DNA from: Alphaproteobacteria bacterium
GTDB lineage: Bacteria > Pseudomonadota > Alphaproteobacteria > Reyranellales > Reyranellaceae
DNA length: 64,000 nucleotides
Assembly (NCBI GenBank): GCA_019635875.1
Contig: JAHBYP010000002.1
Coordinates: 496,001 to 560,000, forward strand
Direction: 5' to 3'
The notes beneath the pieces were generated by a model, which ran no database searches, was not told the origin of the DNA, and worked only from the letters and a program-made list of their open reading frames with translations. Positions 1 through 64,000 of this stretch are shown here, one piece after another (positions within the stretch are counted from its first letter, which is position 1; every line of letters starts with the position of its first letter). Position numbers and translations under genes: made by a program.

Positions 1-72
1 GGGCGGCGCGATGTTGCCCAAACGTCCCGTGGCTGGGTAGGCTGTTGTCCATGTCCTGAGCGGGGGATCGCC

Positions 73-1398
73 ATGATATCGCGCGAACAGAACGATCTCA
101 TCACCCGCACCGGGCCGGCGGCGCCATGCGGCACGCTGATGCGGCAGTACTGGCAGCCCATCGCGCTGGCGGTCGAGTTGCAGGGACCCCGCCCATTGCG
201 TTCCGTACGACTGATGGGACAAGATCTTGTGGTCTTCCGCGACGAGTCCGGAAAGCTGGCGCTGATCGACCGCGACTGCCCGCATCGCGGTGCGGACCTC
301 GCCTATGGCCGGCTGGAGCATGGCGGCCTGCGCTGCCCGTTCCATGGCTGGCTGTTCGACGTCCAGGGCAACTGCCTGGAGATGCCGGGCGAGCCGGATG
401 GCGGCGGCGTGCTGTGCCAGCGGGTGAAGCAGAAATCCTATCCCGTGGTCGAGCGCTCGGGGATCATCTGGGGCTATCTCGGCGCCGGCGAGGCGCCGGC
501 GTTCCCCGATTTCGACTGCTTCATCGCGCCCGACAGCCACGTCTTCGCCTTCAAGGGCCACATGGCCTGCAACTGGCTGCAAGCGCTGGAGGTCGGCATC
601 GACCCGGCGCACGCCTCCTTCCTGCACCGCTTCGAGGAGGACGAGAGCGCCAGCGGCTCGAACACCTATGGTCGCCAGTTCCGCGCCGCCTCGATGGGCT
701 CGGACATCCCGATGACCACCCTGCTGCGCGAGTTCCCGCGGCCCGACATCGACGTGCAGCCCGTGCCGTGGGGCCTGCGGCTGTTCTCGCGAAGGCGCAT
801 CGACAAGCAGCGCACGCATCTGCGGGTGACCAACCTGATCTTCCCCAATGCGTTCCTGATTCCGCTCTCGGGCGAGATGACGATCACGCAGTGGCACGTG
901 CCGGTCGACGACACCTCGAACTACTGGTACGCGATCTTCACCAGCTTCGGCGGGCCGGTCGACAAGAAGACCATGACCGAGCAGCGGCTCGACCTCTACC
1001 AGCTGCCCGACTACAAGCCGCGGCTGGGTCGCCACAACGAGTGGGGCTACGACCCCGCCGAGCAGCGCAGCAAGACCTTCACCGGCATGGGCTTCGACAT
1101 CAACGTGCACGACCAGTGGGCCTGCGAGTCGCAGGGACCGATCGCCGATCGCACGCGCGAGCATCTCGGCACCACCGACAAGGCGATCATCGCCAACCGC
1201 CGCCTGCTGGTGAAGGCGATCGAGCAGGCGCAGGCCGGCGAGCGGCCGCTGATGGTGCTCGACCGCGCGTCCGCTGCTGGCATGACCGGCCCCGCCACGA
1301 TGGATGCGATCGGTCCCACCGAGGGTTGGGAGAGTTTCTGGCCCGAGATCGATCGCAAGCGCCGCGACTCCGCGCCGTGGAAGCGATCGGCAGCGTGA
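73..1398 (+). CDS. Rieske 2Fe-2S aromatic ring-hydroxylating oxygenase, alpha subunit
   Basis: Predicted terminal oxygenase component that hydroxylates an aromatic or other cyclic substrate using electrons from a separate reductase. The N-terminal Rieske domain has C69-x-H71 and C88-x2-H91 (CPHRG and CPFHGW). The catalytic domain shows the mononuclear iron motif D177-x2-H180-x4-H185 after N167. The 441-residue length fits the single-subunit phthalate-dioxygenase-like group. No ferredoxin or reductase gene is in the window, so the electron donor must be encoded elsewhere. It lies 46 bp before a glutamine-synthetase-like gene on the same strand, suggesting co-transcription. The substrate is not predictable. 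Confidence 0.9.
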   Translation: MISREQNDLITRTGPAAPCGTLMRQYWQPIALAVELQGPRPLRSVRLMGQDLVVFRDESGKLALIDRDCPHRGADLAYGRLEHGGLRCPFHGWLFDVQGNCLEMPGEPDGGGVLCQRVKQKSYPVVERSGIIWGYLGAGEAPAFPDFDCFIAPDSHVFAFKGHMACNWLQALEVGIDPAHASFLHRFEEDESASGSNTYGRQFRAASMGSDIPMTTLLREFPRPDIDVQPVPWGLRLFSRRRIDKQRTHLRVTNLIFPNAFLIPLSGEMTITQWHVPVDDTSNYWYAIFTSFGGPVDKKTMTEQRLDLYQLPDYKPRLGRHNEWGYDPAEQRSKTFTGMGFDINVHDQWACESQGPIADRTREHLGTTDKAIIANRRLLVKAIEQAQAGERPLMVLDRASAAGMTGPATMDAIGPTEGWESFWPEIDRKRRDSAPWKRSAA

Positions 1399-1416
1399 TG
1401 ACTGGGCGGCAACGAA

Positions 1417-1443
1417 GAGCCGGCGGGACGCCGGCGGTCCCAG
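1417..1443. repeat. Short palindromic repeat, family B (single arm)
   Basis: A GC-rich imperfect palindrome (gccggcgggacgccggc core) ends one base before the ATG of the glutamine-synthetase-like gene. The same unit occurs as an inverted pair at 51981-52041. It occupies the place where a ribosome binding site would be expected, so it may affect translation of the downstream gene. Confidence 0.7.
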
Positions 1444-1444
1444 C

Positions 1445-2881
1445 ATGAGCCTCGTCGAGCGTTACGGGCTGTGGAGTCCGGCGCAGGTCGAGGCCGCGCG
1501 CGAGGTGCTGCGCCGGGTCGAGGCCGAGGGGCTCGAGGTGATCCGGCTGTCCTTCGCCGATCAGCACGGCGTGCTGCGCGGCAAGTCGGTGACGGCGGCC
1601 GCGCTCGAATCTTCAATGAAGAGCGGGGTGGGAGTGACCACCACGCTGCTGGCCAAGGACACCGCGCATCGCACCGTCTTCCCCGCCTTCACGCCCGGCG
1701 GCGGCTTCGGCATGAAGGAGATGGAAGGCGCGGCCGACGCGCTGATGGTCGCCGATCCGACGACGTTCAGGGTGCTGCCCTGGGCACCGAAGACGGGCTG
1801 GATGCTGTGCGATCTGTATTTCGCCACCGGCCAGCCGGTGCCGTTCTCGACCCGCGATCTCTATCGCCGTGTGCTGGCCAGGCTCGCCGACACCGGCTTC
1901 GATTTCGTCGCCGGCCTCGAGGTCGAGTTCCACGTCTTCAAGCTGGTGGACGCCAGGCTCCAGCCCTCGGACTCCGGCCAGCCCGGCTCGCCGCCCGAAG
2001 TATCGCTGCTGACCACCGGCTACCAGTACCTCACCGAGCAGCGCTACGACCTGTTCGATCCGGTGTTCGAGATCATCCGGCGCGACGTGCTCAAGCTCGG
2101 CCTGCCCCTGCGTACGGTCGAGCTCGAGTATGGGCCGAGCCAGTGCGAGTTCACCTTCGCGCCGGGCATCGGGCTCGAATCGGCCGACACCATGATGCTG
2201 TTCCGCTCGGCGGTGAAGCAGATCGCGCGACGCCATGGCTACCACGCCACCTTCATGTGCCGGCCGCGCCTGCCCAACGTGATGTCGAGCGGCTGGCACC
2301 TGCACCAGTCGCTGCGCGATCGCAAAAGCGGCGCCAACGCCTTCATGATCGACGACCCGGCACGGCCCTTCTCCGACGTCGCGCGGCGCTGGCTCGCCGG
2401 ACTGCTCGATCACGCGCGCGGCGCCACGGTGTTCAGCACGCCGACGCTGAATGGCTACAAGCGCTACCGCCCCTACTCGCTGGCGCCCGACCGCGCGATC
2501 TGGGGTCGCGACAACCGTGGCGTGATGGTGCGCGCGCTGGGCGGGCCCGGCGATCCGGCGACGCGGCTGGAGAACCGCGTCGGCGAGCCCACGGCGAATC
2601 CCTATCTCTACATGGCCTCGCAGGTGGTGAGCGGACTCGACGGGCTGACGCGCAATCTCGAGCCCGGGCCGTCGGCCGACACGCCCTACGAGACCCGGGC
2701 GCCGATGCTGCCCACCAGCCTCGGCGCGGCCCTGGCCGCATTGCGGGACGACGCGGTGCTGGTCGATGGCTTCGGCCAGGCCTTCGTGTCCTACTACGCC
2801 AGGATCAAGGAACACGAGCTGGCGCGCTTCCAGGCGGAAGTCACCGAGTGGGAGCAGCGCGAGTATTTCGAGCTGTTCTGA
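1445..2881 (+). CDS. Glutamine synthetase family protein (probable gamma-glutamyl-amide ligase)
   Basis: ATP-dependent ligase of the glutamine synthetase fold, 478 residues. Visible family motifs are EVEFHVFK and ELEYGPSQCEFTF (metal-binding glutamates), GWHLHQSL (the ATP-loop histidine) and KRYRPYSLAPDRAIWG followed by GVMVR (substrate arginines). The sequence resembles the GlnA-like group (PuuA, IpuC, glutamylanilide synthase) rather than housekeeping GlnA, because it lacks the adenylylation-loop region typical of GlnA. The ATG at 1445 was chosen because homologous sequence starts there; longer in-frame starts run into the Rieske gene. The neighbouring oxygenase and RidA suggest use in amine catabolism; this is inference. 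Confidence 0.85.
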   Translation: MSLVERYGLWSPAQVEAAREVLRRVEAEGLEVIRLSFADQHGVLRGKSVTAAALESSMKSGVGVTTTLLAKDTAHRTVFPAFTPGGGFGMKEMEGAADALMVADPTTFRVLPWAPKTGWMLCDLYFATGQPVPFSTRDLYRRVLARLADTGFDFVAGLEVEFHVFKLVDARLQPSDSGQPGSPPEVSLLTTGYQYLTEQRYDLFDPVFEIIRRDVLKLGLPLRTVELEYGPSQCEFTFAPGIGLESADTMMLFRSAVKQIARRHGYHATFMCRPRLPNVMSSGWHLHQSLRDRKSGANAFMIDDPARPFSDVARRWLAGLLDHARGATVFSTPTLNGYKRYRPYSLAPDRAIWGRDNRGVMVRALGGPGDPATRLENRVGEPTANPYLYMASQVVSGLDGLTRNLEPGPSADTPYETRAPMLPTSLGAALAALRDDAVLVDGFGQAFVSYYARIKEHELARFQAEVTEWEQREYFELF

Positions 2882-2889
2882 GCAACCCT

Positions 2890-2967
2890 GTCATTCCGAG
2901 CGCAGCGAGGAATCCTCTCGATAGAGGACTCCCTGCCGCGAAGATTCCTCGCTACGCTCGGAATGAC
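2890..2967. repeat. Palindromic intergenic repeat, family A, copy 1
   Basis: Inverted arms 2890-2914 (gtcattccgagcgcagcgag...) and 2943-2967 pair around a short spacer between the ligase stop and the RidA-like gene. Four related copies lie at 4242-4295, 26720-26782, 32278-32342 and 38251-38374. All are intergenic. Confidence 0.85.
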
Positions 2968-2988
2968 GAGCTGGGGAGGAATCGAGCC

Positions 2989-3384
2989 ATGACCAAACGC
3001 ACGCGCGTCACCTCGCCGAAGGTGGCCGAACCGCCACCGCAGCGCTGGTCCAACTGCATCCGCGTCGGCGATATGGTCTGGGTCGCCGGCATGACGGCGC
3101 GCACCGGCGACAAGGTCGGCGGCGCCGACGAGTACGAGCAGTCGAAGACCATCTTTTCCAAGATCAGGGATCTCGTCGAAGCCGCCGGCGGCAAGATGGA
3201 CGACGTGGTGAAGGTAACGATCTTCGTCACCAACATCGCCAACAACACCGGCGTGTGGAAGGCGCGCGCCGAGTTCTTCACCGGCGACTTCCCGACCAGC
3301 ACCCTGGTCGAGATCTCGGCGCTGGCGGCGCCCGAGCTGCTGGTCGAGATCGAGGCCGTGGCGGTGATCGGCTCGAGCAGCTGA
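2989..3384 (+). CDS. RidA/YjgF/YER057c family protein (enamine/imine deaminase-like)
   Basis: 131-residue member of the RidA family, whose enzymes hydrolyse reactive enamine or imine intermediates to ketones and ammonia. Family features are WVAGMTAR near residue 25, the KIRDLVEAAGGKMDDVVKVT block and the C-terminal LVEIEAVAVIG strand. The arginine that binds the substrate carboxylate in classic RidA (usually in a C-R-x-x motif) is not evident; the equivalent stretch reads PTSTLVEISALAAPELLVEI, so this may be a RidA-like subgroup with another substrate. A clear ggagga lies upstream of the ATG. The stop is 1 bp before the next start, suggesting one operon with the SDR gene. Confidence 0.85.
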   Translation: MTKRTRVTSPKVAEPPPQRWSNCIRVGDMVWVAGMTARTGDKVGGADEYEQSKTIFSKIRDLVEAAGGKMDDVVKVTIFVTNIANNTGVWKARAEFFTGDFPTSTLVEISALAAPELLVEIEAVAVIGSSS

Positions 3385-3385
3385 C

Positions 3386-4231
3386 ATGGCCGACGCGCTG
3401 CCCGAGCACCGCATGGACGGCAAGGTCGCCATCGTCACCGGCGCCGGCTCGCGCGCCGACGGCATCGGCAATGGCCGCGCCGCTGCGATCCTGATGGCGC
3501 GCGCCGGTGCGAGGGTGCTGCTGATCGATGCCGTGCCCGAGTGGGCCGAGGCCACGGCGAAGATGATCCGCGACGAGGGCGGCACCTGCCTGGTTCGGCA
3601 GGCCGACGTCACCGACGCCGCGCAATGCCAGGCGGCGGTGAAGGCGGCGGTCGATGCCTGGGGCCGCGTTGATGCGCTGGTCAACAATGTCGGCGTCGGC
3701 GGGCCGGTGGGCAACGCCGTCGACATCGACCTCGCCGCCTTCGACCACGCCATGCGCATCAACGTCACCTCGATGGTGGCGATGGCGAAGTACGTCATCC
3801 CCGAGATGCGCAGGCTGGAATCAGGCGCGATCGTCAACATCGCCTCGGTGGCCGGCCTGCGCGGCGGCCATCCCAGCCTGCTCTATCCGACGTCGAAGGG
3901 CGCGGTGGTGCAGCTGACACGCGCCATGGCGGCGCATCACGGCCGCGAGGGCATCCGCGTGAACTGCATCGCGCCGGGCATGGTCTACACGCCCATGGTC
4001 TACTCGCGCGGCATGACGCCGGAGCAGCGCGAGCTGAGGCGCAAGCGTTCGCTGCTGCAGGTCGAGGGCAACGGCTGGGATGTCGGCCACGCCGTGCTCT
4101 ATCTGTGCAGCGACGCAGCGCGCTGGGTCACCGGCGTGATCCTGCCGGTCGACGCCGGCGCGACGGCAGGCTCGGCCGAATCGCCCTCGCCCACCGGCGA
4201 CTATCTCGGCAAGCCCAAGGCGGCGGAATGA
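3386..4231 (+). CDS. SDR family NAD(P)-dependent oxidoreductase
   Basis: Classical short-chain dehydrogenase/reductase of 281 residues. The N-terminal cofactor site reads GAGSRADGIGNGRAAA, a slightly expanded glycine motif. NNVGVGG follows mid-protein, then the catalytic serine in NIASVAG and YPTSK (Tyr-x3-Lys). The C-terminal VTGVILPVDAG is typical. It starts 1 bp after the RidA-like gene, so the two are probably translated from one message. The substrate is unknown; position suggests a hydroxyacyl or alcohol intermediate of the local catabolic pathway. Confidence 0.9.
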   Translation: MADALPEHRMDGKVAIVTGAGSRADGIGNGRAAAILMARAGARVLLIDAVPEWAEATAKMIRDEGGTCLVRQADVTDAAQCQAAVKAAVDAWGRVDALVNNVGVGGPVGNAVDIDLAAFDHAMRINVTSMVAMAKYVIPEMRRLESGAIVNIASVAGLRGGHPSLLYPTSKGAVVQLTRAMAAHHGREGIRVNCIAPGMVYTPMVYSRGMTPEQRELRRKRSLLQVEGNGWDVGHAVLYLCSDAARWVTGVILPVDAGATAGSAESPSPTGDYLGKPKAAE

Positions 4232-4241
4232 TGCCTTCCCT

Positions 4242-4295
4242 GTCATGTCGAGCGTAGCGAGACATCCAGATCCCTCGCTACGCTCGGGATGACAG
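4242..4295. repeat. Palindromic intergenic repeat, family A, copy 2
   Basis: Inverted arms around 4242-4265 and 4270-4295 with the family core gagcgtagcgag / ctcgctacgctc. It lies between the SDR gene and the enoyl-CoA hydratase gene. Confidence 0.85.
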
Positions 4296-4318
4296 CAATC
4301 AGATCGAGGAGACGCCTC

Positions 4319-5188
4319 ATGAGCGAGAATCAGACGATCCTCTACAGCAAGCCGCGTCCGCACGTGGCGCACCTCGTGCTGAATCGGCCCGAGACGCGCA
4401 ATGCGCAGGACACCGCCTTCCTCTATGCACTCAACGACGCCTTCGACCGCGCGGCGCAGGACGACGACGTGAAGGTCATCGTGCTGTCGGCCGTCGGCCC
4501 GCATTTCTCCTCGGGCCACGACCTGCGCGAGCAGGGCGGCCACGACAACATGCGCAAGCACGAGACGGTCGAGACCTGGAGCGGCTTCGGCAAGCCCGGC
4601 GCCGAAGCGCAGTTCGCGCGCGAGAAGGAGATCTACATCGGCTTCTGCGAGCGCTGGCGCAACATCCCGAAGCCGACCATCGCGGCGGTGCACGGCAAGC
4701 TGATCGCTGGCGGGCTGATGCTGATGTGGCCCTGCGACCTGATCGTAGCAGCCGACGACACCGCCTTCCTCGACCAGACCGTGGCGATGGGCGTCGGTGG
4801 CGCCGAGTTCTTCATGCACCCCTGGGAGATGGGCGTGCGCAAGGCCAAGGAGTTCCTGTTCACCGCCGACTGGATCGAGGCCAAGGAGGCGCTGCGGCTG
4901 GGCATGGTGAACCACGTCGTGCCGCGCGCCGAGCTGCTCGACTTCACCTTCGCCATGGCCGAGCGCATCGCGCAAAAGCCGATGTTCGCGCTGAAGCTGG
5001 TGAAGGAGGCGGTGAACGCCGCGCAGGATGCGCAGGGCAGGCGCACGGCGATGCAGGTGTCGTTCGCGCTGCATCATCTGGCGCACGCGCACAACCAGCT
5101 CAACCACGGCACGCTGGTCGATCCCACGGGCCTGATGGGCCCGATGGCGACCAAGGCCAACGCGGCGAAGAAGCAGGCTGCGGAATAG
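4319..5188 (+). CDS. Enoyl-CoA hydratase/isomerase family protein
   Basis: Crotonase-fold protein of 289 residues. It has the N-terminal HLVLNRPETRNAQ block, the oxyanion-hole segment VGPHFSSGHDLRE and the second segment KLIAGGLMLMWPCDLIVAADD. Such enzymes hydrate or isomerise CoA-bound unsaturated acyl groups. ATG 4319 has a gaggag site upstream and fits the family N-terminus; the longer reading from 4289 adds unsupported residues. It is the last gene of the plus-strand catabolic run and converges on the TauD-like gene. Confidence 0.88.
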   Translation: MSENQTILYSKPRPHVAHLVLNRPETRNAQDTAFLYALNDAFDRAAQDDDVKVIVLSAVGPHFSSGHDLREQGGHDNMRKHETVETWSGFGKPGAEAQFAREKEIYIGFCERWRNIPKPTIAAVHGKLIAGGLMLMWPCDLIVAADDTAFLDQTVAMGVGGAEFFMHPWEMGVRKAKEFLFTADWIEAKEALRLGMVNHVVPRAELLDFTFAMAERIAQKPMFALKLVKEAVNAAQDAQGRRTAMQVSFALHHLAHAHNQLNHGTLVDPTGLMGPMATKANAAKKQAAE

Positions 5189-5190
5189 TT

Positions 5191-5210
5191 CCTTCCCCCT
5201 CCGGGGAAGG
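5191..5210. terminator. Palindrome between convergent genes (family C), probable bidirectional terminator
   Basis: ccttccccctccggggaagg forms a near-perfect hairpin between the enoyl-CoA hydratase stop (5188) and the TauD-like stop (5217). There is no U-tract, so termination is only inferred. Related units are at 54515-54537, 54588-54616 and 59090-59110. Confidence 0.5.
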
Positions 5211-5216
5211 TATGAG

Positions 5217-6086
5217 TTACACCGGCTTCTCGCCGCGCAGCAGCGTGCGCAGCATGATGCGCGGTTCGCCGGGTGGGTAGTCGACGTCAACCCTGTGCAT
5301 CAGGCAGCGATTGTCCCAGACCACCGCGTCGCCCACCGTCCAGCGGTGGCCGTGGTGGAAGCGCGGCTGTCGGGCGAAGGCGTAGAGCTCGTCGAGCAGG
5401 GCGTCGCTTTCGGCACGCTGCATGCCCTCGATGCGATCGAGGCGGTTCGAGTTGATATAGAGCGCCTTGCGGCCGGTCTGCGGATGAGTGCGCACCAGCG
5501 GATGCACCACGTCGGGCGTCTCGGCGATCTCCAGCGCAGTGCGCGGCGAAGGACGGTTGCGGGCTCGCGGCGTGTCGTAGCCGTGCACCGCCACGCGACC
5601 GTCGATGCGGCTGCGGATCGCCTCGGGCAGCGCTTCGTAAACGCCGTACATGTCGCAGAACCAGGTCATGCCTCCGCTGCTGGGAATCTCATGCGCGTGC
5701 AGCACCGTGCCGCGCGCCGGGATCGACATGTACGAATCGTCGGTGTGCCAGTCCTCGGCGCGGATCGCGGTCATGTCGGTGCCGCCGCCGGGCTTCAGCG
5801 TGCTTTCCATGCGCGAAACCTCGGGCATGTCGCCGACGCGCTTGTAGCGCAGCACCTGCGGTACGACCTCGCCGAAAATCGAGCTGAAGTCGCGCATCTG
5901 CGGCGCCGTCATCGGCGCGCCCGGCACGACCAGCAGCTGGTGGTCGAGGAAGGCCTTCATCAGAGCGGCGCGCGTCGCCTCGTCGGCCGGCACCGAGCGA
6001 TCGAGTCCCTCGATGCGCGCGCCGAACGAACCGCCCAGCGGGATCACGCGCAGGCGCTCGGCCTGGCTCATCGCGGTGTCGGGCAT
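5217..6086 (-). CDS. TauD/TfdA family 2-oxoglutarate-dependent dioxygenase
   Basis: Fe(II)/2-oxoglutarate dioxygenase of 289 residues, a family that hydroxylates taurine, phenoxyacetates, alkyl sulfates or other small acids. The iron motif H-x-D is visible in WHTDDSYM, with the distal histidine in DNRCLMHRVDV. The carboxylate-binding arginine is in the C-terminal EPRIMLRTLLRG. GGSFGARIEGLD is the usual N-terminus of the family. A ggagg site precedes the ATG. It converges with the enoyl-CoA hydratase gene. The substrate is unknown. Confidence 0.9.
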   Translation of the reverse strand: MPDTAMSQAERLRVIPLGGSFGARIEGLDRSVPADEATRAALMKAFLDHQLLVVPGAPMTAPQMRDFSSIFGEVVPQVLRYKRVGDMPEVSRMESTLKPGGGTDMTAIRAEDWHTDDSYMSIPARGTVLHAHEIPSSGGMTWFCDMYGVYEALPEAIRSRIDGRVAVHGYDTPRARNRPSPRTALEIAETPDVVHPLVRTHPQTGRKALYINSNRLDRIEGMQRAESDALLDELYAFARQPRFHHGHRWTVGDAVVWDNRCLMHRVDVDYPPGEPRIMLRTLLRGEKPV

Positions 6087-6123
6087 GGCAATCCTCCACT
6101 TCGTCTTCCCGGAGCATGGCGTC

Positions 6124-6870
6124 CTAGTCGGCCTTGCGCTTCCGGTTCACCCGGCGGGAGAGCATGTTCAGGATCTCGACGAACACCGAGAAGGCCATCG
6201 CGGCGTAGATATAGCCCTTGGGCACGTGCGCGCCGAAGCCCTCGGCGATCAGCGTCATGCCGATCATCAGCAGGAAGGCCAGCGCCAGTATCACCAGCGT
6301 CGGGTTCTTCTCCATGAAGAGCGACAGCGGATCGGCCGCGATCAGCATCACGATCACGGTGATTACAACGGCGATCACCATGACCGGCACGTGCGGGGTC
6401 ATGCCGACGGCGGTGATGATGCTGTCGATCGAGAAGACGAGATCGAGGATCACGATCTGCACGATCGCCGCGCCGAAGCTCATGACCCTGGCCGCGCCCT
6501 GGAAAATGTCGGGACCGTGATTGGGATCGACGTGGTGGTGGATCTCCTTGGTCGCCTTCCACACCAGGAACAGTCCGCCGGCGATCAGGATGACGTCGCG
6601 CCACGACAGGCCGTGACCCATCACCTCGACGATCGGCTCCCTGAGCCGCACGATGAGCGCCACCGTGCCCAGCAGACCCAGGCGCATGATCAGCGCCAGG
6701 CCGATGCCGATACGACGGGCCACCTTGCGCTGCGCTTCCGGCAGCTTGTTGGTCAGGATCGAGATGAAGATCAGATTGTCGATGCCAAGCACGATCTCCA
6801 GCGCGATCAGGGTCGCCAGCGCCGCCCAGACGGCGGGATCTGAGAACAGCGTGACGAGGTCGGCGAGCAT
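6124..6870 (-). CDS. TerC family integral membrane protein
   Basis: 248-residue inner-membrane protein with about seven hydrophobic segments and the two acidic repeat motifs of the TerC family, [11 protein letters not shown] near residue 25 and DLVFSIDSI near residue 140. The cytoplasmic loop has a histidine-rich stretch ([10 protein letters not shown]). TerC/YkoY/YceF-type proteins are linked to metal homeostasis, including manganese export that helps load secreted enzymes, and to tellurite resistance. No ter cluster is present, so a metal transport role is more likely than tellurite resistance. An aggag site lies upstream of the ATG. Confidence 0.9.
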
Positions 6871-6949
6871 CGCAGTGGGCTCCTGTGGCGGAACGACTCC
6901 GACGACATGCCGGGTCCGTCTGCTTCACGTCAACTGTCGCCGCGCGACG

Positions 6950-7561
6950 TCATCGGCGGGCGAAGACCTGCTTGGTCAGCTCGATCGTCGCCCGCCACCG
7001 GCGCCTGCCGTCGGCCAATGTGTCGCTCTCCAGGTTCCAGCTGCGCGGCTTCACGCCGATGTCGCTCATCAGCAGCCCGCCCGGCTGGTCGGGGAATTGC
7101 CACGACGCCGGCGGCACGTGCCTGAGCGGCGCATCGAAGGTGCCGTCGCGCCCCTGCACGAAGGTCTCGATGCCGATCGATGCGCCGCGTCGGCCGTGGT
7201 CGGTGAGCCTCACCCAGTACAGCGCGCGCCGGCCGACAAGGTCGAGCTCGATGCCGACGGACAGCGTGTCCAGTCGACGCGGGACGAGGTAGTCGCCCGT
7301 CGACCAGCGTCGTTCGATCGTCGCCTCCAGCGTGCGCGAGACGCGGCCGTCGGCATCGGCGATCAGGCGCGCGCCGGCATCCGCGCGACGGGAACTCGGC
7401 TCGCTGCCGACGACGAGCCGGGTCGGCATCGCGGCGTGCGGCCCGCCCTGCTCGTCGACGATACGCACCGACAGCTCGATGATATCGGCGCGCGCCGTCG
7501 GGCCGATCGCGGCGGCGAGAACCAGGGCCAGAACGCCGAGCCACCCAGCGCGTGCTCTCAT
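6950..7561 (-). CDS. Hypothetical exported protein
   Basis: 203 residues with a clear Sec signal peptide (MRARAGWLGVLALVLAAA, predicted cut after ARA near residue 25). The mature part appears beta-rich, with regular short strands and few cysteines; no known domain is recognised. It follows the TPP enzyme gene by 28 bp on the same strand and may be co-transcribed. Coding is supported by the signal peptide and by the codon-position GC pattern of its neighbours. No function is proposed. Confidence 0.7.
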   Translation of the reverse strand: MRARAGWLGVLALVLAAAIGPTARADIIELSVRIVDEQGGPHAAMPTRLVVGSEPSSRRADAGARLIADADGRVSRTLEATIERRWSTGDYLVPRRLDTLSVGIELDLVGRRALYWVRLTDHGRRGASIGIETFVQGRDGTFDAPLRHVPPASWQFPDQPGGLLMSDIGVKPRSWNLESDTLADGRRRWRATIELTKQVFARR

Positions 7562-7589
7562 GAACTGGACCCGGGCCCGTGCCGCAGCA

Positions 7590-9221
7590 TCACTTGAACG
7601 TCGAGATCGACGTCTCCTTCGACGTGATGAACTCCAGCAGCGCCGGCTTGCCCTGCTTGGTCTGCTCGATGCCGCGCTTGATGGCGGCGGCGATCTCCGA
7701 AACCTTGGTGACGCGTTCGCCGTAGCCGCCGAAGGCGCGCGCCATGGCGGCGTAGTCGCCGGAGATGTCGGTCGAACGGTACTTCTCGGTCGAGACCTTC
7801 ATCACCGCGAGCTCGATCGCCATCGAGAAATTGTTGAGCAGGATTGACAGGATCGGGATGCGCTCGCGCACCGCGGTCTCGAAATCCATGCCGGTGAAGC
7901 CGATGGCCGCGTCGCCCCAGACGTTGATGCACAGCTTGTCCGGCTTGGCGAGCTTGGCGCCCATGGCCAAGCCCAGGCCGTAGCCGAGCTGGGTGGTCTT
8001 GCCCCAGCCGATATAGGTGTGCGGCGCGGTGCTCTTCCAGAACGGCGAGAGCTGGTCGCGCGGGCTGCCGGCGTCGTGGGTGATGATGGTGTTGGCGACA
8101 TCGACGGTCTTCTGCAGCTCCCACAGCACGCGGTAGGGATTGAGCGGCTCGTCGTTGGACTCGAGCTTGGGCAGCCAGGCCTTCAGCCACTCCTCGTGCA
8201 CGGCGGCGATCTGCTTCGCGACAGCCGTCGGATCCTTCTTGGTCGCGCCGGCGGCCTTGCAGGCTTCGATCACCGCGCGCAGGGTCAGCTGGGCATCGCC
8301 GATCAGGCCGTGCTGCACGCGCACGTCCTTATTGAGATGCGCCGGGTCGAGCGTGGCCTGGATGATCGTCTTGCCCTTGGGCATCGACACGCCGAAGTTC
8401 GTCTCGGTGAAGCTGCAGCCGATGCCGAAGATCACGTCGGATTCGGCGAGGAACTGGTGCACCGCCTTGGGCATGGCGCGGCCGCCGGCGCCCAGCGCCA
8501 GCGGATGCGTCTCGTCGAAGCAGCTCTTGCCCTCGAGGCTGGTGCAGACCGGGATCGCCAGCAGCTCGGCCAGCTCCTTCAGCTCGGCATAGGCATCGGC
8601 CCAGTGCACGCCCTGGCCGGCATAGATCACCGGCTTCTGCGCGCCCATCAGTACCTTGGCCACCTGCTTCACCGCGTCCGGGTCGGGGCCGCAGCGGGTC
8701 GAGAGCACCGGCGTGTAGTCGATCGGCTCCGCCACCTCCTCGGCGAAGGTGTCGGTCGGCACCTCGATCACCACCGGACCGCCGCGGCCATTGCGCAACG
8801 CCGAGAAGGCGCGGCGCATGATGTTGGGCACCTCCGCGCCCGAGGTGATCGGCTCGGAGTGCTTGGAGACGCCGGCCATGGCGATGGTCGAGTTGAAATT
8901 GGGCGGAATATGCGCGATGCGCCGGGCGTAGCCCATCGGCATCACAAGCACCGGCACCGATTCGCCGAAGCACTGCGCCACGGCGCCATAGGCGTTCTCC
9001 GCACCCGGGCCGTGCTGCATGCAGAACACGCCCATCTTCTTGCCGCGCGTCAGCCTGGAGATGGCGTCGGCCATGTGCAGGCCGATGCGCTCCTGGCGCA
9101 CGATGATCGGCCTGATGTCGAGATGGGCGGCGAGCTCGAGGATATGGTTCACCGGATAGCCGATGATGACGTCGACGCCTTCGCGCTTGAGGATCTCGGA
9201 GATCGCCAGACCGACTTTCAT
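7590..9221 (-). CDS. Thiamine pyrophosphate-dependent enzyme, acetolactate synthase/benzoylformate decarboxylase-like
   Basis: 543-residue large-subunit-type TPP enzyme with three expected domains: the N-terminal pyrimidine-binding domain with the activating glutamate E44 (VRQERIG), a central domain, and the C-terminal pyrophosphate-binding domain with WGDAAIGFTGMDFETAVRE and LNNFSM (GDx...N metal motif). It lacks features that would prove acetolactate synthase, and no small regulatory subunit gene is nearby. A decarboxylase or carboligase of unknown substrate is the safest call. A strong ggagg site precedes the ATG. Confidence 0.85.
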   Translation of the reverse strand: MKVGLAISEILKREGVDVIIGYPVNHILELAAHLDIRPIIVRQERIGLHMADAISRLTRGKKMGVFCMQHGPGAENAYGAVAQCFGESVPVLVMPMGYARRIAHIPPNFNSTIAMAGVSKHSEPITSGAEVPNIMRRAFSALRNGRGGPVVIEVPTDTFAEEVAEPIDYTPVLSTRCGPDPDAVKQVAKVLMGAQKPVIYAGQGVHWADAYAELKELAELLAIPVCTSLEGKSCFDETHPLALGAGGRAMPKAVHQFLAESDVIFGIGCSFTETNFGVSMPKGKTIIQATLDPAHLNKDVRVQHGLIGDAQLTLRAVIEACKAAGATKKDPTAVAKQIAAVHEEWLKAWLPKLESNDEPLNPYRVLWELQKTVDVANTIITHDAGSPRDQLSPFWKSTAPHTYIGWGKTTQLGYGLGLAMGAKLAKPDKLCINVWGDAAIGFTGMDFETAVRERIPILSILLNNFSMAIELAVMKVSTEKYRSTDISGDYAAMARAFGGYGERVTKVSEIAAAIKRGIEQTKQGKPALLEFITSKETSISTFK

Positions 9222-9254
9222 GTGATTCCTCCCTGGTGCGGGAGGATCATGGCG

Positions 9255-9287
9255 GCCCGGACACGGCGGAGTCCATCGTGTCCGGGC
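9255..9287. repeat. Perfect 11-bp inverted repeat
   Basis: Arms gcccggacacg (9255-9265) and cgtgtccgggc (9277-9287) flank an 11-nt loop, between the GST stop and the TPP enzyme start on the minus strand. No T-run follows, so it may be a hairpin terminator without U-tract or a dispersed repeat. Confidence 0.6.
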
Positions 9288-9303
9288 GCTGGGCCGCTAT
9301 GCG

Positions 9304-9933
9304 TCAGGTCATGGGAATCGTGACGTGCTTGCGATAGGCCGGCCGCTCGGCGAGACGGTCGTACCAAGCCTTCAGGTGCGGCATCGCCGGCAGGTCGTCG
9401 CGCTTGAACGGCAGGTGCAGCCAGCGATAGGCCATGGCGCCAACCGGGATGTCGCCCATGGTGAAGGTGGCGCCGGCGACGAAGAGGCGGTTGGCGAGAT
9501 GGCCGTCGAGCCGCTGCCACAGCGCGGCCGTCGCGCCCCGCGCCTTCTCGATCGCTTCGTTGTCGCGCTTCTCCGGCGGCGTGCGGATCAGGCCCCAGAA
9601 CAGGGTCGTCATGCCGGCCGAGATCGTGCTCAGCTGCCAGTCCATCCAGCGCTCGGCCTCGCCGCGCGCGCGTGGCTCCAGCGGCCACAGGGTGCCCGCC
9701 GCGTGCGTCGCCGCGAAGTAGCGCACGATGGAGTTGGACTCCCACAGCACGTAGCCGTTGTCGTCGATGGTCGGCACCACGCCGTTGGGATTCATCGAGC
9801 GATACCACGGCTGGTCGTTGCCGCCGAAGGCACCGCCGACATCGAGACGATCATAGGCCAGCCCGCATTCGTCGGCCGCCCACAGTGCCTTCTGCACATT
9901 GATCGAGTTGGCGCGCCCGTAGATCTTCAGCAT
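9304..9933 (-). CDS. Glutathione S-transferase family protein
   Basis: 209 residues in two GST domains. The N-terminal thioredoxin-like domain starts MLKIYGRANSINVQKALW, with N-G-V-V-P-T-I-D in the cis-proline loop and ESNSIVRYFA as the gamma-glutamyl-binding ES motif. The C-terminal helical domain carries TMGDIPVGAMAYRW. Such proteins conjugate glutathione or act as glutathione-dependent isomerases or peroxidases. ATG 9933 is preferred over the longer reading from 9960 because the first beta-strand of the fold begins there. Confidence 0.9.
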   Translation of the reverse strand: MLKIYGRANSINVQKALWAADECGLAYDRLDVGGAFGGNDQPWYRSMNPNGVVPTIDDNGYVLWESNSIVRYFAATHAAGTLWPLEPRARGEAERWMDWQLSTISAGMTTLFWGLIRTPPEKRDNEAIEKARGATAALWQRLDGHLANRLFVAGATFTMGDIPVGAMAYRWLHLPFKRDDLPAMPHLKAWYDRLAERPAYRKHVTIPMT

Positions 9934-9944
9934 GATTTGTTCCC

Positions 9945-10721
9945 CTACTCGCGCCGCCATGCCCCATCCTTCAGGAGCAGCCGGAAGCTGGTGCGGTGCG
10001 TCTTCTGTCGAACCTCAGAAACCGTGATGGCCTGGCCGTCGGCGGTCCAGCTGAGGGCGTATTCGGTGTCGGGTTCGTTGTCCGGCTGCCACGAGACCTC
10101 GTCATGCGTCACTTGGTCTGGCCCGATCGACACCACCGCCAGCTCGCGGCCATTCATCAGCTCGTCGCGAAAGCCGAAGGCGCGCCGCAGATCGGCCGAC
10201 AGCACCGGCTTGCCCGGCAGCGACGTCATTACGCCGGTCGACGGCAGTATCAGCCAGTGGAAGTCGAACTCGTTCATCATCACGTCGACGGCGTAGAGAT
10301 TGGCCGCCAGCGGCAAGTCGACCAGAAGGTGAAAACGATCGCCGTCGTACAGAGCCGAGCCGGGGACACCCTGATCGAAGAGCTTGAGCGTGCGCCCCCC
10401 GTTCAGCGCCAGCATCAGCACGCCACCCGAGCGACTGGCCTTGAGCGTCGTCGTCGTGCCCAAGCGCTGCATGCGCCGGGCTTCCTCGGTCCAGAGCTGT
10501 CGAGTCGCCGCCGGGATCGCCGCGGTTCCGGTGGTGGCCTGCATGTCCTCGGGGTTGGACCAGCCGCTGGGCTCGCCCGCTTCGATGACGGCGTTGGTGC
10601 CCGGTGCAATCATCGTCGGCCGCACGACGGGATTGCTGTCCTGGGCAGCCGCGCCGCCGCCCATCATCGCGACGCATGCCAGCGCGACGAGCATCGCGCG
10701 ACAACCGCTTGTGGCGCGCAT
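9945..10721 (-). CDS. Hypothetical exported protein
   Basis: 258 residues, starting 2 bp after the polA stop on the same strand, so probably co-transcribed with polA. A signal peptide is visible (MLVALACVAMMGGGAAAQ, cut near residue 27). The mature protein has no cysteine or recognised domain and appears to be a soluble periplasmic protein. A much longer reading of this frame runs antisense-free through polA in another phase and is not real. Function unknown. Confidence 0.7.
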   Translation of the reverse strand: MRATSGCRAMLVALACVAMMGGGAAAQDSNPVVRPTMIAPGTNAVIEAGEPSGWSNPEDMQATTGTAAIPAATRQLWTEEARRMQRLGTTTTLKASRSGGVLMLALNGGRTLKLFDQGVPGSALYDGDRFHLLVDLPLAANLYAVDVMMNEFDFHWLILPSTGVMTSLPGKPVLSADLRRAFGFRDELMNGRELAVVSIGPDQVTHDEVSWQPDNEPDTEYALSWTADGQAITVSEVRQKTHRTSFRLLLKDGAWRRE

Positions 10722-10723
10722 GC

Positions 10724-13642
10724 TCAATGCGCCTCGGCCCAGCTGGCGCCGCGGCCGACCTCGACGACCAGCGGCACCGACAGCGTCGCGGCCTTCTCCA
10801 TCGTCGCCTTGATCGCCGCACCGGCGTCGTCGGCTTCGTCGAGCGGCGCCTCGAAGACCAGCTCGTCGTGCACCTGCAGCAGCATCCTGGTCTTGAGCCC
10901 GGCGGCCTCGATCGCGCCGGGCAGGGCGATCATCGCGCGCTTGATGATGTCGGCGGCGCCGCCCTGCAGCGGCGCGTTGATCGCCGCGCGCTCGGAGAAG
11001 CCGCGCCGCGCCGGATTCTTGTCGTTGATGCCGGTGAGGTGGATCTTGCGGCCGAACGGCGTCATCACGTAGCCGCGCTCGCGGCAGAACTTGCGCGTGC
11101 GGTCCATGTAGTCGCGGATGCCGGGATAGCGCTCGAAATAGGCTTCGATGTAGCGCCGCGCCTCGCCCTGGGCGATGCCGAGCTGGGCGGCCAGGCCGAA
11201 CGCCGACATGCCGTAGATGATGCCGAAATTGATCGCCTTGGCCTGGCGCCGCACCATCGGGTCCATGCCCGCCATCGGCACGCCGAAGACCTCCGAGGCG
11301 GTGCGCGCGTGGATGTCCTCGCCGCGGGCGAAGGACTCCTTGAGCGACTCGATGCCGGCGACATGCGCCAGCAGGCGCAGCTCGATCTGTGAGTAGTCGG
11401 CCGACAGCAACGTGTTGCCCTTCTCGGCGACGAAAGCCTTGCGGATCTTGCGTCCGTCCTCGGTGCGCACCGGAATGTTCTGCAGGTTGGGATCGGTCGA
11501 GGCCAGCCGGCCGGTGGAGGCGCCGGTCATGTGATAGGAGGTGTGCACGCGACCGGTCCGGCGATCGATCTGCGTCACCAGCGTGTCGGTATAGGTGCCC
11601 TTCAACTTCGCCAGCTGGCGGTGCTCCATGATCGCCCTGGGCAGCGCGTGGCCCGCGTCGGCAAGCTCTTCGAGAATGCCGACATCGGTCGCCCAGGCGC
11701 CGTTCTTGTTGCGCTTGCCGCCGGGCAGCTTCATGTCGTCGAACAGGATCTCGCCGAGCTGCTTGGGCGAGTTCACGTTGAAGCTCTTGCCGGCGAGCCT
11801 GTGCGCCTCGGCCTCGTACTCGGCCATGCGCCGCTCGAAATCGGCGCTCAGCCGCTTGAGCTCGGTGGCGTCGACCTTGACGCCGGCACGCTCCATATCG
11901 ACCAGCACGGGAATCAGCGGCCGCTCGATGCGCTCGTACATCGTCGACATGTGCTCGTCGGCGGCGCGCGGCTTCAGCGTGAGCCACAGCTGCATGGTGA
12001 CGTCGGCGTCTTCCGCGGCGTAGTCGCGTGCCTTGTCGATCGGCACGCGGTCGAAGCTCACCTGCTTGACGCCCGAGCCGGCGACATCGGCAAACTTGAT
12101 GGTCGAGACGCCCAGATGCAGCTCGGCCAGCTCGTCCATGCCGTGGCCGTTCTTGCCGCCGTCGAGCACGAAGGACAGCAGCATGGTGTCGTCGATCGGC
12201 GCGATGACGACGCCGTGGCGCAGGAAGACGGCGTAGTCGTACTTGATGTTCTGGCCGATCTTCAGCACACCCTCGTCCTCGAGCAGCGGCTTCAGGACGC
12301 GGATCATGTCGGCGAGCGCCAGCTGGCCGGGCAGCAGCGCGTCGGAGCCCGACGCCGCCGCCTGCTCGCCGCCGAGATCGAGCGCGCCCTGCTTGGGCGC
12401 CGCCGGCGGGCGATGGCCCAGCGGCACATAGGCGGCGCGACGGCGCGAGACATCGATGTCGCCGACCGGTCCGTCGGGAAGCGCCAGCGACACGCCCACG
12501 AGATTGGCATTGAGCGAATCGAGCGCGTCGGTCTCGCAATCGAAGGCGATGACGCCCGCCTTGCGCGCGGCGGCGACGAAATCCTCGAGCTGCGCCGCCG
12601 TCGTGACGAGTTCGTAGTCGATCAGGCTGAAGGGACGATCCGAGATGCGCCAGTCGCGCGCCGTGGCGACGCGATCGTCGGCAGCGGCAATGACTGCGGT
12701 CTGCGCCTTCGGTGCGACCGCCGCCGGGCCTGGCACGGCGGCCGGGGTCGCTGCGGGAGCCGGCCCGCCGTTGCGATACTTCGCCAGCAGCGAGCGGAAG
12801 CCCTGCTGCTCCAGCCATGGCACCAGCTTCGACGTGTCAGGCGCGCGCTTGTCGAACGAGTCAGCGCGCTCCTTCACCGGCACGTCGTCGCGCAGCTTCA
12901 CCAGTTGCCGCGATATCCGCGCCAGCTCCGCATTGTTCTGCAGCGCCTCGCGCCGCTTGGGCTGCTTGATCTCGCCGGCGCGCCGCAGCAGCGCGTCGAG
13001 ATCGCCGTACTCGGTGATCAGCTGCGCCGCGGTCTTCACGCCGATGCCGGGCACGCCCGGCACGTTGTCGGTGCTGTCGCCGGCCAGCGCCTGCACGTCG
13101 ACGACCTTCTCGGGCGTCACGCCGAATTTCTCGAATACCGCCTCGCGGCCCAGCTTGCGCATCTTGATCGGGTCGAAGAGCCAGACACGATCGCCGACCA
13201 GCTGCATCAGGTCCTTGTCCGAGGACACGATGGTGACGTCGGCACCCGCCTCGACCGCCTCGCGCGTGTAGGTCGCGATCAGGTCGTCTGCCTCGAAGCC
13301 CGCCAGCTCCATGCAGGGCAGGCCGAAGGCGCGCGTGGCCTCGCGGAACAGCGGGAACTGCGGGATCAGCTCTTCCGGCGGCTCCGGCCGGTGCGCCTTG
13401 TATTGCGGATAGATGCCATTGCGGAACGTCTCGCGTCCGGCATCGAGAATCACGGCAACGTGATCGATCGCCGGATCGTCGAGAAACTGCGTCAGCATCT
13501 TGCAATAGCCGAACACGGCGTTGATCGGCGTGCCGTCCGGCCGGGTCATCGGCGGCAGCGCGTGGAAGGCGCGGAAGATGTAGCCCGAGCCGTCGATCAG
13601 CCAGAGATGGCGGAGCGGCTTGTTGGTGTCGGTCGATGGCAT
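10724..13642 (-). CDS. polA: DNA polymerase I
   Basis: 972-residue three-domain DNA polymerase I for Okazaki-fragment processing and repair. Residues 10-300 are the 5'-3' nuclease (LWLIDGSGYIFRAFHALPP, VSSDKDLMQLV, GDSTDNVPGVPGIGVKTA). The middle domain keeps all proofreading motifs: FDCETDALDS, IGQNIKYDY and YAAEDADV. The polymerase domain has LLSADYSQIELRLLAH, RRQAKAINFGIIYGMS and LQVHDELVFE. All catalytic residues are present, so both exonuclease activities should be intact. A low-complexity Ala/Pro linker lies near residues 290-320. Length is normal for alphaproteobacteria. Confidence 0.98.
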   Translation of the reverse strand: MPSTDTNKPLRHLWLIDGSGYIFRAFHALPPMTRPDGTPINAVFGYCKMLTQFLDDPAIDHVAVILDAGRETFRNGIYPQYKAHRPEPPEELIPQFPLFREATRAFGLPCMELAGFEADDLIATYTREAVEAGADVTIVSSDKDLMQLVGDRVWLFDPIKMRKLGREAVFEKFGVTPEKVVDVQALAGDSTDNVPGVPGIGVKTAAQLITEYGDLDALLRRAGEIKQPKRREALQNNAELARISRQLVKLRDDVPVKERADSFDKRAPDTSKLVPWLEQQGFRSLLAKYRNGGPAPAATPAAVPGPAAVAPKAQTAVIAAADDRVATARDWRISDRPFSLIDYELVTTAAQLEDFVAAARKAGVIAFDCETDALDSLNANLVGVSLALPDGPVGDIDVSRRRAAYVPLGHRPPAAPKQGALDLGGEQAAASGSDALLPGQLALADMIRVLKPLLEDEGVLKIGQNIKYDYAVFLRHGVVIAPIDDTMLLSFVLDGGKNGHGMDELAELHLGVSTIKFADVAGSGVKQVSFDRVPIDKARDYAAEDADVTMQLWLTLKPRAADEHMSTMYERIERPLIPVLVDMERAGVKVDATELKRLSADFERRMAEYEAEAHRLAGKSFNVNSPKQLGEILFDDMKLPGGKRNKNGAWATDVGILEELADAGHALPRAIMEHRQLAKLKGTYTDTLVTQIDRRTGRVHTSYHMTGASTGRLASTDPNLQNIPVRTEDGRKIRKAFVAEKGNTLLSADYSQIELRLLAHVAGIESLKESFARGEDIHARTASEVFGVPMAGMDPMVRRQAKAINFGIIYGMSAFGLAAQLGIAQGEARRYIEAYFERYPGIRDYMDRTRKFCRERGYVMTPFGRKIHLTGINDKNPARRGFSERAAINAPLQGGAADIIKRAMIALPGAIEAAGLKTRMLLQVHDELVFEAPLDEADDAGAAIKATMEKAATLSVPLVVEVGRGASWAEAH

Positions 13643-13839
13643 GCCCGCACCTCACAACTTTCGGACCGGGCATTCAAGAGGCGGGCGGGCACGGACTCGA
13701 AACCGCGATGGGGAAAAATTCTGAGGAAGAGTCATGAGACAAAGGTGTTTATTCGTGTAGGGTTATTGCGTTCGACCGGGCGACGGGCGGTCGGATGCGG
13801 GAGGCGAAACCGTCGGGGGACACCAGGAAAGGATCCACC

Positions 13840-14283
13840 ATGCGTAAGGGACTGATCGTCGGCGCCATCGGCCTTGCCCTGTCGGGCGCTCTGGTCGGCA
13901 CGGTGCTGGCGCAGGCGACCGATCCGATCGCGGCCCGCAAGGACAACCGCAAGCAGGCCGGCGCCGCGATGAAGGCCATCAAGGGCATCATCGACGCGAA
14001 GGGCGCAACCTCGGGCGCGCAGGCACATGCTGCCAAGATCAAGGAACTCACGGTGGCGCACACCAAGCTCTATCCCAAGGGCTCGGACAAGGGCGACACC
14101 AAGGCGTTGCCGGTGATCTGGACTGACTGGGCCGGCTTCGAAGCTGCCAACACTGCGTCGGCCAACGCCGCCGACGCCATGGCGGCGGCCGCGGGTTCGG
14201 GCAGTATCGAAGCGCTCACCGCGGCCTTCGGCGCAACCGGCAAGACCTGCGGCGCCTGCCACGAGAAGTATCGCGCGAAGTAA
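13840..14283 (+). CDS. Cytochrome c' (class II c-type cytochrome)
   Basis: 147-residue periplasmic cytochrome with a signal peptide (MRKGLIVGAIGLALSGALVGTVLAQA) and a single C-terminal heme site CGACH followed by EKYR. The C-terminal position of CxxCH is the hallmark of the four-helix class II cytochromes c, which bind NO and protect against nitrosative stress or act in electron transfer. An aggaaagg site precedes ATG 13840. It faces a cytochrome b561 gene, a common pairing that suggests a shared redox role. Confidence 0.92.
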   Translation: MRKGLIVGAIGLALSGALVGTVLAQATDPIAARKDNRKQAGAAMKAIKGIIDAKGATSGAQAHAAKIKELTVAHTKLYPKGSDKGDTKALPVIWTDWAGFEAANTASANAADAMAAAAGSGSIEALTAAFGATGKTCGACHEKYRAK

Positions 14284-14300
14284 TCCCACGTACGATGCGC

Positions 14301-14360
14301 TGTCGGAACGCGCGCAGCGCGTCTGCCGACACACGAGCGGCCGGTCCTCGCGACCGGCCG
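14301..14360. terminator. Two consecutive hairpins between convergent cytochrome genes
   Basis: Hairpin 1 (about 14301-14332) nests acgcgc-gca-gcgcgt inside tgtcgg...ccgaca. Hairpin 2 pairs cggccggtc (14338-14346) with gaccggccg (14352-14360) and is followed by tttcg on the plus strand. Together they probably end the cytochrome c' transcript and may also block the converging cytochrome b561 transcript. Confidence 0.7.
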
Positions 14361-14367
14361 TTTCGCG

Positions 14368-15072
14368 TCAACCGCCGATGCGCACGATGAGGTAGACGAT
14401 GCAAGCCGCCGCGATCAGCAGCGACAGCGCCAGGCGCGCGCTGGCGAACCGCAGGCTCGGTGCGGTCATGTCGGCCGGAAACAGCTTGTCACCGCTGAAC
14501 ATCGGGCCGACGAGGTTCTGCCGCTTGACCACGAGATAGAACAGCGAGGCGCTGACATGCAGCGCCACCATCACGTAGAGCACGTTGATCCAGAAGGTAT
14601 GAAGCTTGGTCGCGCCAGTGCCGAAGCCATCGCTGGCGAATTTCGCAAGCGGTCCGGCGTAGTAGCCCATGTCGGTATCGGTGGCGAACAGGCCGGTGAC
14701 GATCTGGAACAGCAGACCGAGGATCAGCGCCACCACCATCCAGCCGCCGACCGGGTTATGGCCGATCTCGGGCTCGCCCTTGGCGCCGAACAGCCCGCGC
14801 AGATAGGCGATGCCGGCGCCCGGGCCCTTCACGAAGTGGCCGAAACGGGCCGTGGTGCTGCCGACGAAGCCCCAGGCGATGCGGAACAGCAGCAGGGCGA
14901 GGATTGCGTAGCCGCACCAGAAATGCAGGGTCAGCCAGTTGAACTCCTTGTCCCAGCCCGGGCCCCATTTGACGCTGACGACCTGGAACACCACGAGCAC
15001 AACAAGGGTCCAGTGGAACAGCCGAGTCGGCAGATCCCATACGCGCAGCTTCGATCGCGATTCGCCGGCCAT
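14368..15072 (-). CDS. Cytochrome b561 family membrane protein
   Basis: 234-residue inner-membrane cytochrome b with the N-terminal RVWDLPTRLFHWTLVVLVV block; its histidine is one heme ligand. Further histidines lie in LTLHFWCGYAIL and in TFWINVLYVMVALHVSASL. About five hydrophobic segments are present, including one at the extreme C-terminus. Proteins of this type pass electrons between quinol and periplasmic c-type cytochromes. The convergent cytochrome c' gene is the likely partner. Confidence 0.9.
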   Translation of the reverse strand: MAGESRSKLRVWDLPTRLFHWTLVVLVVFQVVSVKWGPGWDKEFNWLTLHFWCGYAILALLLFRIAWGFVGSTTARFGHFVKGPGAGIAYLRGLFGAKGEPEIGHNPVGGWMVVALILGLLFQIVTGLFATDTDMGYYAGPLAKFASDGFGTGATKLHTFWINVLYVMVALHVSASLFYLVVKRQNLVGPMFSGDKLFPADMTAPSLRFASARLALSLLIAAACIVYLIVRIGG

Positions 15073-15215
15073 GGTATCCTCGGTTGGCTACGCCCCGCGC
15101 CACTGTGCCCACGCGCCGATCCGGGTCAAGCGATTGATACCACGCCGCCTTTCCGCCATGTTGGCCGCCTAGCACTAGGGCCGTTCGCGAACCTCGGCGG
15201 ATCCGCAGGGAAGAC

Positions 15216-15851
15216 ATGGCAGTTCAACCGATGATCGGCGCAAGGCTGGCGATGACGATCGCACTGGCCGTTGGGCCTGCGACGGCGATGGCCCAGGGTT
15301 TCGGGACCTCGCCCACCCCGACCACACCGACGGCACCGGCCCCGCCGCCCAAGTCGTTCAACCTGCCGTCGCCCGCGCCCGCCCCGCCGCCGCAGGATCC
15401 TGGCAAGCAGGACGCCGGCAAGGGCAAGACGCATCTGGTCAACGACCTGCAGCCGGCCTTCGACGCCATCAAGGCCAAGGACTGGGCCGGCGCCGAGAGG
15501 TTCCTGCTGCCCCGGGCCAACAATCGCGACCCGCGCGCGCAGTTCCTGCTTGGCGCCGAGGTCTACGCCAACCGGGAGTCGAAGCTCTTCGACCTCAAGA
15601 AGGCGGTGCCGCTTATCAAGGATTCGGCCGAGCGCGGCTTTGCCCGCTCGATGCTGTTCTACGGCATCACTCATGCCGACGGCGCTGGCGTGACCAAGGA
15701 CATGGTCGAGGCCTACAAATGGACGGCGCTCGCTTCACGGCGCGGCGTGCCCGAGGCCGGCCAGTTCCTCTCCGCCATGGCCAAGGACATGACGCCCGAC
15801 CAGATCGAGCGCGCCAAGGCCGCAGCCGACAACTTCACCCCACGCCGCTGA
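15216..15851 (+). CDS. Exported Sel1-repeat protein
   Basis: 211 residues with a signal peptide (MAVQPMIGARLAMTIALAVG, cut after AMA near residue 26), then a Pro/Thr/Ala linker to about residue 75. Sel1-type helical repeats follow (AQFLLGAEVYANRESKLFDLKKAVPLIKDSAERG, YGITHADGAGVTKDMVEAYKW). The end, MTPDQIERAKAAADNFTPRR, is nearly repeated in the next gene. Sel1 repeats mediate protein-protein contacts. The stop overlaps the ATG of the following gene. Confidence 0.85.
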   Translation: MAVQPMIGARLAMTIALAVGPATAMAQGFGTSPTPTTPTAPAPPPKSFNLPSPAPAPPPQDPGKQDAGKGKTHLVNDLQPAFDAIKAKDWAGAERFLLPRANNRDPRAQFLLGAEVYANRESKLFDLKKAVPLIKDSAERGFARSMLFYGITHADGAGVTKDMVEAYKWTALASRRGVPEAGQFLSAMAKDMTPDQIERAKAAADNFTPRR

Positions 15852-17065
15852 TGGCCTCCGGCCGCCTTTCCCGCGCCATGGCGCTGGCATGGCTGCTGGC
15901 ACTCACCGCCGCTGCGGCGTCGGCGCAGGACAAGCCGGCCGGACTGGCCAGCGCCATCGCCGCCGCTCAACGCGGCGACGCTGCGACGGCCGAGCCGGTT
16001 CTGCGCGCCCTGGCGGTCGACGACGACGAGGCGGCCGCCTGGCTCGGGATCCTGCTGGTGCAGCGCGGCGACGAAGCCAGCGTCGGCGAGGGCATGATCC
16101 TGCTGCGCCGCGCTGCCTTCGCCGGCAATGCGCGCGCCAAGTTCGGGCTGGCCTTCCAGTACCTCACAGGTGCCGGCACCAATCGGGACGACATCGAGGC
16201 CTCCCGGCTGTTTCGCGAAGCGGCCGAGGGCGGCATCGCCCGGGCCGCGTACAACCATGGCCTGATGCATGCCCACGGCCGCGGCGTGCCGCACGATCCG
16301 GCGCAGGCCCTGATGTGGTACGAGCGCGCGTCGAAGGCCGGCGATCCGTACGGCACCTACGCCTGGGCGCGCGCCCTGGAGACCTCGCCGCAGGCGGCAC
16401 AGCGCTGGGGCGAGATCGCGCCGCTGTATCTGAGCGCCGCCAAGGCCGGCCATCTGCCGGCAGCGGTGCGCTATGGCGCCATGCTGCTGGAGGGTCGCGG
16501 CGTCAGCCGCGACCGCGCGCGCGCCGAGTTCTGGCTGCGCCACGCCGCCGATCATGGCTTCCCCGAAGCGGCGCTGCTGATGGGTGACCTGTTCGGCCAG
16601 ATGACCATGGGTCGGAGCGGCAGGCAGCAGGAGGAGGTCGCCAAGGCGGCAGCCTCCTGGTACCTGCGCGCCGCCGAGGCCGGGGTGGCGATGGCCCAGG
16701 CCAAGCTGGGCAACTGCTACTTCGCCGGCGCCGGCGTGCCGCGCGATTTTCCGACGGCGCAGCGCTGGTATCGCCGGGCCGCCGAGCAGGGCTTCGCAGA
16801 CGCGCAGTATGTGCTGGGCATCTGGCTCAGCGGTGGTGTCGCCGGCACCACGGATCCGGTCGATGGCTATCGCTGGCTGGCGCTGGCCGAGCGCCAGGGT
16901 CACAGTAACGCTGCCAAGGTGCGGGCCCGTGCCGCCGAGAAGCTGACTCCGGACCAGATCGAGCGCGCCGAGCACGCGGCGCTGTCGTTCACGCCCAGGC
17001 CCGAACACGTTGCCCACGCCGACGACGAAGCACCGATCCTACGCCCGCCGACCAAGGTGCCGTAG
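15851..17065 (+). CDS. Exported Sel1-repeat protein
   Basis: 404 residues, signal peptide MASGRLSRAMALAWLLALTAAAASAQ, followed by about eight Sel1-like repeats from residue 40 to 370. Examples are AKFGLAFQYLTGAGTNRDDI, YNHGLMHAHGRGVPHDPAQA and AKLGNCYFAGAGVPRDFPTA. The ending LTPDQIERAEHAALSFTPRP matches the end of the upstream gene, so the pair probably arose by duplication. The TGATG overlap indicates translational coupling. Likely a periplasmic scaffold; partners unknown. Confidence 0.87.
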   Translation: MASGRLSRAMALAWLLALTAAAASAQDKPAGLASAIAAAQRGDAATAEPVLRALAVDDDEAAAWLGILLVQRGDEASVGEGMILLRRAAFAGNARAKFGLAFQYLTGAGTNRDDIEASRLFREAAEGGIARAAYNHGLMHAHGRGVPHDPAQALMWYERASKAGDPYGTYAWARALETSPQAAQRWGEIAPLYLSAAKAGHLPAAVRYGAMLLEGRGVSRDRARAEFWLRHAADHGFPEAALLMGDLFGQMTMGRSGRQQEEVAKAAASWYLRAAEAGVAMAQAKLGNCYFAGAGVPRDFPTAQRWYRRAAEQGFADAQYVLGIWLSGGVAGTTDPVDGYRWLALAERQGHSNAAKVRARAAEKLTPDQIERAEHAALSFTPRPEHVAHADDEAPILRPPTKVP

Positions 17066-17103
17066 CGGCATATTCTTGACTTGTATTATTATGGCTCCCT
17101 AGT

Positions 17104-17754
17104 ATGCGCCTCGATGACAATCATGGGTTGAAGATGCGCGAGCCATTCCGGGAGCTGGGCCATCGCATCAAGGGCCTGCGCAAGCAGAAGGGCCTGACCC
17201 AGCAGGAATTTGCCGCCAGGCTGGGCGTCACCCAACCCACCGTGCATCGGTGGGAAAAGGGCGCTTTCACCCCCGACGACAAAATGCTCGAGGTGCTGTC
17301 CGACATGGCGGGCGTGCCGACGGCGGTGTTCCGCTACGGCGAGATCCGCGTCGGTCGGCGCATGAGTCCGGTGGCAGGCCATGTCGGCGCCGGCGGCGAG
17401 GTGCTGATGATCGGCGATCCGTCGCCCGGGGCCGGCACTGAGGAGGTGGAGGCGCCGCCGGACTCGGGGCTTTCCATGGTGGCGTTGAAGGTGCGCGGCG
17501 ATGCATTGCTGCCGGCCTACGCCGACGGCGACATCCTGTTCTACGGACGCGATCCCGGGCTGGGCGGCGTCGATCCGGCGACCTGCGTCGGCCGCGAGTG
17601 CGTCGTGAAGCTGGTCAACGGACCCACGCTGGTGAAGCGCCTCGCCGTGGGCGGCGGACGTAATACCTACCTGCTGATGTCGTTTGTCGCCGAGCCGATC
17701 GTCAACGTCCGGCTCGAATGGGCGAGCCCGGTCCGCTGGGTCAAGCGGCGCTGA
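17104..17754 (+). CDS. XRE-family repressor with S24/LexA-like C-terminal domain lacking the catalytic serine
   Basis: 216 residues. Residues about 17-70 are a Cro/CI-type helix-turn-helix (LTQQEFAARLGVTQPTVHRWEKG). Residues 125-205 resemble the LexA/CI autoprotease domain: the usual G-D-S-M-x-P is G-D-A-L-L-P (A134), while the catalytic-type lysine is present (LVKRL, K178). Without the serine the protein should not self-cleave, so it is probably a stable repressor controlled by another signal. ATG 17104 follows an AT-rich promoter-like stretch; M11 (17134) is an alternative start. It sits between Sel1 genes and a tiny Tat-signal protein/MmcB pair. Confidence 0.85.
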   Translation: MRLDDNHGLKMREPFRELGHRIKGLRKQKGLTQQEFAARLGVTQPTVHRWEKGAFTPDDKMLEVLSDMAGVPTAVFRYGEIRVGRRMSPVAGHVGAGGEVLMIGDPSPGAGTEEVEAPPDSGLSMVALKVRGDALLPAYADGDILFYGRDPGLGGVDPATCVGRECVVKLVNGPTLVKRLAVGGGRNTYLLMSFVAEPIVNVRLEWASPVRWVKRR

Positions 17755-17757
17755 AGG

Positions 17758-17988
17758 CTACTTCTTCGGGCAGCTCGGCGGACGCCAGACACCGGTCATC
17801 CCGGGCGGCGGACACGGCGTCGATGCCGCCAGCGCCTGACGGTCGAGTCGCAGGAGGGTCGGCGTCGTATAGACGGCACCGGCGGCGAGCCCGAGCCTCG
17901 CGAGCGCACGACGGCGGGACACGGAGACGTCCTCGCGTGGCGACGGCGTAGCAGTTTCGGTGGTTTCTGGAACGTTATGCATAAACAC
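17758..17988 (-). CDS. Small Tat-signal-like protein
   Basis: 76 residues. The middle reads SRRRALARLGLAAGAVYTTP, a twin-arginine-type signal, and the short mature part contains two cysteines in a Pro-rich stretch (CPPPGMTGVWRPPSCPKK). It converges with the repressor gene (3 bp apart) and is divergent from the mmcB-like gene. Similar tiny RR-signal proteins with a TPTLL segment are known in alphaproteobacteria without assigned function. The size makes the call uncertain, but the ordered RR motif, hydrophobic stretch and AxA-like end argue for a real gene. Confidence 0.6.
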   Translation of the reverse strand: MFMHNVPETTETATPSPREDVSVSRRRALARLGLAAGAVYTTPTLLRLDRQALAASTPCPPPGMTGVWRPPSCPKK

Positions 17989-18097
17989 CCATCCCCAGGC
18001 CCATATGACTTGGAATTATGGGCGGAACTATATCAGGCCGAGTGCAGCTTGGCTAGCCACTCCTCGTCATATCCCTGACGAAAACAGGACTAAGTCA

Positions 18098-18577
18098 GTG
18101 GCATTGAGCGACGATCCTCTTGGCCGACCCGAGGTCACCCAGGCGGTGACGCGCGGTGCCGCGCGCTGGCTGCGCCAGCGCCGCCTGTCGCCGATCCTCG
18201 AGGTGCCGCTGGCCGACGGCCGGCGCGCCGACATCGTGGCCGTGGGCGACGCCGCCGAGATCGTCATTGTCGAGGTGAAATCCAGCCTCGAGGATTTCCG
18301 GGTCGACACCAAATGGGGCGACTACCTCGCCTGGTGCGACCGCTTCTATTTCGCGACGCCCGCCACCTTCCCCCTGGAACTGCTGCCCGTCGAAACCGGC
18401 GTGATCCTCGCCGACGCCTTCGGTGCCGAGCTGCTGCGCGACGATCTGCGCCCGCCGGACGCCACCAGGCTGTCGGCAGCACGGCGCAAGGCGTTGCTGG
18501 TGCGCCTGAGCCGGCTGGCCGGCGAGCGCCTGCAGCGCTTGGCCGACCCCGCCTTCACCGCGCTTGACGGCGCCTGA
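18098..18577 (+). CDS. MmcB family DNA repair-associated protein
   Basis: About 159 residues of an MmcB-like, PD-(D/E)XK-nuclease-like fold: LEVPLADGRRADIVAVGD, then IVIVEVKSSLEDFRVDTKW (catalytic E-x-K), then YLAWCDRFYFATP and GVILADAFGAELL. In Caulobacter, MmcB is a mitomycin-resistance factor of the DNA-damage response. The GTG at 18098 is chosen because family similarity begins soon after it; an ATG start upstream at 17960 would overlap the divergent small gene. The stop lies inside a hairpin shared with the converging hldE gene. Confidence 0.8.
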   Translation: MALSDDPLGRPEVTQAVTRGAARWLRQRRLSPILEVPLADGRRADIVAVGDAAEIVIVEVKSSLEDFRVDTKWGDYLAWCDRFYFATPATFPLELLPVETGVILADAFGAELLRDDLRPPDATRLSAARRKALLVRLSRLAGERLQRLADPAFTALDGA

Positions 18578-18591
18578 GGGGTCAGGCGCCG
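18568..18591. terminator. Hairpin spanning two convergent stop codons
   Basis: cggcgcctga (18568-18577) and tcaggcgccg (18582-18591) are perfect 10-bp arms with a gggg loop. The left arm ends with the mmcB-like TGA and the right arm begins with the hldE stop, so one hairpin probably serves both genes. Confidence 0.65.
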
Positions 18592-20051
18592 CCCAGGCGG
18601 CGGATGGTGGCCGTGGTGCTGTGGCCCTCGGCCAGCGCCGCCAGCACGATCCGGCCGCCCCAGCTTTCGACAAGGTCGGCGCCGACCACCGTCTCGCGCG
18701 TATAGTCGGCGCCCTTCACCAGCACGTCGGGCCGGATCGCCTCGATCAGCCCGAGCGGCGTGTCCTCGGTAAACACCGTCACCAGGTCGACATCGGCCAG
18801 CGAGGCCAGCACTGTGGCGCGGGCCGTCTCGCCATTGACCGGCCGACCTGCGCCCTTGAGCCGGCGCACTGAGTCATCGCTGTTGAGCCCGACGACCAGC
18901 CGATCGCAGGCCGCGCGCGCCTGGCGCATCAGCGAGACGTGGCCGGGATGCAGAAGATCGAAGCAGCCATTGGTGAAGCCGACCTTCAGGCCGGCCTGGC
19001 GCCAGCGCGCCACCTCGTCACGCAGCCGCGCGAGGTCGGCGATCTTGGAGGCGTGTGGATCGGTACCACCGCCGCCCAGCAGCCCGCGCGCCAACTCGGC
19101 CAGCGAGCAGGTTGCGGTGCCCAGCTTGGCCACGACGAGTGCGGCGGCAACATTGGCCAGCGACGCGGCGTCCTCGCCGGTCAGCCCGCCGCCCAGCGCG
19201 GCGGCGAAAGTGGCGATCACCGTGTCGCCGGCGCCCGAGACGTCGAACACCTCGACCGACCGCGCCGGCACATGCAGCGCCGCACCGCCGGCGCGCACCA
19301 GCGACAGGCCCTGCGCCCCGCGCGTCGCCAGCACGTGCTCGAGACCCAGCCGGGCGATCAGGGCACGCGACGCCGCCTCGATCTCGGCATCGCTGCCGGC
19401 CGGCATGCCGGTGGCGTCGGCGAGCTCGTGGCGATTGGGCGTCAGGGAGGTCGCGCCGGCGTAGACGCCGTAGTCGCGGCCCTTGGGATCGACGATCACC
19501 GGCCGGCCGGCCGCGCGCGCCGCGCCGATGATGTCGCGCGCCACGCCTTCGGCCAGCACGCCCTTGCCGTAATCCGAGAGGATCACGACGTCGCATTCGG
19601 CCAGCGACGGCGCCACGCGCGCCAGCAGGTTCTGCCGCGCCGTGGCCGACAGCGGTGCCGCCAGCTCGCGATCCGCCCGCAGCAATTGCTGCGCGCCGCC
19701 GATGAAGCGGTTCTTCACCGTGCTGACGCGCCCGGACTCGATTACCAGCTGCGCCTCGATGGCGCGCTCCTCGCCCATCAGGCCGGCGATCTCGCGTCCC
19801 GCGGTGTCGCCGCCGGCGGCGGTGGCGAAGATCGCCTGCGCGCCCAGCGCCGCCAGGTTGCGCGCGACGTTTCCGGCGCCGCCCAGCATCGCGCTCTCGC
19901 GCTCGATGCGCAGCACCGGGATCGGCGCTTCCGGCGAGATGCGCTCGACGGTGCCGTAGATGTAGCGGTCGAGCATGACGTCGCCGACCACCAGCACGCG
20001 CACCGAGCCCAGCGCCGGCAGGCGGGCGAACAGCGCATCGGTGTCGATCAT
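18582..20051 (-). CDS. hldE: Bifunctional heptose 7-phosphate kinase / heptose 1-phosphate adenylyltransferase
   Basis: 489-residue two-domain enzyme of ADP-L-glycero-D-manno-heptose synthesis for the LPS inner core. Residues 1-320 are a PfkB-type kinase (VLVVGDVMLDRYIYG, MLGGAGNVARNLAALGA and DVSGAGDTVIATFAAALGGG with the catalytic Asp). Residues 350-489 are the nucleotidyltransferase (GFTNGCFDLLHPGHVSLM, VGLNSDDSVRRLKG, VKGADYTRETVVGADLV). ATG 20051 is used since it overlaps the gmhA stop by 4 bp and matches the family N-terminus. Confidence 0.96.
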   Translation of the reverse strand: MIDTDALFARLPALGSVRVLVVGDVMLDRYIYGTVERISPEAPIPVLRIERESAMLGGAGNVARNLAALGAQAIFATAAGGDTAGREIAGLMGEERAIEAQLVIESGRVSTVKNRFIGGAQQLLRADRELAAPLSATARQNLLARVAPSLAECDVVILSDYGKGVLAEGVARDIIGAARAAGRPVIVDPKGRDYGVYAGATSLTPNRHELADATGMPAGSDAEIEAASRALIARLGLEHVLATRGAQGLSLVRAGGAALHVPARSVEVFDVSGAGDTVIATFAAALGGGLTGEDAASLANVAAALVVAKLGTATCSLAELARGLLGGGGTDPHASKIADLARLRDEVARWRQAGLKVGFTNGCFDLLHPGHVSLMRQARAACDRLVVGLNSDDSVRRLKGAGRPVNGETARATVLASLADVDLVTVFTEDTPLGLIEAIRPDVLVKGADYTRETVVGADLVESWGGRIVLAALAEGHSTTATIRRLGGA

Positions 20052-20677
20052 GGCTCGCCGCCCGCCAGGCCAAGCGCGATCTCGACCGCACCGCACAGCA
20101 TCTGACCCAGCGTGAGGTGCATCTCCTGGATGCGCGCCACGGTCGGTGACGGCACGATCAGGCAGGGATCGGCCACGCCGCGCAGTTCGCCGCCGTCGCC
20201 GCCGCCCAGCGCCACCGGCACCAGCCCCTGGCCGCGGGCCTGCGAGAGGCCCTGGAGCACGTTGCGGCTGCGGCCGGATGTCGAGATGCCCATGGCGATG
20301 TCGCCCGGCCGGCCCAGCGCCTCGATCTGGCGCGCGAAGACGCGCTCGAAGCCCAGATCGTTGCCGGCGGCGGTCAGCGTCGCGGCCTCGGCGGTCAACG
20401 CCATCGCCGGCAGGGCGCGGCGGTCGGCGCGATAGCGCACGGAGAATTCGCTGGCGATGTGCTGGGCGTCGGCGGCGCTGCCGCCATTGCCGAAGATCAT
20501 CAGCTTGTGGCCGTCGGCGAAGGCGCGGGCGCAGACCTCGACGAGGCGCGCGAAATCCTCGCGCAGCGCGCGCCGCGTCTCGGCGGCGACGGCGAGATGC
20601 TCGTCGAGCTCGCGGGCCCAGTAGGCGTCGAGGGATCGCAGGCGCTGGCGCAGTGTCGCGTGGGCGTCGTCAGGCAC
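20048..20677 (-). CDS. gmhA: Sedoheptulose 7-phosphate isomerase
   Basis: 209-residue SIS-domain isomerase that makes heptose 7-phosphate, the first step of LPS heptose synthesis. It has MIFGNGGSAADAQHIASEF, GISTSGRSRNVLQGL, SPTVARIQEMHLTLGQMLC and the catalytic Glu/His pair typical of GmhA. The start is GTG (20675-20677). It overlaps hldE by 4 bp, so the two are translationally coupled. Confidence 0.95.
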   Translation of the reverse strand: MPDDAHATLRQRLRSLDAYWARELDEHLAVAAETRRALREDFARLVEVCARAFADGHKLMIFGNGGSAADAQHIASEFSVRYRADRRALPAMALTAEAATLTAAGNDLGFERVFARQIEALGRPGDIAMGISTSGRSRNVLQGLSQARGQGLVPVALGGGDGGELRGVADPCLIVPSPTVARIQEMHLTLGQMLCGAVEIALGLAGGEP

Positions 20678-20721
20678 GGCGACGATTGTGAATCAAAGGC
20701 GAGGCCATATCCACCTCGGCA

Positions 20722-21645
20722 ATGCGATGGCAGGATGCGGGTCGAATGTCCCGACGACGCGCCTACCGTTTCGCCGCCCTCGACAACGCCTGGATCCACG
20801 TCGACAGCGATGCGGCGCTGGAGCCCTTCCATCGCCGATTCCTCGCCCTGTGGCCGATGGTCGAAGGCAACGGTGCTCCGCCCGACATCGTCATCCAGGC
20901 GCTGGCCGACGACCTCGATGCCTACGTGCTGCGTCACCCCGCCCTGCCCGAAGGCAGCCTGCGCGTTGCCAGCGCCGAGGAGGCGGCCAATCAGATCGTT
21001 TCGCTGCTGGTGGCCGAGGCGATCGAGCGCTCGCCGCGCCTGGTCTCGCTGCACGCCGGCGCAGCGCGCGTCGGCGACGGGCTGATCGTGCTGCCCGGCG
21101 ACTCGATGAGCGGCAAGAGCACCTTGTCCCTGCAGCTCGCGGCGCGCGGAGCGCGCTTCGTCGCCGACGACCGCCTGCTGGTCGGCGACGGCGCCGCGCT
21201 GGGGGGCGAGGGCGGTCCCGCCGGCGTCGCGCTCGGCCTGACGCCGCGCGTGCGCCTGCCGATCCATCCCGCCGCCGGAGCCGACTATATCGCGTTCATC
21301 GAGCGCCATATGACCGTCGAGCACCACGACGAGGATGGTGCCGCGATCATCGCCACGGTCGATCCGCAGAGCATCGGCGGCGCGCCGTTCGGCGAGATCG
21401 CGCCGCTGTCGGCGATCGTCGTGCCGCGCCGCGTCGAAGGCGACGAGAGCGCGCTCGATTTGCGGCCATTGCCGCGCGGCCAAGCGGCGCTGGCGCTGCT
21501 TCGCCAGGCGGCGACGCCGGCGGTCGATGCCGCCGAGCTGGTCGGCATGATGGGCTCGCTGGCCGCCGGCGTAACCTGCTGGTCGCTGGCCTACGGCTCC
21601 AGCGCCCGCGCCGCCGACCGACTGATGCGCCCGCTTGGCGGTTGA
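20722..21645 (+). CDS. HPr kinase-like (HprK-related) P-loop protein
   Basis: 307 residues. The kinase-like core has a Walker A motif GDSMSGKST (residues 126-134), then FVADDRLLVGDG (VADD motif, 147-150) as in HPr serine kinases, but the protein lacks the N-terminal HprK domain. The N-terminal 110 residues are family-specific. The next two genes encode a PqqD-like protein and a nucleotidyltransferase. That trio is known from RiPP and polysaccharide-associated loci, where such kinases modify peptides or sugars. The natural substrate here is unknown. ATG 20746 is an alternative start. Confidence 0.75.
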   Translation: MRWQDAGRMSRRRAYRFAALDNAWIHVDSDAALEPFHRRFLALWPMVEGNGAPPDIVIQALADDLDAYVLRHPALPEGSLRVASAEEAANQIVSLLVAEAIERSPRLVSLHAGAARVGDGLIVLPGDSMSGKSTLSLQLAARGARFVADDRLLVGDGAALGGEGGPAGVALGLTPRVRLPIHPAAGADYIAFIERHMTVEHHDEDGAAIIATVDPQSIGGAPFGEIAPLSAIVVPRRVEGDESALDLRPLPRGQAALALLRQAATPAVDAAELVGMMGSLAAGVTCWSLAYGSSARAADRLMRPLGG

Positions 21646-21676
21646 CCCGGACCCCGCTCGCACCCGACAAACCGCT

Positions 21677-21946
21677 ATGGCTCTGCTGCAGCGCAATCCC
21701 GACATGACCGTCACGACGATGGAGGACGGCACCTTCGTCGTCGATCCGGCGACGCAGGCGATCTTCTATCTCGACACCCTGGCGGGCGGCGTATGGACCG
21801 CGCTCGCCGAGCCGATGAGCGCGGCCGATCTCGAGGCGCTACTGATCGATGCGTTCCCCGATCTGCCGCGCGAGACCATCGCCGCCGACCTTGCCGCCCT
21901 GCTGCGGACCATGGCCGAGCGCGGCCTGCTGCTCACGACGGGCTGA
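21677..21946 (+). CDS. PqqD-like protein (RiPP-recognition-element fold)
   Basis: 89 residues in the winged-helix PqqD size class: NPDMTVTTMEDGTFVVDPATQ, then FYLDTLAGGVWTALAEPMSA, then a helical C-terminus (IAADLAALLRTMAERGLL). PqqD-like domains bind leader peptides in RiPP pathways, but some accompany HprK-like kinases and nucleotidyltransferases without any RiPP enzyme. A TTG at 21635 is an alternative start overlapping the kinase gene. The end overlaps the converging nucleotidyltransferase gene by 14 bp. Confidence 0.72.
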   Translation: MALLQRNPDMTVTTMEDGTFVVDPATQAIFYLDTLAGGVWTALAEPMSAADLEALLIDAFPDLPRETIAADLAALLRTMAERGLLLTTG

Positions 21947-23021
21947 GCCGCGCCTCCGGCGGAATGCCGTCGCCGCGGCGCAGCAGCCCGCGCAGGCGGC
22001 GCAGGTTGAGGGCCACGAAGGTGGCGGGCTCGCGCGCCAGCAGGGCTTCGCGGGCCAACAGGCCGGCGGCGCCCGGATCGCGCGGGAACATCGCCAGCCA
22101 GTCGGCCAGCATTCGCGTGAAGGCCCGGCCGGGCAGCCCGGTGGGCCGCCGTGACAGGTCCGGCGGCACCAGAGCCTGCGGCAGGCCGAGTGCCACCATC
22201 AGCGCCAGGGTGGCATTGAGCGCCGGCATCAGCGCCGCGCGGCTGCCGCGCCGCTCGATCTCCCGCCAGTCGAGAACGCCGTCGTGGCGCATCAGCAGCC
22301 GCGACAGATCGATCACCTTGGACAGGGTGGGCGCAAAGAAGCGATCCTTGGCGATGTTGGAGACGGCGATCAGCAGGGCGTGCTCGGGCGAGGGTGCGGT
22401 GAAGCTGCCATGGGCATAGGCGATCCGGCGGGCCGCCTTGCGCACGTCGTCGGCCGGCAGGCCGTCGTGCAGCGGCCAGGAATCGGCCTCGACGTGCAGG
22501 TCGATGTTGCACAGCCCATCGGGCGAGAAGAACGGCACGAAGCTGGCGTCAGAGACGAATCCCCATCGCCGCCGGCCGTCGGCGGCGAAGGCATAGCTGC
22601 GCTTGCCGAACAGGTCGATGACCGGCGCCAGCTGGTCGCGCCGCAGCAGCACGTCGAGATCGCCCGAGATGCGTGCGGCGGGCTCGCCGTAGAGGGCGTG
22701 GGCATGGGCGAAGCCCTTCAGCGCCACGGGCTCCAGTCCGGCATCCTGCATCAGGCGAACGGCCTCGGCCTGGGCGCCAAGCGTCAGCCGTGCCACCATC
22801 AAGGCCTGCCGGGCGACCACCGGGTCGATCGGCGCGGGCATCCCCGACGTGATCAGTGGCTCCAGAAGACTCGCCACCCAGGCGGGCGACAGCCGCCGGG
22901 CGAGGCGCTGCCCCAGGAACGAGAGGCCGGCTTCCGTCGGCGGCGACGCGGGCGGCTTGCCGGTCAGCAGCACCGCCCAAAGCGCTCGCGCGGCAGCCTC
23001 GATGCCCTCCATCGACTCCAT
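21933..23021 (-). CDS. Nucleotidyltransferase family protein (NTP_transf_5-like)
   Basis: 362 residues. The nucleotidyltransferase core is seen at GLEPVALKGFAHAHALYGEP (residue ~110) followed by RISGDLDVLLRRDQLAP (the D-x-D metal motif in GDLDVLL). CNIDLHVEAD gives the third acidic residue. The C-terminal half is helical. Such proteins occur with HprK-like kinases and PqqD-like proteins. It is convergent with the PqqD-like gene and overlaps it. Probable NMP transfer to a sugar or peptide; target unknown. Confidence 0.75.
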   Translation of the reverse strand: MESMEGIEAAARALWAVLLTGKPPASPPTEAGLSFLGQRLARRLSPAWVASLLEPLITSGMPAPIDPVVARQALMVARLTLGAQAEAVRLMQDAGLEPVALKGFAHAHALYGEPAARISGDLDVLLRRDQLAPVIDLFGKRSYAFAADGRRRWGFVSDASFVPFFSPDGLCNIDLHVEADSWPLHDGLPADDVRKAARRIAYAHGSFTAPSPEHALLIAVSNIAKDRFFAPTLSKVIDLSRLLMRHDGVLDWREIERRGSRAALMPALNATLALMVALGLPQALVPPDLSRRPTGLPGRAFTRMLADWLAMFPRDPGAAGLLAREALLAREPATFVALNLRRLRGLLRRGDGIPPEARLSPS

Positions 23022-23132
23022 CCCGGATCATCCCTGCGTCGCCAGAGGCCCCCGTCAAATGACGCGCCATTGCCCGTATGTTACAGTGACACCTTAACAT
23101 ACCGACGCCACCGGAGCGGGTTCCGACCCGAG

Positions 23133-25292
23133 ATGACCAACCTCGTCTTTTGGCTGCTGATCGCGACGGTGGCGATCGCACCCCTGCCCTTCGCCTCGAA
23201 CCGGCCGCTGCCCTGGAGCGTGCTGTCGGCGATCGTCGCCGTGCTGCTGGTGCTGTGGGGCGTCGACCGCATCCGTGCCGTCCTGCGGGGCGGCGCGACG
23301 GTCATGATGCCGTCCTCGGCCTCGACCGACGGGCCGCCACCGCCCGCACCGGCGGCAGTGGTGATCGACCGCATCGCCCTGGTGTTCGCGGCCGTCTTCG
23401 GCGCGCTCATCGTCTGGTACTGGTTCCAGACCTCGCCGGCCAGCGCGGGGCTGGCGCATCCCGCCTGGGCCGAGGCGGCCCGCGCGCTGGGTGAGCCGCT
23501 CAATGGTGCCATCGCGCTCGATCCCGGCGTCGGCGCGCACCAGGCAATGAAGCTTCTGGCCTATGGCGGCGTGTTCTTCCTCGCATTCATGCTCTGCCGC
23601 GACCGCCAGCGCGCGCGTTGGGCTTTCATCGTGCTCGCCGCCGTCGGGCTGGCCTATGCCGCCTATGGCCTGTTCGCGATGTTCGCCGGCTACAAGACGA
23701 TCCTCGGCATCGTGCCCTCGGCCTATTCGCGCAGCGTCACCTCGACCTTCATCAACCGCAACTCCTACGCAACCTATGGCGGGCTCTGCGTCATCATCGC
23801 CATGGCGCCGCTGCTGTCGGAGCTGCGCCGCGTGATGCGCAGCGGCACCTCGCCGATCGCCATGCTGCGCACGGTGTCGGAGGAAGCCACCCCGGTCTTC
23901 TACATCTCGGCGCTGGCGATCGCGACCGGTGTCATGGCGGTGATCCTCACCGGCTCGCGCGCCGGGGTCGCCAGCCTGCTGCTGGGCTTCGCCGTGTTCG
24001 GGGTGGGCATGCTGATCGTGCGCATCCTCAGTCTGCGCGCCTTCCTGGCGCTGATCGGCGCCGGCGGCCTATTCGTGGCGGCGGCGCTGGTGATCAGCGG
24101 CGGCTTCCTCGCCGAACGCGTCAGCGACGGCATGGAGCACGACGCGCGCTGGGTGCTGTTCGAAATCGGCCGCCAGGTCGCCGGCGAGCGGCCGATGGTC
24201 GGCCACGGGCTGGGCGGCTTCCCGGCGGCATTCAACGGCGCGCTGCACGCCCCGCCCGGGTTCGACGCCTATGTCGACTTCGCGCACAATTCCTATCTCG
24301 AGCTCGCCGTCGAGGGCGGCATCCCGGCCCTGCTGATCAGCCTGGCGCTGGCCGGCATGGCCGTGGGCATCTGCGTCACAGCCCTGTTCTCGTGCTCTCG
24401 CGGCACCAGCTTCGCGATCGCCGCCATAGCCGGCGCGGCGCTGATCGCCGGCCACTCGATGGTCGACTTCTCGCTGCAGATGCCGGCGGTGGCGGTGACC
24501 TTCATGCTGATGCTGGGCGTCGCCTCGGCGCAGTCGCTGGCCTCGGAGCGCGTCGGCCGCGAGGTTTCGGCAACCGAGACCGAGCCGGCGCCCGAACAGC
24601 CGCGCAAGAAGCGGCGGCGCCGGCGCCGCGGCAGCGATCGGCCGGCCTTTGCCGACGATTCGGTGACGCCACCGCCGGAGTTCGACCTGCCCTGGATGCG
24701 GCCAGGCGCCGCCGCCACCAGCGTGCCGCGGGAGTTCGTCACACCCGCGCCCCAGGTGCCGCTGGCACTGGAGCGCGGCTCGACAGGGCTGTCGGATGTC
24801 CTGCCCGACGCGCTGCACCGCCAGCCCGAACCGCGCGAAGGATCGCTGGGACCGATGTTCTCCCCTGCCGCCAGGCACTGGGGCGATGCCGACGGCGTTG
24901 CGCCCAAGCGCGAGACCACGGTGGCGCAGGACGAGGCCGTCGCCGCCGATGGCGGCACCGAGTCCTACAAGGCCGCGCTGGCGCGCTGGCAGAGCCTGCG
25001 TCAGGCCGCCGCCACGCCGGCTCGCCCGGTGACGACGCCGACACCGCCGGATCAACCGACCCCGCCCGAGGTGTGGACCGGCCTGGGCACCACGCCGCCA
25101 GCCGACGACCTCGCCCACGCCGCGACCGAGGAATTGCCGCCGATCGTCGATGCCACTGCGCCGCAGCCGCCAATGCCGCCGGCCTGGCCGGGCGAAGCAC
25201 GGCAGCCAGGTGCCGAGTCCGCGCCGCCGCAGGACACGCCCGACGATCCGCCGGGCAACGTCGTGCGTCTGCCGCTTTCGCGCCGGCCGTAG
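23133..25292 (+). CDS. O-antigen ligase family membrane protein with long C-terminal tail
   Basis: 719 residues. Residues 1-480 have about twelve hydrophobic segments and the Wzy_C/O-antigen ligase motif in the large periplasmic loop (MVGHGLGGFPAAFN, then FAHNSYLELAVEGGIPALL), with SRSVTSTFINRNSYATYGGL before it. Members ligate or polymerise lipid-linked glycans. Residues about 490-719 are unusual: a basic stretch (KKRRRRRR) followed by a proline-rich, low-complexity, probably disordered tail. ATG 23133 was chosen because the hydrophobic N-terminus begins there. Its neighbours are hldE and gmhA, consistent with LPS assembly. Confidence 0.85.
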   Translation: MTNLVFWLLIATVAIAPLPFASNRPLPWSVLSAIVAVLLVLWGVDRIRAVLRGGATVMMPSSASTDGPPPPAPAAVVIDRIALVFAAVFGALIVWYWFQTSPASAGLAHPAWAEAARALGEPLNGAIALDPGVGAHQAMKLLAYGGVFFLAFMLCRDRQRARWAFIVLAAVGLAYAAYGLFAMFAGYKTILGIVPSAYSRSVTSTFINRNSYATYGGLCVIIAMAPLLSELRRVMRSGTSPIAMLRTVSEEATPVFYISALAIATGVMAVILTGSRAGVASLLLGFAVFGVGMLIVRILSLRAFLALIGAGGLFVAAALVISGGFLAERVSDGMEHDARWVLFEIGRQVAGERPMVGHGLGGFPAAFNGALHAPPGFDAYVDFAHNSYLELAVEGGIPALLISLALAGMAVGICVTALFSCSRGTSFAIAAIAGAALIAGHSMVDFSLQMPAVAVTFMLMLGVASAQSLASERVGREVSATETEPAPEQPRKKRRRRRRGSDRPAFADDSVTPPPEFDLPWMRPGAAATSVPREFVTPAPQVPLALERGSTGLSDVLPDALHRQPEPREGSLGPMFSPAARHWGDADGVAPKRETTVAQDEAVAADGGTESYKAALARWQSLRQAAATPARPVTTPTPPDQPTPPEVWTGLGTTPPADDLAHAATEELPPIVDATAPQPPMPPAWPGEARQPGAESAPPQDTPDDPPGNVVRLPLSRRP

Positions 25293-25347
25293 ACCGCGCG
25301 GCGATCCTCGCGCACGATGCCGCCCGCCAACGATGCAGGGGGACATC

Positions 25348-26436
25348 GTGAAGATCACCAGCGTTGAATCCATCCTGCTCGCCATCCCCTACGAGGATCA
25401 TGGCGGACTCTGGCGACTGGCCGGCGCGCACAAGCAGTTCCAGACCCTGCTGGTGCGCATCGACACCGACCAGGGCATCAGCGGCTGGGGCGAAGTCTTC
25501 ACCAAGAACGGCGAGCTGGCGCTGAAGGCGGTGTTCGACACCCACCTCGCACCCGCCCTGATCGGTCGTGACGCCACGCAGATCAACCTCATCAAGCGCG
25601 ACCTCGAGCGGCTGCATCACAATTTCGGTCGCGTCGGCCTGGTCGCCTTCTGCGTCTCCGCCGTCGATCTGGCGCTGTGGGACATCCTCGGCAAGTCAGC
25701 CGGCCTGCCGCTCTATCGCCTGCTGGGCGGCAGCGCGCGCCACGAGCTGCCGCTCTACGCCAGCATGGTGCGCTACGGTTCCGGTCCCGCCGCAGGCAAG
25801 GCGTGCGAGCGGCTGGCGCGCGAAGGCTACGGCGCGCTGAAGCTGCACGAGGTGCTGGTCGAGACGGTGGGCGCCTCGCGCGCCGCCATCGGCCCCGACG
25901 TGGCGCTGATGCTCGACACCAACTGCCCGTGGACGCTCGCCGAGGCGAAGCGCAACGCGAAGCTGATGGAGCCGCACGACCTGCTGTGGCTGGAAGAGCC
26001 GACCTGGCCGCCGGAGAACGTGCAGGCGCTGGCCGCGCTGCGCCGCTCGACCAGCATCCCGATCGCCGCCGGCGAGAACGCCGGCAGCCTCGCCGACTAC
26101 CGCATCATGTTCGAGGCCGGCGCTGTCGACATCGTGCAGCCGGACATCGCCAAGGCGCACGGCCTGTCCGAGGCGATTCGCATCGCCGCGCTGGCCGACG
26201 CCTTCGACGTGCAGTTCATGCCGCACTGCTTCATGATCGGTGCCGGCTACGCCCACACGATCCATCTCGCCGCCGCGCTCAACGTGCCGCTGCTCGAACG
26301 CCTGGCGGTCGATCTCGCGGCCGAGCCGATGGGCGAGGTGGTGAAACCGAAGAACGGCAAGGTCGCGGTGCCGCAGGGGCCCGGCCTGGGCTGCGAGCCG
26401 GACGCCGATGCGATCCGGCTGTATCGCGTGGGATAG
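25348..26436 (+). CDS. Mandelate racemase/muconate lactonizing enzyme family protein
   Basis: 362-residue enolase-superfamily enzyme. The N-terminal capping domain starts KITSVESILLAIPY. The barrel has GALKLHEVLV (first basic motif, K-x-H rather than K-x-K), LMLDTNCPWTL (Asp), WLEEPTWPPEN (Glu) and AAGENAGSL (Glu), with D-x-Q-P-D and HCFMIGAGYAHTIHL later. Such enzymes abstract an alpha proton from a carboxylate substrate (racemisation, dehydration or lactonisation). GTG 25348 has an ideal agggggacatc site; ATG 25333 would add five residues. Substrate unknown. Confidence 0.88.
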   Translation: MKITSVESILLAIPYEDHGGLWRLAGAHKQFQTLLVRIDTDQGISGWGEVFTKNGELALKAVFDTHLAPALIGRDATQINLIKRDLERLHHNFGRVGLVAFCVSAVDLALWDILGKSAGLPLYRLLGGSARHELPLYASMVRYGSGPAAGKACERLAREGYGALKLHEVLVETVGASRAAIGPDVALMLDTNCPWTLAEAKRNAKLMEPHDLLWLEEPTWPPENVQALAALRRSTSIPIAAGENAGSLADYRIMFEAGAVDIVQPDIAKAHGLSEAIRIAALADAFDVQFMPHCFMIGAGYAHTIHLAAALNVPLLERLAVDLAAEPMGEVVKPKNGKVAVPQGPGLGCEPDADAIRLYRVG

Positions 26437-26450
26437 GTTGGACGTCGAAC

Positions 26451-26702
26451 ATGTCGCTCCGGACCGCCAACCTGCCCGAGGCACTCAAGCGTGAAGTCGA
26501 AAAGCTCTCGCCCGAAAACCGGCTGCTGCTCGCCGATGCCATTTGGGATGAAATCGAGGCCGAGTTCGAGATCGCCCCGCCCGAACTGACACCAGAACAT
26601 CGCGCAATCCTCGAAGCACGAAGCGCGGAGCTTGATGCAAGTCCTAACGCCCCCCGCAAATCGCTCGATGAGATTCTGGCCAAGCACGGCTTCAATCGGT
26701 AG
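26451..26702 (+). CDS. Addiction-module-type antitoxin-like protein (orphan)
   Basis: 83 residues with the pattern of the small addiction-module component family: LPEALKREVEKLSPENRLLLADAIWDEI, then TPEHRAILEARSAELDASP and the ending KSLDEILAKHG. Such proteins usually precede a RelE/ParE toxin gene, but none follows before 26807. It starts 14 bp after the enolase-family gene, so it may be read from the same message. Confidence 0.7.
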   Translation: MSLRTANLPEALKREVEKLSPENRLLLADAIWDEIEAEFEIAPPELTPEHRAILEARSAELDASPNAPRKSLDEILAKHGFNR

Positions 26703-26719
26703 CGGCTGACACCTCTGCA

Positions 26720-26782
26720 ATCCCGATCGTAGCCAGGGATTCAGGACCGCCCCGGATTCCTCGCTGCGCTCGGGATGACAGT
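26720..26782. repeat. Palindromic intergenic repeat, family A, copy 3 (degenerate left arm)
   Basis: The right arm (26754-26781) matches the family closely (cctcgctgcgctcgggatga). The left arm (26720-26745) is degraded, reading tcccgatcgtagccagggat. It sits between two convergent genes. Confidence 0.65.
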
Positions 26783-26807
26783 CTGATCACGCTCGCGTGC
26801 GCCGCAA

Positions 26808-28151
26808 TCAGGAGCGCGACGTCACGACGCGATCGACCATCGCTGGCGCGATGCCGAGGTAGTTCGACGGATCACAAAGCTTCGCCAGCGCTGTGCGATC
26901 GAGGTGCTTGGTCACCGCCTCGACCTTGAGCAGCGCGTCGAGCAGCGGTGTGCCGTGTTCAGAGGCCTCGCGGCAGGCGTCGTAGACGACGTCGTGCGCC
27001 TGCTGGCGGCCGATGTGTGGTGCGAGGCCCATCATCACGGCCTCGGCGACGATCAGCCCTGAGGTGATGTCGAGGTTCCTGCGCATGCGCGCGGTGTCGA
27101 CGATCAGGCCGCCCAGCATGAACTTGGCCTGATGCAGCGCGCTCGCGGTGGCGAGGCAGGCCTCGGGGATCGCCGCCCACTCGGCGTGCCACGGGCCGGT
27201 GGCGCGCTCGAAGTCGGTGACCAGCGCGTCGATCATCAAGCCGGCCTGCTGGCGCGCGATCTTGGCGGCGGCGAGGATCAGCTCGCTGGAGATCGGGTTG
27301 CGCTTCTGCGGCATGGTGCTCGACGCGCCACGACCGTGCACGAAGGGCTCGAAGACCTCGCCGTACTCGGTCGACATCATGATCATGGTATCGAGCGCGA
27401 TCTTGCCCAAGGTGCCGCAGATCAGCGCCAGGGCGTTGACCGCCTCGGCGAAGCCGTCGCGCGCGACGTGCCAGGTGGCGGCGGGCTCGGCGAGGTTGAG
27501 CTCGCGCGCCAGCTCGCGCTGGACCGCCAGACCCTTCTCGCCGATGGAGGCCAGCGTGCCGGCGGCGCCGGCGAATTCGACGACTTCGACGCGCGGGCGC
27601 AGTTGCTTCAGGCGTTCGGCGTGCCGGTCCATCGCCGCCAGCATCACCGCCACCTTGAAGCCGAATGTCACCGGCAGCGCCTGCTGCAGATGGGTACGGC
27701 CGGCCATCGGCGTGTCGCGATGCTTGCGCGCGAGATCGGCCATGACGGTGCGCAGCACATCGACGTCGGCGGCGACGATGTCGAGGGCGGCGCGCAGCTG
27801 CAGCGCCGTCGCCGTGTCCATGATGTCCTGGGTCGTGGCGCCCCAGTGCACGTAGCGCCCGGCCTCGCCACACATCTTCGACAGCTGCGCGACGACCGGC
27901 AGGATCGGGTAGCCGACATTCTGTGTCTCGCGCTCCAGCCGATCGAAGTCGAGCTTGCCGGCATCCGCGGTACGGGCGATCGCCTCGGCGGCATCGGCCG
28001 GGATCACGCCGGCGCGGGCCTCGGCCCTGGCCAGCGCCACCTCGACCTCGACATAGCGCGCGATCAGGGTGCGATCGTCGAACACCGCGCGCATCGCCGC
28101 GGTACCGAACATGTCGCGAAACAGGATCGACTCGAAAACCGTGCTGCCCAT
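26808..28151 (-). CDS. Class II fumarase/aspartase superfamily lyase (PcaB/adenylosuccinate lyase-like)
   Basis: 447 residues with the superfamily signature GASSTMPQKRNPI (residue ~280), the second conserved block VHWGATTQDIMDTA and a third, AGRTHLQQALPVTFG. The N-terminus (IFRDMFGTAAMRAVF style) and overall length match the 3-carboxy-cis,cis-muconate cycloisomerase subgroup. No other protocatechuate genes are nearby, so PcaB is not proven; a lyase acting on a substituted succinate is equally possible. An aagggac site precedes the ATG. Confidence 0.85.
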   Translation of the reverse strand: MGSTVFESILFRDMFGTAAMRAVFDDRTLIARYVEVEVALARAEARAGVIPADAAEAIARTADAGKLDFDRLERETQNVGYPILPVVAQLSKMCGEAGRYVHWGATTQDIMDTATALQLRAALDIVAADVDVLRTVMADLARKHRDTPMAGRTHLQQALPVTFGFKVAVMLAAMDRHAERLKQLRPRVEVVEFAGAAGTLASIGEKGLAVQRELARELNLAEPAATWHVARDGFAEAVNALALICGTLGKIALDTMIMMSTEYGEVFEPFVHGRGASSTMPQKRNPISSELILAAAKIARQQAGLMIDALVTDFERATGPWHAEWAAIPEACLATASALHQAKFMLGGLIVDTARMRRNLDITSGLIVAEAVMMGLAPHIGRQQAHDVVYDACREASEHGTPLLDALLKVEAVTKHLDRTALAKLCDPSNYLGIAPAMVDRVVTSRS

Positions 28152-28307
28152 GTCCCTTCCCCGATACGCGCGGCGGCACCTTGCCGATGGCCAGCCATCA
28201 CGTCCAGCCGGCCAGTGGCACAGTCGTCATGTTTCTGATAGAATTCTTACTAATCTGCATGGGCACGGCGGTGGACGCCGCCGTTGGTCAATCCCGGAAC
28301 GCCGAGA

Positions 28308-29909
28308 ATGACGTCGGACCGTCGCTTCGCATGGGCGTGGCTTGCCGCCCTGGCTGGATTCCTCGTCGTGTCGCTCTGCGGCGCAGCGTTGCAGGCGCGC
28401 GAGGTGCGCATCGCGCTGGTGATCGGCAACAGCGCCTACAGCAATGCCGAGGTCCTGAAGAATCCCGTGAACGACGCAAGGGCGATGGCCACGGCGCTGA
28501 CGGCGGCCGGCTTCGAGGTCATCCTGCGCGAGAACGCCACGCGCCGCGCCTTCGTCGAGGCGCTGCATGAGTTCGCCGGCAAGGTGCCGCCGGGCGGCGT
28601 GGGCCTGTTCTATTTCGCCGGACATGGCCTGCAGGTGCGCGGCGTCAACTACCTGCTGCCGGTCGACGTAGCACTCGCCAACGAATACGACCTCAAATAC
28701 GAGTCGATCGACGTCAACGACGTGCTCGATCGCCTCGAGGAGTCGCGCGCCCGGCTTAGCCTCGTGGTGCTCGACGCCTGCCGCAACAATCCCTTCACCC
28801 GCCGCTTCCGCGCGACGACGCGCGGCCTGGCGCAGACCGACGCGCCGCGCGGCACGGTGATCGCCTACGCCACCGCACCTGGCGACACCGCCGCCGATGG
28901 CGACGGCGACAACGGCGTCTACACGGCGGAGCTGCTCAAGGCCATGGCCGTGCCCGGCTTGACGCTCGAGGAAGTCTTCAAGCGCACCATCGACGGCGTT
29001 GCCGCGGCGACCGCGAGCAAGCAGACGCCCTGGGTGAGTTCCTCGTTCCGGGGCGACTTCTACTTCCACCCCGCGGCGGCGGCCGCGACCAACACCGCCC
29101 CGGGCGCCGCGCCGTCTGCCGCATCGCCCGAGGCGCTCGAGCTGGCGGCGTGGAGCGCCATCGCCGGCAGCAGCAACCCGGCGATGTTCGAAGTCTTCCT
29201 CAAGCGCTTTCCCGATGGCGTCTACGCCGATTTCGCGCGCGCGCGGCTGACCGAGCTGCAGGCCGCGGCTGCCGCGCCCGCGCCGTCATCCGCCGCCACG
29301 GACGAGCAGCGGGAAATGGCGCTCAAGCTCAGCGAGCTCGATCGTCGCCGCATCCAGGCGGCGCTGACCACCCAGGGGTTCGACACCATGGGCACCGACG
29401 GCGTGCTGGGGCCGCGGTCGCGGCAGATGATCGCCAACTGGCAGCGCGCCCGCGCCGAGTCGCCGACCGGCTTCCTGACCGCGGCGCAGGCGGCGCTGCT
29501 GTCGAAGGACGGCGATGCCGCCCTGGACAGGCTCGAGGAGGAGCGGCGCAAGGCGGCACCGCAGATATCCTCCGTCGCGCCCGCCGGTCCGACGACCTCG
29601 TTCGAGGGCCGCTGGGCCGGCCAGGTCTGCCGCAACGACGCCTGCCGGCCGGCCAACATGCAGATCGCAAAGAACCGGCTGAGCGGCGTGGCTGTCGGCA
29701 AAGGCTCGCCACAGACGCTGGATGGCGCCATCGAGGCGGATGGCCAGGTGCGCATGCGCTACGCCGGAATCGCACCGCCCGGCACGCCGCGCGCCGGCAA
29801 TCCCTTCGACCACACGCTGACCGGCAGGATCGAGGGCGACACGCTGACGGCGAGTTCCAACTATCCCGGCGGCGTGACGTTTCGTCTGACGGCGCGCCGA
29901 CTGCCCTGA
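28308..29909 (+). CDS. Exported caspase-like protein (peptidase C14 family) with PG-binding-like domain
   Basis: 533 residues. Residues 1-30 are a signal peptide or membrane anchor. Residues 32-245 are a caspase-like p20 domain with the catalytic dyad H106 (FYFAGHGLQ) and C158 (VVLDACRNNPF), plus ALVIGNSAY and LKNPVNDARAMATAL. A Pro/Ala linker follows, then a peptidoglycan-binding-like repeat near residue 350 (RRIQAALTTQGFDTMGTDG). The C-terminal ~110 residues form an unassigned beta-rich domain with two cysteines (GQVCRNDACRPAN). Orthocaspases cut after basic residues; the substrate here is unknown. ATG 28308 fits the signal; a TTG start at 28284 is unlikely. Confidence 0.85.
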   Translation: MTSDRRFAWAWLAALAGFLVVSLCGAALQAREVRIALVIGNSAYSNAEVLKNPVNDARAMATALTAAGFEVILRENATRRAFVEALHEFAGKVPPGGVGLFYFAGHGLQVRGVNYLLPVDVALANEYDLKYESIDVNDVLDRLEESRARLSLVVLDACRNNPFTRRFRATTRGLAQTDAPRGTVIAYATAPGDTAADGDGDNGVYTAELLKAMAVPGLTLEEVFKRTIDGVAAATASKQTPWVSSSFRGDFYFHPAAAAATNTAPGAAPSAASPEALELAAWSAIAGSSNPAMFEVFLKRFPDGVYADFARARLTELQAAAAAPAPSSAATDEQREMALKLSELDRRRIQAALTTQGFDTMGTDGVLGPRSRQMIANWQRARAESPTGFLTAAQAALLSKDGDAALDRLEEERRKAAPQISSVAPAGPTTSFEGRWAGQVCRNDACRPANMQIAKNRLSGVAVGKGSPQTLDGAIEADGQVRMRYAGIAPPGTPRAGNPFDHTLTGRIEGDTLTASSNYPGGVTFRLTARRLP

Positions 29910-29926
29910 GGCCGGGTGCCGGGGCG

Positions 29927-30508
29927 TCAGTCGAAATCCTGCGCCAGCGCCGCGCGCACGGAGTCGGGCATCAGCGCCATGTGGCCGTAATTCTCGTGCG
30001 TGAAGCCCACCACGATCTCCGTCCCGGGCGCGCGGAACTTGGCGATCTGCTCCGGCGTGAACGGGAAGTGCACGAACTGCACCGATGAGGCCTTGCCGTC
30101 GGCACGGGTGCGCTCCTGGTCGTCCTCGGCCGCGCCCTTCACGGTCTCGCCGGCGAAGCGGATGACCATGGTGTGCTCGATGCCGCCCAGGCCCGCCAGC
30201 ACCCGCGCGCGGCGCACCGGGTCGTCGATCTCCAGCATCACCGTGGCGGTGAGCTCGCGGCCGTCGGGGATCAGCGGATTGTAGGCGGCGAGCTCGTCCG
30301 GCACCTGCTGCGCGCCGCCCTTCTCGATGTAGAGCATCTCCTGCACCTGGTGCAGCATGGTGTCGAAGCTCTCGAAGTAGAAGGTCGCGAACGGCCCAAC
30401 CTCGAGCCGCCGGTTCTTCTTCAGCGCCGTGATCGCCGAGCGCCGCTCGGCGCGGATCTTCACGTAGTCGGGCAGCGGCAGGATGTCGGCTTCGGTGATC
30501 TTGCGCAT
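29927..30508 (-). CDS. DUF3501 family protein
   Basis: 193 residues: MRKITEADILPLPDYVKIRA, then RRLEVGPFATFYFESFDTM, EMLYIEKG, NPLIPDGRELTATVMLEI and VQFVHFPFTPEQIAKF. These blocks fit the DUF3501 family, often found beside rubrerythrin and the CCG-type Fe-S oxidoreductase in alphaproteobacteria. Function unknown; gene context points to oxidative stress. ATG 30508 is preferred since the residues from 30607 onwards do not fit and the family begins here. It lies 5 bp after the small exported protein gene. Confidence 0.85.
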   Translation of the reverse strand: MRKITEADILPLPDYVKIRAERRSAITALKKNRRLEVGPFATFYFESFDTMLHQVQEMLYIEKGGAQQVPDELAAYNPLIPDGRELTATVMLEIDDPVRRARVLAGLGGIEHTMVIRFAGETVKGAAEDDQERTRADGKASSVQFVHFPFTPEQIAKFRAPGTEIVVGFTHENYGHMALMPDSVRAALAQDFD

Positions 30509-30513
30509 GGTCT

Positions 30514-30873
30514 TCAGTTCGGTGACTTGCGGATGCGGTTGGGGTGCAAGTGTTCGATGACCTTGTGAACGGCGATACCCAGGGAAGTATCGGGATTGTC
30601 GGCACAATATTTGCCCACCATCCCGTACATGCTCTCCGGAGTCGTGTTACCGACGATGTGATAGTTGTCCGGCGTCGCACGGTTGAGCGCCGTGACATAG
30701 CCGGCCATCCACGTGTGCGCGAAGAGCTTTTGCTGATCGGTCGCCTGGGAGTACTGCTGGCACTTCACGCTGCCTGCACCGATGATGTGATAGCGGCCGT
30801 TGGGATCCGCGGCATGCGCACCGGCAGCCACCAGCGAGAAAACCAGAGCGCACACCAAATCTGAAACCCTCAT
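30514..30873 (-). CDS. Small exported protein (possibly Rap1a/Tai or HdeA-like)
   Basis: 119 residues with signal peptide MRVSDLVCALVFSLVAAGAHA and a mature helical domain carrying two cysteines (C38, C90) that could form a disulfide, and HTWMAGYVTALNRA in between. The size, the two cysteines and the helical WxxGY block recall Rap1a/Tai-type periplasmic immunity proteins or HdeA, but I do not recognise it with confidence. A ggaggaaacg site precedes the ATG. It is inserted between the Fe-S oxidoreductase and DUF3501 genes of the Irr-linked cluster. Confidence 0.7.
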   Translation of the reverse strand: MRVSDLVCALVFSLVAAGAHAADPNGRYHIIGAGSVKCQQYSQATDQQKLFAHTWMAGYVTALNRATPDNYHIVGNTTPESMYGMVGKYCADNPDTSLGIAVHKVIEHLHPNRIRKSPN

Positions 30874-30887
30874 CGTTTCCTCCTCCG

Positions 30888-32237
30888 CTACATCAATCCG
30901 TAAGCCTTGGCGAACAGCTCGATCGGATGGTGTGGCCGGGACGGCTTCGGCGGCTCGTCCTCGGCGGTCAGCTGCATCACCTGCAGCAGGTGATCCGCCG
31001 CCAGCGGGCATTCCGAGGCGACGAAGGGTGTGTTGTTGCGCAACGCCTGCTGCGCCGCCGGCCTGCCGACCTTGACCGCGACGTCGAAATTCTCGGTGCG
31101 TGAGCCCCAGATGCCGCCATGGCCCGAGCAGCGCTCGACCACCGCGACGCGCGTCTTCGGCACCAGGCGCAGCATCTCGGCCGCCTTGGCGCCCATGTTC
31201 TGCGCCCGCGAATGGCAGGCGAGATGCACCGTGACGCCGCCCTCCAGCGCTGTGAGGCCGGGCGCTAGGCCCTCCTTCTTGGCGATGTCGACGACGTATT
31301 CGCTGATGTCGAACGTCGCCTGCGACAGGCGCTTGACGTTGGCATCGTCGGGCACGATCAGCGGCCATTCGAACTTCAGCATCAGCGCGCAGGACGGCGT
31401 GAGCGCGATCACGTCGTAGCCCTTGTCGACCCAGGTCAGCAGCTCGGCCGAGACCTTGCGCGAGGCCGTGGCTACGGCTTCGAGATCGCCGAGCTCCAGC
31501 TTGGGCATGCCGCAGCAGGCCGGATGCGCCACCTCGGTCTCGACGCCCAGCCGGGCCAGCACCGCGCGCGAGGCCTGGCCGATATCGGTGTTGTTGAAGT
31601 TCACGAAGCAGGTCGCGTAGAGCACCGCCTTGCGCTTGCCAAAGGCCGGCGCCTCGCGATTGACCGCCACGCTCTCGCGCCGCGCGCGATTGAGCAGCGT
31701 CTCGTCGGCGTAGCGCGGCAGGCGCGCACCGTGATGGATGCCGGCGACCTTCTCCAGCACGCGGCGCGTGCCGGCGTTCTTTTCGTCGGTCGCCCAGTTG
31801 GCGACGCCCGAGACGATGTTGGCCAGCTTGCCGTTGCGGTCGGTCTCGGCGAGCTGGCGCTCGATGAAGCCGGCGCCGCCCTTCTTCCTCGCCTCGACTG
31901 CACGGTGGCGCAGCATCAGATGCGGGAAGTCGAGCGCCCATTCGTGCGGCGGCACGTAGGGACACTTGGTCATGAAGCACAGGTCGCACAGCGTGCAGGC
32001 CTCGACGACCCTGCCGAAATCCTCGTGCCTCACGCCGTCGAGCTCGCCGCTCGGGCTGTTGTCGACCAGATCGAAGAGGCGCGGGAAGGAGTCGCAGAGA
32101 TTGAAGCAGCGGCGGCAGCCGTGACAGATGTCGAATACCCGCTCCATCTCCTTCTGAAGCTTGGCCTCGTCCCAGAAATCGGCGTCCTGCCAACCCAGGG
32201 GATGCCGGGTCGGCGCCTCGAGGCTGCCCTCGCGCAT
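30888..32237 (-). CDS. Fe-S oxidoreductase with two 4Fe-4S clusters and CCG domains (GlpC/HdrB-like)
   Basis: 449 residues. N-terminal 4Fe-4S motifs are CHGCRRCFNLCDSFPRLF and CTLCDLCFMTKCPYVPP. Two CCG-type domains follow: AHPACCGMPKLELGD and, in variant form, VERCSGHGGIWG, where one Cys of the CCG pair is replaced by Ser. The layout resembles GlpC and heterodisulfide-reductase subunits that pass electrons to thiol or flavin partners. ATG 32237 has a ggagg site. It is cotranscribed in order with the small exported protein and DUF3501, downstream of rubrerythrin; together they probably counter peroxide. Confidence 0.88.
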   Translation of the reverse strand: MREGSLEAPTRHPLGWQDADFWDEAKLQKEMERVFDICHGCRRCFNLCDSFPRLFDLVDNSPSGELDGVRHEDFGRVVEACTLCDLCFMTKCPYVPPHEWALDFPHLMLRHRAVEARKKGGAGFIERQLAETDRNGKLANIVSGVANWATDEKNAGTRRVLEKVAGIHHGARLPRYADETLLNRARRESVAVNREAPAFGKRKAVLYATCFVNFNNTDIGQASRAVLARLGVETEVAHPACCGMPKLELGDLEAVATASRKVSAELLTWVDKGYDVIALTPSCALMLKFEWPLIVPDDANVKRLSQATFDISEYVVDIAKKEGLAPGLTALEGGVTVHLACHSRAQNMGAKAAEMLRLVPKTRVAVVERCSGHGGIWGSRTENFDVAVKVGRPAAQQALRNNTPFVASECPLAADHLLQVMQLTAEDEPPKPSRPHHPIELFAKAYGLM

Positions 32238-32277
32238 CGATCCTCCGTACGCAACGCCGAACGCCGCCAGACCCCTT

Positions 32278-32342
32278 GTCATCCCGAGCGTAGCGAGGGA
32301 TCCAGGCTCACCCTGGATCCCTCGCTACGCTCGGGATGACAG
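32278..32342. repeat. Palindromic intergenic repeat, family A, copy 4 (near-perfect 65 bp)
   Basis: Arms of 29 bp (gtcatcccgagcgtagcgag... and its complement to 32340) pair almost perfectly around a loop of a few bases. It is the best preserved copy, lying between the rubrerythrin terminator and the Fe-S oxidoreductase start, 41 bp upstream of its ATG. Confidence 0.9.
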
Positions 32343-32364
32343 TCTGTGCCGCAGGGCCAACGCG

Positions 32365-32397
32365 AAAAACGCGACGGGAGCCCAGCCGGCTCCCGTC
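32365..32397 (-). terminator. Rho-independent terminator of rubrerythrin
   Basis: On the minus strand the stem gacgggagc / gctcccgtc (32373-32397, 7-nt loop) is followed by gcgttttt, giving the U-run. It closes the rubrerythrin transcript and implies that the Fe-S oxidoreductase needs partial read-through or its own promoter. Confidence 0.75.
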
Positions 32398-32410
32398 GTC
32401 CTTGCGGTGG

Positions 32411-32830
32411 TTACGACAGGGTGTCGAGCGCCTTCTGGAAGCGGCCGGCGTGGCTCTTCTCCGCCTTGGCGAGCGTCTCGAACCAGTCGGCGATCTCGCC
32501 GAAGCCCTCTTCGCGGGCGGTGCGTGCCATGCCCGGGTACATATCGGTGTACTCGTGCGTCTCGCCGGCGATGGCGGCTTTCAGATTGGCGCCGGTCTCG
32601 CCGATCGGCAGGCCGGTCGCGGGATCGCCGACCGCCTCGAGGAATTCCAGGTGGCCGTGGGCGTGGCCGGTCTCGCCTTCGGCGGTCGAGCGGAACACGG
32701 CGGCGACATCGTTGTAGCCCTCCACATCGGCCTTCTGGGCGAAGTACAGGTAGCGCCGGTTGGCCTGGCTCTCGCCAGCGAACGCCGCCTTCAGATTGCC
32801 CTCGGTCTTCGAACCGCCAAGCTTTGCCAT
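32411..32830 (-). CDS. Rubrerythrin family protein (ferritin-like domain only)
   Basis: 139 residues. The ferritin-like diiron site is visible in [31 protein letters not shown] and [13 protein letters not shown], giving the paired E/H ligands. It lacks the C-terminal rubredoxin domain of classical rubrerythrins, as is common in alphaproteobacteria. Function: peroxide reduction, with electrons probably from a nearby partner such as the Fe-S oxidoreductase. A perfect Irr box lies 78 bp upstream, so the gene is probably repressed under iron limitation or otherwise Irr-controlled. Confidence 0.92.
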
Positions 32831-32907
32831 GGTCCTCTCCCTCGTGCTTGCGCCGACAGGGCGCCGTCGCGCCCGGTATAGGAACCGGCCCGCGGGCGGT
32901 CAATGAT

Positions 32908-32924
32908 TTTAGAATCTTTCTAAA
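32908..32924. promoter_or_regulatory. Iron control element (Irr box) TTTAGAA-N3-TTCTAAA
   Basis: Perfect 7-bp inverted repeat TTTAGAA TCT TTCTAAA at 32908-32924, the ICE consensus for Irr in Rhizobiales. It sits in the promoter region of the rubrerythrin gene (start 32830) and just downstream of the Irr stop (32952). It links heme/iron status to the rubrerythrin gene and possibly the genes behind it. Confidence 0.9.
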
Positions 32925-32951
32925 CTGAGAATGAGTTGCAGCCGCAAAACC

Positions 32952-33365
32952 CTACTTGCGGACGCGCACCACCACGTCGACCCGCTCGATGCGCAGGCCT
33001 TCGGGGGCATCCGGCAGCCTGGCCAGCACCACCTGCTCGGCCGGAATGTCGACCAGGACGCTGTCGCCCTCGATGAGGAAATGGTGGTGGGCCGAGACGT
33101 TGGTGTCGAAGTAGATGCGGCCCGGCCCGGCCGAAACCTCGCGCAGCAGGCCGGCGGCGGTGAACTGGTTGAGCGTGTTGTAGACCGTCGCCAGCGAGAC
33201 CTTGGCGCCATCGCGCCGCGCCTCGGCGTGCAGCTGCTCGGCCGTGACATGGCGGTCGCGGCCGTCGCCGAACAGCAGGGTCGCCAGGGCCAGACGCTGC
33301 CGCGTGGGCCTGAGCCCCGCGCTGCGCAGCCGGGCCGGAACGGCGTTCTGGGGCGACGTGGTCAT
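32952..33365 (-). CDS. irr: Fur-family regulator, Irr type
   Basis: 137-residue Fur-superfamily protein. The winged helix is LRPTRQRLALATLLF and VSLATVYNTLNQFTAAGLL; the second half has GRIYFDTNVSAHHHFLIEG with the HHH metal/heme-binding triad typical of Irr. The heme regulatory motif (GCFPGH-like) seen in Bradyrhizobium is absent, as in most other species. Neighbouring fabA on the other strand and an ICE box downstream strongly support Irr. Start 33365 (MTTSPQNAV) fits the family; readings from 33446 add unlikely residues. Confidence 0.92.
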   Translation of the reverse strand: MTTSPQNAVPARLRSAGLRPTRQRLALATLLFGDGRDRHVTAEQLHAEARRDGAKVSLATVYNTLNQFTAAGLLREVSAGPGRIYFDTNVSAHHHFLIEGDSVLVDIPAEQVVLARLPDAPEGLRIERVDVVVRVRK

Positions 33366-33565
33366 CGCCTCGTCATATGCCACCGCGCGGCTCCGATGCC
33401 TAGAGGAGCCACCGTGATTTGTCGCCGCGTGATGTCCGGCTTCCACCCTAAGTCTTTGACGGACCGGGAATTGCCATTTGCCACCGCAGCCCTATTTGTT
33501 AGAAGCCACGAGGGGTCGCGACATAGATCCCGGCAGCGATTCCCAAAGACCAGCGCGAGATCGAC

Positions 33566-34090
33566 GTGGACGCGATCGTTACCAAGAACAGCTACGGCTA
33601 CGACGACCTGATCAGGTGTGCCAAGGGCCTGCTCTTCGGCCCCGGCAACGCGCAGCTTCCGCTGCCGCCGATGCTGATGTTCGACCGCATCGTCCATATC
33701 GACGACAAGGGCGGCAAGTACGGCAAGGGCGAGATCGTCGCCGAGCTCGACGTCAAGCCCGACCTCTGGTTCTTCCCGGTGCACTTCCAGGGCGATCCGG
33801 TGATGCCGGGCTGCCTCGGCCTCGACGCCATGTGGCAGATGGTCGGCTTCTTCCTCGGCTGGCTGAAGGCGCCGGGCAAGGGCCGCGCGCTGGGCGTCGG
33901 CGAGGTCAAGTTCACCGGCATGGTGACGCCCTCGATCAAGCGCGTGACCTACCGCGTCAGCATGAAGCGCGTCTTTCTGCGCAAGCTCGTGCTCGGCGTC
34001 GCCGATGGCGTGCTCGAAGCCGACGGGCAACCGGCCTTCGAGGTCAGCGACATGAAGGTCGGCTTGTTCCAGCCGCAGGCGGCGGGCTGA
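33566..34090 (+). CDS. fabA: 3-hydroxydecanoyl-[ACP] dehydratase/isomerase
   Basis: 174-residue hot-dog enzyme that dehydrates 3-hydroxydecanoyl-ACP and isomerises it for unsaturated fatty acid synthesis. The active site is H73 and D87 in [35 protein letters not shown] is the family start. GTG 33566 gives a normal N-terminus; an in-frame stop at 33524 limits extension. It is 1 bp from fabB and divergent from irr, the usual Rhizobiales order. Confidence 0.96.
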
Positions 34091-34091
34091 G

Positions 34092-35315
34092 ATGCGCCGC
34101 GTCGTCGTCACCGGCCTGGGCATCGTCTCGAGCATCGGCAGCAACGCCGCCGAGGTCACCGAGAGCCTGAAGGCCGGCCGCTCGGGCATCGAGTTCGTGC
34201 CCGAGTACAAGGAGCGCGGCTTCCGCAGCCAGGTCGCCGGCACCTTGAAGGTCGACGTCGAGAAAGTGGTCGACCGCCGCCTGCGCCGTTTCATGGGCGA
34301 CGGCGCCGCCTTCGCCTGGCTGGCGATGAAGGAAGCCATCGCCGACGCCGGCCTCGACGAGGCCACCATCAAGTCCGAGCGCACGGCACTGATCGCCGGC
34401 TCCGGCGGTCCCAGCACCAAGGCGATCGTCGAGGCCGCCGACACGGCGCGCGAGAAAGGCCCCAAGCGCGTCGGCCCGTTCGTCGTGCCCAAGGCGATGT
34501 CGAGCACGGTGTCGGCCAATCTCGGCACGGCCTTCGGCGTGCGCGGCCCCAGCTACTCGATCAGCTCCGCCTGCTCGACCTCGGCGCACTGCATCGGCAA
34601 TGCCTACGAGACCATTCTGCTGGGCAAGGCCGACGTCGCCTTCGCCGGCGGCGGCGAGGAGCTCGACTGGCGCCTGTCGGTGCTGTTCGACGCCATGCCG
34701 GCGATGTCCGCGGGCTTCAATGAGCAGCCGACGCGCGCCTCGCGCGCCTACGACAAGGACCGCGACGGCTTCGTGATCTCCGGCGGCGGCGGCATCGTCG
34801 TGCTCGAGGACTACGAGCGCGCCCGCGCGCGCGGCGCGAAGATGTACGGCGAGATCGTCGGCTACGGCGCCACCGCAGACGGCGCCGACATGGTGGCGCC
34901 CTCGGGCGAGGGCGCGGTGCGCTGCATGCGCATGGCGCTGGGCGGCTCGGGCCACAACCGCCCGGTCGACTACATCAACACGCACGGCACCAGCACGCCG
35001 GTGGGCGACATCACCGAGCTCGACGCTATCCGCGAGGTCTTCAAGGACCGCCTGCCGACGGTGAGCTCGACCAAGTCGATGACCGGCCACAGCCAGGGCG
35101 CCACCGGCGCGCACGAGGCGATCTACACGCTCCTGATGCTGCAGCACGACTTCATCGCGCCCTCGATCAACATCGACAATCTCGATCCCGGAGTCGGCGA
35201 CTACCCGATCGCGCGCGCGCGCGTCGACGACGCGGGACTCGAGCGCGTGATGTCCAACAGCTTCGGCTTTGGCGGCACCAACGCGGTGCTGCTGTTTCAG
35301 AGGGTCGGCGCATGA
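34092..35315 (+). CDS. fabB: 3-oxoacyl-[ACP] synthase I
   Basis: 407-residue condensing enzyme that elongates unsaturated acyl-ACP. The Cys-His-His triad is visible: C161 in [13 protein letters not shown], His in [11 protein letters not shown] and His in [15 protein letters not shown], with [13 protein letters not shown] at the end. It follows fabA by 1 bp and overlaps fabI by 4 bp, so the three are one operon. Confidence 0.96.
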
Positions 35316-36172
35316 GCCCCGATTCGGTCAGTGGCGCATCGGCGGCGGACGCCGCGGGCAGGGCCTCGGGCCTGATGACCGGCCGCCGCGGCCTGATCAT
35401 GGGCGTGGCCAACGACCGCTCGATCGCCTGGGGCATCGCCAAGGCCTGCCACGCCGCGGGTGCGGAACTCGCCTTCACCTACCAGGGCGACGTGTTCGGC
35501 CAGCGGGTCAAGCCGCTGGTCGGCAAGCTCGGCGCCAAGCTCGTGCTACCGGCCGATGTCGAGGACGATGCCAGTCTCGACCAGCTGTTCGAGACCCTGA
35601 AGAAGGAGTGGGGCCGGCTCGACTTCCTCGTGCACGCCATCGCCTATTCCGACAAGGACGAGCTCAAGGGCCGCTACGTCGACACCAGCCGCGCCAATTT
35701 CCAGCGCAGCCTGACCATCTCCTGCTTCTCGCTCACCGACCTGGCGCGGCGCGCGCAGCCCCTGATGACCAACGGCGGCAGCCTGATCACGCTCACCTAC
35801 AGCGGTGCGCGTCACGTGATGCCGAGCTACAACGTGATGGGCGTCGCCAAGGCCGCGCTCGAGGCCAGCGTGCGCTACCTCGCGGCCGACCTCGGCCCGC
35901 ACAGGATCCGCGTCAACGCCATCTCCGCGGGTCCGATGCGCACGCTCGCCGCCGCGGTGATCGGCGATGGCCGCTACGTCTATCGCACGACGCGCGAGGT
36001 GGCGCCGCTCCGCCGCAACATCGACCAGGCCGATGTCGGCGGCGCCGCGCTCTATCTGCTGTCGGATCTGTCGGCCGGCGTTACCGGCGAAGTGCACCAC
36101 GTCGACTCGGGCTATCACGTGATGGGCATGGCGCCGCCTTCCGCGGCTGCCGGCGGCAACGGCGAGGAATAG
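35312..36172 (+). CDS. fabI: Enoyl-[ACP] reductase (NADH)
   Basis: 286-residue SDR-type enoyl reductase completing the elongation cycle. Motifs are [20 protein letters not shown] (cofactor site), the [12 protein letters not shown] active-site lysine block and [15 protein letters not shown]. The first 21 residues are a non-conserved extension; M22 (35375) is an alternative start. The ATG at 35312 overlaps the fabB stop, which supports it. FabI is the target of triclosan-type inhibitors. Confidence 0.95.
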
Positions 36173-36211
36173 GCGACGGGGCCGCGCGAGAACGGCCCGG
36201 GATGTGCTGAG

Positions 36212-37597
36212 GTGAGCGACAGCGAGGCGATCATGCCGGCGCACCCCGCGCCGGCGGCGGCTGCCCCGGCGGCATCCGCCGCGCGGCGCACGCGGCCGAG
36301 CTTCGACGAGGCGACATCCTTCCTTGAGGGACGCAGCGGCGTGCGCCTGCGCTCGCTGGTGCAGATCCGCTGGATCGCCGTCGCCGGCCAGGCGGTGACC
36401 GCGGGCACGGTGCATTGGGGCCTGGGCTTCAAGATGCCGGTGCTGTGGGTGTTCGGCGCCATCGGCATGTCGGCGCTGCTCAACCTGATCTTCGAGATCG
36501 GCCGGCCGACCAGCACGCAATTGCGCGACCGCGAGGCGGCGGTCTTCCTCGGCTTCGACGTGCTGCAGCTCAGCTTGCTGCTCTATCTCACCGGCGGCAT
36601 CTCCAATCCCTTCGTGCTGCTGCTGCTGGCGCCCGTCGCCGTTGCCGGCTCGAACCTCTCGCGCGGCAGCGTGGCGGTGCTCAGCGGACTCACCGTGCTC
36701 TGCGCCGGACTGATCACGCTGTTCCACCTGCCGCTGCCCTGGGACGGCCCGCCGCCGGTGCTGCCGCCGATCTTCGTCACCGCGGTGTGGCTGGCCGTGA
36801 CCTTGTCGATCGCGCTGATCGCGCTCTACACATGGCGGCTGGCCGACGAGAGCCGGCGGATGGGCGATGCACTGGCCGCCGTGGCCGCGACCTTGGCGCA
36901 CGAGCAGCGCATCTCGGCGCTGGGCGCGTTGGCGGCGGCGGCGGCCCACGAACTGGGCAGCCCGCTGTCGACGATCTCCGTGGTGAGCCGCGAAATGCAG
37001 CGCGAGGTCGAGCCGGACGACCCGCTGCGCGAGGACGTCGACCTGGTGGTAGACCAGGTCGAGCGGTGCCGGACCATCCTCACGCGGCTGAGCGTAGATC
37101 CGGTGGGCGACGTGTCGGACGCCTACACCGTGGTGCCCGTGCCGGCGCTGGTCGAAGCCGCCGCCGAACCCTGGAACGACGGCAAGGTCAGGATCGCCTT
37201 CGAGGCGACGCCGGCGGCGCCCTCCGCACCGCAGGTGGCGCCCGTCATGGTGCGCGGCCCAGAGTTCTTGCAGGGTGTCGGCAATTTAGTCCAGAACGCC
37301 TGCGGCTTCGCCAAATCGACAGTGCTGATCACCACGCGCTGGACCGCGGCCTGGGTCGAGATCGCGGTCGAGGATGACGGGCCGGGCTTCCCGGACACCT
37401 TGCTGGACGAGCTGGGCGCCCCATTTCTGTCAACGCGCGATGGCACAGACGGCCACATGGGCCTGGGCGTGTTCATCGCCAAGACCTTGCTGGAACGGAC
37501 GGGCGCCACCGTCCGTTTCAATAACCGCCCGCAATCCGCGGGTGGCGGCGCCCGGGTCACGGCGCGCTGGAAGAACCCGGTGTTCCGGTCTACTTAA
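36212..37597 (+). CDS. regB: Redox sensor histidine kinase, RegB/PrrB/ActS family
   Basis: 461 residues, with about six transmembrane segments from residue 50 to 210. GGISNPF (128-134) is the conserved ubiquinone-binding heptapeptide of RegB. The phosphoacceptor is H246 in AAAHELGSPLSTIS. The redox cysteine is C286 in DQVERCRTIL. N-, G- and F-boxes follow (NLVQNACGFAK, VEDDGPGFP, GLGVFIAKTLLERTGA). The start is GTG 36212; ATG 36233 is an alternative. RegB phosphorylates RegA under reducing conditions to tune respiration and other redox pathways. The usual senC/sco gene is not next to it. Confidence 0.93.
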   Translation: MSDSEAIMPAHPAPAAAAPAASAARRTRPSFDEATSFLEGRSGVRLRSLVQIRWIAVAGQAVTAGTVHWGLGFKMPVLWVFGAIGMSALLNLIFEIGRPTSTQLRDREAAVFLGFDVLQLSLLLYLTGGISNPFVLLLLAPVAVAGSNLSRGSVAVLSGLTVLCAGLITLFHLPLPWDGPPPVLPPIFVTAVWLAVTLSIALIALYTWRLADESRRMGDALAAVAATLAHEQRISALGALAAAAAHELGSPLSTISVVSREMQREVEPDDPLREDVDLVVDQVERCRTILTRLSVDPVGDVSDAYTVVPVPALVEAAAEPWNDGKVRIAFEATPAAPSAPQVAPVMVRGPEFLQGVGNLVQNACGFAKSTVLITTRWTAAWVEIAVEDDGPGFPDTLLDELGAPFLSTRDGTDGHMGLGVFIAKTLLERTGATVRFNNRPQSAGGGARVTARWKNPVFRST

Positions 37598-37652
37598 GGG
37601 CTGCGGGCATTCGCTCGACGGCAGCGTTTGAGAGCGTAGCAGGGGAAGCATC

Positions 37653-38240
37653 GTGGCCAACCGCGACGACAAGCCCGGCGCGGCCGCAACAGCGGCGGAT
37701 GCCGGGGACGACTTAGAGCGCAGTCTGTTGATCGCCGACGACGATCTGGCGTTCCGCACCCGGCTGGCCCGCGCCATGGAGCAGCGTGGCTATGTCGTCA
37801 CCGCCGTCGGCTCGGTGGCCGAGGCGCTTGCCCAGGCGGCGACGCCGCCGGCCTACGCGGTGGTCGACCTGCGGCTGGGCGACGGCAATGGGCTGGAGAT
37901 CGTCGGCCCGCTGCGCAAGGCGCGACCCGACATGCGCATCGTCGTGCTCACCGGCTATGGCAACATCGCCACCGCGGTCGCGGCGGTGAAGGAGGGCGCA
38001 GTCGACTACCTGTCGAAGCCGGCCGATGCCGATGCCATCGAGCAGGCGCTTGTCGCGCACGGCAAGAAGCTGCCGCCGCCGCCCTCCAATCCGATGTCGG
38101 CCGACCGCGTGCGCTGGGAGCACATCCAGCGTGTCTTCGAGCAGTGCGATCGCAACGTCTCGGAAACGGCGCGGCGGCTCAACATGCATCGCCGTACGCT
38201 GCAGCGAATCCTCGGCAAGCACGCGCCCCGCGAACAGTAG
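37653..38240 (+). CDS. regA: Response regulator, RegA/PrrA/ActR family
   Basis: 195 residues. The receiver domain has LLIADDDLAFR, phosphoacceptor D72 (VVDLRLGDGNGL), VVLTGYGNIATAV and the switch lysine in YLSKPAD. A proline linker (PPPPS) leads to a Fis-type helix-turn-helix (QCDRNVSETARRLNMHRRTLQRIL), very characteristic of RegA. GTG 37653 has an aggggaagc site. It follows regB by 55 bp; the two act as a pair on redox-controlled genes. Confidence 0.95.
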   Translation: MANRDDKPGAAATAADAGDDLERSLLIADDDLAFRTRLARAMEQRGYVVTAVGSVAEALAQAATPPAYAVVDLRLGDGNGLEIVGPLRKARPDMRIVVLTGYGNIATAVAAVKEGAVDYLSKPADADAIEQALVAHGKKLPPPPSNPMSADRVRWEHIQRVFEQCDRNVSETARRLNMHRRTLQRILGKHAPREQ

Positions 38241-38250
38241 GTTTTCCGTC

Positions 38251-38374
38251 GTCGTCCTGAGCGCAGCGAAGGACCTTGCGGCATCGCGGACAAGCGACAA
38301 GGGCGCCGGGATTGTCCGGCGCCGCCGTCATCAGTGCCTTTGATCGCTGGATCCTTCGCTGCGCTCAGGATGAC
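38251..38374. repeat. Palindromic intergenic repeat, family A, copy 5 (long spacer)
   Basis: Arms gtcgtcctgagcgcagcgaag (from 38251) and cttcgctgcgctcaggatgac (to 38374) are separated by about 70 bp. It lies between regA and the converging exported protein gene. The core is slightly changed (tcctgagc) from other copies. Confidence 0.75.
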
Positions 38375-38386
38375 GGGCCGCGCCCG

Positions 38387-39475
38387 TCAACTCGGGCTGA
38401 GCGATGTCGGGCTCGACGGCTTGGGCGTGACCTCGCCAGTCGGTGTGCGCGTCTGCGTCACGCGGCCCGAGGGCAGCCCGGCCAGCGCGCGGTCAATCCT
38501 CTCTTGCTCCTGCAGGCAGATCGAGTCGGAAGCCACGGCACCCGGCGCAGCGGCGTCGAGCACGAAGGACGAGGGCTGGTCGGCCGGCTCGACGATCACG
38601 GCGCCGACCTCGATGCCGGCGGGGAAGCCGAGCGTCAGCTGGCCACGAGCGCTGTCGGTCTCGAAGACGATCGCCGGCGCGCTGCCTGGCAGCAGATTGG
38701 CCGCCGCTGTCGCCTCGGCACGGTCGCTGCCGCTCAGAACGCCGCGCTGCAGCCAGCGATTGGGCGCCACGCCCAGCACTTCGAGCACGCGGCCGTTGAC
38801 CTCGAGGCTCGCACCGAAGGGCAGGCGCATCGCCAGGGCGCGCTGCTGGGTCGAGCCGAGCAGGATGACGCGCAGACGACCCGGCGGCACCGGCGTCTTG
38901 AAGCCGCGCACCTCGTGCAGCGAGTCGCCGGTCAGTACATAGCCGTCCGCATAGCGCTCGCCGCGCGAGCCGCCCATCAGGCGGCCGTCGCCGGGCACGA
39001 TGGGGATGGCGCCCGCCGAGGGCTGGGTACCGCGCGGCTGGAAGTCGAAGGCCAGCGAGCCGGCCGGCACGTTCCAGCGCTTCACACCGGTGGCGGCGAT
39101 CGGATAGGCCGAGCAGACGTTGGTCCTCGCCATGCGTGCCACGTCGTGCGACGGCGACTGGGCCACGGACGCCGCGCCCAGCGTTTGGCGGCCGGTCTGG
39201 CATTCGCCATTGCGGCAGCGCTCGTCGATCGCCTCGAGCAGGCGGATCGCACGGTCGCGCGCGTGGGTGCGATTGCCGAAGGTCGGCGTGTGCTCGCCGC
39301 GGATGAATTCGTCGGCCTGCTGGCGCCAGCCGGCATCGTTGCGCGCCGCGCCCTCGACGATGTCGCGGATCTCGCCGTCCGCTGTCGCGGCAGCGATCTG
39401 CGGCGATTGCGCAGCAGCGTCGACAGCAACGGCGACAAGGGTGGAGCAGGCCAGGAAAAGGGCAGAGAATCGCAT
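38387..39475 (-). CDS. Exported protein of unknown family (paralogue 1)
   Basis: 362 residues with a signal peptide (MRFSALFLACSTLVAVAVDAAAQ). It is clearly paralogous to the protein at 41720-42787: shared blocks include CSAYPI, FDF, IPI-PGD, GDSL-VR-F, LPGSAPAIVFE, GAVIVEPADQPS and C-x4-ER-DR-LA-LP at the end. No known domain is recognised. Two late blocks look like a small beta domain. It sits last in a minus-strand group with Wza-like and beta-barrel proteins, suggesting a role in surface polysaccharide or protein export. ATG 39475 was chosen for the signal peptide. Confidence 0.75.
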   Translation of the reverse strand: MRFSALFLACSTLVAVAVDAAAQSPQIAAATADGEIRDIVEGAARNDAGWRQQADEFIRGEHTPTFGNRTHARDRAIRLLEAIDERCRNGECQTGRQTLGAASVAQSPSHDVARMARTNVCSAYPIAATGVKRWNVPAGSLAFDFQPRGTQPSAGAIPIVPGDGRLMGGSRGERYADGYVLTGDSLHEVRGFKTPVPPGRLRVILLGSTQQRALAMRLPFGASLEVNGRVLEVLGVAPNRWLQRGVLSGSDRAEATAAANLLPGSAPAIVFETDSARGQLTLGFPAGIEVGAVIVEPADQPSSFVLDAAAPGAVASDSICLQEQERIDRALAGLPSGRVTQTRTPTGEVTPKPSSPTSLSPS

Positions 39476-39633
39476 TTGGCTCAAAATTCACTTCAATATC
39501 AGGATTCATCTTATTGATTTTGCTGAGAAATTGCAATGTCATAGTCGTTGAACACAAAAGTCCTTATATTTCAGCGCACTATATCTCGACTCTTCATCCC
39601 TTGCGGCGATTCAGGGTCCGTTTCGGAGCGGCC

Positions 39634-39667
39634 AAAACGACAACGGGCCGGCAAACTGCCGGCCCGT
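39634..39667 (-). terminator. Rho-independent terminator after the Wza-like gene
   Basis: On the minus strand acgggccggca pairs with tgccggcccgt around a 3-nt loop (39643-39667), then ttgtcgtttt gives a U-rich tail. It lies just after the Wza-like stop (39692) and separates it from paralogue 1, which therefore probably has its own promoter in 39476-39633. Confidence 0.8.
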
Positions 39668-39691
39668 CGGTCGCGAAGGGGGTTGGATCGA

Positions 39692-40279
39692 TCAGAAGAA
39701 CTTGCGCGGGATGTCGACGGTATCGCCCGGCAGCAAGGGCGTGTCGGCCTTACCCTCGAGCTTCTCCCCGCCGCGGAAGATGATGGCGCTATCGACGCTG
39801 GCGCGACGCTCGTAGCCGCCGGCCATCGCGGCCGCACCGCGTACATCCAGGCCCGAGGCGAAAGGATAGCGGCCCGGCTGGCGGACCTGACCAAGCACGG
39901 TCACGGGCCGATAGCCCACGACCTGCACAGTCACCCTGGGTTCGCGCAGGATGCCCTGGGAGAACTTGGCGCGGATCTCGTCCTGCACCTCGCCGACCGT
40001 GCGGCCGGCCGCCGAGACCTCACCGATCAGCGCGACGACGATCTTGCCTCCGGCATCGACCTCAAGGTCGCCCCCGAGGTCGGATTGGCCCAGCACTACA
40101 ACCTTGACCTTGTCGCCGACTCCCAGCTTGTAATCCATGCCGCCGACCGCACCCAGCCTGTCGGGCGCGGGCTTGCCGGGGCCGCCGCCGCTCGAGGACT
40201 CGCACGCGCTCACCGCGAAAGCCACGAGGCCGCACAGCAACATTGTCAATAGAGGACGGAAGAAGCTTGTCACGATCAT
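39692..40279 (-). CDS. Polysaccharide export lipoprotein (Wza/GumB/ExoF-like)
   Basis: 195 residues. A lipoprotein signal ends in AFAVSAC (the lipobox cysteine). The mature protein has MDYKLGVGDKVKVVVLGQSDL (Poly_export domain start), GEVSAAGRTVGEVQDEIRAKF and the SLBB-like VTVLGQVRQPGRYPF, ending GDTVDIPRKFF. Such proteins form outer-membrane channels or periplasmic parts for exopolysaccharide export with a Wzc-like kinase. It is shorter than Wza (no C-terminal helix for the pore), more like GumB/ExoF. It follows the beta-barrel gene by 39 bp. Confidence 0.9.
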   Translation of the reverse strand: MIVTSFFRPLLTMLLCGLVAFAVSACESSSGGGPGKPAPDRLGAVGGMDYKLGVGDKVKVVVLGQSDLGGDLEVDAGGKIVVALIGEVSAAGRTVGEVQDEIRAKFSQGILREPRVTVQVVGYRPVTVLGQVRQPGRYPFASGLDVRGAAAMAGGYERRASVDSAIIFRGGEKLEGKADTPLLPGDTVDIPRKFF

Positions 40280-40318
40280 ACCATCCCACAGCGGTTCTCT
40301 ACTCCGCGCGGGACGGTA

Positions 40319-41716
40319 TCACAGTTGTCCGCCAAGCGTCAGCATGTAGCGGTTGTCGTTGTAGTTGAAGCCCGCAACGCTGGAGTTGCGGCGTTCGTGG
40401 ATATAGCGCGGCCCGACGAAGACCTGCGGAATGATGAAGTACTTCGCCCCGATGTCGAAGGTGTAATAGTTGTCGGTGCGCGTGAGCGGGCTGGCGTAGT
40501 CGTATTGCTGCCAGGCGAAGCCGGCGTCGAACAGCACCTCGTCGATCGGCAGGTAGCCGACGCGAAGCTGCACCCCGGTGTTGACGGCGTTGCCCGAGGC
40601 GACGCCGGCCAGCGCCGTGCGGTATTCAGTGACGCCGCGGCGGCCCTCCAGCTCGATCGAGATCGTGTCGGTCGGGTTCCAGTACAGGCGGGCGAGCGCC
40701 GACAGGCCGGAGATCGGCGCCAGGCGCGGATCGCTGAACTTGCGGCGGAAATAGCCGAGGCCAAGTTCCGCCGTGATCGTCTGCGTGATGTCGTAGGCGA
40801 CGCCGGCGCGAATGTCGAAGCCATGTGAATTGCGCTGGAAGCCGAAGGGATCGGTCTGCTGGTCGTAGCGCACCCACTGATACGACGGGTCGATGAATAC
40901 GGACAGTTCCGGCGTGATCTTGTAGCCGATACGGCCGCCGAACTCGAAGCTGTTGTAGTCCTGGTTGATGCCGCCGTCGCCCTGGACATACGTCACACGC
41001 TGGAAGCGCGGCCCGAAGCGGACGTAGAGCGGATCGCCGTTGTAGGTGACCGACAGGCCGGTGGTGAACTGATGCACCACCGAATTTATGCCCGGACCGA
41101 CCGAGCCCGGCTGGCCGCGGCCAAGCCGGATGCGCGCGAATTCGGCCTCGCCATTGACTGCCAGTTCATCATTGATGTCGAAGCGACCGCGCGCACCGAC
41201 CTGGAAGGCCTCGTAGTTCTCGCTGCTGTTGGAGGCCAGTCGCGCCAGCTCACCCAGGGCATAGAACTGAAAGGCGTGCTCGTCCCAATCGCTGTCGACG
41301 GTCACGCCGGGACGCACCCGGAACACAAAGTCGCTGACGCGATTGGTGTTCGTGCGGAAGATGTTGTCGTCGTATTCGACATCCAGGGCCAGGCGCGGAT
41401 GGACGATGAAGCTGCCGACCAGGAGACCCTCGAGCTGGTCGCTGCGCGGCCCGCGCAGCACCGAGGCCTCGCGCGCCGACAGTTCCTGGGCCCGACCCGC
41501 TGACGTGGTGCGGGCGCCGGGCGCCGTCGGCTGAGGCGTGCCGGGTCGCACGCCCGGTTGCGTAGCCGGCTGCGTGCCGGGCTGCGTCGTAGTGGTGGTG
41601 GTCGTCGTCTGCGCCACCGCAGTGGCGATCCACATCGCTGCCGCGAGGCCAAAGGCGACGGCTGCGGTGCCCGAGGTCATCGAAAGACCGCGCAAGAGCC
41701 GGGATGTCGAGCACAT
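40319..41716 (-). CDS. Outer-membrane beta-barrel protein, exopolysaccharide-associated
   Basis: 465 residues. A signal peptide (MTSGTAAVAFGLAAAMWIATAVAQ, from M13) is followed by a Thr/Gln/Pro linker (TTTTTTTQPG) and alternating-residue beta-strands typical of porin-like barrels from about residue 100 to 465: LALDVEYDDNIFRTN, FYALGELARLA, VRFGPRFQRVTY and YMLTLGGQL ending in Leu. Proteins of this outer-membrane family (BBP2-like) accompany polysaccharide export genes. It lies between paralogue 2 (3 bp) and the Wza-like gene (39 bp), all on one strand. Confidence 0.85.
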   Translation of the reverse strand: MCSTSRLLRGLSMTSGTAAVAFGLAAAMWIATAVAQTTTTTTTTQPGTQPATQPGVRPGTPQPTAPGARTTSAGRAQELSAREASVLRGPRSDQLEGLLVGSFIVHPRLALDVEYDDNIFRTNTNRVSDFVFRVRPGVTVDSDWDEHAFQFYALGELARLASNSSENYEAFQVGARGRFDINDELAVNGEAEFARIRLGRGQPGSVGPGINSVVHQFTTGLSVTYNGDPLYVRFGPRFQRVTYVQGDGGINQDYNSFEFGGRIGYKITPELSVFIDPSYQWVRYDQQTDPFGFQRNSHGFDIRAGVAYDITQTITAELGLGYFRRKFSDPRLAPISGLSALARLYWNPTDTISIELEGRRGVTEYRTALAGVASGNAVNTGVQLRVGYLPIDEVLFDAGFAWQQYDYASPLTRTDNYYTFDIGAKYFIIPQVFVGPRYIHERRNSSVAGFNYNDNRYMLTLGGQL

Positions 41717-41719
41717 GGC

Positions 41720-42787
41720 TTAGCTCTTGCTCACGGGCGGCGGAGGCGGCGGCGGGGGCGGCGGCGGCGGCACGTTGCGCGGCGGCGGCGCCGACTGCGG
41801 CAGGGCAGCCAGCTCGCGATCGAGCCTCTCGCGCTCGCGCAGGCAGGTATCATTGGACAGCACGCCGCTGCCGCGCGCCGTCGAATCGAGCACCAGCGTC
41901 GAGGGCAGGTTGGCCGGCTCGATCAGCACCGCGCCCAGCTCGGCGCCCTGCGGAAAGACAAGCTCGAGCACGCCCTGGGTATTCTCGACCTCGAAGATGA
42001 TCGAGGGTGCGCTGCCGGGCAGGATGTTGTTGGCGACGAAGACCTGGTCAGGCGTGCCGGTCGCCAGCGCGCCGCGAGGGATCCAGCGATCGGGACCGGC
42101 GGCGACGATGTCGTAGGGCAGGCCGTTGGCGGTCAACGTGCGCCCGAATGGCGAGGACAGCGCCTGCGCCAGAGGCCGCTTGCCGCTGATCAGCGAGACG
42201 CGCAGCAGGCCATTGGGCGCCGGCACGCGGAAGGAGCGCACGTCCAGCAGCGAGTCGCCGGAGGCTGGATAGGCGTCGTTATAGCGTACACCGCGCTCAC
42301 CGCCGGTGATGCGCGAGTCGCCCGGACGAATCGGGATCATGCCGGGATAGACCGGGGCGCGCGGCGGATCGAAATCGAACGCCTGGATGTTGCGCGGCAC
42401 CGTCCAGCGGCGGACGCAGACCGTGTCGATCGGATAGGCCGCGCAGACCGCGCCGCTGGCGATCTTGGCGACATCCTGCACGGCCGCTGCAAGACCGCCT
42501 GGGCCGCCGGGCGTGCCCGGGCTGCCCGCCGCGCCGCAGCCACCACTGCGGCAGCGCTCGTGCAAGGTCTTGATCAGCTGAACTGCACGGTCCGTGATCT
42601 GGGTCCGATCGCCCGCGCCAGTATTGCCGATCAGGTAGTCGCGGACCTGCGACCGCCAGTCGCCGTCATTGCGGGCGATGCGATCGACAAGCTGCGGTGA
42701 CTGCGCAGCAGCGGTACCGCACAGCAGAGCCGGCACCAGCAGCGCGGTGAGCCAACCCGGGAGAATGTGGCGGAAGGAGGTACCCAT
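41720..42787 (-). CDS. Exported protein of unknown family (paralogue 2)
   Basis: 355 residues with a signal peptide (MGTSFRHILPGWLTALLVPA, cut near AAAQ). Paralogous to 38387-39475 (same CAAYPI, FDF, IPI-PGD, GDSLLDVRSF, LPGSAPSIIFE, GAVLIEPANLPS blocks). An internal Gly/Pro insertion (AAGSPGTPGGPGG) and a C-terminal run of about twelve prolines (GGC-repeat DNA 41740-41790) differ. Its stop is 3 bp before the barrel gene, so it heads the minus-strand operon. No function assigned. Confidence 0.75.
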   Translation of the reverse strand: MGTSFRHILPGWLTALLVPALLCGTAAAQSPQLVDRIARNDGDWRSQVRDYLIGNTGAGDRTQITDRAVQLIKTLHERCRSGGCGAAGSPGTPGGPGGLAAAVQDVAKIASGAVCAAYPIDTVCVRRWTVPRNIQAFDFDPPRAPVYPGMIPIRPGDSRITGGERGVRYNDAYPASGDSLLDVRSFRVPAPNGLLRVSLISGKRPLAQALSSPFGRTLTANGLPYDIVAAGPDRWIPRGALATGTPDQVFVANNILPGSAPSIIFEVENTQGVLELVFPQGAELGAVLIEPANLPSTLVLDSTARGSGVLSNDTCLRERERLDRELAALPQSAPPPRNVPPPPPPPPPPPPVSKS

Positions 42788-43198
42788 GAAATCGCTTCCT
42801 GAAAATTCTTTTGGACAAAATTCGCCAAACGATTCCTAGTCCTTATAGCAAACCAGCATTCCGAGTAACACAGATTTTTGCACGTCGCGGTACGAGACCC
42901 TGAACGAAACGGGATCGATCGTCGAAAAATCGTCAATCTGACGTGATGCGCCTTCCGTCTGCGACTCCTCGTCGCGTTCAGTCGAAATCAGACCGTTCAT
43001 GCAGCTTCAGGGTGATTCCGCAGGCTATTGATATTAGACGGATTTCTTGCCACAATGGACTATTCGGCAATGGTCCCTGCGACAGGCGCATGGTACCGTG
43101 ACAGGAAGTTGCACGGATACCGGGAATAGCGCGGGCGCGCTGGTGGCCGGCACCGTTCGGTAGCCCGTCCCACCGCGTCGCTGAGGTTGCTTGCGCAT
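42788..43198. other. Intergenic region with divergent promoters, no gene seen
   Basis: 411 bp between the divergent paralogue 2 and the type I ABC transporter gene. The paralogue-side half is AT-richer (about 42790-42880). On the plus strand a weak sigma-70-like pair, ttgata (43028) and cacaat (43051) with 17-bp spacing, could drive the secretion operon. No significant open reading frame with a plausible start site is seen; those present are out-of-phase readings. The two operons probably share regulation through this region. Confidence 0.5.
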
Positions 43199-45481
43199 AT
43201 GGCTCCGCCTGACAGATCGCACGGCCATCCCCCGGACGCAGCAGATTCGGCGCAGCCGGTCAGCCCCGCGCCGGGCGAGCTGCCCGCGGCGGACCCGCGG
43301 CCGGGACGCCGCATCGATACCCTGCTGCGCTGCGTGCTTTATGTCGCCCAGCAGATGGGCCGCCCGGTCAGCGAGGCGGAACTGCGGGCGCTCTGCCCGA
43401 TCCCCGAGCACGGCCTCGACGAGCCGACCGTGCTCCTCGCCTGCTCCCGCCTCGGCTTCAAGGCAGCGCCGGTGACGACGGATGCCGCGACGCTCGCGCG
43501 TCTGCCGACGCCCTTCATTCTGGTCGGCCCCGGCAACGCGCCGTCGATGGTGGTGACCGCGCGCGACGGCGAGCACTTCACCGCTCTCGATGTCGTCGAG
43601 GGCAAGGTGCGCACGCTCGACGCGCGCACCATCGCCGGGCTCACCGGCCGGGCCATCGTGCTCAAGGAAGTGCCGCGCGAGGCACGCAGGCGCGACTGGA
43701 AGGCGCTGCTCTACGAGCGCGTCCGGCCGGTGCTGGGCGAGCTGCTGGTGTCGTCCTGCGCCATCAACATCCTGGCGCTGGCCACGCCGCTCTTCATGAT
43801 GGTGATCTTCAACAAGGTCATCGGCCAGGGCAGCCCCGACACGCTGGCGACGACGATGGTCGTGCTGATCGTCGGCATGTCCGTCGTCTACGCCTTCGAC
43901 ACCCTGTTGCGCATCCTCCGCGGCTACATCTCGAGCAACACCGGCGCGCGCATCGACGCGCTGATGTCGGGCGAGGTCGTGCGCCATCTCGTGCACCTGC
44001 CCTACCAGCATTTCGAGAAGACGCCATCGGGCGTGATCGCCGAGCGGCTGCGCCAGCTCGACACGCTGCGCGCCTTCTTCACCGGCCAGATGCCGGCCCT
44101 GATCATCGATCTGGGCTTCGTTTTCATCTATCTGACCGCGATCTACCTGATCAACACCATCATCGGCGTCTTCGTCACCCTGATGATCCCGGTGTTCATC
44201 GGCATCTCGCTGCTCACGCATCGCGCCCAGAAGCGCTACATCGACGAGAACTTCAACGCGCTGGCGGCCAAGGGCTCGGCGCTCAACGAGACCGTCAACA
44301 ACGCCGGCACGATCAAGGCGCTGGGACTGGAGAGCGAGATCGAGCGGCGCTGGCGCGAGCGCGTCGCGCGCTCGGCCTGGACCAGCTTCAAGGCCAACAA
44401 CCTGGCCAACGTCGTCGGCTCCTTCACCGGTGCGCTGCAGATGTTCGTCTCGCTGGGCGTCATCCTGATCGGCACCTGGGAGATCACCAATCAGCTGATG
44501 AGCATCGGCGCGCTGATCGCCGTCAACATGCTGGCCGGCCGCGCGCTGGCGCCGATGCGCCAGGTGATCTCGGCCTGGCATACGCTGCAGGCGGTGCGCG
44601 CCGCCTTCGCGCGCATCGACGAGATGATGCAGGTGGCGCCCGAGATCGAGCCCGGCCAGCTGGCGCCGATGCCGCCGCTGCAGGGCGAGATCGTCTTCGA
44701 GCGCGTCTCGTTCCGCTACGACGACGGCCCGCCGATCCTGCACGAGATCGACCTGCGCATCGAGCCCGGCACGGTGATCGGCATCATCGGCCCCTCGGGC
44801 TCGGGCAAGACGACGATCTCCAACCTGCTGCAGGGTCTCTACACGCCGACGTCGGGCCGCGTGCTGGTCGACCGCACCGACATCGCGCATATCTCGCCGG
44901 CGCAGTTGCGCGCGCAGACCGGTGCCGTGCCGCAGGACGTGCAGCTGTTCTCCGGCACGGTGCGCGAGAACATCGCCATGGGCGTCGCCGACAAGGATCC
45001 CGGTCGCATCGTCGCCGTCGCCAAGTTCGTCGGCGCCCACAACTTCATCCAGAAGCTGCCGCAGGGCTACAATACCGTGCTGAGCGAACGCGGCGGCGGC
45101 CTCTCGCAGGGCCAGAAGCAGCTGCTGTGCATCGCCCGCGCCCTTATCCGCAATCCCCGTATTATCGTGCTCGACGAGGCGACCAGCGCGCTCGATCCGG
45201 CGACCGAGGAGCAGCTGCTGCGCACGTTGCGCACCAACGCGCGCGGCCGCACCATCGTCATGGTCACGCACCGCCTGGCGCCGCTCGCCATCGCCGACAA
45301 GGTGGCGCTGGTGATCGACGGCCGCATCGAGCGCATCGGCCCACCGACCGAGGTGATGGCCTATGCCCGCATCCGCATGGCCGAGGCCAGCCGCGCCCAG
45401 CCCGGCGCCCCCTCGCCGATGAGCCCAGGCTCCAACGTCGCCAGCCTGGTCGCCAGCGGCGGCCCGCTGGCCGGCGGCTGA
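43199..45481 (+). CDS. Type I secretion ABC transporter (permease-ATPase fusion)
   Basis: 760 residues. Residues 40-160 resemble an inactive C39-like domain (no catalytic Cys is visible). Then six TM segments (residue 180-450) and the ATPase: Walker A GPSGSGKTT, variant signature LSQGQKQLL, Walker B RIIVLDEATSALD and the H-loop MVTHRLAP. Such HlyB/PrtD-type exporters move unfolded proteins through a HlyD-TolC path. It leads a plus-strand operon with the HlyD-like gene 13 bp downstream. The ATG at 43199 was chosen over TTG 43187; the exact start is uncertain. Confidence 0.9.
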   Translation: MAPPDRSHGHPPDAADSAQPVSPAPGELPAADPRPGRRIDTLLRCVLYVAQQMGRPVSEAELRALCPIPEHGLDEPTVLLACSRLGFKAAPVTTDAATLARLPTPFILVGPGNAPSMVVTARDGEHFTALDVVEGKVRTLDARTIAGLTGRAIVLKEVPREARRRDWKALLYERVRPVLGELLVSSCAINILALATPLFMMVIFNKVIGQGSPDTLATTMVVLIVGMSVVYAFDTLLRILRGYISSNTGARIDALMSGEVVRHLVHLPYQHFEKTPSGVIAERLRQLDTLRAFFTGQMPALIIDLGFVFIYLTAIYLINTIIGVFVTLMIPVFIGISLLTHRAQKRYIDENFNALAAKGSALNETVNNAGTIKALGLESEIERRWRERVARSAWTSFKANNLANVVGSFTGALQMFVSLGVILIGTWEITNQLMSIGALIAVNMLAGRALAPMRQVISAWHTLQAVRAAFARIDEMMQVAPEIEPGQLAPMPPLQGEIVFERVSFRYDDGPPILHEIDLRIEPGTVIGIIGPSGSGKTTISNLLQGLYTPTSGRVLVDRTDIAHISPAQLRAQTGAVPQDVQLFSGTVRENIAMGVADKDPGRIVAVAKFVGAHNFIQKLPQGYNTVLSERGGGLSQGQKQLLCIARALIRNPRIIVLDEATSALDPATEEQLLRTLRTNARGRTIVMVTHRLAPLAIADKVALVIDGRIERIGPPTEVMAYARIRMAEASRAQPGAPSPMSPGSNVASLVASGGPLAGG

Positions 45482-45494
45482 GGAGGATCGCGCG

Positions 45495-47015
45495 ATGGTC
45501 GAGGGCGCGAGACTGGCGAACGGGGCACGGCGGCCGACTCGCGACGAGCCGGATGGCGGCGCGCGCCAGGCGTCCCAGGCGCCCTCGGCTGCATCCGCCG
45601 CGCCGGCGAAGCCGGCGGAGAACGCGCTGGCCCGCGTCTTCGCCGAGGCCCGCCTGCCCGGCACGCCGCGCTCCAGGGTCGAGGATTTCCTGCCCGATAT
45701 CGAGGCGATCACCGAGCGCCGGCATTCGCCCTACATCAGCTGGACGATCTATGCCGTCGCCGGCTTCATCGCCGCGGCGATCCTGTGGATGACGGTCTCG
45801 ATGATCGATCAGGTGGCGACGGCTCCGGGCGTCATCAGGCCCGCCGGCAAGGCCAAGACCGTCAGCCATCCCGAAGGCGGGCGCGTGGCGCGCATCTTCG
45901 TCAAGGATGGCGATCAGGTTCGCCAGGGCCAAGAGCTGGTGGCGCTGGACGCCGATCAGGTCGACCAGGAGATCAGCAAGACGCGCACGGTCTATCTGAC
46001 GCTGTCCGGCGAGGTGGCGCGGCTCGAGGCGGAAACCGCCAGCCCGTCGACACCGCCGATCTTCCCGGCGGCACTGTCGGACGCCCCGGCGGTGATCGCC
46101 GATCAGCTCAATCTGTGGCGTGCGCGCCAGTCGGAGCTGCAGGCAAGGCGCACCGCGGCGGATTCGGTGATCGAGCAGACGCGCGCACGGGTCCTGTCGC
46201 TGCAGAACCGCATCAAGACCCTTGAGGAGACGGTGGCGATCCTGGCCCGGCGCGAGTCGGCGCTGCGCGGCCTGGTCGGCCAGCAATACTTCCCCGAGCT
46301 GCAGTACCTCGGCGTCAAGCGCGACCTCGTCATCGCCCAAGGCGAGCTCGCCTCGGCGCGCGAGGAGCTGAAGAGCGCCGAGCAGACTTTTGCCGAAGCG
46401 GCCGGGCGGCGTTCCATCGTCGACCGGGAATGGATGTCGGCGGCGCTCAAGCGGCTCGGCGAGGCGCGCGCCGAGCGCGACCGTGCGCTGGGCGGCGTGG
46501 AGCAACAGCTGGCCCTGAGGCGCAACCTGGTCCTGCGTGCGCCGATCGACGGCATCGTCAACGGCCTGCGGCTGACCAACCCCGGCCAGGCGGTGCGGCC
46601 CGGCGAACTCGTGGTCGGCGTCGTGCCCTCGGGCGAGGCTCGGCGCATCGAGGTCGAGATCCGGGTCACCAACGCCGATATCGGCCTGATCACACCCGGC
46701 CAACCCTGCACCGTGAAGCTGCAGACCTATGACTGGATCCGCCACGGCGCGCTGGCCTGCCAGGTCACGCATATCGCCGCCGACGCCACCGCGCCGGACC
46801 CGGCCGTCAACCCGCAGGCTGCGGCCACGACGCAACCTTATTTCGTCGTCCTGGCCTCGATTGACCGCGACTACCTGGGAGAGGACCCCAAGCGAAACCG
46901 GGTGACCCCCGGCATGACCGCGACCGTCGACCTGCACATAGGCCGCCGCTCGATCATGGGATACTTCACCGACCGGCTGTTCTCGACCGTCGGCGGCGCC
47001 CTGAAGGAGCGATGA
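45495..47015 (+). CDS. HlyD family type I secretion periplasmic adaptor
   Basis: 506 residues. A cytosolic N-terminus is followed by one TM at about residue 77-98 (SWTIYAVAGFIAAAILW), then the lipoyl-like domain (GVIRPAGKAKTVSHPEGGRV, FVKDGDQVRQGQELVALDADQ), coiled-coil helices about 160-340 and the beta domain ending in TPGMTATVDLHIGRRSIMGYF. It joins the ABC transporter to an outer-membrane channel. The aggagga site precedes its ATG. No TolC gene is in the window. Confidence 0.93.
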   Translation: MVEGARLANGARRPTRDEPDGGARQASQAPSAASAAPAKPAENALARVFAEARLPGTPRSRVEDFLPDIEAITERRHSPYISWTIYAVAGFIAAAILWMTVSMIDQVATAPGVIRPAGKAKTVSHPEGGRVARIFVKDGDQVRQGQELVALDADQVDQEISKTRTVYLTLSGEVARLEAETASPSTPPIFPAALSDAPAVIADQLNLWRARQSELQARRTAADSVIEQTRARVLSLQNRIKTLEETVAILARRESALRGLVGQQYFPELQYLGVKRDLVIAQGELASAREELKSAEQTFAEAAGRRSIVDREWMSAALKRLGEARAERDRALGGVEQQLALRRNLVLRAPIDGIVNGLRLTNPGQAVRPGELVVGVVPSGEARRIEVEIRVTNADIGLITPGQPCTVKLQTYDWIRHGALACQVTHIAADATAPDPAVNPQAAATTQPYFVVLASIDRDYLGEDPKRNRVTPGMTATVDLHIGRRSIMGYFTDRLFSTVGGALKER

Positions 47016-47208
47016 TCACACGACATCATCACGCTACGAATTGCGGTCACAGGAATGCCACACCCCACAGATTGTAGGTGCGAACGATCCGGAATGAAGT
47101 GACAAGGGCTTTGAAATTTCTTTGTTTTAGAGTAGTTTAGGACATGTTATTTAGTGATTCTTGTTGCATGATTCGCCGGACGTCCCGGCCGCAGGGTGGT
47201 CCTAGTCC

Positions 47209-49464
47209 ATGGCGAACGTGACGCGCCTGCAAACGGCGTACAGCAACCTTCCCGTCGAAGCCCCGCCGTCTGTTTCGCAACAGCAGCCGCAGGGCGATCC
47301 CTCGCCGTCGGTATCGGTCCGCAACATCCTGGGCATGCTGCGGCGCCACAAGCTGCTCATCGGCGGCGTGGCGCTGATCGGCACCACCATCGCTTGGCTG
47401 ATCGCCAACCAGCTGACCCCGGTCTACCAGGCCCAGGCCGACATCGTGATCGAGGGCAGCACCGACACCTCGATCATCAACCCCAACCAGGGCGCCGGTC
47501 CCCTGGACGTCAACATGGAGGCCGAGGCGGCCAAGCTGAAGAGCGAGACCGCCGCGCGCATCTCGGTACGGGCGCTGAACCTGATCGAGCACCCGCTTTT
47601 CAACCCCGATCTCGCGCCGCCGCAGCAGGGCAAGTTCAAGGCGCTGTTCGCGCCGCTCCTGAAGCTGGTGGGCGCCGGTGGCGCCGCGCCGCCGTCGCGC
47701 CTGCCGCCCGAAGAGGTCCGCCGTCGCCTCGAGGCGATGCCGCCGGACCAGAAGGATCCGTTCTACAACCAGATCGCCGGCGCCTGGGCCGCCGGGCTGT
47801 CGACCGCGATCCCGATGTACTCGCGCGTGATGAGCGTGCGCTACCGTTCGTCCGATCCGCAGCTCGCCGCGCAGTCGGTGAACCAGGCGATCCGCACGTA
47901 CATGGATCAGCAGACATCCGACAAGAAGCAGGATGCGCTGGAGCTGATGCGCTTCCTCAGCACCCAGACCGAGACTGCGCGAAAGGCGGTGGTCGAGGCC
48001 GAGGGCAAGCTGGCCGAGTTCCGCGCCGCCAATCAGATCTACGACACCGGCGATGCCTCGACGCAGACCAGGCAGCTGATCGAGCTGCAGGCGCAGCTGC
48101 TGTCGGCCGAGAAGGAACTGCGCGAGAAGTCGGCGCGTGCCGACAACGGCATGCTGCCCAACGACACCACGCTGCTGGGCGAGCTGGCCAGCGCCGAGAA
48201 GCGCGTCGCCGAGCTTGGCGCGCAGCTCGGACCGACGCATCCCGCCATGGTCAGTGCCCGCCAGCAGCTGGGCGCCGTGCAGGCCCGCGTCAATGCCGAG
48301 CGCGGCCGCGTCATCGCCAACCAGCGCCGCGAGCTCGAAGCCACGCGCATCTCGGTCGACAAGCTGCGTACCGAGGTCACCCGCCTCGAGGAGCAGATCA
48401 AGCGCCAGACCGTGAACCTGGCTCAGCTGCGCACGCTGCAGACCGAGCTCGACACCCGCAAGCAGTACTACCAGGCGTTGCTGTCGCGCTTCCAGGAGGT
48501 CAGCCTCACCGGCCAGCAGCAGCGCAAGTCGATGGCGCGGCCGCTGAGCGATGCCGAGACTCCCAACTGGCCAGTGGCGCCGCGCAAGGACCTGATCGTG
48601 CTGATGGCCTTCGTCGCCTCGCTGGCGCTGGGCGTCGCGGTGGCCATCGTCATCGAGCTGATGGATTCCGGCTTCCGCTCGATCCACCAGCTCGAGCAGA
48701 TGACCGGCGTGGCCGCGCTGGGCATGGTGCCGTTCCAGTCCGGCCGCCTGCGGCGCAACGCCAAGCCGTGGATGAACATCGTCGACAAGCCGAACTCGGC
48801 CTACTCCGAGGCCTTGCGCACGATCCGAACCGGCATCCAGCTGTCCAGTGCCGACCACCCGCAGCGCACCGTCGTGGTCACCTCGTCGGTGCCTGGCGAG
48901 GGCAAGACGACGACCTCGCTGTCGCTTGCCGCCGCCTCGGCCGCGTCGGGCGCGCGCACGCTGCTGATCGACTGCGACCTGCGCCAGCCCTCGGCGCACA
49001 AGAACCTCGGCGTCGAGAACGAGGCCGGCCTGGCCGAGTTCCTCTCGGGCCAGCGCAACCTCGAGGAGCTGGTGCATGTCGAGCCGCGCACCGGCCTGTA
49101 CTACATCCTCGCCGGCAAGCGTCCGCCCTCGCCCACCGACCTCCTGGGCTCGCTGCGCATGCGCCGCCTGCTGCAGCAGCTGGGCGACGCCTTCGACCTC
49201 GTCGTGCTCGACACGCCGCCGGTGCTGGCGGTGTCCGATGCGCTGCTGCTGGTGCGCCAGGCCGATACGACGATCTTCGTCGTGCGCTGGGAGAAGACGC
49301 GGCGCGATATCGCCTCGACCGGCGTGAAGATGGTCTACGAGGCCGGCGCGCGCCTGTCGGGCATCGTGCTTACCCAGGTCGACCTGCGGCGCCACGCCCA
49401 GTACGATTACACCGACAGCGGCGTGTACTACTACCGCGGCTACAAGAAGTACTACGGCGAGTAG
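47209..49464 (+). CDS. Polysaccharide co-polymerase/tyrosine autokinase (Wzc/ExoP-like)
   Basis: 751 residues. The Wzz-type N-terminus has a TM at about 43-63 (HKLLIGGVALIGTTIAWLIA), long coiled coils (about 250-420) and a second TM near 465-485. The cytosolic BY-kinase has Walker A SSVPGEGKTTTS (~559), Walker A' TLLIDCDLRQPS and Walker B FDLVVLDTPPVL. The end is a Tyr cluster (YDYTDSGVYYYRGYKKYYGE), the autophosphorylation site. It controls chain length and export of a polysaccharide. The upstream gap 47016-47208 is AT-rich and likely holds its promoter. Confidence 0.95.
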   Translation: MANVTRLQTAYSNLPVEAPPSVSQQQPQGDPSPSVSVRNILGMLRRHKLLIGGVALIGTTIAWLIANQLTPVYQAQADIVIEGSTDTSIINPNQGAGPLDVNMEAEAAKLKSETAARISVRALNLIEHPLFNPDLAPPQQGKFKALFAPLLKLVGAGGAAPPSRLPPEEVRRRLEAMPPDQKDPFYNQIAGAWAAGLSTAIPMYSRVMSVRYRSSDPQLAAQSVNQAIRTYMDQQTSDKKQDALELMRFLSTQTETARKAVVEAEGKLAEFRAANQIYDTGDASTQTRQLIELQAQLLSAEKELREKSARADNGMLPNDTTLLGELASAEKRVAELGAQLGPTHPAMVSARQQLGAVQARVNAERGRVIANQRRELEATRISVDKLRTEVTRLEEQIKRQTVNLAQLRTLQTELDTRKQYYQALLSRFQEVSLTGQQQRKSMARPLSDAETPNWPVAPRKDLIVLMAFVASLALGVAVAIVIELMDSGFRSIHQLEQMTGVAALGMVPFQSGRLRRNAKPWMNIVDKPNSAYSEALRTIRTGIQLSSADHPQRTVVVTSSVPGEGKTTTSLSLAAASAASGARTLLIDCDLRQPSAHKNLGVENEAGLAEFLSGQRNLEELVHVEPRTGLYYILAGKRPPSPTDLLGSLRMRRLLQQLGDAFDLVVLDTPPVLAVSDALLLVRQADTTIFVVRWEKTRRDIASTGVKMVYEAGARLSGIVLTQVDLRRHAQYDYTDSGVYYYRGYKKYYGE

Positions 49465-49488
49465 CCGCCACCTTCGACGCAGTCCGTC

Positions 49489-50268
49489 ATGGCGATGCCC
49501 ACGAACCGTATCTCGCTGGTTTCCGACGTGCGGCCAGACAGCCGCGCGCGGCGCGGCCGGCGCGCCGGACCCGAGCATCTGCGCCACGCATTGTCGCTGC
49601 CGCTGGGCGTCATCGCCGTGGTCGGCGGCCTGGCGCTGGGCGCCATGGCGTTGCCGCACCTCTTCGCCGCCATCGCCGTGCTCCAGGCGCGACCGCTGGT
49701 CGAGCGTTATGTCGCCGGCGAGCGCGGCCTCAACCCCGTCAATATCGCGCAGGCCGCCGAGCGGCTGGAGTTCGCGCTCGACCTGGCGCCGGATGCCGAC
49801 TCGGCGCTGCTGCTGGCCGATCTGCGGCTCTGGCAGGCGCGGCGGGCCACGGACGTCACGATCATCGAGTCCCATGCCCGCCAAAGCGTCGATGCCGCCA
49901 GGATCGCGGTGCGCAGCGCGCCGGCCCATCCCGCGGCCTGGACGGCACTGGCCGAAGCCCTCGAGGTGCTGACCCTGGGCGATCCGTCGGTGATCGGCCC
50001 GCTGTCGCGCGCCCTCGAGGTAGCGCCCTACGACCCGAGACGACGCGACGCGCGCGTCGAGCTGGCCCTGCGCCACTGGCAGGCGCTGCCGGCGAAGGCG
50101 CAGCGCGCCGCCGGACCGCCGATCGTCGCCATGGCGCGGGCCGACATTGACGGGCTGGCCAGGCTCGCCAAGCGGAACCTCGGTCTGGGTGCCGTGCGCG
50201 GTGCGCTGGTCGACGATGCGGAGCTGGCGCGGCGCTTCGACGCCACCTATGTCGCGCTGCCTAATTGA
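49489..50268 (+). CDS. Membrane-anchored TPR-like protein
   Basis: 259 residues. One N-terminal TM (about residue 35-60, LSLPLGVIAVVGGLALGAMAL) follows a basic segment; the rest is helical and TPR-like (AAERLEFALDLAPDADSALLLADLRLW, AARIAVRSAPAHPAAWTALAEALE). Similar proteins occur after Wzc-like kinases in exopolysaccharide loci. It starts 24 bp after the kinase stop. Its end overlaps the converging SH3 gene by 8 bp. No specific function is assigned. Confidence 0.72.
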   Translation: MAMPTNRISLVSDVRPDSRARRGRRAGPEHLRHALSLPLGVIAVVGGLALGAMALPHLFAAIAVLQARPLVERYVAGERGLNPVNIAQAAERLEFALDLAPDADSALLLADLRLWQARRATDVTIIESHARQSVDAARIAVRSAPAHPAAWTALAEALEVLTLGDPSVIGPLSRALEVAPYDPRRRDARVELALRHWQALPAKAQRAAGPPIVAMARADIDGLARLAKRNLGLGAVRGALVDDAELARRFDATYVALPN

Positions 50269-50812
50269 CGACTTCGCCCCTGTAGACGCCCCAGACGTGG
50301 CGGCGCTCGATCCAGCCGATATGGCCGCTGGCCTGCACCCGGCACCAATCGCCCGAGCACGATCTCACCTGGGCGATGACCTCGACGCCCATGCGGGCGA
50401 CCATGGCGGCGTTGGGCGAGGGCGTCTTGCGCAGCGGCGCGTTGGCGGTCGTGACGATGATGTAACGCCTGCCGGTCAGCAGGCTCTGGTGCACCCAGCC
50501 GCCGGCGCCCTGCCAGTCGCGGATCTTGCGCCAGTTCTCGTACTCGCCGACGATCTCGATCGGCATGCTCCTGCGCTTGAACTCCCAGTCGATGGGATAG
50601 CGGACGCCGGGGCCGGTGCGCACGTTGGTCTGCTCGGCGCGCACGCTGGCGAAGCGCGGCACCGGCAGGCCGGTGCCCTTGCGCAGCGGCGGCGGGTGGG
50701 CGCCGCCCGACGTCGCGACGGCCTGGGCGAAGGCGGGAAGGCCGGCGATCGCCAATAGCGCCGACAGGGCCAAAGCCCATCCCGACCGTCTGAACCGCGC
50801 GCTACGCCTCAT
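50261..50812 (-). CDS. Exported SH3-domain protein
   Basis: 183 residues with a signal peptide (SGWALALSALLAIAGLPAFA). Two bacterial SH3-like motifs follow: SVRAEQTNVRTGPGVRYPIDWE with NWRKIRDWQGAGGWVHQSLL, and ANAPLRKTPSPNAAMVARM with GDWCRVQASGHIGWIERRHVWGVY. SH3b proteins usually bind peptidoglycan or act as periplasmic scaffolds. ATG 50812 is preferred since the signal peptide begins there; the 50848 start adds 12 residues. It overlaps the upstream gene's end by 8 bp. Confidence 0.88.
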   Translation of the reverse strand: MRRSARFRRSGWALALSALLAIAGLPAFAQAVATSGGAHPPPLRKGTGLPVPRFASVRAEQTNVRTGPGVRYPIDWEFKRRSMPIEIVGEYENWRKIRDWQGAGGWVHQSLLTGRRYIIVTTANAPLRKTPSPNAAMVARMGVEVIAQVRSCSGDWCRVQASGHIGWIERRHVWGVYRGEVVN

Positions 50813-50975
50813 CCGCAACTTATATCGCAGCGCCGGCTTTCCTTCCACCTGTCAAAGCCCGGATAAGAGGCGGATTCGGCATGGTTTTTGCGGATCGGCT
50901 GCGTCCGGGAGCCAAACTGGACAAGCTGCGCGGGGCTTTGCTATTGCCCCGCCTTCGGGGGTCGCTGGAGCCATC

Positions 50976-51968
50976 ATGGCCGTTTCGCCAAAGAAGCCGC
51001 TCGTCATCGTCACGCGCAAGCTGCCGGATGCGATCGAGACGCGCATGATGGAACTGTTCGATACGAGGCTGAACGCCGACGACAAGCCGATGACGCAGGC
51101 CCAGCTGATCGAGGCGGTCAAGACCGCCGACGTGCTGGTGCCGACGGTGACCGACCGCATCGATTCGCGCGTGCTGTCGCAGGCCGGGCCCAAGCTGCGG
51201 CTGATCGCCTCCTTCGGCACCGGCGTCGATCACATCGACCTCGATTCCGCCCGCCAGCGCGGCGTGGTGGTGACCAATACGCCGGGCGTGCTGACCGAGG
51301 ACACTGCCGACATGACCATGGCGCTGATCCTCGCCGTGGCCCGCCGGGTCGGCGAGGGTGAGCGTCTGGTGCGTGCCGCGAAATGGACCGGCTGGGCACC
51401 CACGGCGATGCTGGGCGCGCGCATCTGGGGCAAGCGGCTGGGCATCGTCGGCATGGGCCGCATCGGCCAGGCGGTGGCGCGCCGCGCCCGCGGCTTCGGC
51501 ATGGCGGTGCACTACCACAACCGCCGCCGCCTGCACGCCGACATCGAGAAGCCGCTCGAGGCGACCTTCTGGGAAAGCCTCGACCAGATGCTGGCGCGCA
51601 TGGACATCGTCTCGATCAACTGCCCGCACACGCCGGCGACCTATCATCTGCTCTCGGCGCGCCGCCTGAAGCTGATGCGGCCCAGCGCCATCATCGTCAA
51701 CACCGCGCGCGGCGAGGTGGTCGACGAGAACGCGCTCACCCGCATGCTGCGCGCCGGCGAGCTGGCCGGCGCCGGGCTCGACGTCTTCGAGCACGAGCCG
51801 GCGATCAACCCCAAGCTGGTCGAGCTCGACAAGGTCGTGCTGCTGCCGCACATGGGCTCGGCCACGCTCGAGGGCCGCATCGAGATGGGCGAGAAGGTCA
51901 TCATCAACATCAAGACCTTCGTCGACGGCCACCGGCCGCCGGATCGCGTGCTGGCAGCGATGTTCTGA
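50976..51968 (+). CDS. D-2-hydroxyacid dehydrogenase (glyoxylate/hydroxypyruvate reductase-like)
   Basis: 330 residues. The Rossmann motif LGIVGMGRIGQAVARRARGF lies mid-protein. Catalytic Arg is in VNTARGEVVDE, Glu in EHEPAINPKL and His in LLPHMGSATLE. The sequence SFGTGVDHIDLDSARQRG is typical of D-glycerate/glyoxylate reductases. It reduces a 2-oxoacid with NAD(P)H or the reverse. ATG 50976 fits the family N-terminus (KPLVIVTRKLP). Exact substrate uncertain. Confidence 0.9.
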   Translation: MAVSPKKPLVIVTRKLPDAIETRMMELFDTRLNADDKPMTQAQLIEAVKTADVLVPTVTDRIDSRVLSQAGPKLRLIASFGTGVDHIDLDSARQRGVVVTNTPGVLTEDTADMTMALILAVARRVGEGERLVRAAKWTGWAPTAMLGARIWGKRLGIVGMGRIGQAVARRARGFGMAVHYHNRRRLHADIEKPLEATFWESLDQMLARMDIVSINCPHTPATYHLLSARRLKLMRPSAIIVNTARGEVVDENALTRMLRAGELAGAGLDVFEHEPAINPKLVELDKVVLLPHMGSATLEGRIEMGEKVIINIKTFVDGHRPPDRVLAAMF

Positions 51969-51980
51969 GGTCGCTTCCTC

Positions 51981-52041
51981 CTGGGAGCGCCGGCGTCCCG
52001 CCGGCCTCATGGAAGAGCCGGCGAGACGCCGGCGCTCCCAG
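51981..52041. repeat. Palindromic repeat, family B, inverted pair
   Basis: ctgggagcgccggcgtccc (51981-51999) and gacgccggcgctcccag (52025-52041) form a 25-bp-arm hairpin with a short spacer between the dehydrogenase and YihY/BrkB genes. The same unit, once, lies at 1417-1443. Confidence 0.85.
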
Positions 52042-52056
52042 CAAGGCAGACAGACC

Positions 52057-52983
52057 TCACTCCTCGGTCCCCGGCAGCGAGGTGCGTGCTTCCAGCACGT
52101 CGCGGGTGGCGCGGCTGACCTGGGCGCCGAGCAGCACGATGATCGCGGTATAGTAGATCCACACCATGACGGCGGCGACGCCGCCGGCGGCGCCGAAGGC
52201 GCTGGCCATGTGGGTGACGCTGAAATAGTAGACGATCGCCCAGTTGCCCAGGGCGAACAGCCCGGCGACGATCGCGGCGCCGTAGAGCGCATAGGGCCAG
52301 GGCACGACAACGTCGGGCAGCGCCTTGTAGATCACGGTGAAGAATGCCGCGACGGCGCCGTACTGCAGGGCGCCCGACACCGCGGGGCCGATCCACTCGC
52401 CCAGCATCGGGAAGGTCTTCAGCGCGTCGGCGTAGGCGCTGAGCAGCAGGCCGGCCAGCAGCACCACCAGGAACAGCACGCCGATCGCCGTCATCATCAC
52501 CAGCGCCAGCAGGCGCGTGCGCAGCTCGGCGATCACCGGGTGGCGCCGCCAGCCGCCGGCCGGCTTCCAGATGTGGTCGAGCGCGCTGTCGAGCTCGACG
52601 AAGACCGCGGAGCCGGAATAGAGCAGCAACGCCAGGCCGACCGCCGCGACCCAGCCGCGGCCTCGGAACAGGCTGGTGTCGGCGAAGCGGCGCAGGATGT
52701 CGAGGTTCTCGGCGCCGATCACCGTGGCGATGGCGTCGAGGATGTGCTGCTGCGCCATCAGGCGGCCGACCACCGGCTCGGCAATGGCGACGCTGAAGAT
52801 CAGCACCGGGCCGAGCGAGAAGATCGTGTAGAAGGCGATCGCCGCAGCCATCGAAGTCAGGCGGTTATCGACGAAGCTGCGATAGGTGGCGAGGAGGATG
52901 TCGAGCAGCAGCTTTAGCAGGCGGTTGTCGACGCACGCCCTGCAGACCGCGAAAAACAGATCCTTCGTGCGCCGCCACAACAT
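52057..52983 (-). CDS. YihY/virulence factor BrkB family membrane protein
   Basis: 308 residues with about six TM segments and the family pattern SMAAAIAFYTIFSLGPVLIFSV (residue ~45), GSAVFVELDSALDHIWKPAGG, and VPWPYALYGAAIVAGLFAL with the later TM pair. BrkB/YihY proteins are inner-membrane proteins of unclear transport function. The stop codon is close to a repeat. It starts 12 bp downstream of the acyltransferase stop on the same strand, so the two probably share a transcript. Confidence 0.9.
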   Translation of the reverse strand: MLWRRTKDLFFAVCRACVDNRLLKLLLDILLATYRSFVDNRLTSMAAAIAFYTIFSLGPVLIFSVAIAEPVVGRLMAQQHILDAIATVIGAENLDILRRFADTSLFRGRGWVAAVGLALLLYSGSAVFVELDSALDHIWKPAGGWRRHPVIAELRTRLLALVMMTAIGVLFLVVLLAGLLLSAYADALKTFPMLGEWIGPAVSGALQYGAVAAFFTVIYKALPDVVVPWPYALYGAAIVAGLFALGNWAIVYYFSVTHMASAFGAAGGVAAVMVWIYYTAIIVLLGAQVSRATRDVLEARTSLPGTEE

Positions 52984-52995
52984 GACGCCAGCCTA

Positions 52996-54435
52996 TCACG
53001 CCGCCTTCGAATCGATGCGCGGCAGATGGGCGATGGCGTTGGCGTAGTAGGCCAGCAGCGGCCGCTCCGTCGCCGCCGCGGCGTAGAGTCCGTCCTCGCT
53101 GACAAGCGCCAGCCGGCGCAGGGTCAGCATGCGCAAGCCCACGTGGATGGCATAGTCCCGATCGCCGCGCGGCAGGTAGATCCTGGCGCCGGCGGCACCC
53201 AGATCGTCGAGCAGAACGGCGCAGCGGCCCTTCAGTTCCAGTTCGTCGATCGGCTCCTCCGCCTCGAGCAGCACAGTCGACACCAGCGACACCGACAGCA
53301 CCGGCACGACCCTGCCGATGCCCTCCATGATGTCGGCCGCCAGCGCGCCCACCGCCTCGAAGCGCTTTTCCTTGTCGAGCGTGCGCAGATCGCCGCCGAA
53401 GCGCTCGGCGGTGCGCGCCAGCCAGGCGCGCGTCGAGATCGGCGTGCCGAAATTCACGCAGGCATAGCCGAAGCTGTACCAGCGCCCGCGCAGCATCTGA
53501 CCGAAGTTGCGCGCGGCGAAGCGCAGCGTGGTCTTCAGCGCAAAGCCGGCACCCAGCCGCGGCGCTTCGGCGTCGCCGGCGCGCAGCTGGGTACGGTCCT
53601 CCAGCACGCGGTCGTAGTTGATGCCGACGGGCACGAAGACGATGTCGCGTGCGCCCTGCGGGTCGAAGGATTTCAGCGCGTAGTCGACCAGGCCCAGACG
53701 CGGCGGCCGCAGCCTGCCGTCCCTGGTGAGCCCGCCCTCGGGATACATGGCCTGGGCCACGCCGGCCTCGGTCGCCATGTGCACATAGCGCTCCAGCACG
53801 CGGCGATAGAGCGGGTTGTTGGAGTTGCGGCGCACGAAATAGGCACCCATCGAGCGGATCAGCTGCTGCAGCGGCCAGATGCGCGCCCACTCGCCCACCG
53901 CGTAGCTGAGCGCCGTGCGCTCGGCGGCGAGGAAGGCCACCAGCACGTAGTCCATGTTGCTGCGGTGGTTCATGACGAAGACGATGGTGGCGTCCTGCGG
54001 CACCTGGGCATGGGCGATGTCGTCGACGTAGCCCAGCCGCACGCGGTAGAGCGCGCGGGCGAAGGCGCGCGCCAGCGCGTAGCCGACGCGGAAATAGACG
54101 TAGGCGTTGAACGCCGGCACGATCTCGCTGGCGTAGCGATGCGCCTCGGTCATCGCCGCCTCGCGCGGGATGTTCTCGGCCTTGGCCTTCTCGTTGGCGG
54201 CGGCGACCACCAGCGGGTCGTAGACCAGGCGGTCGACCAGCACCTGGCGGCGCGTGAGCTGGAACGGCTTGATCTCGATGCGCAGCCGGCGGTTGACGCT
54301 GTCGATCAGCCGGTTGACGCGACGGCGCAGGAACCAGCGGCCCGAGGGGATCAGCAGGCGGTCGAGCAGCGACCAGGCCGCGAAGACGACGAGCGCCACG
54401 AACAGCCACAACGGTACCGAAACCGGCTCGGTCAT
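52996..54435 (-). CDS. 1-acyl-sn-glycerol-3-phosphate acyltransferase family (PlsB/PlsC-like)
   Basis: 479 residues with an N-terminal TM (LWLFVALVVFAAWSLLD). The acyltransferase motifs are NHRSNMDYVLVAF (H-x4-D) and YPEGGLTRDGRL (phosphate-binding), with FVPVGINYDRVLED after. It acylates glycerol-3-phosphate or lysophospholipid in membrane lipid synthesis. ATG 54435 (MTEPVSVPLWL) is chosen; the reading from 54558 includes a repeat region. Confidence 0.88.
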   Translation of the reverse strand: MTEPVSVPLWLFVALVVFAAWSLLDRLLIPSGRWFLRRRVNRLIDSVNRRLRIEIKPFQLTRRQVLVDRLVYDPLVVAAANEKAKAENIPREAAMTEAHRYASEIVPAFNAYVYFRVGYALARAFARALYRVRLGYVDDIAHAQVPQDATIVFVMNHRSNMDYVLVAFLAAERTALSYAVGEWARIWPLQQLIRSMGAYFVRRNSNNPLYRRVLERYVHMATEAGVAQAMYPEGGLTRDGRLRPPRLGLVDYALKSFDPQGARDIVFVPVGINYDRVLEDRTQLRAGDAEAPRLGAGFALKTTLRFAARNFGQMLRGRWYSFGYACVNFGTPISTRAWLARTAERFGGDLRTLDKEKRFEAVGALAADIMEGIGRVVPVLSVSLVSTVLLEAEEPIDELELKGRCAVLLDDLGAAGARIYLPRGDRDYAIHVGLRMLTLRRLALVSEDGLYAAAATERPLLAYYANAIAHLPRIDSKAA

Positions 54436-54747
54436 TCGCCTGTCACCCTCCCCTTTCGGCACCCGTAGCAACCTTCTCTGGAGGGTAGAACAATCGCGTA
54501 TGGCGAGTCTCATGCCTTCCCCCGCTGGCGGGGAAGGTGGCGCGCAGCTCCCCGCCAACGGGCAGGGTGATCACGCATGGCCTTCTTCCCTTCTCCCCGC
54601 GAAGGCGGGAGAAGGGAAAACGGGGGGAAAGTCATATGCGATCACCTCGCCCTCGGAGGGGGAAGGCAAGACCAAAGCAAAGCGGCCGTAGGCGATTGCC
54701 CCACCCGGGGGAAGGCAGATACGGTCGCCGCCGCAAGGGAGGAGCGG
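54436..54747. other. Intergenic region containing family C repeats, no gene seen
   Basis: 312 bp between divergent genes holding several GC-rich palindromes: 54515-54537 (ccttcccccgctggcgggga...), 54588-54616 (cccttctccccgcgaaggcg...) and the partial unit ctcggagggggaaggcaag near 54652-54670. Similar units are at 5191-5210 and 59090-59110. Translatable frames through the region are repeat-derived and unlikely to be genes. The region also must contain promoters for both flanking genes. Confidence 0.6.
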
Positions 54748-55881
54748 ATGGCCTATATCGCCGGGGTCGGCACCACGCGCTTCGGCCAGCATCCCGGCAG
54801 CACGACGCCGGGTCTGATGGCCGACGCCGCGCGCCTGGCTATGGACGATGCCGGGATCGAACGCCGCGACATCGACGGCGTGCTGTGCGGCTATGCCACC
54901 ACCATGCCGCACATTATGCTGGCCACCGTCTTCGCCGAGCATTTCGGGCTGAGGCCGGCCTACGCCCATGCCATGCAGGCCGGCGGCGCCACCGGCGTGG
55001 CGATGGCCATGCTGGCCTCGATCCTGGTCGATTCGGGACGCTGCAAGGCGGTGCTCATCGTCGGCGCCGAGAACCGCGCCACCGGCCAGACGCGCGACCA
55101 GTCGATCCAGACCCTGGCGCAGGCCGGCCACCCCGATTACGAGGTGCCCTATGGTGCCACCATCCCGGCCTATTACGGCCTGCTGGCGGCGCGCTACATG
55201 CATCAGTTCGGGCTGACGCAGGCGGATCTCGCGTCACTGGCCGTGGTCATGCGCCGCCACGCCGCGCGCCATCCGCAGGCGCATCTGCGCGAGCCCTTCA
55301 CCTTCGAGCAGGCGATGACGTCAAAGCCGATCGCCCTGCCGCTGCGCCTGCTCGATTGCTGCCCGATCTCCGATGGCGGCGTGGCGATGGTGATCACACG
55401 CGATCCCACGAACGCGGCCCGCGTAAGAGTGCGTGGCGCGGGTCAGGCGCACCTGCACCAGCATATCTCGATGGCGCGCGACTGGGCAGACATGGGCGCG
55501 AAGCGCGCCGCCGACGCGGCCTTCGCCGAGGCGCACATGCGCCTGAAGGACATCCAGCACCTCGCGGTCTACGATTCCTTCACCATCACGCTCGCCATGC
55601 TGCTGGAGGAGATCGGCCTCGTCGGCCGCGGCCAGTCGGGCGAGGCGGCGCGCGCCGGACGCTTCGAGATCGGCGGCGACCTGCCGCTGAACCTGCATGG
55701 CGGGCTGCTGTCTTTCGGCCATTGCGGCGTTGGCGGTGGCATGGCGCATCTCGTCGAGGCGCAGCGCCAGCTGAGCGGCCGCGCCGGCGACCGCCAGGCG
55801 GGCTCACCCTCGACGGCCTACGTGCATGGCGATGGCGGCGTGATGTCCTCGCATGTGGCAATGATCCTGGAACGGGTGTGA
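54748..55881 (+). CDS. Thiolase-like protein (SCP-x family, catalytic Cys missing)
   Basis: 377 residues. Starts MAYIAGVGTTRFGQHPG, typical of SCP-x-type thiolases. The N-terminal nucleophile region reads HAMQAGGATGVAMAML, without the usual catalytic cysteine. Other blocks are LIVGAENRATGQT, FEIGGDLPLNLHGGLLS and FGHCGVGGGMAHLVEA, where GHP is GHC. It probably binds acyl-CoA without classical thiolysis, or acts with the downstream OB-fold protein as in DUF35-linked thiolase pairs. A strong gggagga site precedes the ATG; it ends 2 bp before the next start. Confidence 0.85.
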   Translation: MAYIAGVGTTRFGQHPGSTTPGLMADAARLAMDDAGIERRDIDGVLCGYATTMPHIMLATVFAEHFGLRPAYAHAMQAGGATGVAMAMLASILVDSGRCKAVLIVGAENRATGQTRDQSIQTLAQAGHPDYEVPYGATIPAYYGLLAARYMHQFGLTQADLASLAVVMRRHAARHPQAHLREPFTFEQAMTSKPIALPLRLLDCCPISDGGVAMVITRDPTNAARVRVRGAGQAHLHQHISMARDWADMGAKRAADAAFAEAHMRLKDIQHLAVYDSFTITLAMLLEEIGLVGRGQSGEAARAGRFEIGGDLPLNLHGGLLSFGHCGVGGGMAHLVEAQRQLSGRAGDRQAGSPSTAYVHGDGGVMSSHVAMILERV

Positions 55882-55883
55882 AC

Positions 55884-56273
55884 ATGAGCGTCAGTGCCGA
55901 TCCCCACGCCCGGGCCTTCTGGCAACAGGTGCAGGAGGGCCGCATCGCCTATTCGCGCTGCTGCGCCGATCATTGCGGCGCGCCGCAGTTCCCGCCCAAG
56001 GCACGCTGCGATGTCTGCGACGGCGACCGGCTGGAGATGCGCCTGGCCGCCGGCACCGGCACGATCTTCTCGATCACAGTCGTGCACCGCCCGCCCTCGG
56101 ACGCGCTACGCAAGCACGCGCCATACGGCATCGCGCTGGTCGACCTCGACGAGGGCTTCCGCATGATGGCGCACGCCGATTCCGACCTTGCGATCGGCGC
56201 CCGCGTGCGCGTCGGCTTCGTGCTCTTCGGCGATCGCGTCGTGCCGCGCTTCGTCGTCGATCAGAATCCGTAG
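55884..56273 (+). CDS. Zn-ribbon/OB-fold (DUF35-type) acyl-CoA-associated protein
   Basis: 129 residues. The N-terminal rubredoxin-like zinc ribbon is seen as CCADHCGAPQFPPKARCDVCDG; the OB-fold reads GTIFSITVVHRPP, IALVDLDEGFRMMAH and GARVRVGFVLF. DUF35 proteins pair with thiolase-like proteins to bind acyl-CoA. Its start is 2 bp after the thiolase-like stop; the end overlaps a convergent amidohydrolase gene by 13 bp. Confidence 0.92.
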   Translation: MSVSADPHARAFWQQVQEGRIAYSRCCADHCGAPQFPPKARCDVCDGDRLEMRLAAGTGTIFSITVVHRPPSDALRKHAPYGIALVDLDEGFRMMAHADSDLAIGARVRVGFVLFGDRVVPRFVVDQNP

Positions 56274-57160
56274 AGCGTCGCCGGATTGTCGACCAGCACG
56301 CGCTTGCGCAGTGCGGCGTCGGGCATCCAGCGGCCGAGGATCTCCAGCGTCTCGCCGGTGCGATGCATCGGCTTGGTGATGTGCGTGTGCGGCCAGTCGG
56401 TGCCCCAGACCAGCCGGTCGGGCCGCGCCGCGATCAGGCCCGTGGCGACGTCGTCGGTGTCGCTCCACTCGTGGTCCTGCAGGCTGTTGCGATAGGCGCC
56501 GGAGATCTTCACCCAGGTGCGCCCGTTCTTCAGCAGGTCGAGCATGACCTGATAGGCGGGATTCGCCACGCCATCGGGCGGCTTGATGTAGGCCATATGG
56601 TCGATCACGACATCGACCGGCAGCGACGGCAGGCGCGGCGCGACCTCGACCAGCCGCTCCGGCGTGGTCAGCAGCTGCACGTGCCAGCCCATCGGCGCGA
56701 TGCGGCTTGCCAGTGTCTCCAGCGCCTCGAAGCCGATGCCGCCGCCCGACGTGACGTTGAAGCGCAGGCCGCGCACGCCGGCCTCGTTCAACGCCTGCAG
56801 CTCGGTATCCGGCACGCCGGGCGCGCAGACGGCGACGCCGCGCAGCCGCCTGGGATGGTCGTGCAGCACCTCGACCATCAGGCTGTTGTCGGTGCCGTGC
56901 ACGCTGATCTGCACCAGCACGCCATGCGTCAGGCCCAACCCGTCGAGCATGCGCAGGTACTGCTTCTCGGTGGCCGGCGGCGGCGTGTAGCTGCGCCCGG
57001 CGACGAGGTGATGCTCGTACCCGTCGCCGATGACATGCGCGTGGCAGCAGCAGGCGCCGAAAGGCACCGCCCAGGGCGGCGCGCGCATCTCGGGTCGCGG
57101 CGGCGCGCAGGCGGGCGCCTGCTCGGTAGCGAGCGGGTGGTTGGGCGCGCCATGGGGCAT
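56261..57160 (-). CDS. Amidohydrolase family protein (amidohydro_2/LigI-like)
   Basis: 299 residues of a TIM-barrel hydrolase: GACCCHAHVIGD (H-x-H metal motif), LVQISVHGTDNSLMVEVL, GLRFNVTSGGG, VVIDHMAYIKP (later histidine) and LVWGTDWPHT (aspartate). The pattern resembles 2-pyrone-4,6-dicarboxylate hydrolase and related lactonases. The substrate is unknown. It converges on the OB-fold gene, so probably one degradative module. Confidence 0.87.
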   Translation of the reverse strand: MPHGAPNHPLATEQAPACAPPRPEMRAPPWAVPFGACCCHAHVIGDGYEHHLVAGRSYTPPPATEKQYLRMLDGLGLTHGVLVQISVHGTDNSLMVEVLHDHPRRLRGVAVCAPGVPDTELQALNEAGVRGLRFNVTSGGGIGFEALETLASRIAPMGWHVQLLTTPERLVEVAPRLPSLPVDVVIDHMAYIKPPDGVANPAYQVMLDLLKNGRTWVKISGAYRNSLQDHEWSDTDDVATGLIAARPDRLVWGTDWPHTHITKPMHRTGETLEILGRWMPDAALRKRVLVDNPATLYGF

Positions 57161-57237
57161 CGGACGTCTCCCCGGATACGACGGTCAGCGCCGTCTTGCC
57201 GGGCAGTCAACCACTTCAGGCGGCGCCCGACAAACGA

Positions 57238-57456
57238 TCAGCTGCGAGCCGTGCGCACGATATACATGCCCAGCATCGCGAGCGTGCCGCCGATCCACAG
57301 GATGGCGGAGAACACTGCCGCGCCGCCCAGGAAGGCCAGCGCCAGGCAGACGATGGTGAAGGCGATGTGCATGAGCGCGTAGAAGACGATGCGGCGAAAC
57401 ACGAAGTAGCTGTCCTCGTGCTCGCGCAGCTCGCGGTCGGCAGGAATCGTGGCCAT
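57238..57456 (-). CDS. Small two-TM membrane protein
   Basis: 72 residues: MATIPADRELREHEDSYFVF, then two hydrophobic segments (IVFYALMHIAFTIVCLALAFL and VFSAILWIGGTLAMLGMYIV) joined by a short GG loop, ending TARS. A very good aaaggagg site precedes the ATG. The family is unknown; a charged N-terminus plus two TMs resembles small oxidase-associated subunits only superficially. It is divergent from the DUF899 gene (57580), with a shared promoter gap. Confidence 0.75.
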   Translation of the reverse strand: MATIPADRELREHEDSYFVFRRIVFYALMHIAFTIVCLALAFLGGAAVFSAILWIGGTLAMLGMYIVRTARS

Positions 57457-57579
57457 GGTTCGACCTCCTTTGGCCCTGTCGCAGAACGAGGGCCGCGGCG
57501 GGGTGGTTCCCCTTGTCGACACCGCGGCCCGGCCCGATATGGCGTGGGACGGGGAGAGCGACCCGCAGGGATCAACGCC

Positions 57580-58329
57580 ATGGCCCATTCCGCGCCCGCG
57601 GTGTCGACTGCGCTCCAGCATCTTCAGTTCCCCAACGAGAGCCCGGCCTATCGCCGCGCGCGCAACGCGTTGCTCGCCGAGGAAATGGCCCTGCGCCGGC
57701 AGGTCGAACGCGTCGCCGCGCAGCGCCGCGCCCTGCCGCCCGGCGGCAGGGTTCCCGAGGACTACGTGTTCGAGGGCATCGATGCGGCGGGCCGACCCGA
57801 GGACTTGAAGCTCTCGCGGCTCTTCGGCCCGCACGACGCGCTGCTGGTCTACAGCTTCATGTTCGGGCCGGAGCGCGATGCGCCGTGTGCGGGCTGCACG
57901 CACTTCCTCGATGCCCTCGATGGCGCCGCCCGCCACGTCACCCAGCGGGCGAGCTTCGTCGTGGTCGCCAAGTCGCCGCTGGCACGCCTGCTCGAATGGG
58001 CGCGCCAGCGCGGCTGGCAGCATCTGAGGCTGCTGTCGACCAGTGGCAATACCTACGGCCGCGACTACTTCGGCGATTCCACGGCCTTGTCCGAGGCGAT
58101 GCGCGAGCAACAGGAGTTCAAGCCCGGCGAGGAATGGGACATGCCGATCCTCAACGTCTTCAGGCGCGAGAACGGCGTGATCCGGCACTTCTGGGGCTCG
58201 GAACTGCTCTACGTGCCGCCGGAGCCCGGGCAGGAGTACCGGCACAACGACCTGCTCGACCCACTGTGGAACATGCTCGACCTGACGCCGGAGGGCCGCG
58301 GCGATTTCGACCCGAAGCTGCGCTACTGA
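57580..58329 (+). CDS. DUF899 family thioredoxin-like protein
   Basis: 249 residues: NESPAYRRARNALLAEEMALRR, then the family motif LFGPHDALLVYSFMFGP, CAGCTHFLDALDG (CxxC) and NVFRRENGVIRHFWGSELL. The thioredoxin-like fold suggests redox or peroxide handling, but the function is unproven. ATG 57580 is chosen because family similarity starts soon after (LQFPNESP). Confidence 0.9.
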   Translation: MAHSAPAVSTALQHLQFPNESPAYRRARNALLAEEMALRRQVERVAAQRRALPPGGRVPEDYVFEGIDAAGRPEDLKLSRLFGPHDALLVYSFMFGPERDAPCAGCTHFLDALDGAARHVTQRASFVVVAKSPLARLLEWARQRGWQHLRLLSTSGNTYGRDYFGDSTALSEAMREQQEFKPGEEWDMPILNVFRRENGVIRHFWGSELLYVPPEPGQEYRHNDLLDPLWNMLDLTPEGRGDFDPKLRY

Positions 58330-58411
58330 CGCTCACATCTGCGCGCGCCTGCGTTGACGGCGGGCCGCTTCGCGCCCACCTTTGTCCCGGCGGATCCGAG
58401 GGAGATCACTC

Positions 58412-59080
58412 ATGTTTCTGTCGATGCTGTCGAAGAAGGCCAGGATGCCGGCGCCCGACCAGGCGCTGCGCGGCCGCGCGGGCTATGTCTTCGAGATTCC
58501 GGACATTCACTTCGTCAACGGCAACCGCATCCGGCCGCCCTTCCCCGCCGGGCTTGAATCGGCGCAATTCGGCATGGGCTGCTTCTGGGGGGCGGAGCGC
58601 AAGTTCTGGCAGGCGCCCGGCATCTACAGCACCGCCGTGGGCTACGCCGCCGGCTACACGCCGCATCCCACCTACGAGGAAGTCTGCTCCGGCCAGACCG
58701 GGCACAACGAAGTGGTGAAGGTGTGGTGGGATCCGAAGAAGACCAGCTTCGAGGCGATGCTCAAGGTGTTCTGGGAGAACCACGACCCGACCCAGGGCAT
58801 GCGCCAGGGCAACGACGTCGGCACCCAATACCGCTCCGGCATCTATGTCGAGAGCGCCGCGCAGCGCGAAGCGGCCGAGGCATCGAAGAGCCTGTTCCAG
58901 GCTGCGTTGGGCCAGCGCGGCTTCGGTGCGATCACGACTGAGATCCTCGACGCGCCCGAATTTTACTACGCCGAGGACTATCACCAGCAATACCTGGCGA
59001 AAGTGCCCAACGGCTATTGCGGCCTGGGCGGCACCGGCGTGTCCTGCCCGATCGGCACGGGGGTCACCGCGAGCGCATAA
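58412..59080 (+). CDS. msrA: Peptide methionine sulfoxide reductase A
   Basis: 222 residues. The catalytic [12 protein letters not shown] has C57; other blocks are [37 protein letters not shown] and [10 protein letters not shown]-terminal cysteines ([14 protein letters not shown]) serve as resolving cysteines. It repairs methionine-S-sulfoxide in proteins. ATG 58412 has a gaggga site; the start at 58382 would add unneeded residues. Confidence 0.95.
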
Positions 59081-59089
59081 GGCAGGAAC

Positions 59090-59110
59090 ACTCCCTTCCC
59101 CGGAGGGGGA
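59090..59110. repeat. Palindromic unit, family C
   Basis: ctcccttccccggaggggga, intergenic between msrA and the converging DsrE-like gene. It resembles the units at 5191-5210 and 54515-54670. Confidence 0.55.
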
Positions 59111-59125
59111 CGACAGTGTCGCGCT

Positions 59126-59596
59126 CTACAGCGTCACCAGCTGGCTACCCGCCGGCGTTGCTTCCAGCAGGGTGACGATGCCGGCGATCTCGTGCGGCAC
59201 GTCCTGGCGCAGGCTGTCGCGATCGATGGTCTGCGCCCGCAGGCCCATCTCGCAGACGATGATGCGCACACCCATCTCGACGCAGGCCGAGAGCAGTGTC
59301 TCGAAGTCGCCGACGCCGCGCGCCTTGTAGGCGTCGTCGCGCGTAATGCCGGCGTCGAGCGCGTCGGCGAAGCCGGCGCGGCCGTCCGACGATGCGCCAG
59401 GGTCGGCCGGCAGGCGACGCCACAGCGGCTCGCCCGACTTCGAATGCGTCAGCGCCAGGATTGCCTTCTGGGTGAAGAACAGCGTGGTCGGCCGGCCCAC
59501 GGCGCGCGCCGCGGCGGCCATCGCCAAGGCATAGTGGACGCGTTCGTAGTCGCCCGAGAGCGCGACGATCGACAGCGCGGGTTGAACGTCAGCCAC
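59126..59596 (-). CDS. DsrE family protein
   Basis: 156 residues of the DsrE/F-like sulfur-relay fold: [37 protein letters not shown], and the conserved cysteine region [14 protein letters not shown]. DsrE proteins carry sulfur as persulfide. Start is GTG 59596. The stop (59126) follows closely after a repeat. It overlaps the MoeB/ThiF-like gene by 8 bp, which suggests a shared sulfur-transfer role. Confidence 0.85.
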
Positions 59597-60413
59597 AATA
59601 GACCTCGTCGTAGCTGGCCCGCGCGAGCGGGGCGTCGAGCGAGGTGATCCGCGGATGCGCGCCGCATAGCGGGCAGTCCTCGCGCTTCTGGATCTCCAGG
59701 CGTTCGACCGAGGCGCCCAGCGCGTCGTAGAGCAGCAGGGTGCCGGACAGCGACTGGCCGACGCCGAGGATCTCCTTCACCACCTCGGTCGCCTGCCAGG
59801 CACCGATCGTGCCGGCCATCGCGCCCAGCACACCGGCGGCGGCGCAGCTCGGCACCGAGTCGGGCGGCGGCGGCTCGGAGAACAGGCAGCGATAGCAGGG
59901 ATGCGGCGCGCCGAGATGCGCCTTCCAGGTCGAGAGCTGCGCCTCGAAGCGCAGGATCGCCGCCGCCACCAGGGTGCGGCGCGCGAGGAAGCAGGCATCG
60001 GTCAGCAGGTAGCGGGTGGCGAAATTGTCCGAGCCGTCGGCGACGATGTCGTAGCCGCCGACCAGCGCCATCGCGTTGTCGGCGGTCAGCCGCTCGGCGA
60101 TGGTGATGACCTCGCACTCGGGATTGATCTCGGCCAGCGCCCGGCGGGCACTGTCGACCTTGCGCACGCCCAGATCGGCGGTGCGGTGGATCACCTGGCG
60201 CTGCAGGTTCGACAGGCTGACCGTGTCGTGATCGATCACGCCCAGCGTGCCGATGCCGGCGGCGCCCAGGTATTGCAGCAAGGGTGCGCCCAGCCCGCCG
60301 GCGCCGACCACCAGCACCCGGGCCTGGCGCAGCTTCGCCTGCCCGATGCCGCCGATCTCCGGCAGGATGATGTGGCGCGCGTAGCGCTGGAGCTGGGCTT
60401 CGCTGAAGTCCAT
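59589..60413 (-). CDS. E1-like adenylyltransferase (MoeB/ThiF/HesA family)
   Basis: 274 residues. The nucleotide motif VLVVGAGGLGAPLLQYLG, the RQVIHRTADLG arginine finger block, GSDNFATRYLLTD, the zinc CxxC motifs (PCYRCLF and CPLCGAHP) and the catalytic-type cysteine (VPSCAAAGVLGAMAG) are all present. It adenylylates the C-terminal Gly-Gly of a sulfur-carrier protein (MoaD or ThiS type). No carrier gene is in the window. ATG 60413 is chosen; reading from 60437 adds MWRAISAG. It overlaps the DsrE-like gene. Confidence 0.93.
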   Translation of the reverse strand: MDFSEAQLQRYARHIILPEIGGIGQAKLRQARVLVVGAGGLGAPLLQYLGAAGIGTLGVIDHDTVSLSNLQRQVIHRTADLGVRKVDSARRALAEINPECEVITIAERLTADNAMALVGGYDIVADGSDNFATRYLLTDACFLARRTLVAAAILRFEAQLSTWKAHLGAPHPCYRCLFSEPPPPDSVPSCAAAGVLGAMAGTIGAWQATEVVKEILGVGQSLSGTLLLYDALGASVERLEIQKREDCPLCGAHPRITSLDAPLARASYDEVYCG

Positions 60414-60450
60414 GCCGGCGCTTATAGCACGCCACACCCCGTCCGCAGGC

Positions 60451-60774
60451 TCAGCGCTTGACCGTGAAGAACGGCACCTCGTTCATGATCTGGTTGTTCT
60501 GTTGCACCAGCGCGCCGAGCTCGGCGCTCTTCTTCATGTAGGTCTGCCAGTCCGGGTCGGCCTGCATCGCGGCGCGCTTCCTGGCGCGGTCGGCCGCATC
60601 GTCGTAAGCCCAGATATGGACGAAGCTGTTGACCAGGCCGGTCTCGGTGACGGCGTAGAACACCGGCTGGCCCAGGTGCCTGGTCTGCGGCGTCTTGCCG
60701 AACTCCTCGTAGAGCTTGAGATGGGCGGCGATGGTGCCCGGGCGGCAGACATAGGTGCGCATGTCGAAGATCAC
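60451..60774 (-). CDS. NIPSNAP family protein
   Basis: 107 residues: MIFDMRTYVCRPGTIAAHLK, then VNSFVHIWAYDDAADRARKRA and MNEVPFF. The NIPSNAP alpha/beta fold is common in many copies in some alphaproteobacteria; biochemical roles are unclear. GTG 60774 has an aggaggaaac site. It lies between cysK and the adenylyltransferase gene on the same strand. Confidence 0.88.
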   Translation of the reverse strand: MIFDMRTYVCRPGTIAAHLKLYEEFGKTPQTRHLGQPVFYAVTETGLVNSFVHIWAYDDAADRARKRAAMQADPDWQTYMKKSAELGALVQQNNQIMNEVPFFTVKR

Positions 60775-60810
60775 GGCGTTTCCTCCTGGAGGCGTTGGAC
60801 GAAGCGGAGC

Positions 60811-61770
60811 CTAGTACCCATCGAACAGCGCGGTCGAGAGGTAGCGTTCGGCAAAGGAGGGCACGATCACGACGATGCGCTTGCCCTCGTTCTCCTTCTT
60901 GGCGCCGAGCTCGAGCGAGGCGGCGATGGCGGCACCGGAGGAAATGCCGACCGGCAGGCCCTCGACGGCGGCGACCTCGCGCGCGGTGGCGAAGGCGTTG
61001 GCGTTGGCGATGCGGATCACGCCGTCGATCACGCCCTTGTTGAGGATGTCGGGGATGAAGCCGGCGCCGATGCCCTGGATGGGGTGCGGACCGGGCGGAC
61101 CGCCGGAGATCACCGCGCTGTCCTCGGGCTCCACCGCATAGACCTTGAGGTTGGGCAGGCGCGGCTTGAGCACCTCGCCGACGCCGGTGATCGTGCCGCC
61201 GGTGCCGACCCCTGACACGAAGATGTCGAGCTTGCCGCCGGTGTCCCGCCAGATCTCCTCCGCCGTGGTGCGGCGATGGATCTCCGGATTCGACGGGTTC
61301 TGGAACTGCTGCGGCATGAAGCTGCCCGGGATCGTCTTCAGCAGCTCCTCGGCGCGCGCGATGGCGCCCTTCATGCCCTTCTCGCGTGGCGTGAGGTCGA
61401 GCTCGGCGCCCAGGAACTTCAGCATCTTGCGCCGCTCGACCGACATCGATTCCGGCATGGTCAGGATCAAGCGGTAGCCCCGGGCCGCGGCGACGAAGGC
61501 CAGGCCGATGCCGGTGTTGCCGGAGGTCGGCTCGACCAGGGTCGACTTGCCCGGGGTGATGCGGCCGGCCTTCTCGGCGGCGTCGATCATCGACAGCCCG
61601 ATACGGTCCTTCACCGATCCCAGCGGATTGAAGAACTCCAGCTTGCCGATCACGTCGGCCTTGACCCCGCGCTTGGCCGCCAGCTTCGACAGGCGCACCA
61701 GGGGCGTCGCGCCGATGGTGTCGACGATGCTGTCGTAGATCCTGCCGCGGAACTCCGGCGTGCCAGCCAT
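60811..61770 (-). CDS. cysK: Cysteine synthase (O-acetylserine sulfhydrylase)
   Basis: 319 residues. PLP lysine K54 in [13 protein letters not shown]; phosphate loop [13 protein letters not shown]; substrate loops [14 protein letters not shown] and [14 protein letters not shown]. It makes L-cysteine from O-acetylserine and sulfide. A ggagag site precedes the ATG. Located downstream of pnp with a terminator between them, upstream of NIPSNAP and MoeB-like genes. Confidence 0.96.
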
Positions 61771-61810
61771 CGCGCTCTCCCCTCCAGTCTCTTGGCGCCG
61801 ACCCTAGCAC

Positions 61811-61840
61811 AAACGAAAACGGCGGCCCGCAGGCCGCCGT
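61811..61840 (-). terminator. Rho-independent terminator of pnp
   Basis: On the minus strand acggcggcc and ggccgccgt (61819-61840) pair around a 4-nt loop, then tttcgttt follows. It closes pnp and isolates it from cysK. Confidence 0.9.
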
Positions 61841-61865
61841 CCGATTTTCCGAGGTGTCGCAAGAA

Positions 61866-64000
<2,135 letters not shown>

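Follow-up and report, generated by a model that had tools for sequence, protein, structure and literature searches.

In the 64,000-nucleotide stretch of alphaproteobacterial DNA analysed here (the window, from a member of the Reyranellaceae), two similar exported proteins are encoded on either side of two polysaccharide export genes. The question raised by this locus is what these proteins are, and what they might contribute to export. The original prediction regarded them as a duplicated family with no recognised domain and guessed that they belong to a surface export machine.

Two paralogues bracketing an export gene pair

The genes of the locus are as follows, with the basis of each assignment in brackets.

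41720..42787, minus strand: P0002, first copy of the family, 355 aa (open reading frame, genome search, model and locus survey)
38387..39475, minus strand: P0001, second copy of the family, 362 aa (open reading frame, genome search, model and tree)
40319..41716, minus strand: BBP2_2 outer-membrane beta-barrel, candidate outer-membrane pore (Pfam PF10082, E = 9e-76)
39692..40279, minus strand: short Wza-like OPX lipoprotein, 195 aa (Poly_export and SLBB, E = 8e-19; no Wza_C)
43187..45481, plus strand: type I secretion ABC transporter, transcribed divergently to the family gene (domain matches and locus survey)
45495..47015, plus strand: HlyD-type adaptor of a type I secretion system (TIGR01843, over the cut-off)
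47209..49464, plus strand: Wzc-like chain-length determinant and tyrosine autokinase (TIGR01007, over the cut-off)
49489..50268, plus strand: VpsP-like polysaccharide biosynthesis protein (NCBIfam match below the family cut-off)
22284..25292, plus strand: Wzy_C/O-antigen-ligase-type polymerase, its true start probably inside the open reading frame (homologues recur near the family elsewhere)
21933..23021, minus strand: NTP_transf_5 nucleotidyltransferase (in other genomes, homologues repeatedly lie next to the family gene in divergent orientation)
20722..21645, plus strand: HprK-related kinase (in other genomes, homologues repeatedly lie close to the family)

Both family reading frames are open on the minus strand over the spans first predicted, and the same-strand export genes that they were said to bracket are indeed there, namely the BBP2_2 barrel, which starts only 3 bases past the end of the P0002 gene, and the Poly_export/SLBB protein. 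The Wzy, NTP_transf_5 and HprK-related genes lie about 13–18 kb from the family genes.

P0002 and P0001 are true paralogues. In a search of the whole genome with P0002, the only matches were P0002 itself and P0001, the latter with 42% identity over residues 17–352 (E = 7e-78), so that the resemblance is not due to chance. All of the ordered blocks predicted to be shared by the two proteins are present in order (AYPI, FDF, IPI-PGD, GDSL-VR-F, LPGSAP-I-FE, GAV(I/L)(V/I)EPA and C-x4-ER-DR-LA-LP). One of them had been spelled GAV-IEPA; the block itself is real, but the exact spelling does not hold, the copies reading GAVIVEPA in one case and GAVLIEPA in the other. The Sec signals claimed for both proteins could also be recognised by inspection, as signal sequences ending in AAAQS, and neither protein was seen to have an anchor, a lipobox or a barrel of its own. 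In P0002, the signal sequence is followed by a helical N-domain, a lectin-like beta-sandwich, a C-terminal helix, a proline-rich linker and the tail VSKS.

In a tree of the family, the two copies fall in separate clades. Within the genus, the second copy is kept in four genomes and the first in three, and single-copy relatives from another genus fall on the side of the first copy, a placement with modest support (83/75). We see the second copy as a diverged, retained paralogue, whose target is probably another stretch of the polymer or a separate partner.

Predicted fold, cysteine pair and C-terminal tail

The prediction that the proteins belong to no known sequence family was borne out, as no Pfam or NCBIfam model matched either of them beyond chance. 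Nor did Pfam match any of 14 members of the core domain, or a profile of 11 family members match the PDB; the core-domain profile gave only chance matches in the PDB (RhoG, E above 1). A viral structure library yielded no match at E = 0.001, and a plasmid search with P0002 found none. The family is undescribed in the domain libraries and in the literature searched, a body of text that excludes most subscription literature.

The further claim that no domain can be recognised has to be given up at the level of structure. AlphaFold2 models of both copies, built from seven sequences, have moderate overall confidence (pTM 0.48 and 0.46), with several blocks of the central strands at pLDDT 80–93. 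In each, a helical N-domain leads into a beta-sandwich, which is followed by a C-terminal helix and, last, a loose tail. The modelled sandwiches are these.

41909..42397, minus strand: malectin/CBM35-like beta-sandwich, P0002 residues 131–293 (6d8g_A, Z 11.6; 2o14, Z 9.9; 9ikp_A, Z 9.3)
38579..39067, minus strand: malectin/CBM35-like beta-sandwich, P0001 residues 137–299 (6d8g_A, Z 10.8; 2o14, Z 10.0; 9ikp_A, Z 8.4)

For both copies, the top solved match is the C-domain of Bacteroides beta-glucuronidase 2 (Z 11.6 for P0002 and 10.8 for P0001), followed by the N-domain of Bacillus YxiM (9.9 and 10.0) and human malectin (9ikp_A; 9.3 and 8.4). CBM35 was matched at a Z of about 7, and plant malectin-like receptors were also among the matches. 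The top values exceed the Z of 7–8 that the tool states to be typical of models without a clear match, and the two paralogues retrieve the same structural families; Foldseek likewise placed the P0002 model with carbohydrate-binding sandwiches (E = 5e-5). Of the searches originally proposed, sequence profiles against Pfam and the PDB found nothing beyond chance, whereas structure models led to solved carbohydrate-binding sandwiches. The sandwich of both copies is most likely of the malectin/CBM35 carbohydrate-binding type, judging from the models; since no sequence match was found, the proteins are predicted to have this fold but are not filed in a Pfam family of that kind.

The most conserved polar and aromatic residues of the core (D178, N221 and W235 of P0002) are candidate sugar-binding residues. 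However, the fold is no proof of sugar binding, because plant ANXUR1, which has a malectin fold, bound none of the oligosaccharides tested (PMC6038381).

Two further features of the proteins are a pair of cysteines and the end of the chain. In an alignment of 27 members, Cys115 and Cys315 (P0002 numbering) are both present in 16 and both absent in 11, and no member has one alone, a pattern that fits a putative disulphide between the C-terminal helix and the beginning of the sandwich. Thirteen of the 16 two-cysteine members belong to one clade, so that few independent events are represented; the other three, however, fall outside it. The second feature is the extreme C-terminus.

41723..41734, minus strand: C-terminal tail VSKS of P0002, matching the family end S-x-[NS] (tail comparison)
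38390..38401, minus strand: C-terminal tail LSPS of P0001 (tail comparison)

A C-terminal S[PKRQG][NS] is found in 23 of 41 members, compared with none of 167 other cluster genes and nine of 1885 background open reading frames; for the stricter SP[NS], the counts are 16 of 41 members and two of 1885 background frames. The linker ahead of the tail varies from poly-proline to acidic. This conserved tail is an unusual feature, and one that is testable by itself.

Distribution and gene neighbourhood

With the 11-row profile, the family was found in 33 of 385 alphaproteobacterial genomes and in 13 of 76 genomes of the order. With the core profile, it was found in six of 398 genomes sampled across the phylum, all six in the same class. 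Forty loci were fetched, and their open reading frames were tested with the window's own proteins as queries. Three of the 37 full-family copies were cut by contig ends and were left out, leaving 34; as family members are related, the counts below are not independent events.

The original prediction had asked whether homologues always occur beside barrel and Wza-like genes, and took scattered homologues as evidence against itself. The link proved strong and recurrent across the class: a family gene, a BBP2_2 barrel and a short Wza-like OPX gene occur together around 26 of the 34 copies, 23 of which lie directly upstream of a same-strand BBP2_2 barrel followed by the OPX gene, whereas the other three are second copies that come right after the OPX gene. 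These clusters usually contain a Wzy polymerase and a Wzc-like kinase as well; an NTP_transf_5 gene, an HprK-related kinase and a type I ABC/HlyD pair in divergent orientation are often present. Some scatter does exist, in the remaining minority (8 of 34). Two of these, in Reyranellaceae, are near ABC-transporter genes (the one annotated is also near molybdopterin oxidoreductase genes), three, in one genus, are near coaBC- and ubiB-type genes, two with PEP-CTERM motifs have a sugar transferase and a mannose-1-phosphate enzyme nearby, and the last is on a short contig. Because the barrel/OPX link recurs in this way, a component of surface polysaccharide export, as had been guessed, is the likeliest role.

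The tight coupling to the barrel, with only the 3-base gap in the window, and the conserved tail, which suits docking, could also be expected of proteins that help to assemble or stabilise the barrel or the OPX protein, in which the sandwich would be a protein–protein module rather than a lectin; malectin-like domains of plants do form protein interfaces (PMC6038381). BBP2_2 barrels, however, occur in 109 of the 385 alphaproteobacterial genomes against 33 with the family. Most of them are thus without it, and the pore does not generally depend on the family protein. Core-domain relatives also exist in large proteins at other loci that have no BBP2_2 barrel, and we regard an assembly factor as improbable. 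In contrast to BBP2_2 barrels generally, close orthologues of the window's barrel (E below 1e-80) were found in eight genomes of the order, all eight of which have the family, so the protein is an accessory tied to a particular kind of barrel.

A different place of action, although unlikely, is the cell surface or matrix: the proteins would leave the cell and hold exopolysaccharide in the manner of Wzi, and would not be periplasmic parts of a pore. The lectin-like fold of the models would suit such proteins, two distant relatives end in a PEP-CTERM sorting motif where others have the S-P-N tail, and a divergent type I secretion pair often adjoins the family genes (at 18 loci, including that of the window, the ABC gene is within about 2.2 kb). 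But the proteins have a Sec signal themselves, recognised by inspection, so that the type I system is not the route one would first expect; they showed neither an anchor nor a lipobox nor a barrel; and the attachment protein Wzi of Escherichia coli is a barrel in its own right (PMC3791409).

In some members, fused FecR domains lie before, after or inside the sandwich. Distant relatives of the core domain exist in proteins of about 790–1330 aa, a number of which are encoded next to Wza-, Wzc- or glycosyltransferase-type genes. A core-domain relative also occurs in a polysaccharide locus on a Plesiomonas plasmid. A plasmid search with a FecR-fused relative retrieved mostly FecR domains in rhizobia, and one with a barrel-type relative matched in Plesiomonas only. 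Since FecR domains are known from envelope signalling, and the solved relatives of the sandwich are often joined to glycoside hydrolases and esterases, the proteins could in principle be polymer-modifying enzymes or signalling polymer sensors that use the sandwich for targeting. In the stand-alone proteins, however, Pfam and NCBIfam revealed no catalytic or signalling domain, and the models have just helices and a low-complexity tail beyond the sandwich, which makes this the most improbable of the alternatives by our estimate.

Proposed role and comparison with known systems

On balance, and with some reserve, we favour the reading that P0002 and P0001 serve an exopolysaccharide translocon as accessory subunits, exported by the Sec route and stabilised by a disulphide. 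Its support is the paralogy, the modelled fold, the gene context, the co-variation of the cysteines and the conservation of the tail, together with the FecR fusions and the related core domains in other polysaccharide loci. In this accessory-subunit reading, the barrel and the short OPX protein would together make up a composite pore in the outer membrane, of the EpsX/EpsY type. With its Sec signal and no evident anchor, the family protein would remain in the periplasm, where its flexible C-terminal tail (S-P-N/S or similar) may dock it on a partner; the simplest candidates are the barrel and the OPX protein. Its lectin-like domain, if it binds sugar, would hold or guide the nascent polymer as it passes from the OPX ring to the barrel. 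A broader proposal is possible but in our view rather doubtful: that periplasmic lectins, tethered to the pore by conserved S-P-N/S tails and binding the emerging polymer with the sandwich, are a third, undescribed kind of subunit in alphaproteobacterial OPX/barrel translocons, the duplicated pair of the window's genus providing two sugar specificities.

In composite translocons, the polysaccharide is handed over from the periplasmic OPX ring to the outer-membrane barrel. The family, with its predicted carbohydrate-binding fold and its barrel and OPX gene neighbours, is a concrete candidate for this handover in many alphaproteobacteria.

The malectin, CBM35, beta-glucuronidase 2 and YxiM domains resemble the family by predicted fold (about 110–140 aligned residues, Z about 7 to 11.6). 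The family differs from malectin/CBM35 sandwiches in that neither Pfam nor the PDB yielded a sequence match, and in the addition of the helical N-domain, the C-terminal helix with its co-varying cysteine and the conserved tail. Wzi, the outer-membrane lectin of the group 1 capsule of E. coli, is similarly a lectin-type protein of polysaccharide export and attachment (PMC3791409). It is an 18-stranded barrel, however, whereas the family proteins are predicted to be soluble sandwiches beside a separate barrel.

The OPX protein and the barrel of the window weakly match the models of XrtA/PEP-CTERM exopolysaccharide export. The scores were far below the cut-offs (OPX, 70.1 against 180 bits for TIGR03027; barrel, 48.5 against 90.85 for TIGR03016), and membership of that system was rejected. 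The promonan cluster of Sphingomonas combines barrel and OPX genes with a small hypothetical protein that is dispensable, and a family member is not described there. Sphingan gene clusters were dropped as an analogue, as the literature search gave no useful text on their unknown genes.

The closest likeness is to the composite translocons, described as an outer-membrane barrel paired with a short OPX protein (PMC9601211, PMC9603273). Like EpsY/EpsX of Myxococcus xanthus and VpsN/VpsM of Vibrio cholerae, the window has a short OPX protein without Wza_C beside an outer-membrane barrel. At 195 aa, the protein is within the 280 aa that define a short OPX protein (PMC9601211), the absence of the C-terminal helix being judged by the missing Wza_C match alone. 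The barrel gene adjoins the OPX gene, within the five-gene distance that defines such pairs, and the same pair is found in other family loci. A Wzy-type polymerase encoded farther along the window adds to the likeness. The difference is that those accounts, in the portions available, name only the OPX protein and the barrel, whereas the window adds a third exported, lectin-like protein, which in its genus is coded twice.

A second barrel locus in the genome, and further genes of the window

A second BBP2_2 barrel and a Bac_transf sugar transferase, some 12 kb apart, occur at C10:94799-108621 in the genome from which the window derives. No member of the exported family was found in this locus, which is apparently another polysaccharide locus of the same genome. 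The window holds three further features of note:

28284-29909, caspase-domain (Peptidase_C14) protein
36212-38240, histidine kinase and response regulator pair, adjoining the second family copy
50261-50848, bacterial SH3-domain protein

Homologues of the SH3-domain protein lie no more than a few kilobases from extra family copies in three loci (L075, L079 and L096), and these extra copies are not accompanied by the barrel cluster. Several other families of alphaproteobacteria likewise have homologues of the kinase and regulator pair in the vicinity of the exported family. The Peptidase_C14 protein has a possible peptidoglycan-binding domain, scoring below the cut-off of that family.

Interrupted, altered-tail and fused members

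A stop codon, TGA in one and TAG in the other, breaks up the family genes in loci L065 and L094; these genes are possibly decayed copies or assembly errors. In two relatives (L097:8885-10750 and L098:8787-10835), the conserved C-terminal S-P-N tail is replaced by a PEP-CTERM motif, one scoring exactly at the cut-off and the other below it. Single long proteins combine the family domain with FecR domains before and after it, or before it (L078:7232-9829 and L080:9193-11094). In L077:8325-10394, L083:101-1849 and L095:9185-11110, the lectin-like sandwich is apparently interrupted by an inserted FecR domain rather than flanked.

Large and distant relatives

The core domain was also recognized within proteins of about 790-1330 amino acids in L082, L099, L100, L101 and L102; these proteins had no Pfam match, and several of them are adjoined by Wza- or Wzc-like genes. 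A distant relative of the domain is contained in a hypothetical protein (L104:8761-11100) of a plasmid polysaccharide locus of Plesiomonas shigelloides.
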